The notes under the pieces are model-generated. The model saw only the letters and a list, made by a program, of their open reading frames with translations. It did not search any database and was not told the origin of the DNA. Positions 1 to 51,728 of a stretch of 51,728 bases of DNA are shown here, piece by piece (within the stretch, counting starts at the first letter, position 1; each line of letters opens with the position of its first letter). Both the position numbers and the translations under genes were made by a program. Source of the DNA: an uncultured Porphyromonadaceae bacterium (GTDB lineage Bacteria > Bacteroidota > Bacteroidia > Bacteroidales > Muribaculaceae); assembly GCA_947567425.1 (NCBI GenBank), contig CANOLV010000019.1, positions 1 to 51,728 on the forward strand. The letters run 5' to 3'.

Positions 1-49
1 ATAATGATGCTACGATTGTGGCGAGCATCAAAGACAAAAGTTTTTTCAT
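1..49 (-). CDS. N-terminal fragment of an exported protein, cut by the window edge
   Basis: Read leftward from the ATG at 49, the frame gives MKKLLSLMLATIVASL and runs off the window. A lysine pair followed by a hydrophobic stretch is a typical Sec signal peptide start, so this is probably an exported or lipoprotein gene transcribed away from the Nudix regulator at 279. The family cannot be told from 16 residues. Confidence 0.6.
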   Translation of the reverse strand, partial: MKKLLSLMLATIVASL

Positions 50-195
50 TTGAAACTATTTACATCATTCCGATTATCAGTTCAGGATGTTCAAATCTGA
101 GGTTGGCAATTTCTTGTTGATTGATTAGTCTTGTTGTCCGAATCATCATAACAATCTCAACTTTAACTAAGTTACTATAGAAAATCAAGTATCCG

Positions 196-264
196 GTGTA
201 ATTTTTACACAAATATTTGAGGGTTTCGGATTTTAATGTTAACTTCGTGGTGTAATTATCACGC
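196..264. promoter_or_regulatory. Two candidate operators upstream of the NrtR-like gene
   Basis: GTGTAATTTTTACAC at 196-210 is a perfect 6-3-6 inverted repeat. GTGTAATTATCACGC at 250-264 is a second copy with the same left arm and a right arm matching 4 of 6 bases, 54 bp downstream. Both lie in the gap before the regulator at 279, where an autoregulatory operator would be expected. Binding by that regulator is an inference. Confidence 0.5.
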
Positions 265-278
265 AAGAGAAAATTAAC

Positions 279-971
279 ATGGACGAAAACAGATATTGCT
301 ACCGCTACCCCCACCCTTCTGTCACTACCGACTGCGTTATTTTCGGTTTTGACGGGGAACGGATTAATGTGCTTCTCGTAAAGAGGGGCGGCGAACCATA
401 CGCCGGATGGTGGGCGTTTCCCGGTGGTTTCGTAAAGATTGACGAGAGTGCTGAAGAAGGTGCTCTGCGTGAATTGCAAGAAGAGACATCACTGTCGGCT
501 GCATACGTTGAGCAGTTCCACACATACTCCAATCCTGAACGCGACCCACGTGAACGGGTAATTACGATTGCCTACTATGCTCTTGTCAAAATCAGCGAGG
601 TCAAAGGTGGTGATGATGCAAAAGAGGCCAAGTGGTTTGCTCTTGATGAGATTCCTCACCTCGCGTTTGACCACGATGTCATACTACGCGATGCTATGAC
701 ACGCTTGCGCGAAAGAATCCACTTTCATCCCATTGGATATGAACTATTGCCGGATAAATTTACTCTAAAACAGTTGCAGTCGCTTTACGAGGCAGTGCTT
801 GGCATAAACTTTGACCGTCGCAACTTCACCAAAAAGATGTTGCACCTCGACATCCTCACGCAATTGGATGAAACCATCTGGCCAACACCAAAACGCGAAG
901 CTAATCTCTACAGTTTTAATCTTGACAAATATAACGAGCTTAAACGCCGTGGATTCCGTCTCGAATTCTAA
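279..971 (+). CDS. NrtR-like transcriptional regulator (Nudix domain plus winged helix)
   Basis: The protein has 230 residues. Residues 10-140 form a Nudix domain with a recognisable Nudix box (GGFVKIDESAEEGALRELQE followed by ETSL), in which the usual glycine near the end of the box is serine. Residues 150-225 resemble the winged-helix DNA-binding domain of the NrtR family (HPIGYELLP, FTLKQLQSLYEAVLG, KRRGFRLEF). Proteins of this build sense ADP-ribose or related nucleotides and repress NAD or sugar genes in other bacteria. The neighbour 19 bp downstream is an ADP-ribosylglycohydrolase, which fits an ADP-ribose-linked role. Two palindromic sites precede the gene. The exact effector and regulon cannot be read from the sequence. 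Some members keep hydrolase activity, and the altered Nudix box makes a purely regulatory role more likely here. Confidence 0.8.
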   Translation: MDENRYCYRYPHPSVTTDCVIFGFDGERINVLLVKRGGEPYAGWWAFPGGFVKIDESAEEGALRELQEETSLSAAYVEQFHTYSNPERDPRERVITIAYYALVKISEVKGGDDAKEAKWFALDEIPHLAFDHDVILRDAMTRLRERIHFHPIGYELLPDKFTLKQLQSLYEAVLGINFDRRNFTKKMLHLDILTQLDETIWPTPKREANLYSFNLDKYNELKRRGFRLEF

Positions 972-990
972 CCCCCAAAAATAAAATGCC

Positions 991-1836
991 ATGTTAGGAG
1001 CAATTATCGGCGACATTGTCGGAAGTCGCTATGAATTTAATCCGACCAACGATTACAATTTTGAAATGTTTGCCGAAGGATGCGATTTCACCGACGACAC
1101 TGTTTGTACCATTGCTGTTGCCGACGCTCTGCTGAAAGGACGCGACTACGGCGAAAGCATACATGAATGGTGTCGTAAATATCCTGATCCCAAGGGTGGC
1201 TACGGAAGTCGTTTCCGCCATTGGGTGATGAGTGATAACCCCAAGCCATACGGAAGTTTCGGCAATGGCAGCGCTATGAGAGTAAGTCCTATCGGCTGGT
1301 GGTATGACAATCCAAAGGATTTAATAGAACAGGCTCGGAAGAGTGCCGAATGTACGCATAACCACAAATATGGCATCGACGGTGCAATAGCCGTAGTCAC
1401 CGCAATTGCCGACTGCCGGGAATTAGGCAGAAATAAGGATGTGAAGAATCTGACACCTAAGCATATTCTTGAATGGGGCCTTTCTCGCGCTGTATATCAG
1501 TATACTCGATACACCGACGAGTTTCACATTGATCTCGAAGCTCATCGTAATAAATTCGACGAGACCTGTCAAGGCACAGTTCCGGTGGCATTATGGATCG
1601 TGATGCACAGCAACGGGTTTGAGGATGCACTCCGCCGGGCTGTGAGTCTCGGAGCAGACGCCGACACACTGGGCGCCATTGTCGGCAGCATTGCAGAGGC
1701 CCTTTGGGGCATACCCGAAAGGATGAAGGAAAAAGCGATGTCATACCTGCCTAAAGAAATGCTCTCAATCGTCAATAAATTTCACAGCAAGCTAATCGGC
1801 CCATCAATATCATCTACGAACTTATCGACCAAGTAA
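991..1836 (+). CDS. ADP-ribosylglycohydrolase family protein (DraG-like)
   Basis: The 281-residue protein carries the metal-binding signatures of the ADP-ribosylglycohydrolase superfamily: GAIIGDIVGSRYE at the N terminus, FTDDT at about residues 33-37, GNGSAMRVSP near residue 91, and GADADTLGAIVGSIAEALWG near residue 220. The acidic residues in these motifs bind two magnesium ions in characterised members, which remove ADP-ribose from proteins, nucleic acids or small molecules. The length is normal and the motifs are intact, so the enzyme is probably active in the cytoplasm. It lies 19 bp after the NrtR-like gene and is probably co-transcribed with it. The natural substrate is unknown. Confidence 0.88.
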   Translation: MLGAIIGDIVGSRYEFNPTNDYNFEMFAEGCDFTDDTVCTIAVADALLKGRDYGESIHEWCRKYPDPKGGYGSRFRHWVMSDNPKPYGSFGNGSAMRVSPIGWWYDNPKDLIEQARKSAECTHNHKYGIDGAIAVVTAIADCRELGRNKDVKNLTPKHILEWGLSRAVYQYTRYTDEFHIDLEAHRNKFDETCQGTVPVALWIVMHSNGFEDALRRAVSLGADADTLGAIVGSIAEALWGIPERMKEKAMSYLPKEMLSIVNKFHSKLIGPSISSTNLSTK

Positions 1837-1849
1837 TTTGCAAAATAAA

Positions 1850-2181
1850 ATGATTGACGAATCACTCCAAAACTATATCGAGACCAGTGTTTTGCCACTG
1901 TATGACAGTTTTGATGCGACGCATCAGCGCGATCATGCCGATATGGTGATTGAGCAGAGCATGGCAATTGCGTCAGACCTCGATGTCGATACAAACATGG
2001 TATATGCTATAGCGGATATGCAAAAGGCGGCTACCTGAGGCTATGGTTTGAGAATAGCCCCAATGTGGCGCGTCTCAACGCCTTGCGAGAAATTATAAAA
2101 GACGAACAACTTCTCCGTAAGAAGTTCGACTCTATATATGAGACTTTGACCAATCAAAAAAGAAATGATCATGGATATTGA
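1850..2181 (+). pseudogene. HD-domain phosphohydrolase, internally deleted and frameshifted
   Basis: The frame from the ATG at 1850 encodes an HD-superfamily start (YIETSVLPLYDSFDATHQRD, then HADMVIEQSM and DVDTNMVYAIA) and stops at 2036-2038. The tail of the same family continues in another frame from about 2017 (YAKGGYLRLW, ENSPNVARLNALREIIKDEQ, LLRKKFDSIYETL) to the stop at 2179-2181. Intact relatives are about 200 residues long and keep the HD metal-binding residues between these two parts. Here roughly half of the protein is missing at the junction near 2015-2025 and the frame is broken. It sits 13 bp after the ADP-ribosylglycohydrolase and its end overlaps the next gene's start. It should be non-functional. 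The family comparison is from memory, not a search. Confidence 0.75.
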
Positions 2182-2521
2182 GCAAATTCGGAATTACTGC
2201 CTTTCAAGGCCATACACAACTGAGGATATGCCATTTGGACCGGAATATGTAGTATTTCGGATTGGCGGCAAAATTTTCTGTTGTTTTGCTCTCGTATTGG
2301 GCAATGTCGTTCAGTTGAAATGGAATCCTGATGAATTTGATGAGGTCATTGACAAATATTCCTATGTTCGTCAAGCATGGCACTGGCACAAACGTCACAT
2401 GATTCAGTTTGACCTTGACGATACTCCAATCCCGGATTCTGTTATTAAGGATCTGATAGACCATGCTTATTTATATGTGAGAGGCCGGTTGCCCAAGAAA
2501 ATTCAAGCACAATGGAGTTGA
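2171..2521 (+). CDS. MmcQ/YjbR family protein
   Basis: The small protein of about 116 residues has the MmcQ/YjbR (CyaY-like fold) pattern: MDIEQIRNYCLSRPYTTEDM at the start, then FGPEYVVFRIGGKIFCCFAL, a central LKWNPDEFDEVIDKY segment and a C-terminal helix ending VRGRLPKK. Family members are annotated as DNA-binding-like, but their biochemical role is not established. The ATG at 2171 is preferred over the one two codons upstream because family members usually begin M(N/D)IE. The gene overlaps the preceding pseudogene's end and overlaps the next gene by 10 bp, so translation is probably coupled. Confidence 0.8.
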   Translation: MDIEQIRNYCLSRPYTTEDMPFGPEYVVFRIGGKIFCCFALVLGNVVQLKWNPDEFDEVIDKYSYVRQAWHWHKRHMIQFDLDDTPIPDSVIKDLIDHAYLYVRGRLPKKIQAQWS

Positions 2522-3063
2522 AAGATATGTCGCTGGAGGAGCTGTGGAAATTATTCCCCATAATTCTGTCTCCTCACAATCCCGAATGGAAGATATGGGC
2601 TGATAATGAGATACAACCATTATCAGAACTGCTCTCAGAATATAATCCCATTATAAATCATATCGGAAGTACTGCGATTCCGGGTATCATGGCAAAGCCG
2701 ATAGTGGATATTCTTGTTGAAATACCCGATGACTGTGACTGGCGCGAGGTAAAAAATATTTTAGAAGAGTCGGGCTATATCTGCATGAGCGAGTCAGTGC
2801 AGAGAATGAGTTTCAACAAGGGCTATACTCCAGCGGGATATGCCGATAAGGTGTTTCATATCCACATTCATGCCATCGGAGATAATGATGAGATTCGTTT
2901 TCGTGACTGTCTGAGGCGGAATCCAGCTGTTGCCAGGGAATACGAAACCTTGAAATTGAGTCTTCTGCCAAAGTACAGAAACAACCGCGACGGCTATACC
3001 GAAGCCAAAACAGACTTCATAAACAGAGTCATAACATCAGCCAAACGAAATGACAAAGATTGA
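2512..3063 (+). CDS. GrpB family protein (nucleotidyltransferase-like, UPF0157)
   Basis: The protein has 183 residues. The GrpB signatures are HIGSTAIPGIMAKPIVDILV near residues 50-70, YADKVFHIHIH near residue 115 and a C-terminal FRDCLRRNPAVAREYETLK segment. GrpB proteins share the nucleotidyltransferase fold, and the GST motif with the acidic pair in PIVDILVE fits this. In some bacteria the domain is fused to dephospho-CoA kinase, but here it stands alone. The function is not established for stand-alone members. Its start overlaps the MmcQ-like gene by 10 bp. Confidence 0.85.
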   Translation: MELKDMSLEELWKLFPIILSPHNPEWKIWADNEIQPLSELLSEYNPIINHIGSTAIPGIMAKPIVDILVEIPDDCDWREVKNILEESGYICMSESVQRMSFNKGYTPAGYADKVFHIHIHAIGDNDEIRFRDCLRRNPAVAREYETLKLSLLPKYRNNRDGYTEAKTDFINRVITSAKRNDKD

Positions 3064-3103
3064 ACGGGAACAGAAGATTATAGCACAGATGATTCGGACA
3101 TAA
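3050..3103 (+). pseudogene. Possible remnant of a nitrous-oxide-stimulated-promoter-family gene
   Basis: A short frame starting inside the end of the GrpB gene reads MTKIEREQKIIAQMIRT and stops at 3103. From memory, this resembles the N terminus of small cysteine-rich proteins in PF11756, which usually start with an EREK...VEKMI-type helix followed by YCR. The rest of that family's motif is absent and a convergent gene follows at once. It may be a scar or a chance short frame. Confidence 0.3.
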
Positions 3104-3616
3104 TCAGTCATTACCGCACAGCATGTTCCGATACTTTCGATATAGTATATGCTGGGTGTTGCCTGGACGGTCAGGGAACATTCTTGATGGAGCTTCATCC
3201 AAAGCCACCCATGATACGCCGTCAACTTCCGAAGATGTGGAGAAGTCTGCCTTTTTTACAATGCCGATATAGGCATGCATAAGTTGTTCCCGCTTGTCAA
3301 ACCAATGTGTCCCTTCATATATCAGATTATCGATCTTAAGTCCAAGTTCCTCCTTGACCTCACGGACTGCGGCTTCCTCTGCATTTTCGCCAGGTGTAAT
3401 ATATCCGGCAACAAATGTCTCATATCGGTCAGATATGTAGGACTGCTTAAGTAGCGCTATTTCATGCTCCTCGTTCACTACCATGACAATCACACAACTT
3501 GAAAAAGAATCAAACCAATATCGCTTGCAATTATCACAATATGGCACAAGGCCGTCGTCGCCGGCCTGCCGTCCGTTGAGTTTAGCTCCACATTCAGGGC
3601 AAAATTTGTATTTCAT
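3104..3616 (-). CDS. Zinc-ribbon Nudix hydrolase (NudC/NADH-pyrophosphatase-like)
   Basis: The protein of about 170 residues starts with a zinc ribbon, CPEC at residues 6-9 and CDNC at 27-30, followed by a Nudix domain with a complete box (GENAEEAAVREVKEELGL, preceded by AGYITP). This order of zinc ribbon then Nudix is that of NudC-type enzymes that cleave NAD(H) or NAD-capped RNA. The SQPWPFPxS motif of true NudC is not visible, so the substrate may differ. The ATG at 3616 is used because the motif begins directly after it; an in-frame ATG lies two codons upstream. The gene is convergent with the GrpB gene and lies downstream of the acetyltransferase. Confidence 0.82.
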   Translation of the reverse strand: MKYKFCPECGAKLNGRQAGDDGLVPYCDNCKRYWFDSFSSCVIVMVVNEEHEIALLKQSYISDRYETFVAGYITPGENAEEAAVREVKEELGLKIDNLIYEGTHWFDKREQLMHAYIGIVKKADFSTSSEVDGVSWVALDEAPSRMFPDRPGNTQHILYRKYRNMLCGND

Positions 3617-3640
3617 AACCAAAATTCCAACTAATGGGGA

Positions 3641-4201
3641 TTATAATTTTCGGATTATTTTAGCAGGGTTTCCCACCGCGACTGAATCTGATTCAATATC
3701 CTTGGTCACAACACTTCCGGCTCCGATGACACAACGGTCGCCGATTGTCACACCCGGACAGATTATGGAACCGCCTCCGATCCAGCAGTCTTCGCCGATA
3801 GTCACGGGATAGGCATACTCCTTGCTCTCCCTACGCGCCATGTAGTCTAGCGGATGATGAGGAGTATAAATCTTTACATCGGGGCCTATCAACGTATGTG
3901 CTCCGATGGTAATAAACGCACCATCAAGAAATGTGCAGTTGGCATTTATGAATACATGTTCTCCAAGCCGTATGCCATGGCCGTGGTCGCAATGGAATGG
4001 CGGACAGATTATCGATGTCGACGGCAAATCCGGGACAAGTTGTTCCAACAGTTCCCTATATCCTTCGTCGTATGTGCTCATGCCTCTCAATCCGGCAAGA
4101 ATCCTTTTGGCATGAATGAAACTTGCCTGCAATTCGGGCGCAGACATATCGGCCAATTCTCCGCTACGCATTTTATCCAATTCATCCATAGTAGTCATCA
4201 T
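3641..4201 (-). CDS. Sugar O-acetyltransferase (maltose/galactoside acetyltransferase type)
   Basis: The 186-residue protein has the N-terminal Mac helix region (DELDKMRSGELADMSAPELQ) followed by left-handed beta-helix hexapeptide repeats (INANCTFLDGAFITIGAHTL, WIGGGSIICPGVTIGDRCVI and VVTKDIESDSVAVGNPAKII). The catalytic histidine of the family is expected in the YTPHHPLD segment. These trimeric cytoplasmic enzymes transfer acetyl groups from acetyl-CoA to sugars. The protein is full length. It lies 18 bp upstream of the zinc-ribbon Nudix gene on the same strand and may be co-transcribed with it. Confidence 0.88.
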   Translation of the reverse strand: MMTTMDELDKMRSGELADMSAPELQASFIHAKRILAGLRGMSTYDEGYRELLEQLVPDLPSTSIICPPFHCDHGHGIRLGEHVFINANCTFLDGAFITIGAHTLIGPDVKIYTPHHPLDYMARRESKEYAYPVTIGEDCWIGGGSIICPGVTIGDRCVIGAGSVVTKDIESDSVAVGNPAKIIRKL

Positions 4202-4259
4202 CAGTCTGATTAAATCTGCGAATTTACTAATTTCCGAATAATATCTTTTAACTTTTTAC

Positions 4260-4267
4260 TAACTTTG
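4260..4267 (+). promoter_or_regulatory. -7 element of the beta-lactamase promoter
   Basis: TAACTTTG matches the Bacteroidota TAnnTTTG -7 element and lies 30 bp before the ATG at 4298. A start at the upstream TTG (4265) would overlap the promoter, which supports the downstream start. Confidence 0.6.
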
Positions 4268-4297
4268 CGCAATCATCACCGAAAACAGCAACTAAAA

Positions 4298-5206
4298 ATG
4301 AGAAATAACGTATTCAGTCTTTTGACCGCATTGATCTGCACTATAGCCATATCATGCACGACAAGCAACAGTACTTCATCTTTACAGCAAAAACTCTCTG
4401 ATTACGTTGACGATAAAGATGCCACAATAGGAATAGCGGTGATTGTTGACGGAAAAGACACTGTGGCGGTTAACGGAAACCGCCCCTTCCCGATGCTGAG
4501 CGTTTATAAACTACCCATAGTTTTGGCCTACGGAGATTATATCAAAGCAAGCGACAAGCTTATTCCAGACCAAATCACACTAACACATGAAGATCTAAAA
4601 CCGGACACATACAGTCCTATGCGCGACCGATATGCAGGACAAGACTCCATAACAGTCGACATAAGCGAGATTATAGCTTATGCACTTCAACAGAGCGACA
4701 ATAACGCTTCCGATATAATCCTTAAACTTATGGGAGGTGTCAACACTGCCAATAATACCGTAAAACGACTTGGAGCTGACAATATACATATCGTCTCCAC
4801 AGAAGCAGAAATGCATGAGTCGCCGGAACTTTGCTACCTGAACAGCTCTACCCCAATCGCGATGGCTCGAATGATTGATAGGTTCGACTATGAATTTGAC
4901 GACCGCTTCTCCCGTTATATAAAGCAACTTATGGAGACATGCGACACCGGCAAAAACCGTCTTGCAGCCTCGCTTTCAGGTAAAGATACCGCCATAGGCC
5001 ACAAAACCGGAACCGGGTTCACCTTACCTGACGGACGACTTATGGCTGTCAATGATGCAGGATATGTACATCTGCTCAATGGACACAGATATTCGATAGC
5101 CGTATTTATTGAAAATTCCGGATACGACATGGATCAAACCGAAAAGCTTATCGCCGATATCTCCGCCATCGTATATGCTCAACTGCAGAATGACAGCAAT
5201 ACTTGA
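4298..5206 (+). CDS. Class A beta-lactamase, subclass A2 (CfxA/CepA-like), lipoprotein
   Basis: The protein has 302 residues. All class A catalytic motifs are visible: SVYK (Ser70 and Lys73), SDN (Ser130), HKTG (KTG at 234-236), and the omega-loop segment TEAEMHESPEL, whose first glutamate aligns with Glu166. Position 170, asparagine in TEM-type enzymes, is histidine here; relatives of subclass A2 also depart from Asn at this site. The N terminus has a signal peptide with a lipobox (AISC), so the enzyme is probably lipid-anchored in the periplasm. Members hydrolyse penicillins and cephalosporins. The actual spectrum cannot be predicted from the sequence. It appears to be monocistronic and convergent with the next gene. 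Confidence 0.9.
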   Translation: MRNNVFSLLTALICTIAISCTTSNSTSSLQQKLSDYVDDKDATIGIAVIVDGKDTVAVNGNRPFPMLSVYKLPIVLAYGDYIKASDKLIPDQITLTHEDLKPDTYSPMRDRYAGQDSITVDISEIIAYALQQSDNNASDIILKLMGGVNTANNTVKRLGADNIHIVSTEAEMHESPELCYLNSSTPIAMARMIDRFDYEFDDRFSRYIKQLMETCDTGKNRLAASLSGKDTAIGHKTGTGFTLPDGRLMAVNDAGYVHLLNGHRYSIAVFIENSGYDMDQTEKLIADISAIVYAQLQNDSNT

Positions 5207-5233
5207 CTTTAATATACCTTAGTGTGGGGGGAA

Positions 5234-6784
5234 TTATTCTGGAGATTGCCAAAACCAGTCGTCATCAGTTGTGATAATGGAGGTGGCAGTATAATTGCTT
5301 TTCTGCGGGGTCAATGCCACGAATTGCCCTTGGGGGTGGTCGGCCCGTCCTTCAGGGTTTGCCTGATTGAGCATGTTGCATGACATGATGTACAGATTCT
5401 TGGCCATGTAGGTCTCAAGGTAGTATTCCTTTGTCTGCATGGTCTGATGGTTCCAATTGGCATCTGGATTCAACACAAGCGGCAAGTCGTGCTTTAAACG
5501 GTAACGCACCTCTCCAGGGTGCAGAAGCAGGCCGTTGTCATCGGTTACATACGCGGCAAATGACGGATCGACCCAAATCCATTTGCCGAGTGACCGGCTC
5601 CATGCCATACATATTACGTGGCAGTCGCCATCGGTATCCCAGGCTTTTGACTGGCATGTGAGATAGCGTGCCGGTATACCCTCGGCAAGCAACGCTTCGG
5701 TGAGGGCGATGGCAAGTACCCGGCAGTTATATCCGCAACTGTCGCGTAGGGCGGAGTCATAGATGTTACGCAGGTTCATTTCACCCCTGGGATATCCGTT
5801 GCTTCCGTTGTGGGGTATGTTGTCGTGTACCCAGTAGAGTAGGTTTTTTATTTGGCTCACATCGTCGCCGGTACCGGCTATACTGTCAAGATTGAATCTC
5901 TCACGTGTGAGTGTGAGCAGTGCGTTGTCGGAAGTGGCATATTCGAAACGTTCGCTTCTCGACGGGTCGGGCGCATATGAAGGTGAGAGCCTTAATTTTT
6001 CAAGCGGTGTTCTTGTCTCGTCATCGAAGTCGATATAGCTTGACAAGGCAGCTTTCAGCGTCACAGCCTTAGCGCTTCCGGCATGCTCCAATGCCGTCAG
6101 TAGTATTCTCCCACTGCTGCAAACTGGGGTTACCAGACCGTGATCTGTGTTTAGCACCTGTTCCTGCCATTCTGCCAACCGTTCCATGGCGAAGAGCTGA
6201 TTCACATCGGCCATCGATGTTTCTATGAGGCTATTGTCCGATGCTTTTAGAACTGTAGCGTGGCATGTGAATTTCTTTAGAGGCACATTGCAATTCTCTG
6301 GAAGTCCAGTGTTGATGATACCCACCACACTGTTGAAAACAACGGTTTCAAGCAGCGGACAATCGGAAGCGAATCTATTTGTGCCACCGACGAATGATAC
6401 CGGACCGTTGAAAACAATTTTGCGCAGACTGGGGCAGTCAGCCACAAATTCGCAGTCGATGTGACCCACGAATCCATTGATTTCAATCTCTTCGAGGTGA
6501 GACATATTGCGGAATGCGTACCTCGGTATGTAATCTATATTGCCTAAGGTCACTTTTCGCAAATTCGGGAAATCTCCATATTCTCCGAGTCTCACAAACA
6601 CTCCCATGTCGGGAAATGTCAGTTCCTCCGCTTCGCTGTCTACTGTAAATCCATCGGGAAAGAGAGGATAGCCATTGCGAATAGGATTATTGAAATACCC
6701 CGGATCGAACAGTTCTATTATTTTGGCATCTGCTACCACACAGCAGAGAAATATTGCGGTCAGAGAGAAAATCAGTTTTTTCAT
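5234..6784 (-). CDS. Exported transglutaminase-like protein with BspA-type leucine-rich repeats
   Basis: The 516-residue protein has a signal peptide (MKKLIFSLTAIFLCCVVADA). Residues 50-190 contain irregular leucine-rich repeats of the BspA type (FPNLRKVTLGNIDYIPRYAF, then FRNMSHLEEIEINGF and CPSLRKIVFNG). Residues 330-420 form a transglutaminase/protease-like core: Cys in SCGYNCRVLAIALTEALLAE, His in DCHVICMAW and Asp in WIWVDPSF supply a Cys-His-Asp triad. Such domains act as cysteine proteases or peptide N-glycanase-like enzymes in secreted bacterial proteins. The LRR part probably binds a surface or host ligand. The substrate is unknown. The gene stands alone between a convergent beta-lactamase and an upstream gap. 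Confidence 0.8.
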   Translation of the reverse strand: MKKLIFSLTAIFLCCVVADAKIIELFDPGYFNNPIRNGYPLFPDGFTVDSEAEELTFPDMGVFVRLGEYGDFPNLRKVTLGNIDYIPRYAFRNMSHLEEIEINGFVGHIDCEFVADCPSLRKIVFNGPVSFVGGTNRFASDCPLLETVVFNSVVGIINTGLPENCNVPLKKFTCHATVLKASDNSLIETSMADVNQLFAMERLAEWQEQVLNTDHGLVTPVCSSGRILLTALEHAGSAKAVTLKAALSSYIDFDDETRTPLEKLRLSPSYAPDPSRSERFEYATSDNALLTLTRERFNLDSIAGTGDDVSQIKNLLYWVHDNIPHNGSNGYPRGEMNLRNIYDSALRDSCGYNCRVLAIALTEALLAEGIPARYLTCQSKAWDTDGDCHVICMAWSRSLGKWIWVDPSFAAYVTDDNGLLLHPGEVRYRLKHDLPLVLNPDANWNHQTMQTKEYYLETYMAKNLYIMSCNMLNQANPEGRADHPQGQFVALTPQKSNYTATSIITTDDDWFWQSPE

Positions 6785-6814
6785 TGGCTAAGGATGCTGT
6801 TAGAGTTTATTCCT

Positions 6815-6822
6815 CAAATATA
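6815..6822 (-). promoter_or_regulatory. -7 element for the transglutaminase-like gene
   Basis: CAAATATA on the plus strand reads TATATTTG on the minus strand, a full match to TAnnTTTG, about 30 bp before the ATG at 6784. No clear -33 element is seen at the usual spacing. The rest of 6823-7037 is AT-rich and shows nothing else. Confidence 0.45.
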
Positions 6823-7037
6823 GGAAAATTTAAACAAAATCACTATCAACCAAACTTTTTTTTAATTAATCAACAATTAAGCAGACCTATTGCAGAAGTC
6901 AACCCAAGCATAAGTCTTCAGTTTGAAACAATCTTCGCAGAGACAGGCCACTTCCCTACTCTTTCTATTAGCGGATAATGCTTAAACCGTCCAACTTTTG
7001 TGGTCACTTCATTATGTCGAGGATTATTGAACGATTA

Positions 7038-7805
7038 TTAATTTTTTTCTAATTGACAAGTAATTTTACAGCCATTGTTCTTGTCTGTCAGTATCATTTT
7101 AATTCTTTTCACAGGTTGAGATCTGGAAGATGATGATGCTATGCTCTTTTCCCAACCGAAATCAAAAATGTGGTCAAACATTGTCATATACTCTCCATCG
7201 CCTCCCATTGTGTATTCATAAAGAGCGAACTCTTCATCGCTTTTATGATGCAACGAAAATTCCATTGTGAATATGTTTGTATCACTGCGGGAGATATTGA
7301 AAATACCTTCTCCGACAGTCATAGGTCGGAAAGTATTGTTCTGATACCAAATCACCTTTACAGGCTTGGTATTGTCTTCATTGCGTATAAATCTTATCTC
7401 CCTCCCAACATCAAAGAACTCATTGGTATTAGTTCCATCAACTTCATTAACTCTGAAAGACAAATAGAAATCTTCAACTGTAAAATGGAGAGTGACAGTG
7501 GCTTCTGCCTTTACGTCTTTGATTGTCAGATAAGACTCTCCGGCTTTAGCAGGTTGTATGTAAAGGCTGTGGTTAGGAGCCTCCATTTCAATTCCGAATT
7601 TACCAAGTACTTCAGGATTGCTCGCAGTAAGCTCATAAACCCCACCACCACCGGTAAAATAGATTACTGCACCTTTCCCTAACATTACGGTGTAGTCTCT
7701 TTTTTCAAAGTGGATAGGAGTAATTGCATCCGGTTCATCATTATCACTACATGCTGTTACGAATAAACAGGTAAGGAGCATTACCACATTGAATATCTTG
7801 TTCAT
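7038..7805 (-). CDS. Lipoprotein of unknown function
   Basis: The 255-residue protein begins with a lipoprotein signal (MNKIFNVVMLLTCLFVTACS, lipobox VTAC). The segment after the lipobox is acidic (SDNDEPDA), a feature often seen in surface-exposed Bacteroidota lipoproteins. The body is predicted beta-rich, with an Ig-like pattern near residues 35-110 (MLGKGAVIYFTGGGGVYELT, LTIKDVKAEATVTLHFTV). No family was recognised. It lies 36 bp downstream of the outer-membrane barrel gene on the same strand, so the two are probably co-expressed and may form a complex. Confidence 0.7.
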   Translation of the reverse strand: MNKIFNVVMLLTCLFVTACSDNDEPDAITPIHFEKRDYTVMLGKGAVIYFTGGGGVYELTASNPEVLGKFGIEMEAPNHSLYIQPAKAGESYLTIKDVKAEATVTLHFTVEDFYLSFRVNEVDGTNTNEFFDVGREIRFIRNEDNTKPVKVIWYQNNTFRPMTVGEGIFNISRSDTNIFTMEFSLHHKSDEEFALYEYTMGGDGEYMTMFDHIFDFGWEKSIASSSSRSQPVKRIKMILTDKNNGCKITCQLEKN

Positions 7806-7841
7806 AGATTTACAATATTATTTTAGTCAATTGATTTGTTG

Positions 7842-9932
7842 TTATTTTAAGATTGCAGACGATCCGGCTCCGACACCACCGACTTCATTACCTCGTTTTA
7901 CCTTCTTGCCATAGCCGAACGTATATGTAACCGACAGCTGAAAACGCATGTGTTGTGCAGTACCAAACTCCCGTCGGTCAAATCGATAGTATTGGCTTGT
8001 CAATGTCTGATGATTGGTCTCCCAGCTTGAACGCAGGAAATTATATGCAGTGGCTGTAGCACGCCATGCCCCCTTCCCATATCCCAACTGAATTTGGTAA
8101 CGTGATGGGGTACGCTCCTTGATTCCAGACTCTTGGTCAGGATAAGTGCTCGGAGTCATATACCATCCGAATAGATAGAAATCTCCGAAATACCATGTCA
8201 ACTGCGCGGTGCAGGTAAGTTCGTTGTGCGTCATTGCATATTCTCCGGTGGTGCTTCTGAACCACATTTCAGGCCGAACTTTTACAATAAGTTTTCCGCC
8301 CAAGAACTTCGCCGTGCCGTTCAAGCCGATTGCACCACTGCGATAAGAGCCATTATTGACGTATTGACGCAACATCACTCCATCTGGGGCCGTGGGTGTA
8401 TAGCGGGTGACCACACGATTGTTGGCTGTATATAAACGTCCGTCAGCTTCAAGTTGCCACTTGTTGTCGGGCATCCATGTATATGATACATTAAGACCGT
8501 TTTCCCAATAATTATTAAGCCCGGGCGTGCCTGCATACCACATCAACTCGTCCTGTTGAAGCATATTCGGGCTTTTCTGATATGTGTCCGGTACAGTTTT
8601 ACCAAAGCTATATGTTGTCTCAATCTGATGATGTGGATCGGGCGAATATGTGGCATAGACATTGCCCATAGGATAATTGTCCTCGATTTTTGTTCCTGTC
8701 AAATCCGTATTAGCATAAGTCCAACCGAAAAGCGTGCCCGCCGACCAATTTTCCTCATTATGACTGTAACGTAAACCGGCCCAATATCCCCAGACATCAT
8801 AGTTCTGAGTCGAAGGAGAATTGCCGAAATAGTCAATCGTAGATTTTGAATATTCTCCGTGCATCGCAGGCATAAAACTGTTTTTATCGTCAATAGTCCA
8901 CACAAGGCATGGAGTAATCTTTGCATAATGAGAATCTTCTGTAGCGTTGTTTATGATGTTCAAAGCATCCTCGGTATAGTCTGACTTTGAATTATTGTGT
9001 CCGTATCGATATGCCGCCTCCACATTAATAGCCAAATGCTGATTGAAGCTGACATAAGTCTCAAAATCGTAGTTTAAGCCCCAACTATGATTTGAGGAAA
9101 CTGATTTTGAAAACGATGACGGAAGAAATGCGTTTGCATATACCAGTGCATTTTCCGAATTATTGCGTGGTATGGAAGTGTTATTGAACGACAGTTTGTT
9201 CGATACCTGCATATTATCAGAAGCATACAGCGCACGGAACGTAATGTCATTGGAATTATTACGATAGTGCGAAGATGTCGGTGTGGTCAATCTCTCTACA
9301 GTCTGCGCTCCTTGACCGTTAAGATCAGGGAAGTCAAAAGTCTCGACGGAGGTACTGCCGATGTGTCGGTTGGTTAGATAAATCTCATCTGCAAATATAT
9401 CAAACGTCATAGCCTTGTACACGAACTTTGAATAAACAGAAGCCTCCGAGCGGTTCACTCCAAACCATTTGTTCGCGTTGACTTTGGTATATCCGCCCCA
9501 TTCATATTTCTGCATGACGAAATTGACCACATATTGCGCTCCCCGGAACCGTGGATCTTTAGGATATAGCATATATTCCACCCTCTTTACATCTGCGGTC
9601 TGCATTCCACTTAAATCCTGAGCGGTAGCCGCCACATAATCTATGAATATAGCAACGGACTGCCCCGCCGTTGTTTTTATCGTTTTACTTGCAGGATCTA
9701 CATCCAACTGAGGTATAGCCATTTGGCTCAATAACGATACAGCATCTGTGGCCGTGTCCTTTTGACGAGCCAGCGGAATATAGGTTGAGACGGTAGATGA
9801 TGTGCGCTGATTTAGCGCCTCCACTACAACCTCGTTCAGTTCTTGTGTCTTTAACGTGTCGGCTTGTTCCTGAGCATAAACAGGGATTGTAGCAACAGCC
9901 GACAATATAGTCGACGTGATAACCTTTATCAT
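7842..9932 (-). CDS. Outer-membrane beta-barrel protein, TonB-receptor-like
   Basis: The 696-residue protein has a signal peptide ending near VYAQEQA. An N-terminal segment resembles a TonB-dependent plug (LNEVVVEALNQR, then DAVSLLSQM, and MQTADVKRVEYMLYPKDPRF), and the rest is a beta barrel ending in alternating hydrophobic/aromatic strands (MRFQLSVTYTFGYGKKVKRG). A carboxypeptidase-like N-terminal domain is absent and the plug looks degenerate. It may be a transporter, or a barrel with a different role in envelope assembly. Its promoter region carries the TCAAT-N4-ATTGA palindrome and TTTTAACGCT box shared with three other promoters in this segment. The downstream partner is a lipoprotein. 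Confidence 0.78.
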   Translation of the reverse strand: MIKVITSTILSAVATIPVYAQEQADTLKTQELNEVVVEALNQRTSSTVSTYIPLARQKDTATDAVSLLSQMAIPQLDVDPASKTIKTTAGQSVAIFIDYVAATAQDLSGMQTADVKRVEYMLYPKDPRFRGAQYVVNFVMQKYEWGGYTKVNANKWFGVNRSEASVYSKFVYKAMTFDIFADEIYLTNRHIGSTSVETFDFPDLNGQGAQTVERLTTPTSSHYRNNSNDITFRALYASDNMQVSNKLSFNNTSIPRNNSENALVYANAFLPSSFSKSVSSNHSWGLNYDFETYVSFNQHLAINVEAAYRYGHNNSKSDYTEDALNIINNATEDSHYAKITPCLVWTIDDKNSFMPAMHGEYSKSTIDYFGNSPSTQNYDVWGYWAGLRYSHNEENWSAGTLFGWTYANTDLTGTKIEDNYPMGNVYATYSPDPHHQIETTYSFGKTVPDTYQKSPNMLQQDELMWYAGTPGLNNYWENGLNVSYTWMPDNKWQLEADGRLYTANNRVVTRYTPTAPDGVMLRQYVNNGSYRSGAIGLNGTAKFLGGKLIVKVRPEMWFRSTTGEYAMTHNELTCTAQLTWYFGDFYLFGWYMTPSTYPDQESGIKERTPSRYQIQLGYGKGAWRATATAYNFLRSSWETNHQTLTSQYYRFDRREFGTAQHMRFQLSVTYTFGYGKKVKRGNEVGGVGAGSSAILK

Positions 9933-9973
9933 TATTACTTTTAGTTTATCGCTGTAAAACTATGAAAAATTTC

Positions 9974-10007
9974 TCAATCGATATTGAAAGTCAAGTATTT
10001 TAACGCT
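9974..10007 (-). promoter_or_regulatory. Shared bipartite operator, copy 1
   Basis: TCAATCGATATTGA (9974-9987, arms TCAAT/ATTGA) is followed after exactly 10 bp by TTTTAACGCT (9998-10007). It lies 42 bp upstream of the barrel gene start at 9932. The arrangement and spacing match copies 2-4, but the distance to a -7-like TAGTTTTA (minus strand, 9955-9962) is shorter than in the other copies. Confidence 0.5.
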
Positions 10008-10052
10008 GTCAGCTGTCACTTTTTCGAAATTTACACCGAGGTCAGCATTGCC

Positions 10053-11666
10053 TCATAACACATACGTAAGCATTAAATGTGCTCCAATCTGTTTGCTATG
10101 GACTCTCGGACCTACTGTCAAACCTCCTCCAGCTCTAATTTGCAGATCTTTATAACTCGTGGTTCGCCAATAAAAATCCGCTCCGGCAGTTAGGTATAAC
10201 CTTTTCCACAAACGGTATTTCAATGAAGCCTCCAAATGATTGAATGTTGAGGTTGACTTGTCACCTTGAATGTTAACCGGTTTTCCATCCGGAGTGGTCG
10301 ACCAATCCGCATTCTGGTCATAACCTTTCCATGTGTAGACTTTATATAATTGATCTGCTATGCCGACAATAAGTCTGTTTTTAAATAGATTGGCATTGAT
10401 GCCGGCTTTTATGGCGAATCCGGATCCCCAATTATAGTTGCGATGATAGTCTCTATAAAAGTCCGTCAGGATTCCGGCGAGTATCAAGCCATTGGCATGA
10501 ACATATCCATCAAATACGAAATCTTTAAAAGGAACATATTGAGCCATCAATCCGGCTCCGACAGAAGCAGGTGCACCGAGTTTGTATGGTACCACGCACG
10601 GGAACAATCGACTGCGGTCAGGTTCGTGTCTTTTGATAGTGTCGGAATCAAAGAAATCGAAATGCTGGTACATACCGACAGAAGCCCTGACATTCTTTTT
10701 GTCAACAATCTCTTTTGACAGCAGACGGCCGACAATCTCCACTCTGCTCAGGAGCGGCTGTGTCTTCATCCCCTGGATTTCCATAAGGAAGGAAAAATAG
10801 TCGTATGGTGTCCTTGTTTCATCAGCAAACTTATCGCCATATTCGATATCGATTTCAGCGGAAACACCGGCTCGTGTTCCCTCATCGTTATCCCACAAAG
10901 TGAGTATCCTTCCTCCCAATGACAACTCAACGCTTATTGGAGGAATGCCAAATCTTCTACCGGAAGTCGATCTTCGTTTCCAAGCATCCCCCGCTATTAT
11001 ACGGGTCAGTCCACGCATTGGATTGACAACGAACGCCGCCACCTCTCTGCCAAATCTTTCACCTCCGACGCTTCTGTCGTCCAGTATAAGGTCAGAGGTA
11101 CGGTATAGCACCTCACCTATGGCGGCACCTCCTACGGGAGTGGCTATTATATCGTTGGTCGATGGATACTCACATTCCATAAACATCTCCCACATTGCAC
11201 TTCCGCCAATAGCAAAAAGCTCTGATTGCCAGAAATTGAATCCATTTGAGCGCCCGGCATTGAAAAATATGCTGCCATTATATGGATGGTCAAACATGTT
11301 GGTATGGAGGTGGTCGTCATCCCATTCAAAGCCATGCCTGAAATTCTCTTTAATGCTGTTCCATGAGATATAAGCATAGTGGCCGTCAAGAACGTAACGG
11401 TCAAAAGCCCAAAGACCAATATTGAAACCGACTGTCTCGGCCCCCGCTCTCCAAAAGTGTTTCTTCTGCTGTCGCAAGACATCCGCGCTATCCGGCAATA
11501 CCGGACGACCTACAAGATGTCGGTATCCATATTCCGTAGTCCGGCCATCGCTCCGACCCAGAGGAGCCGATAATCGCACGACAGTGTCAATATCTTCTAT
11601 CTGTGTATTTTGAGCACAGATAAACAGAGGTAAAAATAATATTATTGAAATTATAATAGCTTTCAT
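10053..11666 (-). CDS. DUF3943 domain outer-membrane protein
   Basis: The 537-residue protein has a signal peptide (MKAIIISIILFLPLFICAQN). Residues 65-200 match the DUF3943 pattern: NIGLWAFDRYVL, then WDDDHLHTNMFDHPYNGSIF with FNAGRSNGFNFW, and WEMFMECEYPSTNDIIATPV. The C-terminal half consists of alternating strands typical of an outer-membrane barrel and ends MLTYVL. The biochemical role of the family is unknown. Conserved His/Asp residues in the central motif hint at metal binding, which is speculation. The upstream region has the shared palindrome and a perfect TAACTTTG -7 element, so it is probably transcribed alone but co-regulated with its neighbours. Confidence 0.8.
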   Translation of the reverse strand: MKAIIISIILFLPLFICAQNTQIEDIDTVVRLSAPLGRSDGRTTEYGYRHLVGRPVLPDSADVLRQQKKHFWRAGAETVGFNIGLWAFDRYVLDGHYAYISWNSIKENFRHGFEWDDDHLHTNMFDHPYNGSIFFNAGRSNGFNFWQSELFAIGGSAMWEMFMECEYPSTNDIIATPVGGAAIGEVLYRTSDLILDDRSVGGERFGREVAAFVVNPMRGLTRIIAGDAWKRRSTSGRRFGIPPISVELSLGGRILTLWDNDEGTRAGVSAEIDIEYGDKFADETRTPYDYFSFLMEIQGMKTQPLLSRVEIVGRLLSKEIVDKKNVRASVGMYQHFDFFDSDTIKRHEPDRSRLFPCVVPYKLGAPASVGAGLMAQYVPFKDFVFDGYVHANGLILAGILTDFYRDYHRNYNWGSGFAIKAGINANLFKNRLIVGIADQLYKVYTWKGYDQNADWSTTPDGKPVNIQGDKSTSTFNHLEASLKYRLWKRLYLTAGADFYWRTTSYKDLQIRAGGGLTVGPRVHSKQIGAHLMLTYVL

Positions 11667-11693
11667 ATAGAGTATATCTATTATTCGAATTCA

Positions 11694-11757
11694 CAAAGTT
11701 ATAGCCATTATAAATAAAAGCTCTCAACAAATGTTGAGAGCCAAGAGTTTTCACGCC
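11694..11757 (-). promoter_or_regulatory. Promoter with shared bipartite operator, copy 2
   Basis: On the minus strand, TAACTTTG (11694-11701) is a perfect -7 element. Nineteen bp further upstream lies a 20-bp perfect palindrome at 11721-11740 with core TCAACAAATGTTGA (11724-11737), then 10 bp, then TTTTCACGCC (11748-11757, the counterpart of TTTTAACGCT). The palindrome occupies the -33 position, so a bound protein would act directly on polymerase access. Confidence 0.65.
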
Positions 11758-11792
11758 GTTTGCCTATTCTTTTTTCGCGGTGACAGAAGATT

Positions 11793-12248
11793 TTAGGCAT
11801 GCGGTACAGCATAACAGATTATTGTCACGGCAATTCCGAAAATTAACCATGGCAACAATACCATGATGAATGTCAACTTGAACCCATTTTTGAAAGAATA
11901 AATTGCTTTTCGTGTCGTCAGATCCATGGATTCATACTCACGGATGGTCTGATCGATGAAAGGCGCATTCTTTATGTTGCGTATCATCAAGAAAGCGATG
12001 CCAAAGCATAAAACAAACATCATAATAATAAGTGGCAAGTTATATCTTTCCAATGAACCAAAAACTCGTGCATATAAGAAAGTAAAAATCATATAGATAG
12101 GCGCAAGGGAGAAACCTAATATACATGTCATATTAAGATATTCCTCTTTAACATCGTAGGGTTGCTTGAAATAAAATTCCGATGCAGCCATTCGCAGAAG
12201 AATCCACTGCCGGACATTATTTTTATGGAAAGTTTTCAATATGCTCAT
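11793..12248 (-). CDS. Small inner-membrane protein of unknown function
   Basis: About 151 residues from MSILKTF. Three hydrophobic segments are visible (ILGFSLAPIYMIFTFLYARV, LPLIIMMFVLCFGIAFLMI and LTFIMVLLPWLIFGIAVTII), separated by a charged stretch around DQTIREYESMDLTTRKAIYS. No family was recognised. An upstream ATG at 12275 would leave only a few bases after the TAACTTTG -7 element (12285-12292), whereas the ATG at 12248 leaves a leader similar to that of the receptor gene at 17011. It carries the shared palindrome and lies beside the crp remnant, so it probably belongs to the same regulon. Confidence 0.65.
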   Translation of the reverse strand: MSILKTFHKNNVRQWILLRMAASEFYFKQPYDVKEEYLNMTCILGFSLAPIYMIFTFLYARVFGSLERYNLPLIIMMFVLCFGIAFLMIRNIKNAPFIDQTIREYESMDLTTRKAIYSFKNGFKLTFIMVLLPWLIFGIAVTIICYAVPHA

Positions 12249-12284
12249 TTGAAAGAAAAATTTTGCGTCAAGCATTATTTAACA

Positions 12285-12348
12285 CAAAGTTACAACCAAT
12301 AAAAATAAAAACTCTCAACAAATGTTGAGGGCATAGGATTTTAACGCT
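12285..12348 (-). promoter_or_regulatory. Promoter with shared bipartite operator, copy 3
   Basis: On the minus strand: -7 element TAACTTTG at 12285-12292, a 19-bp gap, then the palindrome at 12312-12331 with core TCAACAAATGTTGA (12315-12328), 10 bp, then TTTTAACGCT (12339-12348). It drives the small membrane protein gene. Spacings are identical to copies 2 and 4. Confidence 0.65.
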
Positions 12349-12508
12349 ATCCCCTTCACTTTTTTGCAGTGGGTCTTGTTCTTTGACCGCGCACCGGCAT
12401 TGTTCCAATTCGGTCACCTACTTCGTGATCAGCCGACATACGCTACAAACCCACTCGCGAATGCTTCGCATTTCGTAGCCGACTCAAGTGCGTTGGCGTG
12501 ATATTGAG
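12286..12508. repeat. 223-bp direct repeat, left copy
   Basis: This segment is repeated at 17044-17266 with two mismatches counted by eye (221/223). On the minus strand it comprises the last 22 codons of a Crp/Fnr gene with its TAG stop (12443-12445), about 90 bp of spacer, the shared operator and part of a promoter. Homology to the crp gene continues beyond 12508, but at a lower level (DIALSLN here, DIASFLN there). Confidence 0.9.
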
Positions 12509-12526
12509 GGATAAAGCGATGTCCAT
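12443..12526 (-). pseudogene. 3' remnant of a second crp/fnr gene
   Basis: The frame reads MDIALSLNITPTHLSRLRNA then KHSRVGL and stops at 12443. It equals the recognition-helix end of the Crp/Fnr regulator at 17201-17782, apart from DIALSLN versus DIASFLN. Its ATG overlaps the stop of the upstream propeller gene (TGATG), so it could be translated as a 27-residue peptide. The cyclic-nucleotide domain is absent. It most simply represents the 3' end of a duplicated regulator gene. Confidence 0.75.
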
Positions 12527-13536
12527 CAGAATGCTTCTATGTAGATAAAGTCTTTTCCATTCCAGCCGATAATGAATTTATCGTCACTGATCGCTATTCT
12601 GTAGAGCGGCATTGGGACATTGAATAATCGGTCAACTATATTGCCGTCCCAGTCAATCTTAAAAATTGTGGATGCTGTATCATGGGCATTGGAGTATTTG
12701 AAATTCCAATGTAAAGCATAGATATTTTGTGGCGATACTGAAATGTCAACAATATGTAGTGGATTCAACTCCTCAAAGTCCGCTTCATCAAGAGTTTCAG
12801 GATTGAATGTGTCTTGTCCAATTCTAACCTGCCTTATCAACTTGCCGTCCATCCCAAATAACTCGATTATTGGATGCAGACGATAAGCAAAAGCAAGTCT
12901 GTCATACTTCTTTGAGTAGGCAAGTTCACCGGCATTAGGTAACCATGTGGTAAGTTCCGGCGATAATTGGACTATACGGATTGAATCTATTTCCACCGTT
13001 GCGACATTTGCTTTCATTGCGAACTGTTCGCCGCCATTGGGTTCACGCCCGACGAAAACATAGTTATCGGAATCAACAGATGAAATATCCTGAACATATT
13101 GAGACAGTGGAAATGGGACAGCACCGTTATCGCTAAGGATATAATTCTTGGAGCGAATGAGAATACTATCATTTACACAATTGAATATCTCACCGTCTTC
13201 CTGATTCACTACCTGCATATTGCCGTCAAGACCATAGACGGGATAAGGCATATACGCCATATAGTAGCCGTCTGACTTTTTGCCAAGCACAGGCCCGACA
13301 TCAAGTGTATTGTTATCTTGATCTATGACTGCCTTACGGAGAAAACGCTGCCCGAAGCCGTCCTCTGTTTCATATACGAACCATAGAGTATCGGCTACAG
13401 CTTTCATATCTGTGATATGTCGTATCGGCGGTAAACTATTTCCGATAAGCGTAAGCGGCTGATTTGCAGTAATGTGTGCGTTAGCAGTGCAACTTGCCAA
13501 CAACAGCATAAACAATGATAATATCGGTGTTCGCAT
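12526..13536 (-). CDS. TolB-like six-bladed beta-propeller lipoprotein (BF3164-type)
   Basis: The 336-residue protein starts with a lipoprotein signal (MRTPILSLFMLLLASC, lipobox LASC). The body shows repeated propeller-like strand patterns: DTLWFVYETEDG, YVFVGREPNG, YDRLAFAYRLHPIIELFGMD with GKLIRQVRIG, and IFKIDWDGNIVDRLFNVP. Relatives in Bacteroidales are annotated as BF3164 or 6-bladed-propeller proteins without known function. It is the last gene of the receptor-GLPGLI-propeller operon, 2 bp after the GLPGLI gene. A role in binding or processing the cargo of the receptor is a guess. Confidence 0.72.
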   Translation of the reverse strand: MRTPILSLFMLLLASCTANAHITANQPLTLIGNSLPPIRHITDMKAVADTLWFVYETEDGFGQRFLRKAVIDQDNNTLDVGPVLGKKSDGYYMAYMPYPVYGLDGNMQVVNQEDGEIFNCVNDSILIRSKNYILSDNGAVPFPLSQYVQDISSVDSDNYVFVGREPNGGEQFAMKANVATVEIDSIRIVQLSPELTTWLPNAGELAYSKKYDRLAFAYRLHPIIELFGMDGKLIRQVRIGQDTFNPETLDEADFEELNPLHIVDISVSPQNIYALHWNFKYSNAHDTASTIFKIDWDGNIVDRLFNVPMPLYRIAISDDKFIIGWNGKDFIYIEAF

Positions 13537-13538
13537 AT

Positions 13539-14396
13539 TTATCTTATTTCAAGAGGTTTATAAGGGATGGATTGTTTGGTTGCGTCTGTTGTGTCTACTT
13601 CTTTGCCATCTTTGCCAACGATGTGCATTCTGCGACTATCTCCACCTAACGAAGCAATAATGAAAGCCACAGGCGATTGGAAATACCGGACAAGAGTTTT
13701 ATCAACATCAGAGGCAGAACAGAGTTTGTCGTTGCCGTCCTGATATGAATATTGTATTATGGGCGCGTTGGATTTCTCAAAACCAACAGCCTCCCACACG
13801 AACTGCTTTTCTGAGCTCTCAATCTTTAGAATGAGTCCGGGAAGGCCTCCAAATTTGTAGGGACCAAATGGAAGTGGCAACTCCGATGTAAACCATGCGG
13901 TATATTTACGTCCGGCAAAATCGGCAGTCGCCTTGTTACATTCATAACCGAGGATGGAGGTGCTTTCTTCAGGAGAGAATTCCCATTGGATAGACGGTAC
14001 TGAATCCGTATAGACAAAGAACCCGTTGATGCCAAGGCGATATTTCATATCGGCATTGCCACCTCGCAGCGGTCTGATAATTTCCACAGGCCAAGGCATA
14101 CCCGAGACATTTGAATATGACGACGCGCCACGACGGACTTGTTCAGTGGCAAGAGAGTCGAAATGATTGATTATATCGCTGTAATCCTTTATGCTCCTTT
14201 TACCAATCTGCACGATTCGCGTATCTGTGAAGTAACCTTCCTGTTGGTCGGGATGGAATTTGTATTTCAACGAGTATGTCACCTTGTATTTGGCTGTATC
14301 TATAGGAGTCGCTTTGTCAATAAGTCGCGAACAGGTCTCCTGTGCGGATGCTGCCACACTAAGTATTGCGAACATAAGAAGAATTAGCTGTTTCAT
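13539..14396 (-). CDS. GLPGLI family exported protein
   Basis: The 285-residue protein has a signal peptide (MKQLILLMFAILSVAASAQE) and the family-defining GLPGLILKIES motif near residue 190, preceded by TAWFTSELPLPFGPYKFG. The GLPGLI family (TIGR01200) is restricted mostly to Bacteroidota. Its members are found beside TonB-receptor-like barrels, and their molecular function is unknown. Here it lies 11 bp downstream of such a barrel and 2 bp upstream of a propeller lipoprotein, so it should be part of one envelope module. Confidence 0.88.
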   Translation of the reverse strand: MKQLILLMFAILSVAASAQETCSRLIDKATPIDTAKYKVTYSLKYKFHPDQQEGYFTDTRIVQIGKRSIKDYSDIINHFDSLATEQVRRGASSYSNVSGMPWPVEIIRPLRGGNADMKYRLGINGFFVYTDSVPSIQWEFSPEESTSILGYECNKATADFAGRKYTAWFTSELPLPFGPYKFGGLPGLILKIESSEKQFVWEAVGFEKSNAPIIQYSYQDGNDKLCSASDVDKTLVRYFQSPVAFIIASLGGDSRRMHIVGKDGKEVDTTDATKQSIPYKPLEIR

Positions 14397-14407
14397 ATTT
14401 CTGAGTT

Positions 14408-17011
14408 TTAGAATATTCTGAATCTTATTTTTAGAAGGATACTTCGCGAGCGAATATTGTATATTGAGTTGGATTCGGTCAGTGCCGAACTACTCGAATA
14501 CACATATTCCTTGCGGTTGAGGAGATTGTCACATGAGAGTTTGAAGGAAAACCGTTTTATGGAATATCGCGCCTCAGCATTGAGCAAGATGAACGATTTA
14601 TCACCGTCATTGAAGTTGTTATAGTAATGATAAACGGAAGTTCGGATACTTATTCCTCCCGGCAAGTTGAAGTCCAACGTGCCTTTGTTGGTCAGTGTCT
14701 TGATCCAAGGCATCCTATCAAACCCTTTCTGACGGGACGCAGACTGGTAATACTCGCCCTCGTATGAAATTGACAGCCATTTGAACGGCGTGAGACTGAT
14801 GTCTCCGTTTACTCCTATGGCGTTGCCCGAATATCGGATAACCGTATTTTGCACAAGCAGAGGACTTGTGTAACAACTATATGACGCGGAAAGTCCGATT
14901 TTCAAGCGTCGCCAATCAAAACCTTGGCTGCCACGGATAATAGCGGAAATCATATCGGAAGTCTCGTTGGTACGTTGGCTGATGACTCGCTCTACCAAGC
15001 CGTCATAATATGAGCCATACAGCACATCCGGTTTCTGTCTGTTCCAACTGATGTCCACTCCGGCAAAACTCATTGAGAAAAGATCCTTGAAATTATACGA
15101 CAGGGAGTTGCTGAGATTAATACCCTCGAATAATCCGGCTACTTCGTATGCCGAAAGCTGACGATATGAGGTGAGGATGTAATTTGAATATAGATTCTGA
15201 ATTGAAGGCGAAGAATAATTCAGTGCGGACTTCAGACTGAGGTCGTGGTTGCTGCTGATCTTGTATGAGAAATCCAACCGAGGTTCAACCCGCACGCTGT
15301 TCTTACCTGTGCTAACATTAGTCAGTCGGTTTTTCAAATTGAAAAATCTATAACCGACAGGTATATATAGCGAGGCGTTGACCTTGCGGTAGCGCCATGC
15401 AATCTCAGCACTTATTCCGGTCGCCAGATTATCAAGGTACAAATCATTGTGTGTATCTGACAATGCACTTGTTAGGCTGTTGTGGGTATAGTTCATAAAG
15501 TAAGTGGGATGAATATTCACATTGCCAATTCTCCATGCAGAAAGTAAACCGACGCGGTTTTCAGTTGACAAATCGCGGTAATCAACATTCTGCCAGAGCA
15601 TATCTCCGTTAATCAATTCGGAGAAAAGATTCGGATTAACCGACAGACTGTGAGGTCGCTTTTCAAGATTAATCACCGAATAGATTTCATAACCACGGTA
15701 TTCCGAACTGCGGTTTGTCATGTGAAATTTGTTGAATAGACGGTATTCATCAGTTTTCCCAATCTGGACGATGTCGTCGCCTCCTGCGAAGATACGGCTG
15801 TCCGCATCGGTTGAGAACCAATCGAATTTCAATTGTTCTTTGATGTATTTGGTGTCACCATTAAGGAGATAGGTCAAATCGCCATAAGCCTTGTCGGTTC
15901 GTGAAACGCCATTCATCAGTTCATCTACAATATTCTGTGAACCATCGGGCAGAGTGTTGGCTGTATTTGAATAGCTTTGACGCGAATCACTGTCGTTTAG
16001 ATATGCGGCATTTATGCCGAATTCACCCGATTTGCCGATACGATAGACATTGTTGAAAGTCGCGCTGTGCGAGCGGTTGAAATAATAGAACCTCTTGTCA
16101 ATGCCGGGAACCGAAGGCATTGAGATGTTCGCAATGTTTGACGTGCGCGAATAGTCATTGTCAAAGGAATATAGTTCTCTCGACAAGTCCTCACCCGTAT
16201 TGTTCCCTTTGTATGTAGCAAGGAACTGGCTGGAGCGCGTGAAGTAGGTAGCGATAGCGGAATTGTTCCATAAAGCCTCATCACCATATCCTCCTCCAAG
16301 AGTGGCGATAAGGTTGAACACCCCTTTTACGCCCTCCTTCAGGCGGATATTGATGGATGCTTGTTCTTCCGGGCGCAACCCTTCGAGGGCTTTTATATCC
16401 TGATGATTTTCCAATACTTGCACGGTGGCAATGTTGTTAGGGTCAATGTTTTGAGTGGCAATGCCATAATGACCTTTCATGAGGTCAAGCCCCTCGATAT
16501 AGAAATTCTTGATCGGTTTACCTTGATATGAAACTTGACCTGATTCTGACACAGAGATTCCCGGCATTTTTTTCAGTACATCGGCAAGTGCCTGGTCATT
16601 CTGTCCGAGAAAGTTTGCCACATTGTAGTTAATAGTATCCCCATGAGAATATATCTTCTTCGATTTCACCACCACTTCTTTCAACTCAATGGCTTTATCC
16701 TCCACGATGATGTCGTATTTCCCGGAACAATTAGGTATTCTGATGGTTGTCGGAGCTATCTCAATGCTTGAGGCTTTAAGCAACAGACTATCACAGTCTG
16801 ATGATACGTTAAGAATATAACTTCCATCTTCATCTGTAAAAGTTGAAGAAAGAAATTGCTTCGGCGAATTTATAGGCAACACAACCAAGCTCGCCATATC
16901 TACACCTCGACCTTGCGAAGTTTTCACAACACCCGCTATTACTGTCCGCGCATTTGCATAGGCAGTAATAACCACAAAAGCGATAACTATTATAATGTTT
17001 AGGTACCTCAT
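14408..17011 (-). CDS. TonB-dependent receptor-like outer-membrane protein with carboxypeptidase-like domain
   Basis: The 867-residue protein has an N-terminal signal segment, a carboxypeptidase-regulatory-like beta-sandwich (residues 22-110: TVIAGVVKTSQGRGVDMASL, FTDEDGSYILNV), and a plug domain (IELKEVVVKSKKIYSHGDTI, then LADVLKKMPGISVSESGQVS and IKNFYIEGLDL). A large barrel ends LLKIRFRIF with an aromatic last residue. The plug motif D-VLKKMPGI is typical of the receptor subclass that pairs with GLPGLI proteins. It is the first gene of a three-gene operon and carries the shared operator in its promoter. The cargo is unknown. Relatives are usually described only as outer membrane beta-barrel proteins. 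Confidence 0.85.
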   Translation of the reverse strand: MRYLNIIIVIAFVVITAYANARTVIAGVVKTSQGRGVDMASLVVLPINSPKQFLSSTFTDEDGSYILNVSSDCDSLLLKASSIEIAPTTIRIPNCSGKYDIIVEDKAIELKEVVVKSKKIYSHGDTINYNVANFLGQNDQALADVLKKMPGISVSESGQVSYQGKPIKNFYIEGLDLMKGHYGIATQNIDPNNIATVQVLENHQDIKALEGLRPEEQASINIRLKEGVKGVFNLIATLGGGYGDEALWNNSAIATYFTRSSQFLATYKGNNTGEDLSRELYSFDNDYSRTSNIANISMPSVPGIDKRFYYFNRSHSATFNNVYRIGKSGEFGINAAYLNDSDSRQSYSNTANTLPDGSQNIVDELMNGVSRTDKAYGDLTYLLNGDTKYIKEQLKFDWFSTDADSRIFAGGDDIVQIGKTDEYRLFNKFHMTNRSSEYRGYEIYSVINLEKRPHSLSVNPNLFSELINGDMLWQNVDYRDLSTENRVGLLSAWRIGNVNIHPTYFMNYTHNSLTSALSDTHNDLYLDNLATGISAEIAWRYRKVNASLYIPVGYRFFNLKNRLTNVSTGKNSVRVEPRLDFSYKISSNHDLSLKSALNYSSPSIQNLYSNYILTSYRQLSAYEVAGLFEGINLSNSLSYNFKDLFSMSFAGVDISWNRQKPDVLYGSYYDGLVERVISQRTNETSDMISAIIRGSQGFDWRRLKIGLSASYSCYTSPLLVQNTVIRYSGNAIGVNGDISLTPFKWLSISYEGEYYQSASRQKGFDRMPWIKTLTNKGTLDFNLPGGISIRTSVYHYYNNFNDGDKSFILLNAEARYSIKRFSFKLSCDNLLNRKEYVYSSSSALTESNSIYNIRSRSILLKIRFRIF

Positions 17012-17042
17012 TAAACTTCATAACGATAGGTGCTAACCGATG

Positions 17043-17106
17043 TAAAGTTACAACCAATAAAAATAAGAACTCTCAACAAATGTTGAGGGCATAGGATTTT
17101 AACGCT
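17043..17106 (-). promoter_or_regulatory. Promoter with shared bipartite operator, copy 4
   Basis: On the minus strand: TAACTTTA (17043-17050, one base from the consensus -7), a 19-bp gap, palindrome 17070-17089 with core TCAACAAATGTTGA (17073-17086), 10 bp, then TTTTAACGCT (17097-17106). It precedes the receptor-GLPGLI-propeller operon and lies within the right copy of the direct repeat. Confidence 0.65.
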
Positions 17107-17266
17107 ATCCCCTTCACTTTTTTGCAGTGGGTCTTGTTCTTTGACCGCGCACCGGCATTGTTCCAATTCGGTCACCTACTTCGTGATCAGCCGACATACG
17201 CTACAAACCCACTCGCGAATGCTTCGCATTTCGTAGCCGACTCAAGTGTGTTGGCGTGATATTGAG
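17044..17266. repeat. 223-bp direct repeat, right copy
   Basis: This is the partner of 12286-12508, offset by 4758 bp, in the same orientation. The differences seen are G versus A at 17068/12310 and T versus C at 17249/12491. It spans the end of the intact crp/fnr gene, the spacer and the operator/promoter region of the receptor operon. The two copies could recombine and excise or duplicate the 4.76-kb unit between them. Confidence 0.9.
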
Positions 17267-17782
17267 AAATGAGGCTATGTCTTTCAACGAAAAGAGGTCA
17301 AATAAATATGGATATCTGCCTATGAGTTCTTCATACCGTCGCTGCGGAGACTTGCAATACAAATCAATATATCGGTCATATACAGTAGTATATACCTCCT
17401 CGGTGGAATGCATCACAACATCCCTAAAATGAAGATCGGAGTCCATCATTTCCTTTACGGTCTTGGAAGGGATGCAGTATATTTCACAATCCACTACAGC
17501 AACAATAGCCAATTTCGCTTCCTTACCGTACAAACAGAACGGCCAATCGGCAACAAATCCATTGCCAAACACCAGGCCCATAACATGCTCGGTTCCGTCA
17601 ACTGAATATGCCACATATTTGAGTGCTCCCGACACGATATATCCTATATAACTGCCAACCTTACCGATTGACACAAATTCATCACCTTTGGCATAGCGTC
17701 GCAGAGTGCCCTTGCTGACGCAAGCCTCGCGCCAAGCCTCAAAATCAATATGTTCAATATATGTATTAAAATTGTCAGACAT
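17201..17782 (-). CDS. Crp/Fnr family transcriptional regulator
   Basis: The 193-residue protein has an N-terminal cyclic-nucleotide-binding-like domain (FVSIGKVGSYIGYIVSGALK and GFVADWPFCLYGK) and a C-terminal winged helix (RYEELIGRYPYLFDLFSLKD, IASFLNITPTHLSRLR). There is no N-terminal cysteine cluster, so it is not an Fnr-type iron-sulfur sensor. The ligand is unknown. The last nine residues (NAKHSRVGL) and the recognition helix lie within the 223-bp repeat. The divergent start has a perfect TACCTTTG -7 element 18 bp before the ATG. By proximity it is the obvious candidate to bind the four palindromic operators downstream, but this is inference. Confidence 0.87.
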   Translation of the reverse strand: MSDNFNTYIEHIDFEAWREACVSKGTLRRYAKGDEFVSIGKVGSYIGYIVSGALKYVAYSVDGTEHVMGLVFGNGFVADWPFCLYGKEAKLAIVAVVDCEIYCIPSKTVKEMMDSDLHFRDVVMHSTEEVYTTVYDRYIDLYCKSPQRRYEELIGRYPYLFDLFSLKDIASFLNITPTHLSRLRNAKHSRVGL

Positions 17783-17799
17783 ACAAATCCAAGTTAGCG

Positions 17800-17837
17800 C
17801 AAAGGTACTGAAAAATCACTATTTTTATGTACCTTTG
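17800..17837. promoter_or_regulatory. Divergent promoter pair between crp/fnr and the tRNA-editing gene
   Basis: TACCTTTG occurs on the minus strand (17800-17807, facing crp) and on the plus strand (17830-17837, facing the gene at 17893). Both match TAnnTTTG exactly and their -7 boxes are only 22 bp apart, so the two promoters must share upstream DNA. Confidence 0.6.
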
Positions 17838-17892
17838 TATTTGGAAAGATTTAAAGGATGTACAATAATCAACTTAACAAATACTCTCTAAA

Positions 17893-18354
17893 ATGGAAGC
17901 ACCTGTCCTAAACGAACATAACAAGCAGGAATACCCACCCATGCATACCGCCGAACATCTGCTCAATGGCGAGATGGCCCGGCGTTATGGACATGGCAGA
18001 GCATTTTCTGCTCATATAGAGCGTAAGAAATCAAAGCTCGACTATCATCTGCCAAATTCATTAACCGAAGTGGAGCTTAAATCTCTGGAAGATTACATCA
18101 ACCGTATCATCCAGGAAAATGTCGAAGTAACCGAAGAGTACATCACGCAAGCTGAAGCGATGGACAGATTCGATATGAGCCGTCTTCCCGATGATGCCTC
18201 CGACACTTTGAGGGTGGTTCATATAGGCGGCTACGACCAATGCCTTTGCGCCGGGAGCCATGTGAAGCGAACCGGGGAAATCGGCGCTTTCCGCATAACC
18301 AGCAGCCGATGGCAGGACGGAGTGCAACGCATAGTATTCAAACTTGACTTATGA
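17893..18354 (+). CDS. Alanyl-tRNA editing domain protein (AlaX-like)
   Basis: The 153-residue protein corresponds to the second additional (SAD) editing domain of alanyl/threonyl-tRNA synthetases. HTAEHLL (residues 18-24) gives the HxxxH zinc motif, and CAGSHVKRTGEIGAF near residue 119 supplies the C-x3-H part. Such free-standing domains hydrolyse mischarged Ser- or Gly-tRNA(Ala) in the cytoplasm. The protein lacks the N-terminal beta-barrel domain of longer AlaX forms. Its start uses the perfect -7 element at 17830. The next gene starts 22 bp after its stop. Confidence 0.82.
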   Translation: MEAPVLNEHNKQEYPPMHTAEHLLNGEMARRYGHGRAFSAHIERKKSKLDYHLPNSLTEVELKSLEDYINRIIQENVEVTEEYITQAEAMDRFDMSRLPDDASDTLRVVHIGGYDQCLCAGSHVKRTGEIGAFRITSSRWQDGVQRIVFKLDL

Positions 18355-18376
18355 CAAATCTGAAATTATTGAGACG

Positions 18377-18793
18377 ATGAAATTCTTAAAAGTGCTCTCA
18401 TTGACAGCGACTCTATTTATGACAGGATGCAATGCTAAAGCTTCAGACCCCAGTATAGAAGTGGTCTCTCCTATGGAGTTTCAGTCAAAAATGGACAATG
18501 ACTCCAACCGATATATCCTTGACGTGCGCAGACCTGAAGAATTTGCCGCCGGACATCTTCACGGCGCACATCTCCTTAATTGGCTTGATACGGATAATTT
18601 CAAACGTCAGACCAAGAATATTGACAAATCCAAAACAATCTACGTATACTGCCGCAGCGGTCGAAGAAGCAACGATGCTGCCAATTATCTCAGCGATCAA
18701 GGTTACACGGTTGTAGACATGGACGGCGGTATTATCGCTTGGGAAAAAGATGGATTTCCAGTGACAGTCGATAGCGACAGTCCTGAATTATGA
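18377..18793 (+). CDS. Rhodanese-domain lipoprotein
   Basis: The protein of about 138 residues has a lipoprotein signal (MKFLKVLSLTATLFMTGC, lipobox MTGC) and a single rhodanese domain with the active-site loop CRSGRRSNDAANYL. DVRRPEEFAAGHLHGA is the typical CH2A region. It probably acts in the periplasm in sulfur transfer or thiol chemistry. The ATG at 18377 is chosen because the lipoprotein signal starts there; an earlier in-frame ATG overlaps the preceding gene. Confidence 0.85.
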   Translation: MKFLKVLSLTATLFMTGCNAKASDPSIEVVSPMEFQSKMDNDSNRYILDVRRPEEFAAGHLHGAHLLNWLDTDNFKRQTKNIDKSKTIYVYCRSGRRSNDAANYLSDQGYTVVDMDGGIIAWEKDGFPVTVDSDSPEL

Positions 18794-18818
18794 TTGACCG
18801 ACGGCATTATTTATACGT

Positions 18819-19460
18819 ATGAATTATATCTTTGATTTTGACGGTACACTGATGGACACATCCGGCATCATACTGTCAACGATAAAATCCACCATAGCGG
18901 AGATGGGACTCCCTCATAAAACGGATGATGAATGCCGCGCCATAATCGGCATACGCACGGATGAAGCAGGTAAGTATCTTTATCCTGACCTCGACATCTC
19001 CAATAAAGAATTTGCCCGTATTTTCAGATCGAATTACGACCGGCTCAAAAAAGACTCACACGAGAAGACATTTCCCGGTGTGTTGGAAACGCTCAAACAG
19101 CTCCGCTCATTCGGCAATCCTCTAGCCATCGCATCCAGCCGCCGGTTGGCGTCATTGAATGATTACCTGAGCGGCCTGGGCATCAGCGATTGGTTTTCAA
19201 TGATAGTAGGAGCCGACAGCGTGACCAAAGGGAAGCCCGATCCGGAACCTGTACTTACAATTCTCAAGACACTCAATTGGGATGCACGAGACACACTGGT
19301 AGTCGGAGATGCCGATGTCGACATTATGATGGGCAATGCCGCCGGATGCCATACCTGCGCCGTGACATACGGCAACGGCTCCATCACATCTCTTGAAAAA
19401 GCCAATCCCGACTATATCATCAATGAATTTAAAGAGATTCTCAGCATCGCGGGAAAATAA
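18819..19460 (+). CDS. HAD family hydrolase (phosphoglycolate phosphatase-like)
   Basis: The 213-residue protein has HAD motif I DFDGT with nucleophile Asp6 and acid Asp8, motif II near IASSRR, the lysine in TKGKPDPEP, and motif IV as GDADVDIMMG. A helical cap lies between residues 15 and 90 (subfamily IA, Gph/PGMB-type). It would dephosphorylate a small cytoplasmic metabolite; the substrate is not predictable. It follows the rhodanese gene by 25 bp. Confidence 0.85.
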   Translation: MNYIFDFDGTLMDTSGIILSTIKSTIAEMGLPHKTDDECRAIIGIRTDEAGKYLYPDLDISNKEFARIFRSNYDRLKKDSHEKTFPGVLETLKQLRSFGNPLAIASSRRLASLNDYLSGLGISDWFSMIVGADSVTKGKPDPEPVLTILKTLNWDARDTLVVGDADVDIMMGNAAGCHTCAVTYGNGSITSLEKANPDYIINEFKEILSIAGK

Positions 19461-19490
19461 GAGTATCAATAAACTATTAGCTTGTGCAGT

Positions 19491-20420
19491 ATGAGTGATT
19501 TTAAGATTAAGGGACATTTGGCCATGGTCGGAGCCAATCTGACATGGGGTCTTATGGCTCCGATAGTAAAACTCGTCCTCGCCTCCGGAGTGGTGGCCCC
19601 GTTGTTGCTGGTTGACTTCCGAATGGCCGGCGCTGCCGTTTTATTTTGGCTCACATCTATTTTCATGCCGAAGGAGCATGTGCCGTGGCAAGATATTTTA
19701 CGGCTTTTTGGAGCCGGCATGCTCGGTGTACTTTTCAACCAAGGATGTTTCATTGTCGGAGTAAGCCTCACAACTCCCAGCGAAGCATCCCTTGTCACCA
19801 CAACTATGCCGATGTGGGTGATGCTGCTCGCCTGGCTGATACTCCGTGAACCCATCAGCTTAAAAAAGGCCGGCGGAATAGCCATAGGCGCATCCGGAGC
19901 ATTAATCCTCATGTTAGGCACCTCATCGTCCTCGGAGATTGCCGCTACCAATCCTACCCTCGGTGACTTCATAATACTGATGGCACAGTTGAGCTATGCG
20001 CTGTATCTCACACTCTATAGAAATTTCATTCGTAAATACTCGCTCGTCACTGTGATGAAATGGATGTTTCTTTCCGCGTCAATCGTAGCATTGCCCATCA
20101 CTTCTCCGATATTAAATTCTACACGATGGATTGAGATAAGCACCACCGAATGGTTTGGAATAGCCGCGGTCGTAATCGGTGCTACTTACATAGCATATAT
20201 CTGCATTATGATCGGGCAGAAGAATCTTCGTCCTACCATCGTAGGAATGTATAATTATGTACAGCCAATAGTAGCCACCACCGTGGGTATATGGCTCGGA
20301 CTCGACAGATTCACAGTCCTTAAAGGCATAGCAGTGGTGCTGATATTCAGTGGCGTATGGCTTGTTACGGTGAGCCGTTCACTCTCTTCCGACCGGTCAT
20401 CCCAATCTGTACGGGATTAG
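19491..20420 (+). CDS. DMT-superfamily (EamA) transporter
   Basis: The protein of about 309 residues contains two EamA repeats with about ten hydrophobic segments (for example GHLAMVGANLTWGLMAPIVK, VVAPLLLVDFRMAGAAVLFW and TPSEASLVTTTMPMWVMLLA). The second half begins near TLGDFIILMAQLSYALYLTL. Members export amino acids, nucleosides or other metabolites through the inner membrane. The substrate is unknown. The ATG at 19491 gives the usual start. Confidence 0.85.
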   Translation: MSDFKIKGHLAMVGANLTWGLMAPIVKLVLASGVVAPLLLVDFRMAGAAVLFWLTSIFMPKEHVPWQDILRLFGAGMLGVLFNQGCFIVGVSLTTPSEASLVTTTMPMWVMLLAWLILREPISLKKAGGIAIGASGALILMLGTSSSSEIAATNPTLGDFIILMAQLSYALYLTLYRNFIRKYSLVTVMKWMFLSASIVALPITSPILNSTRWIEISTTEWFGIAAVVIGATYIAYICIMIGQKNLRPTIVGMYNYVQPIVATTVGIWLGLDRFTVLKGIAVVLIFSGVWLVTVSRSLSSDRSSQSVRD

Positions 20421-20537
20421 TGAATGCCTCCGGTGTGTTGCCTGTCTTATTCGGCAGAATATGTAGTCTGACATTTAATCGAATTTATGGGGGAGACGGA
20501 GTTATTGTATTATTTATGACAATTGATATTTTTTTGT

Positions 20538-20545
20538 TATCTTTG
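20538..20545 (+). promoter_or_regulatory. -7 element of the rhamnogalacturonan/rhamnose operon
   Basis: TATCTTTG matches TAnnTTTG and lies 28 bp before the first gene of the nine-gene cluster. No other perfect -7 element was noticed between the genes up to 32.6 kb, although this was not an exhaustive scan. Confidence 0.6.
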
Positions 20546-20573
20546 CAAATATCCGATACAATAACCGATATTC

Positions 20574-22436
20574 ATGAAAAAGACAATATTACTTGGCATC
20601 ATTGCGTCCACGACCATTGCGGTTAATGCGCAAAGTGCATATAATACCGACATAATACAGACCGAGAAACTCAACCGAGGAGTGGTTGCCGTAAGGGAAT
20701 CCCCCTCTAAAGTAGCAGTTTCATGGCGTTTTATGTCGTCAGATCCCGACAACGCCCAGTTCGACGTATATCGCAACGGCAAGAAGGTGAACAAAGCTCC
20801 TATAACATCGTCTACATATTTCATAGACGAGAACCCGTCAGCGGAAGCCGCTGTTTATGAAGTGAAACCGCGTGGCAACGTAGAAGGCGGGAAATATACG
20901 CTGCCTCCGAACGCTCCGATCGGCTACATCGATATTCCTGTCGACAGACCTGAACTCGGAGTGGATTTATTCGGCAAAGAATATTTCTATACAGCAAACG
21001 ACGCGAGTATAGGCGATGTCGACGGCGACGGACAATATGAGATATTCCTGAAATGGGATCCTACTAATTCGCACGACAACGCTCACGACGGATTCACCGG
21101 ACCGACACTCATCGACTGCTATCGACTCGACGGCACCCGCTTATGGCGCATCGATCTGGGAGACAATATCCGTTCAGGAGCGCACTATACCCCTTTCCTT
21201 GTAGCAGATTTCGACGGTGACGGATGTGCAGAACTTATATGCAAGACTGCCGACGGCACGACAGATGCGACAAACCGCGTCATCGGCGACCGACGCGCTG
21301 ATTACCGCAACCTTAAGGGCCGTGTGATAGCCGGTCCGGAATATTTGACGGTATTTAACGGAAAGACGGGAGAAGCCATGGCAACTATCGACTACTTGCC
21401 GGCCAGAGGCGAACTGAAAGACTGGGGCGACGGATACGCCAACCGGTCCGAGCGATATCTCGCGGCGCTCGCATATCTCGACGGACAAAGGCCATCTGCC
21501 GTCATGTGCCGTGGATACTATGCCAAGACGGGATTGGCGGCATACGACTGGGACGGAAAAGAATTGACGTTGCGGTGGCTGTTTGACAGTACGGCGCCGG
21601 GAAACGAAGCGTATGGCGGACAAGGCAACCATAATCTGCGCGTGGCAGATGTCGACGGCGACGGATGCGACGAGATCATATATGGCCAGATGACCGTGGA
21701 CCACGACGGAACTGGCTTGTACTCCACAGGTATGTATCACGGCGACGCCATACATCTGGTGTCGGACATTGAAAATAAGAAATACTATGTATGGGGGTGC
21801 CATGAGAACAGAAAGGACGGCACATCGCTACGCGACGCCGCTACCGGCAAGGTGATATTCCAATTTCCCAGCAATAAGGACATAGGACGCTGCATGGCGG
21901 CTGACATTGATCCGAACTATCCCGGAGTAGAGCTTTGGTCGCCCAACACCGAAGGCGTACGCGCATTTGACGGTACGCTTATATCGCCAAAAATGGAATT
22001 TAAAAGCGAGGTGTCAGCCGGTGTGCCGGTGAATATGGCCGTATGGTGGGACGGCGACCTGTTACGTGAACTTCTCGACAAGAATGTGGTAAGCAAATAT
22101 AACCCCGCCACCGGTGCCTGCGATGAACTGATAGTATTCGATGGATGCGCATGGAACAATGGGACTAAAGCCAATCCCTGCCTTGCCGGCGACATCATCG
22201 GAGACTGGCGCGAAGAGGTGTTGATGCGCACTGAAGACAATAACCATCTCCGCCTTTACGTCAGTACGATCCCTACTGAATACCGGTTCCACACATTCCT
22301 CGAGGATCCTGCATATCGTACAAGTATTGCCAATCAGAATGTCGGCTACAACCAGCCCGCCGAACCGGGATTCTACTTCGGTCCCGACTTGAAAGGTAAG
22401 AATTTCAGAGGATTCAATCTGACCGACGTACGATAA
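20574..22436 (+). CDS. Rhamnogalacturonan lyase, PL11 family
   Basis: The 620-residue protein has a signal peptide (MKKTILLGIIASTTIAVNAQ), a short N-terminal beta-sandwich and an eight-bladed-propeller PL11 domain with calcium-binding DxDGDG loops (DVDGDGQYE, DFDGDGCAE, DVDGDGCDE). Conserved sequence such as KTADGTTDA, GQGNHNLRVADV and GFYFGPDLKGKNFRGFNL fits the family. PL11 enzymes cleave the rhamnose-galacturonic acid backbone of rhamnogalacturonan I by beta-elimination and need Ca2+. It is the first gene of the cluster and is followed 44 bp later by the esterase. It is probably periplasmic. Confidence 0.93.
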   Translation: MKKTILLGIIASTTIAVNAQSAYNTDIIQTEKLNRGVVAVRESPSKVAVSWRFMSSDPDNAQFDVYRNGKKVNKAPITSSTYFIDENPSAEAAVYEVKPRGNVEGGKYTLPPNAPIGYIDIPVDRPELGVDLFGKEYFYTANDASIGDVDGDGQYEIFLKWDPTNSHDNAHDGFTGPTLIDCYRLDGTRLWRIDLGDNIRSGAHYTPFLVADFDGDGCAELICKTADGTTDATNRVIGDRRADYRNLKGRVIAGPEYLTVFNGKTGEAMATIDYLPARGELKDWGDGYANRSERYLAALAYLDGQRPSAVMCRGYYAKTGLAAYDWDGKELTLRWLFDSTAPGNEAYGGQGNHNLRVADVDGDGCDEIIYGQMTVDHDGTGLYSTGMYHGDAIHLVSDIENKKYYVWGCHENRKDGTSLRDAATGKVIFQFPSNKDIGRCMAADIDPNYPGVELWSPNTEGVRAFDGTLISPKMEFKSEVSAGVPVNMAVWWDGDLLRELLDKNVVSKYNPATGACDELIVFDGCAWNNGTKANPCLAGDIIGDWREEVLMRTEDNNHLRLYVSTIPTEYRFHTFLEDPAYRTSIANQNVGYNQPAEPGFYFGPDLKGKNFRGFNLTDVR

Positions 22437-22480
22437 AAAATACTCATTGACAACTGTTGCAGGTTTTTAATTTTGCAGAT

Positions 22481-25309
22481 ATGGGACTGAAGAGCATATA
22501 TTATGCAATCCTGATGGTGTCGGCAACCTTACCGACCACCGCTATAGCGCAAAACACCGTGCCTCCTCCGATGGTTGATGTCAACAATGTCGTTGATCTT
22601 ACCCTCGACAGCCTCAACCAGGCCCGAACGGTCAGGCCGGTGGCAGGCTCCACCCGTGTAGGCAACAATCCGGTATTATTCTTAGTGGGCAACTCCACCA
22701 TGCGCACCGGCACGCTCGGTAATGGACAGAATGGACAGTGGGGTTGGGGGTACTTTATGCCTGAATACTTTGACCAGACTAAAATCACTATCGAAAACCA
22801 CGCTCTCGGAGGCATGAGCAGCCGAACATTCTATACCCGCCTGTGGGCAGATGTGGTCAAGGGCATACAGCCCGGCGACTGGGTCATAATAGAGCTCGGG
22901 CATAACGACAACGGCCCCTACGACAGCGGTCGCGCACGTGCCTCGATACCCGGCATAGGCAAGGATAGCCTGAATGTGGTCATAAAGGAGACCGGGGAGA
23001 AAGAGACGGTATATTCCTACGGCGAATATCTTCGCCGATACGTAGACGATGTCAGAAACCGAGGTGGAAATCCGATACTAATGTCGCTCACGCCACGATG
23101 TGCATGGGATGACAAAGACAGTACAATAGTGACCCGTGTAGATAAAACTTTTGGACTTTGGGCACGTCAGATAGCAGAAGAACAGAATGTTCCATTTGTC
23201 GATTTAAACGAAATCACAGCCCGAAAATATGAACGTTTCGGCAAGGAGAAGACAAAGACGATGTTTTACCTTGATCGCATACACACCTCTGAATTCGGAA
23301 CCCGTGAAAATGCAGAGTCCGCAGTCGAGGGATTGAAAGGTCTGTCCGGGGTTCCATTAAAAGAATGGCTTCTGCCAATAGAATCCGACTTACTTACAGG
23401 CAGTTCGCGCAAAGGCGACAACCCGTTGATATTCACCATTGGAGACAGTACAGTCAAGAATGAGGACAGCGACGACGATTCGATGTGGGGATGGGGCAGC
23501 GTCATCGGCGAACTCTTCGACACAACACGCATTTCTGTGGAAAACCATGCCTTCCCCGGGCGCAGTGCACGCACATTTCTTGACGAAGGACGATGGGACA
23601 AAGTGTACAGGGCTTTGCGCCCCGGAGATTACGTGCTGATACAATTCGGCCATAACGACGGAGGCGACATCAATACGGGAAAAGCCCGTGGCGAACTTCA
23701 TGGAGCAGGCCCGGAGAGCCGTGTTATGAAGATGGAGGCCACAGGCAAAAACAAGGTGATATATACATACGGTTGGTACTTGAGGAAATTCATCATGGAT
23801 GCCAAAGAAAAAAGCGCGATTCCAGTGATACTGAGCCATACACCACGCAACAAGTGGCAAAACGGAATTATAGAAAGCAACCATGCGGATTTTGGTCTTT
23901 GGGCGCGTCAAGCGGCTATACAAGGCGGAGCATATTTCATCGACCTTAACCGGATAAGCGGCCGAAAGTTGCAATGGCTTGGCGAGGGAAACACCGGAGA
24001 GTACTTCAAAAATGACCATACACACTCGTCAAAGGCCGGAGCCCGTCTCAATGCAAAAAGTATAGCCGAGGGACTGTCAAATACAGATTGCGACTTAAAG
24101 AGATATCTAAAACCACTTCACAATCAAACATTCAAATCAGACAAGCCTGGCATATCCGCGTGGTCCGAGATCGACGGCTACGGTTATGACTTCAACTCCA
24201 TGCCGTCAAGGGCAGGCGATGTGCCGTTTTTCTTCTCGATGAATGTACCCGACGGCAACTACAAAGTGACTCTCACATTCGGAGACCGCAAGCGAGATAG
24301 CAGGACAACAGTCCGGGCCGAAAGCCGCAGACTTATGCTTGAAGATGTGGCAACTCATAAAGGCGAGACTGCCACACGTTCGTTCATAGTCAACAAGCGA
24401 CATCCCGGTATCAGTCTGACCGATACCGTGCGCCTGAACCAACGCGAGATAAACACACCTACATGGGACGATAAACTGACACTTGAATTCACCGGAGAAG
24501 CACCGGCCATTCAAGCGATTGAGATCAGGCCGGTGGTGTCGACCGACTCAGTGACAACAATATTTTTGTGTGGCAACAGCACTGTAGTGGATCAAACCGA
24601 CGAACCATGGACAAGCTGGGGACAGATAATCCCTGCATATTTTGATGACAGAATCGCCATCTCAAACCATGCGGAGAGCGGGGAGCGCACCACATCGTTT
24701 CTTCACAGCAAACGCCTCGACAAAGTCATGTCCATGGCAAAACCCGGCGATTGGATAATCATTGAATTCGGCCATAACGACGAGAAAGACCGTGCCGACG
24801 GATCAGGAGCATGGTACAACTTCAGTGCCAACCTTAAGATATTCATAGACCGTGCACGCAAAGCCGGGCTTAACCCGATACTCGTCACACCGACAGCACG
24901 CAGATTTTTCGACGACAAAGGTAATATCAAAAATACTCACGGCGAATATCCCGATGCCATCCGTGTCATGGCCGAGCGCGAGCATATACCTATTATAGAT
25001 CTCACTCAAATGTCGGCCACACTGTATGAAACTCTCGGCATAGAGGGATCAAAAAAGGCATTCGTACACTACCCTGCTGGCACTTTCCCCGGACAACGTT
25101 CAGAATTGGCCGACAACACCCACTTTAATCCATACGGTGCCACACAGATAGCAAAGTGCATCATAGAGGGAATTCGGCAATGTGCGCCTGAATTATCAGG
25201 GCATATATTATTGGAAGACGAGTATTCACCTTCCCGTCCCGACAATCCGGAGACATTCTCATGGTTTCCCGCTCCCTTCTTCGACAACGAAAAGCCATAC
25301 GGCAACTAA
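22481..25309 (+). CDS. Triple-domain CE12 (rhamnogalacturonan acetylesterase-like) protein
   Basis: The protein of about 942 residues contains three SGNH-hydrolase domains of the CE12 type. Domain 1 (about 65-290) has GNSTMRTG, ELGHNDNG and DRIHTSEFG. Domain 2 (about 300-555) has GDSTVKN, QFGHNDGG and DHTHSSKAG. Domain 3 (about 690-920) has GNSTVVDQTDEPWTSWGQ, EFGHNDEKD and DNTHFNPYG. Each keeps the serine of block I, the Gly and Asn of blocks II and III and the DxxH of block V, so all three look catalytic. Between domains 2 and 3 is a galactose-binding-like beta-sandwich (AWSEIDGYGYDFNSMPSRAG). A signal peptide precedes domain 1. Such enzymes remove acetyl groups from rhamnogalacturonan. A single CE12 protein usually has one or two domains, so three is unusual. 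Confidence 0.9.
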   Translation: MGLKSIYYAILMVSATLPTTAIAQNTVPPPMVDVNNVVDLTLDSLNQARTVRPVAGSTRVGNNPVLFLVGNSTMRTGTLGNGQNGQWGWGYFMPEYFDQTKITIENHALGGMSSRTFYTRLWADVVKGIQPGDWVIIELGHNDNGPYDSGRARASIPGIGKDSLNVVIKETGEKETVYSYGEYLRRYVDDVRNRGGNPILMSLTPRCAWDDKDSTIVTRVDKTFGLWARQIAEEQNVPFVDLNEITARKYERFGKEKTKTMFYLDRIHTSEFGTRENAESAVEGLKGLSGVPLKEWLLPIESDLLTGSSRKGDNPLIFTIGDSTVKNEDSDDDSMWGWGSVIGELFDTTRISVENHAFPGRSARTFLDEGRWDKVYRALRPGDYVLIQFGHNDGGDINTGKARGELHGAGPESRVMKMEATGKNKVIYTYGWYLRKFIMDAKEKSAIPVILSHTPRNKWQNGIIESNHADFGLWARQAAIQGGAYFIDLNRISGRKLQWLGEGNTGEYFKNDHTHSSKAGARLNAKSIAEGLSNTDCDLKRYLKPLHNQTFKSDKPGISAWSEIDGYGYDFNSMPSRAGDVPFFFSMNVPDGNYKVTLTFGDRKRDSRTTVRAESRRLMLEDVATHKGETATRSFIVNKRHPGISLTDTVRLNQREINTPTWDDKLTLEFTGEAPAIQAIEIRPVVSTDSVTTIFLCGNSTVVDQTDEPWTSWGQIIPAYFDDRIAISNHAESGERTTSFLHSKRLDKVMSMAKPGDWIIIEFGHNDEKDRADGSGAWYNFSANLKIFIDRARKAGLNPILVTPTARRFFDDKGNIKNTHGEYPDAIRVMAEREHIPIIDLTQMSATLYETLGIEGSKKAFVHYPAGTFPGQRSELADNTHFNPYGATQIAKCIIEGIRQCAPELSGHILLEDEYSPSRPDNPETFSWFPAPFFDNEKPYGN

Positions 25310-25346
25310 TCCTAAAAAATATTATTAAATAACTCCAATTTAAAAG

Positions 25347-25664
25347 ATGAAAAGATTTGCATTCAAAATGTACCTGAAACCGGGTTGTGGCGATGAATAC
25401 CAGAAAAGGCATGCCAATCTATGGCCCGAACTCAGAGAAAGACTTGAGGCCTCAGGCGTTAAAAACTACTCCATCTATCTGGACAAAGACACCAACACTT
25501 TATTTGGATATCAGGAAGTGGTGGGCGATGCCAATTCGCAGGACGTGGAGGCCGCTGACGAAATCACCCGTCGTTGGTGGGATTACATGGCTGACATTAT
25601 GGAAGTGAATCCGGACAATTCGCCTGTCACCATACCCATACAAGAAATTTTTCATATAGACTGA
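25347..25664 (+). CDS. rhaM: L-rhamnose mutarotase
   Basis: The 105-residue protein is typical for RhaM: MKRFAFKMYLKPGCGDEYQK, then RHANLWPEL with the catalytic histidine, NYSIYLDKDTNTLFGYQEV and the RRWWDYMADIM segment. It interconverts the alpha and beta anomers of L-rhamnose before isomerisation. It is the first of five consecutive rhamnose genes and lies 27 bp upstream of rhaB. Confidence 0.95.
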   Translation: MKRFAFKMYLKPGCGDEYQKRHANLWPELRERLEASGVKNYSIYLDKDTNTLFGYQEVVGDANSQDVEAADEITRRWWDYMADIMEVNPDNSPVTIPIQEIFHID

Positions 25665-25691
25665 CCAAACATTACCCGTTACACCAAAACG

Positions 25692-27119
25692 ATGCAAGAA
25701 AGAAACTTTCATTTAGCCGTAGATTTAGGAGCGACCTCCGGACGCACAATCCTTGCCACCTTTGATGGGGAGAAAGTGGATATGCAGGAACTGACACGTT
25801 TCAAATATCCAATGATTCCTCTGAACGGTCATCTCCACTGGAATCTGCCGTTGATATATGAAGAAATACTTACAGCCCTGAAAAAATGCCATGATGCTAT
25901 AAAGCCGGCAACTTTGACATCTATAGGCATTGACAGCTGGGGATGCGATGTAGCTTTCTTCCATAAAAACGGTGCGCTATCCTGCCTGCCATTCTGTTAC
26001 CGCGACAGCCATACCGACGGCGCCGCCGACAAATTCTGTTCACGAATGCCTAAAGAGACTGTCTATGCTTTAACAGGCATACAGTTCATGGACTTCAACA
26101 CCCTCTTCCAGCTCGATACCATAAAGAGACATTCGCCGGAAATCATCGACAGTGCCGACAAGATTCTATTCATTCCCGACGCGCTGGCTTATATGCTGAC
26201 CGGAAATGCAGTCACGGAATATACTGTAGCCTCGACATCGCAGATGCTTAATCCCGCGACAGGCGATCTTGACCCTGCTATTCTGGCAGAATTAGGCATA
26301 GAGCGCGAAAAATTCGGGCCCATGGTTAATCCCGGACACATCATCGGCACTATATCCAAACAAATCCAGGACATCACGGGACTGGGAGCAGTGCCGGTAA
26401 TCGCGACGGCCGGACATGACACCGCCGCGGCCGTGATCGGTATTCCAACACCCGACAAGAATTATGCTTATTTGAGCTGCGGTACATGGTCATTGTTGGG
26501 AATCGAATCGCCGACACCGATAATCAACGAGAAAAGTCATGAATTTAATATCACCAATGAAGGGGGCATCGACGGCACCACTCGATTCCTGAAAAATATC
26601 TGCGGTCTATGGCTCTTCGAGCGTTGCCGTGAAGAATTCAACGACGCACCGGCCGACGTAGCCGCATTGGCGGCTCTATGCCGTCAGTCTGACTGTGAAA
26701 GCATAATTAACCCTGACGACCCTGCTTTCGCCCATCCTGACAGCATGATCAGGGCCATCAGTGATTATTGTATGCGAACGGGGCAAGAGCCGCCAACTAT
26801 CCCTGCAGATTATGTAAGGGTGATTTTCCGCAGCCTTGCCAAACGCTATCGTCAGGTCCTTGAATGGATACGCCAACTTTCGCCCATTGACATCAAGCGC
26901 CTGCACGTGATAGGGGGAGGCTCGCTAAATCCCTACCTTATGCAGTATACGGCCGACGAGACCGGGGTGCCAGTGATAGCAGGACCGTCTGAATCGACGG
27001 CACTTGGCAATGTGCTGGTACAGCTACGCGCTACAGGTTCCGTAAATTCGCTTCAAGAAATGCGCAAAGTGGCTATAGCATCAACCCAAACAAAGACATA
27101 TAAACCACAAAACAAATAA
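25692..27119 (+). CDS. rhaB: Rhamnulokinase
   Basis: The 475-residue protein is a FGGY-family sugar kinase with AVDLGATSGRTILATFDGEK at the N terminus, GIDSWGCDVAFF with the catalytic aspartate near residue 84, TAGHDTAAAVIGIP, and the C-terminal ATP site VIGGGSLNPYLMQYTADETG. Length and motifs are those of RhaB, which phosphorylates L-rhamnulose at C-1. It lies 13 bp upstream of rhaA in one operon. Confidence 0.94.
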   Translation: MQERNFHLAVDLGATSGRTILATFDGEKVDMQELTRFKYPMIPLNGHLHWNLPLIYEEILTALKKCHDAIKPATLTSIGIDSWGCDVAFFHKNGALSCLPFCYRDSHTDGAADKFCSRMPKETVYALTGIQFMDFNTLFQLDTIKRHSPEIIDSADKILFIPDALAYMLTGNAVTEYTVASTSQMLNPATGDLDPAILAELGIEREKFGPMVNPGHIIGTISKQIQDITGLGAVPVIATAGHDTAAAVIGIPTPDKNYAYLSCGTWSLLGIESPTPIINEKSHEFNITNEGGIDGTTRFLKNICGLWLFERCREEFNDAPADVAALAALCRQSDCESIINPDDPAFAHPDSMIRAISDYCMRTGQEPPTIPADYVRVIFRSLAKRYRQVLEWIRQLSPIDIKRLHVIGGGSLNPYLMQYTADETGVPVIAGPSESTALGNVLVQLRATGSVNSLQEMRKVAIASTQTKTYKPQNK

Positions 27120-27132
27120 TATACCAACCAAT

Positions 27133-28386
27133 ATGAAAGAAGAACTTATCAACAAGGCTTACGAAATAGCCCGTGAACGGTATGCATCGATCGGCGTTGA
27201 CACCGAAAAGGTACTTGAACAAATGCAGGATTTCCACCTCAGCATCCACTGCTGGCAAGCCGACGACGTGGCCGGCTTTGAAAATCAGGGAGGTTCGCTC
27301 ACCGGAGGTATCCAAGTCAACGGAAACTACCCCGGCAAAGCACGCAACATGGACGAACTTCGCGCCGACATACTGTATGCCATGAGTCTGATTCCGGGCA
27401 AACACCGTCTCAATCTACATGAAATATACGGTGACTTCGGAGGCAAATTTGTCGACCGCGATGAAGTCACAGTCGACCATTTCCGCAGTTGGATTGACTG
27501 GGCTAAGGCCAACGATATAAAACTCGACTTCAACTCCACATCATTCTCACATCCGAAAAGCGGCGACTTAAGCCTTGCAAACCCGGACAAAGCCATACGC
27601 GATTTCTGGATCGAGCATTCAAAGCGCTGTCGCGCCATCTCCGACGCTATCGGTGAAGCTCAGGAAGATCCCTGCATCATGAACACTTGGGTGCATGACG
27701 GATCCAAGGACATAACTGTCAACCGCTATCTTTACCGTGAGCTGTTGAAGGACTCCCTCGACCAGATCTTTGAACATCGATATGAATGGATGAAGGACTG
27801 CGTGGAATCCAAAGTATTCGGCATAGGCCTCGAAAGCTATACAGTGGGGTCAAATGACTTTTACACTGCCTACGCGTCAAAAAATGACATGATGATCACC
27901 CTTGACACCGGTCATTTCCACCCTACAGAGAGTGTAGCCGACAAGGTCTCGGCGATGCTTCTGTTTGTTCCCGAGCTTATGTTGCACGTGTCGCGTCCAA
28001 TACGTTGGGATTCCGACCATGTAACCATAATGGACGACCCCACCCTCGACTTGTTCAGCGAGATTGTGAGAGCCGGGGCTCTTAACCGTGTTCATTACGG
28101 CCTTGACTACTTCGACGGCACCCTCAACCGCATAGGAGCATACGTGATCGGAAGCCGCGCCGCCCAGAAATGCATGATGCGCGCCTTGCTTGAACCAATC
28201 GCCACTCTGCGTGAATATGAACTGTCCGACAAAAAATTCCAGCGTCTGGCTCTGCTCGAAGAGTGCAAGAATTTGCCCTGGAATGCGGTCTACGACATGT
28301 TCTGTCTGCGCAACAACGTTCCCGTGGGTGAAACATTCATCCCTGCAGTGGAGAAATACGAGACTGAAGTAACATCACGCCGCTGA
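27133..28386 (+). CDS. rhaA: L-rhamnose isomerase
   Basis: The 417-residue protein has the RhaA features: LSIHCWQADDVAGFE near residue 38, GGIQVNGNYPGKARN, HEIYGDFGGKF and metal-binding residues around NTWVHDGSKD and TLDTGHFHPTE. It converts L-rhamnose to L-rhamnulose using a divalent metal. Its stop codon overlaps the start of rhaT by one base (TGATG), indicating translational coupling. Confidence 0.95.
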   Translation: MKEELINKAYEIARERYASIGVDTEKVLEQMQDFHLSIHCWQADDVAGFENQGGSLTGGIQVNGNYPGKARNMDELRADILYAMSLIPGKHRLNLHEIYGDFGGKFVDRDEVTVDHFRSWIDWAKANDIKLDFNSTSFSHPKSGDLSLANPDKAIRDFWIEHSKRCRAISDAIGEAQEDPCIMNTWVHDGSKDITVNRYLYRELLKDSLDQIFEHRYEWMKDCVESKVFGIGLESYTVGSNDFYTAYASKNDMMITLDTGHFHPTESVADKVSAMLLFVPELMLHVSRPIRWDSDHVTIMDDPTLDLFSEIVRAGALNRVHYGLDYFDGTLNRIGAYVIGSRAAQKCMMRALLEPIATLREYELSDKKFQRLALLEECKNLPWNAVYDMFCLRNNVPVGETFIPAVEKYETEVTSRR

Positions 28387-29414
28387 TGGAAATTATCATC
28401 GGATTAACAATAATCGCACTTGGCGCATTCTGCCAATCCAGTAGCTATGTCCCTATCAACAAGATCAAATCATGGAGCTGGGAGAGCTACTGGATTGTGC
28501 AGGGTGTCTTTGCATGGCTTGTCTTGCCGTTGCTTGGTGCGTTGCTCGCAGTTCCGGAGGGTCATTCATTGTGGCAACTGTTCGCCGAATCGCCTAAAAG
28601 CACTTTGTTGACCATATTCTTCGGAGTGCTGTGGGGCATCGGCGGCCTCACGTTCGGACTGTCCATGCGCTACCTCGGCGTGGCTTTAGGACAGTCGATA
28701 GCTCTCGGCACCTGCGCCGGACTGGGCACCATACTCGGCCCGGTGGCATTGAATATGCTGTATCCCGGTGAGGGTATGCTCTCGTCGCTTACCGCGTCGG
28801 TTATCATAGGAGTAGCCGTCACCCTTTTGGGTATAGCCGTAATAGGCATGGCTGGCTCCATGAAGTCCGCCACGCTGACCGATGAGGATAAAAAGGCTGC
28901 TGTAAAAGACTTCAACTTCGGGAAAGGCATCATTGTGGCTCTCGTGTGCGGCCTTATGAGCGCTTGTTTTGCCATAGGGCTTGCCGTAGGCGGAGAGATA
29001 CACTACGATGGTGTCGATCCTATGTATGAGTCACTTCCAGCCACATTCCTTGTCACTCTCGGAGGCTTCATCACCAATGCGATATACTGCTTCACCCAAA
29101 ACTCCAGAAACAAGAGCTGGAACGACTACCGAAAGGGTGATGTATGGCTAAACAACCTCATATTCTGCATTCTGGCAGGGGTACTATGGTATAGTCAGTT
29201 CTTCGGGCTATCGCTCGGCAAGGGTTTTTTGAGCGATTCACCGGCACTTTTGGCTTTTGCATGGTGCATATTGATGGCTCTAAATGTAGTATTTTCAAAT
29301 CTTTGGGGTATAATATTGAAGGAGTGGGCCGGATGTTCCAAAAAGACTCTGTTCACGCTCACTATCGGAATCGTGATACTTGTAGTGTCTACATTCCTGC
29401 CCCAGATACTTTAA
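28386..29414 (+). CDS. rhaT: L-rhamnose/proton symporter
   Basis: The 342-residue membrane protein has about ten hydrophobic segments and the RhaT signature (MEIIIGLTIIALGAFCQSSS, PINKIKSWSWESYWIVQGVF and WGIGGLTFGLSMRYLGVALG). It imports L-rhamnose through the inner membrane with protons. The start codon overlaps the rhaA stop. In contrast to SusCD-type systems, this is inner-membrane import only, so the outer-membrane step must be provided elsewhere. Confidence 0.93.
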   Translation: MEIIIGLTIIALGAFCQSSSYVPINKIKSWSWESYWIVQGVFAWLVLPLLGALLAVPEGHSLWQLFAESPKSTLLTIFFGVLWGIGGLTFGLSMRYLGVALGQSIALGTCAGLGTILGPVALNMLYPGEGMLSSLTASVIIGVAVTLLGIAVIGMAGSMKSATLTDEDKKAAVKDFNFGKGIIVALVCGLMSACFAIGLAVGGEIHYDGVDPMYESLPATFLVTLGGFITNAIYCFTQNSRNKSWNDYRKGDVWLNNLIFCILAGVLWYSQFFGLSLGKGFLSDSPALLAFAWCILMALNVVFSNLWGIILKEWAGCSKKTLFTLTIGIVILVVSTFLPQIL

Positions 29415-29433
29415 CTAAATAAAATAATAAACA

Positions 29434-30243
29434 ATGTCAATATTAAACAACAGACCCGCTCTCAAAAAAGAGATTGACCAGATAGCCGAAGCCGCAGGCT
29501 ACCTCTGGCAGAAAGGTTGGGCCGAACGCAATGGCGGCAACATAACAGTGAATATCACCGAACATGTCGACGACGATATGCGCAGTATGCCGGCAATAAG
29601 CAGTCCTATAGCCATAGGACTGACGCTGCCCAATCTAAAAGGATGCTATTTCTACTGCAAAGGCACGCAGATGAGAATGCGTGATCTCGCCCGCCGGCCT
29701 ATGGACAACGGATCGATAATCCGGATTCTTGACGATTGCGCCCACTACGAAATAGTGGCCGACAATCCTGTAAAACCGACATCCGAACTACCGTCGCACC
29801 TTTCAGTACACAACTATCTGATAGGCATAGGCTCGCCCTATAAAGCGTCGCTCCATACACACCCTATTGAACTGGTGGCCATGAGCCACAACAAGGAATT
29901 CCTCAACGAAGACACTATATCCAGACTATTATGGTCAATGATTCCGGAGACAAAGGCATTTGCACCGCGTGGACTCGGAGTAGTCCCCTACATGCTGCCT
30001 TCGTCGGCAGAATTGGCCGACGAAACCATTAAAGCCATTGAGCGCGATTTTGACGTGGTGATGTGGGAAAAACATGGCGTTTTCGCAGTTGACCGCGACA
30101 TCATGTCGGCATTCGACCAAATCGATGTACTCAACAAAAGCGCGAACATATATATGTGCGCACGCTCTATGGGATTCGTTCCAGACGGCATGAGCGAGCA
30201 CCAGATGATCGAATTGTCCACAGTGTTCAATCTGCCTAAATAA
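29434..30243 (+). CDS. rhaD: Rhamnulose-1-phosphate aldolase
   Basis: The 269-residue protein is a class II aldolase/adducin-family enzyme: WAERNGGNITVNI at the N-terminal part, LHTHPIELVAMSHN with the zinc histidines and HGVFAVD with the third. It splits L-rhamnulose-1-phosphate to dihydroxyacetone phosphate and L-lactaldehyde. The gene lies 19 bp after rhaT and 5 bp before the GH105 gene. No lactaldehyde reductase is present in this window. Confidence 0.95.
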   Translation: MSILNNRPALKKEIDQIAEAAGYLWQKGWAERNGGNITVNITEHVDDDMRSMPAISSPIAIGLTLPNLKGCYFYCKGTQMRMRDLARRPMDNGSIIRILDDCAHYEIVADNPVKPTSELPSHLSVHNYLIGIGSPYKASLHTHPIELVAMSHNKEFLNEDTISRLLWSMIPETKAFAPRGLGVVPYMLPSSAELADETIKAIERDFDVVMWEKHGVFAVDRDIMSAFDQIDVLNKSANIYMCARSMGFVPDGMSEHQMIELSTVFNLPK

Positions 30244-30248
30244 ACAGC

Positions 30249-31613
30249 ATGAATAAATCAGCCATAATCGCAGTGGCGGCATTGACGCTGTGCTCATGCG
30301 TCAGACAAGGAGGTAGCGCGCCTAAGGAAGAGATCAATGACTCAACCACCCCGCTCCATTTGCTGAAAGCTGATTACAAAACACCCTACGGAGCATTGTC
30401 GGTTGACTCGGTCAAAGCCGACATTGACAGGGTGTTTGCGTATATCAGCGAGGTCACTCCCGCAAAAATGACCGACGGGAAGGTGAACCAGGGCACCTAC
30501 CGCCTAACCAGCTACGAATGGGGCGTTATGTATGACGCGCTTCTGGATGCGACGGCAATCACGGGCGATCAAAAATATGCCGATTATGTAAGCGACCGCA
30601 TCGGATTTCTCGCCCGCGAGGCCGAGGCATACAAGGGCGATCTCAAAGAGGATGGCCAGATGCGTCAAGTAAAGAATCCGCTCACTCTCGATGATGCCGG
30701 CGCTATGGCCGGTGCTTGGATGCGGGCAGCTATGGCCGATTCCTGTCTTGAAGTGGACTCCGTCATTGAGAGATACTGGCATATTGTAGAGACTGCGCCG
30801 GTACATCTGCCGGACGGGGTCATTGCCCGCAATCGTCCTCATTATGAAGCTGTTTGGCTCGATGACATGTTCATGGCCCTGCCGGCCATGGCCGTGCGTG
30901 GCGAATATGCCAACGATCCGCGCCAACTCGATTCGGCGGCCGACATAGCCGTCGGTTTTATTAAACGCATGTGGATGCCGGGGAAAAACATATTCCGCCA
31001 CGGATATATTGAAGGAGCGTCCCATCAACCATCGATGGCATGGGGACGAGCCAATGGCTGGGCCATTCTCACGCTGAGCCAGCTTCTTGACTATCTGCCC
31101 ACGGATCATCCGCGCCGCGCCGAACTGCTCGGCATTTTCCAAAAACATGCCTCAAGTCTGGCCGACCTTCAGGGTATAGACGGATTCTGGCATCAGCTTC
31201 TTGACAGGCCGGAAACATACGAAGAGACTTCGGCAACGGCGATATTCGCTTACTCGATCGCCCACGGCATCAACCAAGGCTGGCTCGACCCGGTCACATT
31301 CGGTCCTGTAGCCCAACTTGCCTGGGAAGCCGTATCGTCAAAAATCAATGATAGAGGTGAAGTAGAAGGTGTATGTGTAGGCACAGGCATGGGATTCGAT
31401 CCTGCATACTATGCATATCGTCCTGTCAGCGTAAAGGCCGCCCACGGATATGGACCCACTATATGGGCCGGAGCAGAAATGATCCGATTGCTAAACACGC
31501 AATACCCCTATATGAACGACAGCGCAATACACTACTACACAGTCGATCCGGAAGCTGATGTACCGTTGTTCAGCCTTGATTCCAACGGAAAAGCCACAGA
31601 AGTACTGCATTAA
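30249..31613 (+). CDS. GH105 unsaturated rhamnogalacturonyl hydrolase, lipoprotein
   Basis: The 454-residue protein has a lipoprotein signal (ALTLCSC, lipobox LCSC) and an (alpha/alpha)6 barrel of the GH105/GH88 type. Conserved motifs are TSYEWGVMYDALLDA, DDAGAMAGAWMRA with the candidate catalytic aspartate, VWLDDMFMALP, MAWGRANGWAILTLSQLLD and a C-terminal TGMGFDPAYYAYR. It removes the unsaturated galacturonyl residue that PL11 lyase leaves on oligosaccharide ends, making rhamnose accessible. The lipid anchor places it in the periplasm or on the surface. Confidence 0.92.
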   Translation: MNKSAIIAVAALTLCSCVRQGGSAPKEEINDSTTPLHLLKADYKTPYGALSVDSVKADIDRVFAYISEVTPAKMTDGKVNQGTYRLTSYEWGVMYDALLDATAITGDQKYADYVSDRIGFLAREAEAYKGDLKEDGQMRQVKNPLTLDDAGAMAGAWMRAAMADSCLEVDSVIERYWHIVETAPVHLPDGVIARNRPHYEAVWLDDMFMALPAMAVRGEYANDPRQLDSAADIAVGFIKRMWMPGKNIFRHGYIEGASHQPSMAWGRANGWAILTLSQLLDYLPTDHPRRAELLGIFQKHASSLADLQGIDGFWHQLLDRPETYEETSATAIFAYSIAHGINQGWLDPVTFGPVAQLAWEAVSSKINDRGEVEGVCVGTGMGFDPAYYAYRPVSVKAAHGYGPTIWAGAEMIRLLNTQYPYMNDSAIHYYTVDPEADVPLFSLDSNGKATEVLH

Positions 31614-31681
31614 CAAGCCCCTCCTATTAAATGGTGAATAGTCAAGACCGTCAATTGATAATTTAAATACGAAAAAAACGG

Positions 31682-32596
31682 ATGAACAGACTTGCATTCT
31701 TAGCCTTGACCCTTGCACTCGCCGGTGCAACGAGCGCTGATGCCCAAACCGACGCTTATATAAAGCTTAACGACAAAGCCGGGAAGCACCCAAGGGTATT
31801 GTCCATATCCTTTCCGGGCGACGCCGACAATCTCGATATGTACAACAGCATCTATGGACATGGAGCCGTAATCGAAAATCCATGGGTGGCCTACCGTATC
31901 TATATGGACAACAGGCAAAGCCTCGACCTATACGTGAAACAGACTCCACAGATCGAGCTTGATGTCACAGGCTTCTATACCACCCCCGAACAACTGTCAG
32001 ATGGATATGGTTGCGATGTGCTATGGGCAGGGAAATCGATAGCGGCCGGTTCATTCCGTGGTTGGCGTGATCGAAAGCTATTCACCATCGATGATGTGAG
32101 CGAGAGGAGCCAGACCGTGATTTCTCCCGACAGTGTAGTCGTAACAGATAAAGGATGGCGATTCAACGGCCATGACATCGACATGACACAAACATATACC
32201 GTGGAGGGGGAATCAGAGATTTTATCGGTTACAGTGAAACTCAATGGATATAAACCCGACGACTTATTCTGCACCGGAATCCAAAAGCTTGAGATCGACA
32301 ATTCCGGATTTATAGATTCCGAAGGCTATGCGGCTTCATTCGGACAAAATATGCCGGACAAAAATATGCCGGAAATAGTGGAGACTGTGGCCCTCGGCAT
32401 CGTGGTAAATCCCGAAAACATAGTAAAGTCCTATGAAGATGACCTTAACTACGTATTCGTGGTTCGGCCTGACAGAGACGGACTCATCTCATATAAAGTA
32501 ATAGCGTCAGGCTCACGTGCGAACGGATTCGACCCTACTCCTGCCAACTGGTTCAACAAAGTACGCGCCGATTTCCACAAATTCCATCGCCATTGA
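31682..32596 (+). CDS. DUF4861 family exported protein
   Basis: The 304-residue protein has a signal peptide (MNRLAFLALTLALAGATSAD) and the DUF4861 pattern: HGAVIENPWVAYRIYMDNRQ, DLYVKQTPQIELDV, GYGCDVLWAGKSIAAGSFRG and SGSRANGFDPTPANWF. Members occur next to pectin-degrading enzymes in Bacteroides and some may act as glycosidases or carbohydrate-binding proteins, but their activity is uncharacterised. Here it closes the operon, 68 bp after GH105 and before a strong terminator. Confidence 0.85.
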   Translation: MNRLAFLALTLALAGATSADAQTDAYIKLNDKAGKHPRVLSISFPGDADNLDMYNSIYGHGAVIENPWVAYRIYMDNRQSLDLYVKQTPQIELDVTGFYTTPEQLSDGYGCDVLWAGKSIAAGSFRGWRDRKLFTIDDVSERSQTVISPDSVVVTDKGWRFNGHDIDMTQTYTVEGESEILSVTVKLNGYKPDDLFCTGIQKLEIDNSGFIDSEGYAASFGQNMPDKNMPEIVETVALGIVVNPENIVKSYEDDLNYVFVVRPDRDGLISYKVIASGSRANGFDPTPANWFNKVRADFHKFHRH

Positions 32597-32629
32597 ACAA
32601 TTCCTAAAACCGCCTCTCCATAATTGAAA

Positions 32630-32668
32630 AGAGGCTGCGCCTATTTTGACACAGCCTCTCTAATTTTT
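32630..32668 (+). terminator. Terminator of the rhamnogalacturonan operon
   Basis: AGAGGCTG (32630-32637) pairs with CAGCCTCT (32652-32659), followed by TAATTTTTTC. A third segment, GCCTCT at 32612-32617, can pair with the same AGAGGC, giving an alternative hairpin just upstream. Confidence 0.75.
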
Positions 32669-32700
32669 TCACCACTCAAAAATTTTTAGCGGACAGTAAT

Positions 32701-32925
32701 ATATTTCTTATCTCCAGTGGTAAAAATTATCGGAGAATCATAGATACCCCTAATGGCTTTTACTTTGATAAAGACAGCTATACCATGTCCTATATGGCTA
32801 GTAAGAAGATGATAATCCCTTTTCCCCAGAAATGGAAACTAGATTAGCTAAATTTTGAAGAGTTGGTATCTATGTTTGAAGGGAATGAGGAATATGATAT
32901 AACAGCAGAATATTTCCCCCACTAA
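32701..32925 (+). pseudogene. Degraded reading frame with an in-frame amber codon
   Basis: One frame stays open over 75 codons apart from TAG at 32845-32847: SGKNYRRIIDTPNGFYFDKD, then SYTMSYMASKKMIIPFPQKW, a stop, and LNFEELVSMFEGNEEYDITA ending EYFPH. No start codon is seen upstream of 32788. The composition looks like real protein. The family is not recognised. It is probably the tail of an acquired gene in an AT-rich segment. Confidence 0.45.
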
Positions 32926-32944
32926 ATATAAAGGGAAATAAAGC

Positions 32945-32975
32945 AAAAGCTCCAACTGATTAGGCTGGAGCTTTT
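32945..32975. terminator. Bidirectional terminator hairpin
   Basis: AAAAGCTCCA (32945-32954) pairs with TGGAGCTTTT (32966-32975), with an 11-nt loop and A/T tracts on both sides. It lies between the degraded frame and the convergent frameshifted gene. Confidence 0.7.
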
Positions 32976-33015
32976 ATATTGTTGGAGAAAAAGAATGTTA
33001 TAGATTTTCCTTCGG

Positions 33016-33590
33016 TTAAACGATTATAACGGATATGTAGAATTGAGGGATAGCACCATATTCATTATACATTTCCGGCATACCAGTTTCAGAGCTAATG
33101 TCTAGTGTCTTTTTTATTTCTATCTCTATGATATTACCATTGGTGGACTTCCAAAGTAATCTATCTTCTCTTTCTATCTGAGGTGTGCCATACTTTGCAA
33201 CCAAATCAGATTTAAGCGATGCAAGTATTTGGTTTACCTTATAGCGGTTGTTGGTTAACCATTGCTCTGCCTGCTTATAAGTTAGATGTGTTGTAAAAGC
33301 ATCTTCATATTGAATAGCCTTATTGAACACAACCATTTTGAATCGGTCGTTATCAAAGAAAAAGCAGCAACCATCAAAATTCTCAGAAGCAAATCTAACA
33401 GACCCCTCTAGAACGATGTTAGTTGGCGAAGTCAGTACATCAGAACTCTTAACACCGCGAGAGATTAGTTTTGATGCAACGGTATTCATTGAGGAATTGA
33501 AGTCAATCCCCCAAGACCCGTTATTTGATTCTGAGCTATAGAAGTCAAACAACTGATAATTAGAAGTATCGGAAATAGGAACTTTTTCAT
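33016..33590 (-). pseudogene. Secreted protein gene frameshifted at a G5 tract
   Basis: From the ATG at 33590 the frame gives a clear signal peptide (MKKFLFPILLIISCLTSIAQ) and stops soon after. The mature part is in another frame (GIDFNSSMNTVASKLISRGV to a C terminus FYISVIIV at 33016). The two frames meet at CCCCC on the plus strand (33508-33512, G5 in the gene). One extra G would join them into a protein of about 191 residues (NQITGLGGIDFNSS). The tract may be a phase switch, a mutation or a sequence error. No family was recognised; the domain holds several acidic and aromatic residues (CCFFFDNDRFKMVVFN). Confidence 0.65.
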
Positions 33591-33620
33591 TACAATATTT
33601 CTAGGTCATTTGGGTTCAGC

Positions 33621-33992
33621 TTAGAAGTAAACAGTCAAGCTACTAGTGTTATATCCGGTGCTGATGTGAAGAGTTGCTTTCTGGTTGAACTCTCTAGCCA
33701 TTTCACCATCAAATGTAGAGTTGGTGCGTGTAATGCTAGCAGGTGTTTGTACGTTGTGCCAGTTTTCATTACCAACATAGTCTTTACCAGTAGAGTAAGC
33801 AACAACATGGCTTCCTTTGATTTTGATTTTGATAGAAGCTAACTGACCGTTTGAAACATAGTAAGCTCTTACTACCTGCTCACGGTTGTTGTACTGAGCA
33901 AGCAACATTGAACCATCATTAGAAGCAGGTTCATAAGCGAAGGTTGCTAAAGAGCATACAAGCAACCCTGCCATTAAAAGCATCTTTTTCAT
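33621..33992 (-). CDS. Small secreted protein of unknown function
   Basis: The 123-residue protein has a clear signal peptide (MKKMLLMAGLLVCSLATFAY) and a mature part of about 100 residues, predicted as beta strands (REQVVRAYYVSNGQLASIKI, KIKGSHVVAYS and TLHISTGYNTSSLTVYF). No cysteine occurs after the signal. No family was recognised. It follows a long leader with many inverted repeats and lies 30 bp before the frameshifted secreted-protein gene on the same strand, so both may form one operon of secreted proteins. Confidence 0.65.
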   Translation of the reverse strand: MKKMLLMAGLLVCSLATFAYEPASNDGSMLLAQYNNREQVVRAYYVSNGQLASIKIKIKGSHVVAYSTGKDYVGNENWHNVQTPASITRTNSTFDGEMAREFNQKATLHISTGYNTSSLTVYF

Positions 33993-34315
33993 ATTGCTTT
34001 TGATTAGTGTGCTTCACAATCCCGATAAAGCAGTTACTTGTTGGATAAAGAAAAGGTGTGGGATTGTACCTGCTTTATCCGGTGATAGGCTTCTAGCATT
34101 GCCTTAGATAGTGATAAAACAGCAAACCCACACCGATAAAGCTATGCAGATACCCCTAAAGGGGTAGGTACAAGCTACCGATGCAGATGCTATTTGTGCT
34201 TATCTTACTATCTATGAGGAAATTTTGCTAGAATTTATCACAGAAGATAACTCAAATAACACCCTTTCAGATGTATGAGCCTACTCTAAGGCTCTATTTT
34301 TCAAGTGCAAAGATA
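33993..34315 (-). promoter_or_regulatory. Promoter and structured leader upstream of the small secreted protein
   Basis: On the minus strand a perfect TATCTTTG -7 element (34308-34315) faces left. Transcription from it would give a leader of about 315 nt before the ATG at 33992. The leader has several paired segments: GAGCCT/AGGCTC (34278-34295), TAGATAGT/ACTATCTA (34105-34112 and 34207-34214), TACCCC/GGGGTA (34151-34166), GGTGTGGG/CCCACACC (34055-34062 and 34127-34134), GATAAAGCAG/CTGCTTTATC (34024-34033 and 34070-34079) and ACAATCCC/GGGATTGT (34016-34023 and 34060-34067). The last two interleave, as in a pseudoknot. It could be a regulatory leader, a separate ncRNA or a DNA recognition site. 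Confidence 0.45.
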
Positions 34316-34384
34316 CGAAATATATCTGAGATAAGGCTACTGAGATGAAGAGAAATAGCTAACTTTTTAGATAAATTTGATATT

Positions 34385-34835
34385 ATGGGTATCTTTGTCC
34401 TATTTAGAAAGAAGCCTAATAAGGTTACTGCCATAGAATCCACTCCTACGGAAGTGGAACGTATTACTATAGCCAAACCTAAACCTACAGCACCTCAATC
34501 TTACTTATCTAAAAGAGCCTACTTCGGTAAACTCAATAAGAATAGTATGTGTGATGTGTGTAAGCTCAATATCCTTCACGTTGAAAAGCCAATAGGAGTA
34601 TATTGGGTACACTAAGTACAATGGAGAAAATAATAGGAATGGAGTTAAAGGTGTGGCTCTGTATCTTCAAGATGATTCTCTGATAGTGAATGTAGATAGA
34701 AAGCTATGGAAGCAATACGAAAAGGAAGCAGGAGAGGAAGGATTAAAGTGGCTTGGCTATAGTGATGGTGAAAGTGTAAGAATCACTATCTATAAAGGAA
34801 AGCCACAAGAATCACAAGTAGAATCCTTCAAATAG
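34385..34835 (+). pseudogene. Split small ORF pair, probably one frameshifted gene
   Basis: Frame 1 (34385-34615) ends NSMCDVCKLNILHVEKPIGV; frame 2 continues from about 34598 (YIGYTKYNGENNRNGVKGVA, LYLQDDSLIVNVDRKLWKQY) to the stop at 34835. Both lie in the same direction and overlap at the point where frame 1 ends, as expected for a single-base change around 34594-34600. A TATCTTTG element at 34390-34397 lies inside the first codons, so the true start may be downstream. No family was recognised. The part from NGVKGVALYLQDDSL looks like a short DNA- or protein-binding domain, but that is only an impression. Confidence 0.4.
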
Positions 34836-34847
34836 ACTCTAAACTCT

Positions 34848-35441
34848 TTAGTCAAATATCTGTCGCCAATTTTCCAACATATACTCAATTGAAAATTGTC
34901 GGTTAGCCGGACTTGTGCTTCTCAACGCGACGATTTTAATATGTCCGGGCAACTGTTGAGGAACTATATACTTTTGAAATAACTTTTTTGCAGAGCCGCC
35001 ATTTAAGCCTATGACAGAGATATTCGGAAATTGCTTGAGCAATCCTGCGATATCATTAGCTATCGTATTTTGCAAATCAACATCCATACTCCCTTTGCGC
35101 TCAGCCTCCTTAAGCACATCCCATAATGCTATACGGTATTTTATTAACAAATTCTTCTTAGCATCGTATGTCGCAGGTACAGGCTCACCAATGAGAGAAG
35201 CAATAATTGTCCAAAACCTATTGGATGGATTCGAATAATATTCCTGCTTTCTCAGAGATTCTTCTCCCGGAAGTGTTCCTAATATCAAGAACCTTGAACC
35301 ACCATCAACAATAGGTCCAAGTCCTCTTTTTAATCTTTTAGCCGCCTCGTTTACTTCGATCATATTCTGACCAGTACGTTCAAGATAGCGGTCAAGAGTT
35401 TCAATTATCCGTTGATTTTTTTCAGTTATTTCATACATCAA
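34848..35441 (-). CDS. DNA-deoxyinosine glycosylase (uracil-DNA glycosylase superfamily)
   Basis: The 197-residue protein has ILGTLPGEESLRKQEYYSNP followed by SNRFWTIIASLIG, the first motif of the hypoxanthine-DNA glycosylase branch, then WDVLKEAERKGSMDVDL and a C-terminal LRSTSPANRQFSIEYMLENW. Members excise deaminated adenine (hypoxanthine) from DNA and sometimes uracil. The two ATG codons at the start differ by one residue. It appears to be a single-gene unit facing the rest of the chromosome. Confidence 0.85.
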   Translation of the reverse strand: MMYEITEKNQRIIETLDRYLERTGQNMIEVNEAAKRLKRGLGPIVDGGSRFLILGTLPGEESLRKQEYYSNPSNRFWTIIASLIGEPVPATYDAKKNLLIKYRIALWDVLKEAERKGSMDVDLQNTIANDIAGLLKQFPNISVIGLNGGSAKKLFQKYIVPQQLPGHIKIVALRSTSPANRQFSIEYMLENWRQIFD

Positions 35442-35644
35442 TTTAGCTTCTTATTTTACATAGTTAGACATTTTTCGTGTATTCTGCAAGCCATCTTCAT
35501 TTATTTTATGCAATTTAATATTTCATATAGTCCGAGCGGGATCAAAAATCTATTCGACGCTTTATGACAGCCGGCAATTCTCATATCCGATATTAATTCT
35601 TAATAGTTTACTTTAGCATTTTTTCATCAACCTACTGTGGATTA

Positions 35645-35728
35645 ATGCGTTATTTAAGAATGACGGCAGAAGTGAAGCTAATGGACAAGCGCGACGGCTG
35701 TTGTCCACTGATTAACGAAACTGATTAA
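35645..35728 (+). CDS. Possible 27-residue small ORF
   Basis: The frame reads MRYLRMTAEVKLMDKRDGCC then PLINETD, ending 18 bp before the DUF3861 start at 35747. It contains a Cys-Cys pair. It overlaps a GGACAA/TTGTCC hairpin (35683-35706). No ribosome binding site is obvious, so it may be a leader peptide or chance. The rest of the 305-bp gap 35442-35746 is AT-rich and shows nothing else. Confidence 0.25.
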   Translation: MRYLRMTAEVKLMDKRDGCCPLINETD

Positions 35729-35746
35729 TTAAAAAAGTAAAGTATT

Positions 35747-36052
35747 ATGAAAGAGAAAAAATCCTACTATGTAAATATGGTAGAAGCCAAAGACGGAAAG
35801 ATGAAAGAAGTCTTAAACTTCAATTTCGGAGGACATCATGACATCGCAAAGATGGTAGAAAAGACGTGTGAAGCCGGACTGTTTGAAAAAGACAAGCATA
35901 GCAAAGAATTCGTTCTCGGCATGAGATTCCTGCACCATGTAATTAAAAAGAATCCCGACCTTGAGCTGTTCAAGGAATTTGGCCCCCAATTCGAGGAGTT
36001 CAAGCAAAAAGTAAAAGCAATCATGGGATGTGGATGCGGCTGCAAAGAATAG
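35747..36052 (+). CDS. DUF3861 family protein
   Basis: The 101-residue protein matches the DUF3861 pattern: YYVNMVEAKDGKMKEVLNFN, FGGHHDIAKMVEKTCEAGLF, FVLGMRFLHHVIKKNPDLEL and FGPQFEEFKQKVKAIM. The family has no known function. Unlike most members it ends in a cysteine-rich tail, CGCGCKE, that could bind metal. It appears monocistronic, with a terminator directly after it. Confidence 0.78.
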   Translation: MKEKKSYYVNMVEAKDGKMKEVLNFNFGGHHDIAKMVEKTCEAGLFEKDKHSKEFVLGMRFLHHVIKKNPDLELFKEFGPQFEEFKQKVKAIMGCGCGCKE

Positions 36053-36081
36053 CCATAAACAGACACCTAATGATATCTAAG

Positions 36082-36118
36082 AGATGTACGGATTACGCCA
36101 TAATCCGTGCATCTTTTC
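36082..36118 (+). terminator. Terminator after the DUF3861 gene
   Basis: AGATGTACGGATTA (36082-36095) pairs with TAATCCGTGCATCT (36101-36114), one G-T wobble, with loop CGCCA and followed by TTTC. Confidence 0.75.
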
Positions 36119-36152
36119 ATATATGCCTATTGCTTTAAACGACAATTTGCAC

Positions 36153-36160
36153 TACATTTG
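36153..36160 (+). promoter_or_regulatory. -7 element of the rfbB promoter
   Basis: TACATTTG matches TAnnTTTG. An ATTG at 36129-36132 lies 20 bp upstream and can serve as the -33 element. The coding start is 63 bp downstream. Confidence 0.6.
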
Positions 36161-36223
36161 CAATTGAATGCAATAAGGGCAGCCAAGTTGCATCTGCACA
36201 AAACTTAACAGAAAAACTTCAAT

Positions 36224-37363
36224 ATGACTTTCAAACGGAATATATTGGTGACCGGCGGTGCCGGTTTTATAGGCAGCCATGTCGTACGGTTATTTGTCAA
36301 CAAATATCCCGACTACCGTATTATAAACGTCGACAATCTCACATACGCCGGAAATCTGGCCAATCTAAAGGACATCGAAAAGTATCAAAATTATATCTTT
36401 ATAAAGGCTGATATCTGTGATTTCGAGAGAATGTGCGACATCGTCAGCCAATATGACGTAGACGGCATAATACACCTTGCCGCAGAAAGCCACGTAGACC
36501 GCTCTATAAAAGATCCATTTACATTCGCACGCACAAATGTCATGGGGACGCTTGCTCTGCTTCAGGCCGCAAAATTGTATTGGGAGTCGCGTCCTGAAAG
36601 ATATGAGGGAAAGCGATTCTACCACATATCCACCGACGAGGTATATGGAGCACTCGAACTTACAAATCCTGAAGGCACAGAATCGCCATTCACCACCAAA
36701 GCTTCATCTACCCTCCACCATGCCTACGGGACAGAATTCTTCCTCGAAACCACCAAATATAATCCGCATTCACCCTACTCCGCCTCTAAGGCTTCGAGCG
36801 ACCACTTTGTCAGAGCATACCATGACACCTACGGAATGCCGACCATAGTCACAAACTGCTCAAACAATTACGGCCCATACCAGTTCCCAGAAAAGCTGAT
36901 TCCGCTTTTCATCAACAATATCCGCTTGCGTAAAGCCCTACCGGTCTACGGAAAGGGTGAAAATGTGCGTGATTGGCTGTATGTTGAGGACCATGCACGT
37001 GCCATCGACTTAATATTCCATAAAGGAACGACAGCAGAGACTTATAACATCGGAGGATTCAACGAATGGAAAAACATTGACATAATCCGGGTGATAATCA
37101 AGACCGTCGACCGACTGTTGGGCAATCCGGAAGGATTCAGCGACAATCTGATCACGTATGTGACCGACCGCGCAGGACATGATCTGCGCTATGCCATCGA
37201 CTCCCGAAAACTGCAAAGCGAACTTGGCTGGGAGCCGTCGCTCCAATTCGAGGAAGGAATTGAAAAGACGGTCCGTTGGTATCTTGACAATCAGGAATGG
37301 ATGGAGCAGATCACATCCGGAGAGTATGAACGATATTATCAGGAAATGTACCATAACCGCTGA
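36224..37363 (+). CDS. rfbB: dTDP-glucose 4,6-dehydratase
   Basis: The 379-residue extended short-chain dehydrogenase has the NAD-binding VTGGAGFIGSH at residues 8-18, the active site HISTDEVYGAL, the YSASKASSD Tyr-Lys pair, and substrate-binding NNYGPYQFPEKLIPLFI. It makes dTDP-4-keto-6-deoxyglucose, the precursor of dTDP-rhamnose and other deoxy sugars. It is longer than average (about 350) because of an insertion around residues 145-175 (GTESPFTTKASSTLHHAYGT). The other rml genes are not in this window. It converges with the glycosidase operon. Confidence 0.92.
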   Translation: MTFKRNILVTGGAGFIGSHVVRLFVNKYPDYRIINVDNLTYAGNLANLKDIEKYQNYIFIKADICDFERMCDIVSQYDVDGIIHLAAESHVDRSIKDPFTFARTNVMGTLALLQAAKLYWESRPERYEGKRFYHISTDEVYGALELTNPEGTESPFTTKASSTLHHAYGTEFFLETTKYNPHSPYSASKASSDHFVRAYHDTYGMPTIVTNCSNNYGPYQFPEKLIPLFINNIRLRKALPVYGKGENVRDWLYVEDHARAIDLIFHKGTTAETYNIGGFNEWKNIDIIRVIIKTVDRLLGNPEGFSDNLITYVTDRAGHDLRYAIDSRKLQSELGWEPSLQFEEGIEKTVRWYLDNQEWMEQITSGEYERYYQEMYHNR

Positions 37364-37375
37364 AATGACCACAGG

Positions 37376-38629
37376 TCATTCAGCCCAGAGTGATTTGATC
37401 GTCGCTTCTTGGGAATAGCCAATAGGACAATCACTGCTTTTTGTATTGGCACGATAACTTCCATCGGTCTCATTATCACAAGTGATTACGCGCATCCCCG
37501 GCATCTCAAGATGGCCGTCCGGATCATTGTCGCGCAACCATCGGTGCGCATACTTCAGCCATTCATTTCTGTAGCTCTCCGGTTGAATCGCCAACCACGA
37601 TATTTCATCCCATCCCCAGACGAAATGCAACTTATGGTCGGCAATTCCCAACTCAGCCCCTCTGCCGAAATTATCAAATTCAACGAGATAAGGCAAATGC
37701 GCACACTCCCAGCCAGAAGGCGAGACACATCCGAGACTCCGACCATAAAGACTGTCAAGATGTCCTCGTGACAGCATCCCTTGGAACGGTGCTGACTCTA
37801 CTTCCTTTATTCTCAATGGAAATGAATTAAAATCAATCAAGCTGACACCATCCTTAACCATCCCGAATTGGGGCGTATGGGCATCGAGCAAGACCCAACC
37901 TCTTCTTGAATAGCGCTTGGCAAAGTCGCGGATCTTTCCTATTGTCATAGCCCAATTGTCGAGCTTCGGATCGTTCATACCTATAAGAGATATCTGCCCG
38001 AGATGGAGAGCTTCCACTCCTAAACCGATATACGATCCGGCAAGGTAGACAAACCACATCTGCGTCTCCTTACGGCTTATATCGGGCACGCTGCTTCCGG
38101 TCCGCCAATGATCCACGAATATTCCGTCAAGATTCAGCATGTCGTCATATCTGAAATTACGTTGTTCGCATTCTTCTCCGAATTCATCAAACACCCATTT
38201 CGGGACAGGCACATTTTCGACATCACGGGTAACAATCTCAAACAAACATCCCTGAAGAATCATTTCAGGATCATATTCATGCATTTCGGTCTCCAATTCC
38301 TTGGCTCTTGACCAATAATCCGGATCGTTGAGCCTGCTTTCACCACCCCAACGATATATGGCCCTACCAATGAATTTTGCTCCTAAATCCTTAACCATCC
38401 GCACATCATCACGATGGTAAGGATATTGCCATCTACCCTCTGGTCTGTCAGGAGTTAGAAAATACATCATGGTTATTGAGCGATCCAAATAATTTTCAAG
38501 CACATCTCGGGAAATACCATTTGAATCAAAACTATATGCCGTTGCATCGGTATCCGAGGCATACACCCCGAATACCGTAAAATAAGATACTATAAAAAAC
38601 AGCACCGACCTCAATATAAATTCACACAT
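37376..38629 (-). CDS. Putative secreted TIM-barrel glycosidase of unassigned family
   Basis: The 417-residue protein has an N-terminal hydrophobic signal (LFFIVSYFTVFGVYA). The rest has a periodic strand-helix pattern as in a (beta/alpha)8 barrel: MVKDLGAKFIGRAIYRWGGE, LEALHLGQ-like segments (GLGVEALHLGQISLIGMND), RGWVLLDAHTPQFG, LPYLVEFDNFGRG and FVWGWDEISWLAI. Acidic residues after strands (LVEFDNF and GWDEIS) are candidate catalytic residues. No CAZy family was recognised. It is the third gene downstream of GH3 and GH38 on the same strand, 36 bp after GH38, so a role in the same glycan is likely. Substrate and activity are unknown. Confidence 0.65.
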   Translation of the reverse strand: MCEFILRSVLFFIVSYFTVFGVYASDTDATAYSFDSNGISRDVLENYLDRSITMMYFLTPDRPEGRWQYPYHRDDVRMVKDLGAKFIGRAIYRWGGESRLNDPDYWSRAKELETEMHEYDPEMILQGCLFEIVTRDVENVPVPKWVFDEFGEECEQRNFRYDDMLNLDGIFVDHWRTGSSVPDISRKETQMWFVYLAGSYIGLGVEALHLGQISLIGMNDPKLDNWAMTIGKIRDFAKRYSRRGWVLLDAHTPQFGMVKDGVSLIDFNSFPLRIKEVESAPFQGMLSRGHLDSLYGRSLGCVSPSGWECAHLPYLVEFDNFGRGAELGIADHKLHFVWGWDEISWLAIQPESYRNEWLKYAHRWLRDNDPDGHLEMPGMRVITCDNETDGSYRANTKSSDCPIGYSQEATIKSLWAE

Positions 38630-38665
38630 ACACTATCTTCATCAATTATATTACTGATCAATAAA

Positions 38666-41600
38666 TTACCACAGACTTCGTTCCTTATAGTACGGCATAG
38701 GTTCACTGACATATTCCACTACTTTTGTGGCTTTAGGCACAGTCCTAAATTCCGATGCCGGAACCGCGCTTCCTGAAGGATTATCGCTCAAAGTCACGGC
38801 AAACACCGCAATAGCGGCATCGCGAGGCAAAACGATATAATCACATCCATCAGGAAGATCAAAACACAACTTATACAGGTAAGCGAAATTATATGAATCA
38901 TTGCCTTTCGACGCACTGTGGGTATGATCTGCCACATAACCTATTGGAGTTTCCTTGAGATATCCTTCGCTCTCGCCTTTCCATCCCCACTGTCCATAAA
39001 AACCTGAATAATACGGAATTTTCACCTCCAGGTCAGCACCTGCGACGTTGAAAGTTGCCATACGGTCGCCTTGAATGGATGTCGCAAGCATATACAGATA
39101 TTTAGATCCATGATTATCCGGAAGGAATATGGTGTCGCCGTTAGCACGTACATAGTTAAACATAGATGGATCGTTCTGAATCCTGAACGAGATACCGTTG
39201 TCAACAATGACAGACGGCATCAGCTCGGCGGCCAATGAATTTCCCCGACGGTCAAAGTCGCCTGCTCTATTGAATCCATCAGGAGTCAAAGCCACCGCAT
39301 TAAGGGGCAGATCCACTGCAATAGATTTCGGCTTGGCAAGCAAGGACTTATCCTTAAGGTGGATCCGGAATGTACGTGGGCCAAAGCGCTTTCCGCTTAA
39401 AAACAACTTATTCCCTTGAAAATCGGCAGGTCCTACATATTCTTCAATACCATTGACTTCCGACGCACCTACAATCTCCGTAGCGAATGTTATCACCGCA
39501 TCGTCGTAGTCTTGACCATGGCTTTCTGCTATACGAATTATATATCCGTCGCCATCCTCAGCCTTCTTTAAAGCCATCACCTCAATAGCAGGATTGCTCG
39601 ATTCCATGAAGGAATATTCCCTGCCAAGCTTCCCCGAATGCTTATCAACCACAAACGCCAGCATAGGCTGATTGAAGCGTTCGGCCCGCCCCGGTATATC
39701 ATTTGCCACCATGTCTCCGCCATGTCCTACCAGGGCATAATCAAATGTATGATGCCCATGATCCTGATGATCCTGATAAGTATAAAATTTACCCGGCTCT
39801 GGAGCATGAAGCAGTGTTAGCCGCAGGGTGTTGCTGTCAGGCTTATCCCAACCGTACTTGCTATCGTTAAGCACAGCCATACCGTAAGTGCCGTCGTCCG
39901 ACGTAACGTCAGCCCATTGATGGCCCAGTACCTCAAAAGACTGCTCCGTATTGTTACCGCGACGCACATATCCCAAACTCAAGTCGTATGCAGCCTCACT
40001 TGCCTCAAATGATGTGGGAAATTCTGCTTTAAGAAGCGACTTCTTGCCTATCCAGTCAATTTCATTATGTATATTGATCAAATCATCAGACGCTCCATCC
40101 GTAAGACTTACATACTGCACAAACTGCGATCCGCGATAATCTCTTTCCACCTTCAGCACAGCACGCAAAGGGCCTGATTCAGCCACTGATATACGAACAT
40201 TACCATCTACTCCACTCGACGCGCCGTCAATGGTCGACTTATAAATCTCCCAGGCCGGGTAATCGTGTGATTCATTTTCTGTCAGTATCATCAGACGGAA
40301 AGGTTTTGCCTGATCAACAAGATTCTTACCAAAACGCTTATCGATAATTGAGGCAATGTCACCATTCGCATCAAGTTCGACACGATAAATCTTATTTTCG
40401 AGCACATTATTCTTTGCCGTCAAAGTATGGGAAGCCACTGCCCTGCCCGGCCGTACATCATATACCGAAAAACTTGACGGAGCTACAGAAGCTGAAAACA
40501 GGATTTTAGCCACTCCGTCTTTCCATCCGAGCAATTGCGATGCCACGACTCTACCGTCCGGACCTGACACTTTTATCCCGGCCGGTCTTACCGGCATCGC
40601 GACATTAGCCTCCACTAAATCTTTACGCGCCGTATTAACCGGATTATAAACCACGACAGGAGTACCGGACACCTTTGTATCCAATTCCGAAGCAACCGCT
40701 CCGCAGGCAGTGGTTATGGCATCGGCAAAACGTGTCTGGGCAATCAACTCGTCATTCCATGTAAATGTATAGGATCGAGGGATGCTCGTACCGGTAATAT
40801 CATCATGAAATTGATGCCAGATGACACGATGCCAGTTATCTCTCAAAGCATCGGCAGGATACTCTACTCCGCCCAGCAACTCTGCTACTACAGAAGCCCG
40901 TTCGGCTGCATCGCCGAGCTTCTCATTTCGACGATTAAATCGCTTTAAAGCCGCCTGTGACGTATAACACCCCACTCCATGCACATCCATCAACAGTTCC
41001 CCATCATATACTGGAAGTTCTGGATGCGCATCAAAAGGCAAAAAGTCATCGTACAACTGACCGGCACGCGCACTTATCACTTCAATGTCTCCATCAGTAG
41101 ACAAGCTCTTCTGCATAGAAAATACGGAAGGCAATGTAGGCGAACCGCCACGATCGCCCACCCCATAATAGCTATAGGCTATGCCATTCGGATCCCGCCC
41201 TGCTCGGTCTATTATACGCTTATTGGTCGTGATATCATCATAATAATAGGACGTGCCGTATCCCCCGGCATCAAGCACTGCCAATATTTCCGAGCCGTCT
41301 ATGCCTCGCCAAATCCCTATAGGGAAAGGCATCTTATACTTATCACCATAAAATTGAGCTTTGCGCCATTGAAGCTTCTGTGTAGAGAAACCAATCAGTC
41401 CACAGTGGGAAGCCACAGATGGCAATGTATAGCCAAATCCAAAGCAGTCGGGCAGGTATATATCATTTGACTTTACTCCAAACTCTTTTTTATAGAACTC
41501 TTGTCCGTAAAGTATATTACGTATATTCGACTCCGCTGAAGGCAGATTGGGATCGTTAGCTTCCCATGCGCTTCCACATACATTCCACCGTCCGGACTTT

Positions 41601-41899
41601 ATATAAGCCTTTACCTTCTCATACTCCTGAGGATAGTATTCTTTCATCCATGCATATTTCTGGGCACTCTCAAAATTGAACACATAATCAGGAAATTTCT
41701 CAAAAAGCCAGAAATTCTGCACCATAGTCCTATGCAGGTAATCATCTATCGACTCCCGCACATCCCAATTCCATTGTGTGTCGAAATGTGCAGTCGAAAC
41801 CAAATACACTTTAGGTTTTTCGCCATTCTCCGGGACAGCCTGTGCACTAAGCAACGAGGCTATAGCAATCGGTAAGATCAAGCATCTCAACTGTTTCAT
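38666..41899 (-). CDS. GH38 alpha-mannosidase-like enzyme, exported
   Basis: The protein of about 1077 residues has a signal peptide (MKQLRCLILPIAIASLLSAQ) and the GH38 zinc motif HFDTQWNW near residue 38. DIYLPDCFGFGYTLPSV near residue 162 contains the probable nucleophile aspartate, and HQFHDDITGTSIP near residue 385 gives another zinc ligand. The C-terminal half is made of the beta-sandwich domains usual for the family. GH38 enzymes act on alpha-mannosides in N-glycans or plant glycans. The ATG at 41899 is preferred to an upstream GTG that lies inside the GH3 gene. It is the second gene of the glycosidase operon. Confidence 0.88.
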   Translation of the reverse strand: MKQLRCLILPIAIASLLSAQAVPENGEKPKVYLVSTAHFDTQWNWDVRESIDDYLHRTMVQNFWLFEKFPDYVFNFESAQKYAWMKEYYPQEYEKVKAYIKSGRWNVCGSAWEANDPNLPSAESNIRNILYGQEFYKKEFGVKSNDIYLPDCFGFGYTLPSVASHCGLIGFSTQKLQWRKAQFYGDKYKMPFPIGIWRGIDGSEILAVLDAGGYGTSYYYDDITTNKRIIDRAGRDPNGIAYSYYGVGDRGGSPTLPSVFSMQKSLSTDGDIEVISARAGQLYDDFLPFDAHPELPVYDGELLMDVHGVGCYTSQAALKRFNRRNEKLGDAAERASVVAELLGGVEYPADALRDNWHRVIWHQFHDDITGTSIPRSYTFTWNDELIAQTRFADAITTACGAVASELDTKVSGTPVVVYNPVNTARKDLVEANVAMPVRPAGIKVSGPDGRVVASQLLGWKDGVAKILFSASVAPSSFSVYDVRPGRAVASHTLTAKNNVLENKIYRVELDANGDIASIIDKRFGKNLVDQAKPFRLMILTENESHDYPAWEIYKSTIDGASSGVDGNVRISVAESGPLRAVLKVERDYRGSQFVQYVSLTDGASDDLINIHNEIDWIGKKSLLKAEFPTSFEASEAAYDLSLGYVRRGNNTEQSFEVLGHQWADVTSDDGTYGMAVLNDSKYGWDKPDSNTLRLTLLHAPEPGKFYTYQDHQDHGHHTFDYALVGHGGDMVANDIPGRAERFNQPMLAFVVDKHSGKLGREYSFMESSNPAIEVMALKKAEDGDGYIIRIAESHGQDYDDAVITFATEIVGASEVNGIEEYVGPADFQGNKLFLSGKRFGPRTFRIHLKDKSLLAKPKSIAVDLPLNAVALTPDGFNRAGDFDRRGNSLAAELMPSVIVDNGISFRIQNDPSMFNYVRANGDTIFLPDNHGSKYLYMLATSIQGDRMATFNVAGADLEVKIPYYSGFYGQWGWKGESEGYLKETPIGYVADHTHSASKGNDSYNFAYLYKLCFDLPDGCDYIVLPRDAAIAVFAVTLSDNPSGSAVPASEFRTVPKATKVVEYVSEPMPYYKERSLW

Positions 41900-41912
41900 A
41901 AATGTCTTTAAT

Positions 41913-44477
41913 TTAAGGTTCAATAACCGTGACACCGTACAAATTCAAATCTTTTGACGAACCGCCTACCGATATGACATATTCCCCCTCGGGTGTTACA
42001 AATGAGGATGTTTCGTCGTTCCAATAGCGAAGCTGCTTCTTATCAACCGGGATAGATACTCTTCGAGATTCACCTTTTTTGAGTGATACACGTTTAAATC
42101 CTTTCAATTCACGTTCAGGTGCAATACCGCCATATTCCGGCATGTTGACATAAACTTGGGACACTTCGTCACCGTCATACTTTCCCGTATTCTTCAACGT
42201 GAACGACACATCGAGCTTATCACCGGCATCCTTGACCTTAATGTCGCTGTATTTGAATTTTGTATAGCTTAGCCCATATCCGAACGGATACAGCACATCG
42301 CCTTTAAAATACTTGTAAGTACGGTTGTTGGTTATGTCATAGTCATCAAATGCAGGCAGATCGGCTATTGACTTATAGAACGTCAGCGGAAGCCTGCCGG
42401 CAGGGTTATAATCTCCGAACAAGACTTCGGCCACAGCCGTGCCACCTTGCTCTCCCGGGTACCAGACATCCACTATTGCCGGCAGATTGTCATCCTCCCA
42501 ATTGACAGCAAGCGAACTTCCGGCCACGAGCACAAGCACAATGTTAGGATTCACCTTATATATCTCCTTAAGAAACTCCTGTTGGTCGGCAGGAAGTTCG
42601 ATAGACGTCCTGTCCTGTCCCTCCCTCTCGATCGATTTGTTTATGCCCATCACGGCCACCACCAGATCGCTCTCAGCCACCGCCGCTCCGGCATCGCCAT
42701 AAAGACCGAGGCGCGTAGACCGCTCGACCTTAGGCACTCTCCACTTCAATCGATTGACGGCATAATCGCGGTTATCGTAGTATTCGGCTTTCAAGTCATA
42801 ATCACGGCCGGCTTCAAGATACACAGTGGCGGAATCCGTTCTGACGGCATGCCCTCTCCAACTGTCGATGATCTCCTTACCGTCTATACTCAGGCGGGCG
42901 CCATCGTCGCTCGTCAGATTAAACACATATTCTCCCGACACCACCGGACGTAATTTGCCGGTCCATCTCACGGATAGAGGTGACTTAGGCAGGAATGGAT
43001 CCGGAGCCTGATTGACAGGTTCGAAATTAATCCAATTCTCCATCCGGACTTTAGGTTCGCCCTCCAGCTTAGTTCCTTCAAAATATTCGGCTTTCAGCCC
43101 TTCTGGGAAATTGTCGCCCTCGATAAGCTCCATTCCGTCAGCGGCCGATACCCATGGCGCATACATAACTTCAACTCCGTCACCGGCACGTCTGCGAATT
43201 CCCTCAAGTATGGACACCGGCTCATTGACCGGGGCACCACTGTAATCGCCGAACTCACACTGTCCGGCATTAATACCGACCACAGCTATCTTCTTTACTT
43301 TCTTAGTATTAATCGGCAATATGTTTCCGCTGTTTTTAAGCAACACTATACCCTCGCGCGCTGACTGCAATGCAAGTTCCTGATGCCCGGCACATCCTAT
43401 CACGGATTCCGGAATCTTAGTATATGGATTGTCAGCTCCGCCTCCGGCATCAAAAAGTCCAAGACGCATACGTGCAGTCAGCACACGGCTGGCCGCGGAA
43501 TCAATATCGGCATCGGTCACCATATACGCCTTATAGGCATTCAGCAACGGTTGGTCATAAACATCGTCGCCGCATTCAAGGTCAAGACCCGCCTTGATCG
43601 ACAGAGTGGCGGCGGCCTCCTTGGTCTTGACATATTTATGCCCCGACAGAAGCAACGAAGGACCGCCGCAGTCAGACACCACATATCCATCAAATCCCCA
43701 GTCGTCACGGAGCACATGGGTCAGCAACCAAGGATTGCATGTACACGGCACATTATTCACAGCATTATAGGCCGACATTATCGACGCGGCTTTTCCCTCG
43801 CGGACGCACTGCTCGAAAGCCGGCAGATAATATTCACGAAGCTGCTTTTCTGAAATCTGCGGATTACATTCAAATCGGTTGTGCTCCTCATTGTTTGCCG
43901 CAAAGTGCTTTGGAGTCGACACTACTTTAAGATAACGTGGATCGTCGCCTTGAAGCCCTTTGACAAATGCTGTGCCCATCACCCCAGATAGGAATGGATC
44001 CTCACCATAAGTTTCCGGTGTCCTTCCCCAACGGGGATCGCGGGCCATATTGACAGTAGGCGACCAAAATGTCAGGACATCGCTGAACTGCTCCTTCTGA
44101 AGCGCACCTTGTTCGAGCTGATTCCAACGCGCACGCGCTTCGTCGGATATGGCAGTCGACACGCTTTTCAACAATTCCGGATTCCAGGAAGAAGCTAATG
44201 ATATGGCTTGAGGAAACACAGTGAACCTGCCCGGCCTTACAACTCCATGCAACGCCTCGTTGCCATGATAATATTTGGGTATTCCGAGCCTCGGTATGCC
44301 AGGGGAAGTCGCCCTGAGCAAACTTATTTTCTCTTCTATGGTCAATCTGCCAAGCAGATCGTCGACACGCTCCTTTATCGGCGCGGATTCATCCAGATAA
44401 AGCGGTGTCTGCGCAAGTGCGCTTCCTGCGCACACTGAAAGAATTGCGGAGAGAATGATCGGTTTGTATTTTAGCAT
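41913..44477 (-). CDS. GH3 glycoside hydrolase with PA14 insertion, exported
   Basis: The 854-residue protein has a signal peptide (MLKYKPIILSAILSVCAGSA), a GH3 N-terminal TIM barrel with GYVVSDCGGP (nucleophile Asp near residue 270), and a C-terminal sandwich domain. A PA14-like domain (about residues 455-595: GLKAEYFEGTKLEGEPKVRM, YVFNLTSDDGARLSIDGKEI) is inserted into the latter, and a fibronectin-III-like domain follows (FKYSDIKVKDAGDKLDVSFT). The SDC context resembles beta-xylosidase/beta-glucosidase members. It leads a three-gene operon with GH38 and the unassigned barrel. The minus-strand -7-like TAACTTTA lies at 44497-44504, before the start at 44477. Confidence 0.9.
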   Translation of the reverse strand: MLKYKPIILSAILSVCAGSALAQTPLYLDESAPIKERVDDLLGRLTIEEKISLLRATSPGIPRLGIPKYYHGNEALHGVVRPGRFTVFPQAISLASSWNPELLKSVSTAISDEARARWNQLEQGALQKEQFSDVLTFWSPTVNMARDPRWGRTPETYGEDPFLSGVMGTAFVKGLQGDDPRYLKVVSTPKHFAANNEEHNRFECNPQISEKQLREYYLPAFEQCVREGKAASIMSAYNAVNNVPCTCNPWLLTHVLRDDWGFDGYVVSDCGGPSLLLSGHKYVKTKEAAATLSIKAGLDLECGDDVYDQPLLNAYKAYMVTDADIDSAASRVLTARMRLGLFDAGGGADNPYTKIPESVIGCAGHQELALQSAREGIVLLKNSGNILPINTKKVKKIAVVGINAGQCEFGDYSGAPVNEPVSILEGIRRRAGDGVEVMYAPWVSAADGMELIEGDNFPEGLKAEYFEGTKLEGEPKVRMENWINFEPVNQAPDPFLPKSPLSVRWTGKLRPVVSGEYVFNLTSDDGARLSIDGKEIIDSWRGHAVRTDSATVYLEAGRDYDLKAEYYDNRDYAVNRLKWRVPKVERSTRLGLYGDAGAAVAESDLVVAVMGINKSIEREGQDRTSIELPADQQEFLKEIYKVNPNIVLVLVAGSSLAVNWEDDNLPAIVDVWYPGEQGGTAVAEVLFGDYNPAGRLPLTFYKSIADLPAFDDYDITNNRTYKYFKGDVLYPFGYGLSYTKFKYSDIKVKDAGDKLDVSFTLKNTGKYDGDEVSQVYVNMPEYGGIAPERELKGFKRVSLKKGESRRVSIPVDKKQLRYWNDETSSFVTPEGEYVISVGGSSKDLNLYGVTVIEP

Positions 44478-44697
44478 GATTTGTCTGGTAATTACTTAAA
44501 GTTAAATATTTTTGATTTATGCAAATTTATGCGGGAGCACTAAATTAATTGTTAACAGAAGCATTAATAACATCTTAATTTCTATGCCAACGGTATTTAG
44601 GACATTAAAACAGATGATTATTTACAGGATTTCACTTGATCAACGACCATTTCTTAATCACGGCTGCGATATCCCCATCATATATCAATCCTGACTT

Positions 44698-44713
44698 TGG
44701 CATAGATTTTGCA
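44698..44713 (+). promoter_or_regulatory. Sigma-54-like promoter motif upstream of clpB
   Basis: TGGCATAGATTTTGCA has the -24/-12 layout of sigma-54 promoters: GG and GC separated by 10 bases, with TTGC at the -12. It lies 115 bp before the clpB start. It could be chance. The rest of the 350-bp gap 44478-44827 is AT-rich; it also holds a 23-bp near-repeat at 44733-44755 and the GH3 promoter at the left end. Confidence 0.35.
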
Positions 44714-44827
44714 CCTTTAAACGTATAGCGATAAAAATTTTTAGCGGGCACTAACATTATTCGCCCATCATGTGTTTTAAGAACAGATAAGTTAAATTTT
44801 AAAATAAATACTCAATATACTCATATT

Positions 44828-47416
44828 ATGAATTTCAACAACTTTACCATTAAATCGCAGGAAGCCATTCAAAAAGCCGTTGAAATAGCAAAAGGTGCCG
44901 GCAACCAAGCCATTGAGCCGGTCCATCTTCTCAAAGGGCTTATGACTGAAGGCGATTCGTTGATGCAGTTCATCTTCCAAAAAGTTGGGGCAAATATCAA
45001 TTCGGTCAATTCATCGATCGACCGTGCCATTGATTCTGAACCTAAAGTATCGGGCGGTGAGCCGTATCTCAGCCGTACATCCAATGATGTTCTTCAAAAG
45101 GCTTTGGACGTAGCCAAGAAGCAAGGCGACCAATACGTCGCAGTAGAGGCTATGCTCCTCGCCCTGTTTGCTGTCAAGTCGCAGGCATCGCAGATTCTCA
45201 AAGATGCCGGATTGACCGAACACGAACTCTCTTCGGCTATCGAAGAGCTTCGTAAAGGCAAAAAAGCGAACGATCAGAGCGCAGAAGACACCTACAATGC
45301 CCTGAGCAAGTATGCCATCAATCTTAATGAGCAGGCCCGTTCGGGAAAACTCGATCCTGTCATCGGGCGAGACGACGAGATCAGGCGCGTGCTTCAGATA
45401 CTTAGCCGCAGGACAAAGAACAATCCTATGCTTATCGGAGAACCCGGCACAGGAAAAACAGCCATAGCAGAAGGCCTTGCCCATCGAATCGTCAGAGGCG
45501 ACGTGCCCGAAAATCTTAAAGGCAAGCAGATATATTCCCTCGACATGGGCGCACTTGTGGCAGGTGCTAAATATAAAGGCGAATTTGAAGAGCGCTTGAA
45601 AGCAATCGTCAATGAGGTGACCCAGGCCGACGGTGACATAATCCTGTTCATCGACGAGATCCACACCCTCGTAGGAGCGGGAAAGGGTGAAGGAGCCATG
45701 GATGCCGCAAATATACTGAAGCCGGCATTGGCCAGAGGCGAGCTTCGTAGCATTGGTGCCACCACACTCGATGAGTACCAAAAGTATTTCGAAAAAGACA
45801 AGGCTCTTGAACGACGCTTCCAAAAGGTAATGGTCAATGAACCGGACGAGATGAGCGCCATATCCATATTGCGAGGACTTAAGGAACGCTACGAGAACCA
45901 TCATCAGGTGCGCATACGCGACGAGGCCATCATAGCCGCCGTACAGCTGTCGGAACGTTATATCACTGACCGATTCCTCCCCGACAAAGCCATCGACCTT
46001 GTAGACGAAGCGGCATCCAAGCTCAGAATCGAGCGTGACAGCGTGCCGCAGGCTCTTGACGAAATAACGCGAAAGATAGCCCAGCTCGAAATCGAGCGTG
46101 AGGCCATCAAGCGCGAGGGCGACAAGGTGAAAATCAAGGATCTGGAGAAGGAACTCGCCGACCTGCGCGACCTCGAGAAGGACTTCAAGGCCAAATGGGA
46201 ATCACAAAAAGAACTTATCAATAGGATTCAGCAGAATAAGATCGACATCGAACAGCTCAAGTTTGAAGCCGAAAAAGCAGAACGCGAAGGTGATTATGCC
46301 AAAGTGGCAGAAATACGCTACTCCAAAATTCAGGAGAAAGAACAGGAAAATGTCAAAGTTCAGGAGCAACTGAAGCAGATGCAAGGCGACAAATCGCTCA
46401 TCAAGGAGGAAGTAGACGCCGACGACATTGCCGATGTCGTGTCAAGATGGACCGGTATTCCTGTGACGAAAATGGTGCAGAGCGAGAAGGAGAAGCTGCT
46501 ACACCTCGAAGAGGAACTACACCGCCGCGTAGTCGGTCAGGAGGAAGCCATCCGCGCCATTGCCGATGCTGTGCGCAGAAGCCGTGCCGGACTTAACGAT
46601 CCACGCCGTCCCATCGGTTCATTCATATTCTTGGGAACTACAGGTGTCGGAAAGACCGAACTTGCCAAGGCCCTGGCAGAATATCTCTTTGACGACGAGA
46701 ACATGATGACCAGAATAGATATGAGCGAATATCAGGAGAAGCATACCGTGAGCCGACTTGTCGGAGCGCCTCCGGGATATGTAGGCTACGACGAAGGTGG
46801 ACAGCTGACAGAAGCCGTGCGCCGCAAACCCTACTCAGTAGTCCTGTTTGACGAAATTGAGAAAGCGCATCCCGACGTATTCAACATACTCCTGCAAGTG
46901 CTTGACGACGGACGTCTTACCGACAACAAAGGTCGTCTTGTCAACTTTAAGAACACCATCATAATAATGACGTCAAACATGGGGTCGCAAGTAATCCGAG
47001 AGAATTTCGCCAATATCTCCGAAGATAACCGCGACGAGACCATTGAAAAGACCAAAGAAGAGGTGCTTGAAATGCTTAAGCAGACCATCCGGCCTGAATT
47101 CCTGAACCGTATCGACGAGATCATTATGTTCACTCCGCTGAACGAACGTGAAATCGAAGAAATAGTAGGAATCCAAGTAAATGGAATCAAGAAGATGCTT
47201 GCCAAAAACGGTGTCACTCTTGACATTACTCCGGAAGCCCTGTCTTATCTGGCCAAGGAGGGATACAATCCTGAATTCGGCGCACGGCCTGTCAAGAGGG
47301 TACTCCAGCGCATGGTGCTCAACCGTCTATCCAAGGACATATTGGCTCAAAAGGTTGACAGAGAGCACCCCATAATCATCGACTGCAAGGACGACGAACT
47401 GATTTTCAGAAATTAA
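44828..47416 (+). CDS. clpB: ATP-dependent chaperone ClpB
   Basis: The 862-residue protein has the full ClpB build: an N-terminal repeat domain (residues 1-145), a first AAA+ module with Walker [10 protein letters not shown] and Walker [21 protein letters not shown], a middle coiled coil (about 405-530, rich in Glu/Lys), and a second AAA+ module with [16 protein letters not shown] and [14 protein letters not shown]. It disaggregates heat-damaged proteins with DnaK. It lacks the P-loop-proximal IGF motif of ClpA/ClpX that binds ClpP, as expected for ClpB. Its upstream region has a sigma-54-like motif but no CIRCE element was seen. Confidence 0.96.
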
Positions 47417-47442
47417 TCTTCTTTAATCTATAACCTTCCCTG

Positions 47443-47498
47443 ATAAGGAGGAGCATCGGCCGATAAGGGCCCTGCTCCTCCTTATACATATTTTATAC
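47443..47498 (+). terminator. Terminator after clpB
   Basis: ATAAGGAGGAGCA (47443-47455) pairs with TGCTCCTCCTTAT (47473-47485), a perfect 13-bp stem, followed by a T-rich stretch ACATATTTTATA. Confidence 0.85.
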
Positions 47499-47530
47499 CC
47501 TGCCGTGACCGCCGTGTCGTAATTTCTGCC

Positions 47531-47538
47531 TATCTTTG
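47531..47538 (+). promoter_or_regulatory. -7 element of the restriction-modification operon
   Basis: TATCTTTG matches TAnnTTTG and lies 55 bp before the methylase start. Confidence 0.5.
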
Positions 47539-47593
47539 TAGTCAAGTTTATAACCGCAAACAGACATTTTTCACACTCAGGTTTCACTACGAC

Positions 47594-48802
47594 ATGGCTA
47601 ACGCTTTAATTAAAGCTATCTTTGATGGCAAAGACCGCATCGGGACCAACGGTTTACCTAATTGCAACAGCAGGGATCAGATGATTCTGGATATGGCAGA
47701 ATTAAGCCATTATATCCAGGCTTCCCCGGCCAATCCCCGCAACAAAAAGGTAGAGAAGACTCTTGATTCGATGGGACTCTGCGACGAGACATCCGGCCTC
47801 TTCGTAAAAAATCTGATCGACCATATCGCCCATCCGCCATTTCCGTCAAGAACGAGAGCCAGATTCAGGTTTATCGACCTCTTTGCCGGCATAGGTGGAT
47901 TCCGTATAGCAATGCAGAATTTGGGAGGACGGTGTGTGTTCTCTTCCGAGTGGGACACCGATGCCCAAAAGACATATTTCAATAATTTCGGAGAAGTTCC
48001 GTTCGGCGACATCACAGATCCGGCCATAAAGAAGCGGATTCCGAAAACATTCGACGTTCTATGCGCAGGATTTCCTTGCCAGGCATTTTCTATAGCCGGC
48101 TATCGACGAGGATTCAACGATACGAGAGGCACGCTTTTCTTTGACGTGGCAACGATACTGCGCGATCATCGTCCCAAAGCATTTTTCCTCGAAAATGTAA
48201 AGAACCTGAAGTCCCACGACAACGGACGTACCTACGAAGTGATCGAAACGACATTGAAGGACTTGGGCTACGTGGTGCACTCGCAGGTGCTCAACTCAAT
48301 GACCCACGCAGACATTCCACAAAACCGTGAGCGTATATTCATAGTGGGGTTCGACCCGGCACAGGTTCCGGGACATGCCAGGTTCAGATTTCCGGAGAAA
48401 ATAGAACTCACACACAGCATCCATGACTGCATCGACTATACTGTCATGGACGAGGCTCTTTATTACCGGGATGGCCACCGCTATTACCCATATCTCATTG
48501 AAGCCATGACTAATCCGGACACAGTCTATCAGTGGAGGCGCCAATACGTAAGGGAAAACCAGTCAAACGTTTGCCCTACCCTTACAGCCAATATGGGCAT
48601 GGGTGGACACAATGTCCCGCTGATAATCACTAATGATGGTTTCAGAAAATTAACGCCTAAAGAATGTCTGAATTTCCAAGGATATCCTGCGGAATATGCC
48701 TTCCCGGATATCGCCGCGAGCAAATGCTATAAACAAGCCGGCAACTCCGTGACTGTACCTCTCATACAGCGCGTGGCCAATAACATAATCGAATTGCTAT
48801 GA
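47594..48802 (+). CDS. DNA (cytosine-5-)-methyltransferase of a type II system
   Basis: The 402-residue protein has an N-terminal extension of about 90 residues, then C5-methylase motifs: I FIDLFAGIGGFRIA, IV GFPCQAFSIAGYRRGF with the catalytic Cys, VI FFLENVKNL, VIII ADIPQNRERIFIVG and X YKQAGNSVTVP. The variable region between VIII and IX carries target recognition. It protects the host from the partner nuclease; its stop overlaps the nuclease start by 4 bp (ATGA). The N-terminal part (ILDMAELSHYIQASPANPRN) has a helical, regulator-like look, but its role is unknown. Confidence 0.92.
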   Translation: MANALIKAIFDGKDRIGTNGLPNCNSRDQMILDMAELSHYIQASPANPRNKKVEKTLDSMGLCDETSGLFVKNLIDHIAHPPFPSRTRARFRFIDLFAGIGGFRIAMQNLGGRCVFSSEWDTDAQKTYFNNFGEVPFGDITDPAIKKRIPKTFDVLCAGFPCQAFSIAGYRRGFNDTRGTLFFDVATILRDHRPKAFFLENVKNLKSHDNGRTYEVIETTLKDLGYVVHSQVLNSMTHADIPQNRERIFIVGFDPAQVPGHARFRFPEKIELTHSIHDCIDYTVMDEALYYRDGHRYYPYLIEAMTNPDTVYQWRRQYVRENQSNVCPTLTANMGMGGHNVPLIITNDGFRKLTPKECLNFQGYPAEYAFPDIAASKCYKQAGNSVTVPLIQRVANNIIELL

Positions 48803-49953
48803 CCGATTTTGAATCTGAATGGACTGATAATGGTCCCTACCTGAAAATGCTCGGCTTGATCGGCTCATTGTCAAATCTGTTTTCGGAATCAAGAATCCCT
48901 TTTATCCACTATCGCGTGACTGAGAATCTGTTCTGCAAATACTTCAATGCAGAGAATCTGTCGCGCACCGATACAGCCTATGATGCCCGTATAGGCAATG
49001 TAGGATTCGGAATCAAGACATTCCAGCTGAAGTCGGCCAGCAACTCCTCGATTGAAAAAATTGCCGAGTTCAATGCTTTGTCTCCCGAGCTTCGGCAGCT
49101 TTCCGGCAAAGAACTGGCCTTAAGGCTCGCACATTACCGCAATGAGCGCATGGCTGTAGCGAATAGGCTATATGAGATCAACCGCCAGATATACCATGTG
49201 ATCGGTCGTCGGGAGGGCAAACTGACGATATTCAATTCCCCTTACGATCCCGTAAATATAGCGGCTATACACGACATACGCGAAAATGCCCAAAGTCTGA
49301 GGTTCAAGGATGATAGGCATGAATATACGTTCAATAAGAGCAAATCTGTATTGATGAAGCGTTTTGTGCTTCCCGACAAATTCATCGACATTGACATCGA
49401 TATAATATCGGACCCATACAGTGTTCTGGAAAGTCTTCTCACAGACACCCGGGACAATTCCGCCACACGGCAAATTCGTCCGCATGTATTTCTTCCTCTG
49501 TATTCAACCCGTAAAGCGCCGGTCGGCGTAGAAGTCAACGCTTCCGGGAAATGGGTTCCGTTAAAATCCGGACTCAACCAATGGAACGCGGCCGGACGTT
49601 CGAGGGATTTGGATGAAGTGTACATACCGATTCCTTCAGAAGTCCATAAGAATTTACCCGCATTCTTCCCGCCGAGACACACATCGTTCAGCCTAAGGCT
49701 TCCCGACGGAAATGTACTGAAAGCAAAAATATGCCAGACAAACAACAAAGGACTTATGACGAATCCTAACAAAGCCCTCGGCGACTGGATTTTGCGCAAG
49801 GTTCTTGGCCTTTTGCCCGGAGAAATACTGACCATAGGCCGACTTGACACTGCAGGATTTGACTCGGTAGTCGTTTATCGAAACGGCGAGCTGGACTACT
49901 CCATAGATGTCATTAACTCTTCATCCGGACAAGACAATGGATTCCTGGAGTAA
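48799..49953 (+). CDS. Type II restriction endonuclease, NgoFVII-like C-terminal domain
   Basis: The 384-residue protein lies between a C5 methylase and Vsr. The C-terminal part (about 225-370: PVGVEVNASGKWVPLKSGLN, GLMTNPNKALGDWILRKVLG and LDTAGFDSVVVYRNGELDYS) resembles the B3-like DNA-binding domain of NgoFVII/BfiI-type enzymes. The N-terminal part (HYRVTENLFCKYFNAENLSR, DARIGNVGFGIKTF) could be a PD-(D/E)xK-like catalytic core, although a PLD-type core, as in NgoFVII, cannot be excluded. The target sequence is unknown. The role is supported mainly by the operon. It overlaps Vsr by 17 bp. Confidence 0.75.
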   Translation: MTDFESEWTDNGPYLKMLGLIGSLSNLFSESRIPFIHYRVTENLFCKYFNAENLSRTDTAYDARIGNVGFGIKTFQLKSASNSSIEKIAEFNALSPELRQLSGKELALRLAHYRNERMAVANRLYEINRQIYHVIGRREGKLTIFNSPYDPVNIAAIHDIRENAQSLRFKDDRHEYTFNKSKSVLMKRFVLPDKFIDIDIDIISDPYSVLESLLTDTRDNSATRQIRPHVFLPLYSTRKAPVGVEVNASGKWVPLKSGLNQWNAAGRSRDLDEVYIPIPSEVHKNLPAFFPPRHTSFSLRLPDGNVLKAKICQTNNKGLMTNPNKALGDWILRKVLGLLPGEILTIGRLDTAGFDSVVVYRNGELDYSIDVINSSSGQDNGFLE

Positions 49954-50461
49954 AGAGAAGCGTTCGGCATGTATGGCCCGCATAAGAAGCTCCGACACCA
50001 AGCCTGAACTGATCGTAAGAAAATACCTTTATAGCCGCGGATACCGCTATAGGAAGAATGTCAAGCATCTGCCCGGAAGCCCCGACATTGTGCTTAAAAA
50101 GTACGGGATAGCCATATTCATCCACGGATGTTTCTGGCATGGACACGATACACACTTTCACATGCCAAAGTCCAACGTGGACTTTTGGAAACGTAAAATA
50201 GCCCGCAACAAAGAGCGCGATGAAGAAAACCGCAACCAACTTAAACGCATGGGGTGGAATGTGCTGACCGTATGGGAGTGTCAACTGAAGCCCGCCGTCC
50301 GCAAACAGACCTTACTTGAAATCGAATATTTCATCAATCATTCCTATCTTAGCCACAAACGCATCAAAGAGGCTCCCGCTTATTCCATACCATCTGAACG
50401 ACCAGCTGTCGCGGCCGAGCCTGCTACCACCTACGCCACAGACTTGGATAGCAAAAAATAA
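49937..50461 (+). CDS. vsr: Very short patch repair endonuclease
   Basis: The 174-residue protein matches Vsr: MDSWSKEKRSACMARIRSSD, then TKPELIVRKYLYSRGYRYRK, the catalytic SPDIVLKKYGIAIFIHGCFW followed by HGHD, and WNVLTVWECQL. Vsr nicks DNA at T:G mismatches that arise from 5-methylcytosine deamination and so limits mutation at the methylase site. The ATG at 49937 fits the family start; an upstream in-frame ATG would add ten residues. The C-terminal 25 residues after FINHSYLSHKRI are extra and low in similarity. Confidence 0.93.
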   Translation: MDSWSKEKRSACMARIRSSDTKPELIVRKYLYSRGYRYRKNVKHLPGSPDIVLKKYGIAIFIHGCFWHGHDTHFHMPKSNVDFWKRKIARNKERDEENRNQLKRMGWNVLTVWECQLKPAVRKQTLLEIEYFINHSYLSHKRIKEAPAYSIPSERPAVAAEPATTYATDLDSKK

Positions 50462-50546
50462 TTTTTATATCCAAGCTCCTATTGACAGCAATCCAAATGC
50501 ATCAGAGATTGTTATATAGTAAAATACATATTGACAATTTTACGAC

Positions 50547-50993
50547 ATGAAAAAATTACTACTTACACTACTGCTCATTCTCACCACGGCAGGAATGGCC
50601 AATGCTTTTGACAAATACACTATTAACCGTGACGAACTTCCCCAAAAAGCCCAGGACTTCATATCAGAATATTTCCCTAAAGCTAAAATCGGAATGATAA
50701 AGGTCGACAAGCATCTACTTAAAAAGACCGACTATGATGTCAGGCTTGTCAACGGACCCACCATCGAATTCATCAATTCCGGCATATGGACTGAAGTCGA
50801 CTGTAAAAGCCGCGAAGTGCCTCAAGGAATCATAATGAAGCCTATAAGGAACTATGTGGCCAAAACATTCTCAGATGTCAAGATTGTAAAAATTGAGAAA
50901 AAGTCTTCCGGATATGAAGTCAAGCTGTCCGATGGAGTTGAACTTAAATTCAATCTGGTAGGACAGTTCAAAAGCGTTAAAATGGATGACTGA
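50547..50993 (+). CDS. PepSY-like domain exported protein
   Basis: The 148-residue protein has a signal peptide (MKKLLLTLLLILTTAGMANA). The mature part contains two related repeats (about 25-80 and 88-145) of the PepSY-like type found in Bacteroidota: LPQKAQDFISEYFPKAKIGM with TIEFINSGIWTEVDC, and MKPIRNYVAKTFSDVKIVKI with VELKFNLVGQFKSVKM. It is probably periplasmic. These proteins have been linked to protease inhibition or envelope stress, but no function is shown for this one. Confidence 0.82.
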   Translation: MKKLLLTLLLILTTAGMANAFDKYTINRDELPQKAQDFISEYFPKAKIGMIKVDKHLLKKTDYDVRLVNGPTIEFINSGIWTEVDCKSREVPQGIIMKPIRNYVAKTFSDVKIVKIEKKSSGYEVKLSDGVELKFNLVGQFKSVKMDD

Positions 50994-51624
50994 GACACAT
51001 GATCATTAAAAGTTGCCCGCTCCTCCCTTCAAACAGGGAGGAACCGGACTAAAGCCAAAAGGCATGATTTGTGATTCTAAAGATAGTTTGTCTTATAGCG
51101 ATTTAAAGTGCCGTATTAATTTATTTCGATGAGATAATTAATACTGCGCTTTTCCGTCATCTTTCGCTTCACAGCGCAAGAAATGTCGGAGTTGCCTTTT
51201 CTTAGTCCGATCATATAATATTTGCGTAGTAACGTAATCAATCAGTCTAAAAATAGACAACATAGTCTCTATTCTGGCACAAAATTACACATTTTTATGA
51301 TATTAGCCAAAAAACATCAACCAAACTTCCGATTTTAACTTTTGCCTATTCCAGCCCAATCTTCGTATAAGCCAACGACTCAAACCTTTAGAGCACATAA
51401 ACGTCATTTAAGCAACTTACAATAGATCTTAATATAACATATACCATGATTTTCCGGTATGCAATTTGGGGTATGTGAAGCCGAGGACTTCACTCTTGGG
51501 GGAAAATTTTTTGCGTAGGGCGCACATTTTTTTAGACATTTCTTGCAAGGCAAAAGATGTCCGGTTGATATAATGGGGTTATCCTCACAATCCGCATGTC
51601 CGGAACTTGTCCGACCTTTAAACC
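50994..51624. other. Non-coding region after the PepSY-like gene
   Basis: No convincing gene was seen. The region holds a TCCTCCCT/AGGGAGGA hairpin (51021-51042) without a T tract, an inverted repeat GTATTAAT/ATTAATAC (51113-51120 and 51137-51144), a GTGAAG/CTTCAC hairpin (51475-51493) and three TGTCCG copies between 51550 and 51620. It is AT-rich. Confidence 0.5.
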
Positions 51625-51675
51625 ATAAAGTCCCGCTAATTCATTAATTAGCAGGACTTTATGCATGTTTTTTTT
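51625..51675. terminator. Strong hairpin next to the tRNA-Ser-like end
   Basis: ATAAAGTCC (51625-51633) pairs with GGACTTTAT (51654-51662), and inside it GCTAAT (51635-51640) pairs with ATTAGC (51647-51652), with one C/A mismatch between stems. A run of T follows at 51668-51675, which makes it a terminator for plus-strand transcription. Confidence 0.6.
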
Positions 51676-51690
51676 GGCGGAGAGAGAGGG
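51675..51690 (-). other. 16-bp match to a tRNA-Ser 3' end, possible attachment site
   Basis: On the minus strand CCCTCTCTCTCCGCCA equals the 3' end of many Bacteroidota tRNA-Ser genes (acceptor strand, discriminator G, encoded CCA). The bases before it (GTGAGTTATTCTTT) do not form a T arm, so no intact tRNA is present. Short 3' tRNA fragments of this type are typical of integration scars. The match is from memory. Confidence 0.4.
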
Positions 51691-51728
51691 AAAGAATAAC
51701 TCACGGTCATGAACAATCATAATCGGTC

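What the first reader, a model, noticed from the sequence alone, without database searches (positions are those of the whole stretch)
12286..17266. Receptor-GLPGLI-propeller operon bracketed by 223-bp direct repeats
12286-12508 and 17044-17266 are 221/223 identical by eye, in direct orientation, and hold the three-gene operon between them (period 4758 bp). Each repeat carries the end of a crp gene plus an operator/promoter. A crossover between repeats would remove the operon and place the intact crp directly in front of the small membrane protein gene, or could duplicate the operon. The near identity suggests a recent event or ongoing gene conversion. Amplification or loss could make the surface barrel variable between cells.
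Basis: partly seen in the sequence, partly recalled or inferred. Interest (0 to 1): 0.7.

Follow-up and report, generated by a model that had tools for sequence, protein, structure and literature searches.

The report
Regulator-anchored stack of surface-protein gene cassettes
A gut bacterium carries a regulator gene followed by several surface-protein gene sets that share one switch sequence, and the long repeat noticed here is a copy of the regulator's tail plus that switch, probably left when one gene set was slotted in beside the regulator.

Summary
The repeat is real: 12286-12508 and 17044-17266 are 221/223 identical, direct, 4,758 bp apart. On the minus strand each copy holds the last 22 codons of a CRP/FNR-type gene, a repeat-like spacer, and a promoter with the palindrome CTCAACAWWTGTTGAG. 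Copy 2 ends the intact crp (17201-17782); copy 1 ends a crp remnant abutting the preceding gene's stop codon. In the 2.92-Mb assembly the palindrome (0-1 mismatch) occurs only three times, all in this island. In relatives it follows 51 of 77 CRP homologs (shuffled: 1 of 77), usually 29 nt before the -7 box, and its bases vary with the CRP recognition helix. The receptor-GLPGLI operon has no ortholog in the 13 other genus members searched, but 67-79% orthologs in ten genomes of other genera. Other islands repeat the crp 3' end before distal operators. Best reading: the operon was inserted at the crp 3' end, duplicating the crp-tail/operator joint, in an island built of crp-tail + operator + cargo units. 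Present-day loss or amplification is possible but untested.

The parts
17201..17782 (-). CRP/FNR-type regulator, 193 aa; C-terminal tail NAKHSRVGL lies in the repeat-like element
   Evidence: Pfam cNMP_binding 40.9 bits (cut-off 27.5) and weak HTH_17; profile A1 hits 3dn7 at 3e-10
17044..17266 (-). repeat copy 2: crp 3' end (17201-17266), element, operator, promoter of the TBDT867 operon
12286..12508 (-). repeat copy 1: crp 3' remnant, element, operator, promoter in front of SMP160
12443..12526 (-). crp 3' remnant (LMDIALSLNITPTHLSRLRNAKHSRVGL), no upstream crp; abuts the stop codon of 12526-13536
12366..12459 (-). repeat-like element in copy 1 with imperfect terminal inverted repeats (by eye); approximate ends
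   Evidence: similar DNA in G004, G005, G011
17124..17217 (-). same element in copy 2; approximate ends
17072..17087 (-). operator 1 CTCAACATTTGTTGAG
12314..12329 (-). operator 2 CTCAACATTTGTTGAG
11723..11738 (-). operator 3 CTCAACATTTGTTGAG
17043..17050 (-). -7 box TAACTTTA, 29 nt from operator centre
   Evidence: box consensus recalled
12285..12292 (-). -7 box TAACTTTG, 29 nt from operator centre
   Evidence: box consensus recalled
11694..11701 (-). -7 box TAACTTTG, 29 nt from operator centre
   Evidence: read directly; box consensus recalled
11692..11756 (-). third promoter/operator copy; the sequence before its operator matches a crp tail consensus at 19/30 (0 of 300 shuffles as good)
14408..17011 (-). 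TBDT867: TonB-dependent-receptor-like protein, 867 aa
   Evidence: Plug 20.2 bits, below cut-off 23.9; orthologs in other genera
13539..14396 (-). GLPGLI family protein, 285 aa
   Evidence: TIGR01200 165.7 bits, cut-off 50
12526..13536 (-). PROP, 336 aa, putative propeller (label not confirmed)
   Evidence: no Pfam/NCBIfam match; orthologs behind TBDT867 in other genera
11793..12275 (-). SMP160, small protein, 160 aa, cargo of operator 2
   Evidence: no Pfam/NCBIfam match; homologs in 5 of 197 other family genomes
10053..11666 (-). DUF3943 protein, 537 aa, cargo of operator 3
   Evidence: Pfam DUF3943 133 bits; directly behind CRP and operator in G110 and G194
7842..9932 (-). TBDT696, 696 aa; homologs are the commonest cargo directly behind CRPs
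   Evidence: no Pfam match
7038..7805 (-). 255-aa protein; homologs lie in the CRP islands of G046 and G222

Best explanation
The island 7038-17782 is a local regulon made of units, each consisting of a crp 3' tail, an operator-promoter and cargo. The intact CRP/FNR-type protein binds the palindrome CTCAACAWWTGTTGAG, whose centre lies 29 nt before the -7 box (about -41), the place of a class II activator, and switches on three cargo units: TBDT867-GLPGLI-PROP, SMP160, and DUF3943-TBDT696. The 223-bp repeat is the joint: the TBDT867 operon was inserted between crp and its earlier target, so that the crp tail plus operator now exists twice, once on intact crp and once as a remnant after PROP. 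The topology fits single-crossover (Campbell-type) integration of a molecule carrying crp-tail, operator and cargo, or an equivalent homologous event. The near identity of the copies then needs a near-identical donor or later gene conversion, because crp-like sequence just outside the block is clearly diverged. SHOWN: the repeat, the remnant, three operators only in this island, operator next to CRP in most homologs, helix-operator association, patchy distribution of the operon, repeated crp tails in other islands. INFERRED: binding, activation rather than repression, insertion as the direction of the event, and the molecular route.
For: Repeat and remnant. Operator within 60 nt before to 200 nt after the CRP match end at <=3 mismatches in 51 of 77 non-redundant CRP loci, against 1 of 77 after mononucleotide shuffling (one more row dropped for a short flank); of those 51, 39 have the -7 box at 29 nt, 3 at 28 or 30, 9 no consensus box there (recount). 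Whole assembly: 3 palindrome sites, all here, reversed-pattern control 0. Helix-operator association among 44 CRPs with a recognised operator and helix: Tyr in the helix goes with a changed inner base pair in 9 of 9, His in 1 of 35; Gln goes with outer A in 6 of 6 against 2 of 38. TBDT867: no ortholog in the 13 other genus genomes (five have 27-30% paralogs at E<=1e-60, eight nothing at that cut-off), 67-79% orthologs in ten genomes of other genera, behind a CRP-like gene in five loci read. DUF3943 directly behind CRP and operator in G110 and G194. DNA scan for a second crp 3' end in 50 loci with >=3 kb downstream: 7 same-strand hits in 4 loci (window, L250, L253, L204), 0 opposite-strand. Of 15 operators not behind a recognisable CRP tail, 6 have the crp-tail consensus before them at p<=0.01, among them the window's third operator and three in G046; L250 shows two further crp tails, each directly before an operator. 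PROP orthologs end within a few codons of the window's PROP.
Against: 26 of 77 CRP loci have no such palindrome at <=3 mismatches. The tree-corrected helix test has only 4 independent pairs (3 same way, 0 opposite, 1 no difference; p 0.25), and 80 rows shrank to 44 after keeping recognised operators. 9 of 15 distal/orphan operators show no crp-tail match, and the GTTAAAATCC part could be kept as a promoter element rather than a relic. CRPs next to TBDT867 elsewhere are only 53-58% (one 35%) like this CRP and those read lack the element, so the cassette did not arrive as one unchanged block. A simple crossover between diverged copies would not give 221/223. In other genomes the palindrome also occurs away from CRP (G110, G207). 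No recombinase was recognised in the 29 window proteins scanned.
Confidence: 0.7

Rival explanations
1. The repeat pair is a working switch: RecA-type crossover between the 223-bp copies removes or multiplies the operon, making surface barrels vary between cells.
For: Direct, 99% identical, 4.76 kb apart; the product would be crp-operator-SMP160, a regulated unit.
Against: No reads, no second strain of the species, no junction of the deleted or duplicated form seen; the genome collections hold one genome per species. The repeat is explained by the insertion itself.
Confidence: 0.15
2. Two crp genes once stood here, each with its own cargo, and most of the second crp was lost by deletion; gene conversion then homogenised the joint. 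No insertion at crp occurred.
For: Serial CRP genes occur in relatives: G065, G122, G179, and a truncated second CRP in G194; the remnant's outer edge is a diverged crp sequence.
Against: The remnant begins at the last codons of PROP, so the deletion would have to end there; short crp tails before several operators in G046 and L250 would need repeated deletions of the same kind.
Confidence: 0.2
3. The palindrome is read by another protein or works as a repressor site; its place next to crp is incidental.
For: One genome has the operator before TBDT867 with an MFS gene, not crp, upstream (G183); G005 has one site but no CRP match at E<=1e-45.
Against: 51 of 77 adjacency against 1 of 77 shuffled, helix-operator association, and a CRP paralog with its own palindrome ATAAACATTTGTTTAT at the same 29-nt spacing. 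Repression as such is not excluded.
Confidence: 0.15
4. Assembly artefact: the real genome has crp-repeat-SMP160 plus a 4.76-kb circle or another arrangement.
For: The two mismatches that tell the copies apart are 182 nt apart, so short single reads cannot phase them; the assembly is a 57-contig draft.
Against: CRP directly before TBDT867 is seen independently in G162, G062, G173 and G219, and repeated crp tails occur in other assemblies.
Confidence: 0.07

Closest known systems
Genomic islands inserted at the 3' end of a host gene (tRNA-type sites; recalled)
   Same: intact gene at one end, 3' fragment of the same gene in direct orientation at the other end
   Different: no integrase recognised in the 4.76-kb unit or in the 29 window proteins scanned; the duplicated stretch also carries the operator and promoter that drive the cargo
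CRP/FNR-family regulators, including the proposed global Crp BT4338 of Bacteroides (PMC3878776, passages seen)
   Same: cNMP-binding plus HTH protein, palindromic site containing AACA/TGTT
   Different: BT4338 is proposed to bind wwwTATGTTnTAnAACATAwww in up to 30 carbohydrate genes per genome; here three sites beside the gene and a different palindrome
Integron gene-cassette or CRISPR-spacer arrays (recalled)
   Same: possible stacking of units next to a fixed leader
   Different: no integrase, attC or CRISPR parts recognised; several-gene units; joints are regulator-gene tails
BlaI/BlaR1-type regulator pairs in front of the same TBDT867-GLPGLI-PROP operon (L096)
   Same: local regulator directly upstream of the same cargo
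   Different: different regulator family; no crp-type palindrome seen there

Membership tests
CRP/FNR-family regulator | N-terminal cyclic-nucleotide-binding-type domain | tested here: met
   PF00027 40.9 bits, cut-off 27.5
CRP/FNR-family regulator | C-terminal HTH | tested here: inconclusive
   HTH_17 20.2 bits below cut-off 27; profile alignment to 3dn7 over positions 26-186; conserved ITPTHLSRLR helix
CRP/FNR-family regulator | binds a palindrome upstream of its targets | tested here: inconclusive
   comparative support only; no binding assay
CRP/FNR-family regulator | cAMP or other ligand | not testable with these tools
   no ligand data
Integrase-type island in a gene 3' end | direct repeat of the gene's 3' end at both ends of the insert | tested here: met
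Integrase-type island in a gene 3' end | encoded integrase/recombinase | tested here: not met
   none recognised in the operon nor in the 29 window proteins scanned
Phase-variable locus | alternative forms in one strain | not testable with these tools
   no reads
Composite transposon or repeat pair | flanking repeats that are mobile elements found elsewhere in the genome | tested here: not met
   whole block found only in this window of its own assembly; only a sub-part resembles dispersed DNA of other species

The most novel reading that the evidence does not exclude
A regulator gene whose 3' end is an acceptor site for surface-gene cassettes: each incoming cassette brings a crp tail and operator and lands next to crp, pushing older cassettes outward with decaying crp-tail relics. 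The result is a polar, history-keeping array of co-regulated, exchangeable outer-membrane genes, and the 223-bp repeat marks the latest addition.
Probability: 0.4. Interest if true: 0.78.

Novelty: new variant of a known kind. Interest (0 to 1): 0.6.

Why it matters
If right, it shows how abundant gut Bacteroidota (Muribaculaceae) change their surface: cargo is plugged into a ready-made local regulator because operator and regulator tail travel together. The helix-operator pairs give a testable specificity code for a CRP subfamily, and crp-tail relics give a marker for reading the order of past insertions. The cargo classes do not follow the CRP tree (17 changes, shuffled mean 17.4), as free exchange predicts.

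Tried and rejected
Dispersed mobile repeat or composite transposon: the whole block occurs only here in its assembly; only the element part resembles DNA in G004, G005 and G011. Crp terminator hairpin: weak fold (-34.2 against a mononucleotide-shuffled mean of -30.1, s.d. 3.3), no T-run looked for further. Known RNA family: no Rfam hit in the window. Polarity (crp-near joints younger): the window (99% over 223 bp, then 77-83% over 65 bp) and L250 (95% over 42 nt, then 86% over 28 nt) agree, but G046/L253 is nearly flat (75, 75, 73%), so it is kept only as the novel reading. Cargo shuffle test: observed 17 changes equals chance (482 of 1000 shuffles as low or lower), which fits free exchange but also a poorly resolved tree (37 of 77 inner branches starred). 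Cargo labels of 46 of 80 rows were set by hand; the two 'SMP' rows (L246, L253) have other ORFs before SMP160. The tree was built with the HTH columns left in. Receptor against solved structures: no hit. Papers: searches gave no report of this arrangement in the listings seen; only passages of PMC3878776 were read, other papers only as listings with abstract starts.

Full report
Observation. 12286-12508 and 17044-17266 are 221/223 identical in direct orientation, 4,758 bp apart, and the sequence is found nowhere else in its 2.92-Mb, 57-contig assembly. A third copy of only the promoter part lies at 11692-11756. The genes in and around the repeats, 7038 to 17782, are all on the minus strand.

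Anatomy. Read on the minus strand, copy 2 starts in the last 22 codons of a CRP/FNR-type gene (17201-17782; Pfam cNMP_binding). It goes on through a spacer of about 95 bp that resembles DNA scattered in other species of the genus and ends at the -7 box of a promoter carrying CTCAACATTTGTTGAG. Copy 1 has the same order, but the crp part is a remnant. Its homology with crp runs about 20 bp further and is diverged there, and it stops at the stop codon of the gene 12526-13536. Orthologs of that gene end within a few codons of the same place, so the joint lies in its last codons. After the -7 box the two copies share nothing.

The palindrome belongs to this CRP. In the whole assembly it occurs three times at 0-1 mismatch, all in this island (reversed-pattern control 0). 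In 20 relatives picked by me it occurs 35 times in total against 4 for the reversed pattern; 17 of 20 have at least one. Of 77 non-redundant CRP-homolog loci, 51 have it (<=3 mismatches) next to the CRP end, against 1 of 77 shuffled stretches; 39 of those 51 have the -7 box exactly 29 nt from its centre. If the -7 box lies where its name says (consensus recalled), the centre is near -41, the class II activator position (recalled for CRP/FNR). The operator changes with the recognition helix: Tyr instead of His goes with a changed inner base pair in 9 of 9 against 1 of 35, and Gln goes with outer A in 6 of 6 against 2 of 38. A paralog with helix ITPIHLSRIR is followed by ATAAACATTTGTTTAT at the same spacing. 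Tree-corrected support is in the same direction but small: 4 independent pairs, 3 concordant, 0 opposite, 1 tie, p 0.25. 26 of 77 loci lack the palindrome.

Cargo. TBDT867-GLPGLI-PROP has no ortholog in the 13 other genus genomes searched (27-30% paralogs in five, nothing at E<=1e-60 in eight) but 67-79% orthologs in ten genomes of other genera, with weaker or fragmentary ones in three more. There it sits behind a CRP-like gene in G025, G162, G062, G173 and G219, or behind a pair identified as BlaI/BlaR1-type in G061 (L096); similar-sized pairs stand before it in G184, G182, G016 and G113 (size only). DUF3943 stands directly behind CRP and operator in G110 and G194. SMP160 stands in CRP islands of G065 and G046. 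TBDT696-like genes are the commonest CRP-proximal cargo (28 of 46 rows classified by hand). So this island strings together cargo that elsewhere sits behind single CRPs. The cargo classes do not follow the CRP tree (17 changes; shuffled mean 17.4; 482 of 1000 shuffles as low).

The crp tail as a joint. A DNA scan for a second crp 3' end in the 50 loci with at least 3 kb downstream gave 7 same-strand hits in four loci (window, L250, L253, L204) and none on the other strand. L250 has two crp tails, each directly before an operator. In L204 (G222) an IS transposase gene and a 253-aa cargo gene lie between crp and a duplicate of its last 50 bp followed by the operator. Of 15 operators not behind a recognisable CRP tail, 6 are preceded by a crp-tail match at p<=0.01, including three in G046 (26, 29 and 28 of 30) and the window's third operator (19 of 30, 0 of 300 shuffles); 9 are not. 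G065 carries on another contig a paralog's crp remnant before a double operator. The duplication seen here is therefore not unique, and all three operators in the window bear a crp tail or its trace.

Mechanism. I take it that the operon was inserted between crp and SMP160 by recombination in the crp tail/operator region. Single-crossover integration of a molecule with crp-tail, operator and cargo gives the observed order, with the new cargo next to crp and a remnant behind it. That alone does not give 99% identity between copies whose edges are diverged, so a near-identical donor or later gene conversion is also needed. The direction (insertion rather than loss of a second crp) rests on the patchy distribution and the relatives. 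Whether CRP activates or represses is inferred from spacing only.

Taxonomy. By equal contig lengths, the genus holds Heminiphilus faecis AM35 and MAGs labelled Muribaculum, so the window is most likely Muribaculum in the broad (GTDB) sense, family Muribaculaceae (inference; record labels of MAGs vary).

Limits. No strains of the same species, no reads, no binding data. 'Propeller' and 'receptor' are weakly supported labels. The two mismatches are 182 nt apart, so a short-read mis-join cannot be excluded from sequence alone.

Noticed in passing
12366-12459 and 17124-17217; L021 5480-5580; L018; L017: Repeat-like intergenic element with imperfect terminal inverted repeats, scattered in G004, G005 and G011. 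At the crp 3' end it gives the protein the tail NAKHSRVGL, shared by window, G065 and G194 CRPs.
   Followed up: partly
L133 9750-10313 (G065): A second CRP paralog (36%) stands between the CRP and the SMP160 operator, followed by its own palindrome ATAAACATTTGTTTAT with the same 29-nt spacing.
   Followed up: partly
L096 10940-12651 and similar loci: The same TBDT867-GLPGLI-PROP operon stands behind a BlaI/BlaR1-type pair instead of CRP in some genomes: swap of regulator family in front of one cargo.
   Followed up: partly
4265-5206: Protein with a Beta-lactamase2 domain (92.4 bits) close to the island; activity unknown.
   Followed up: no
47594-50461: C-5 cytosine DNA methylase and Vsr-type mismatch endonuclease genes, with an ORF between them not scanned.
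   Followed up: no
32000-36000: Lower G+C stretch (0.37-0.40) with a uracil-DNA-glycosylase-like gene.
   Followed up: no
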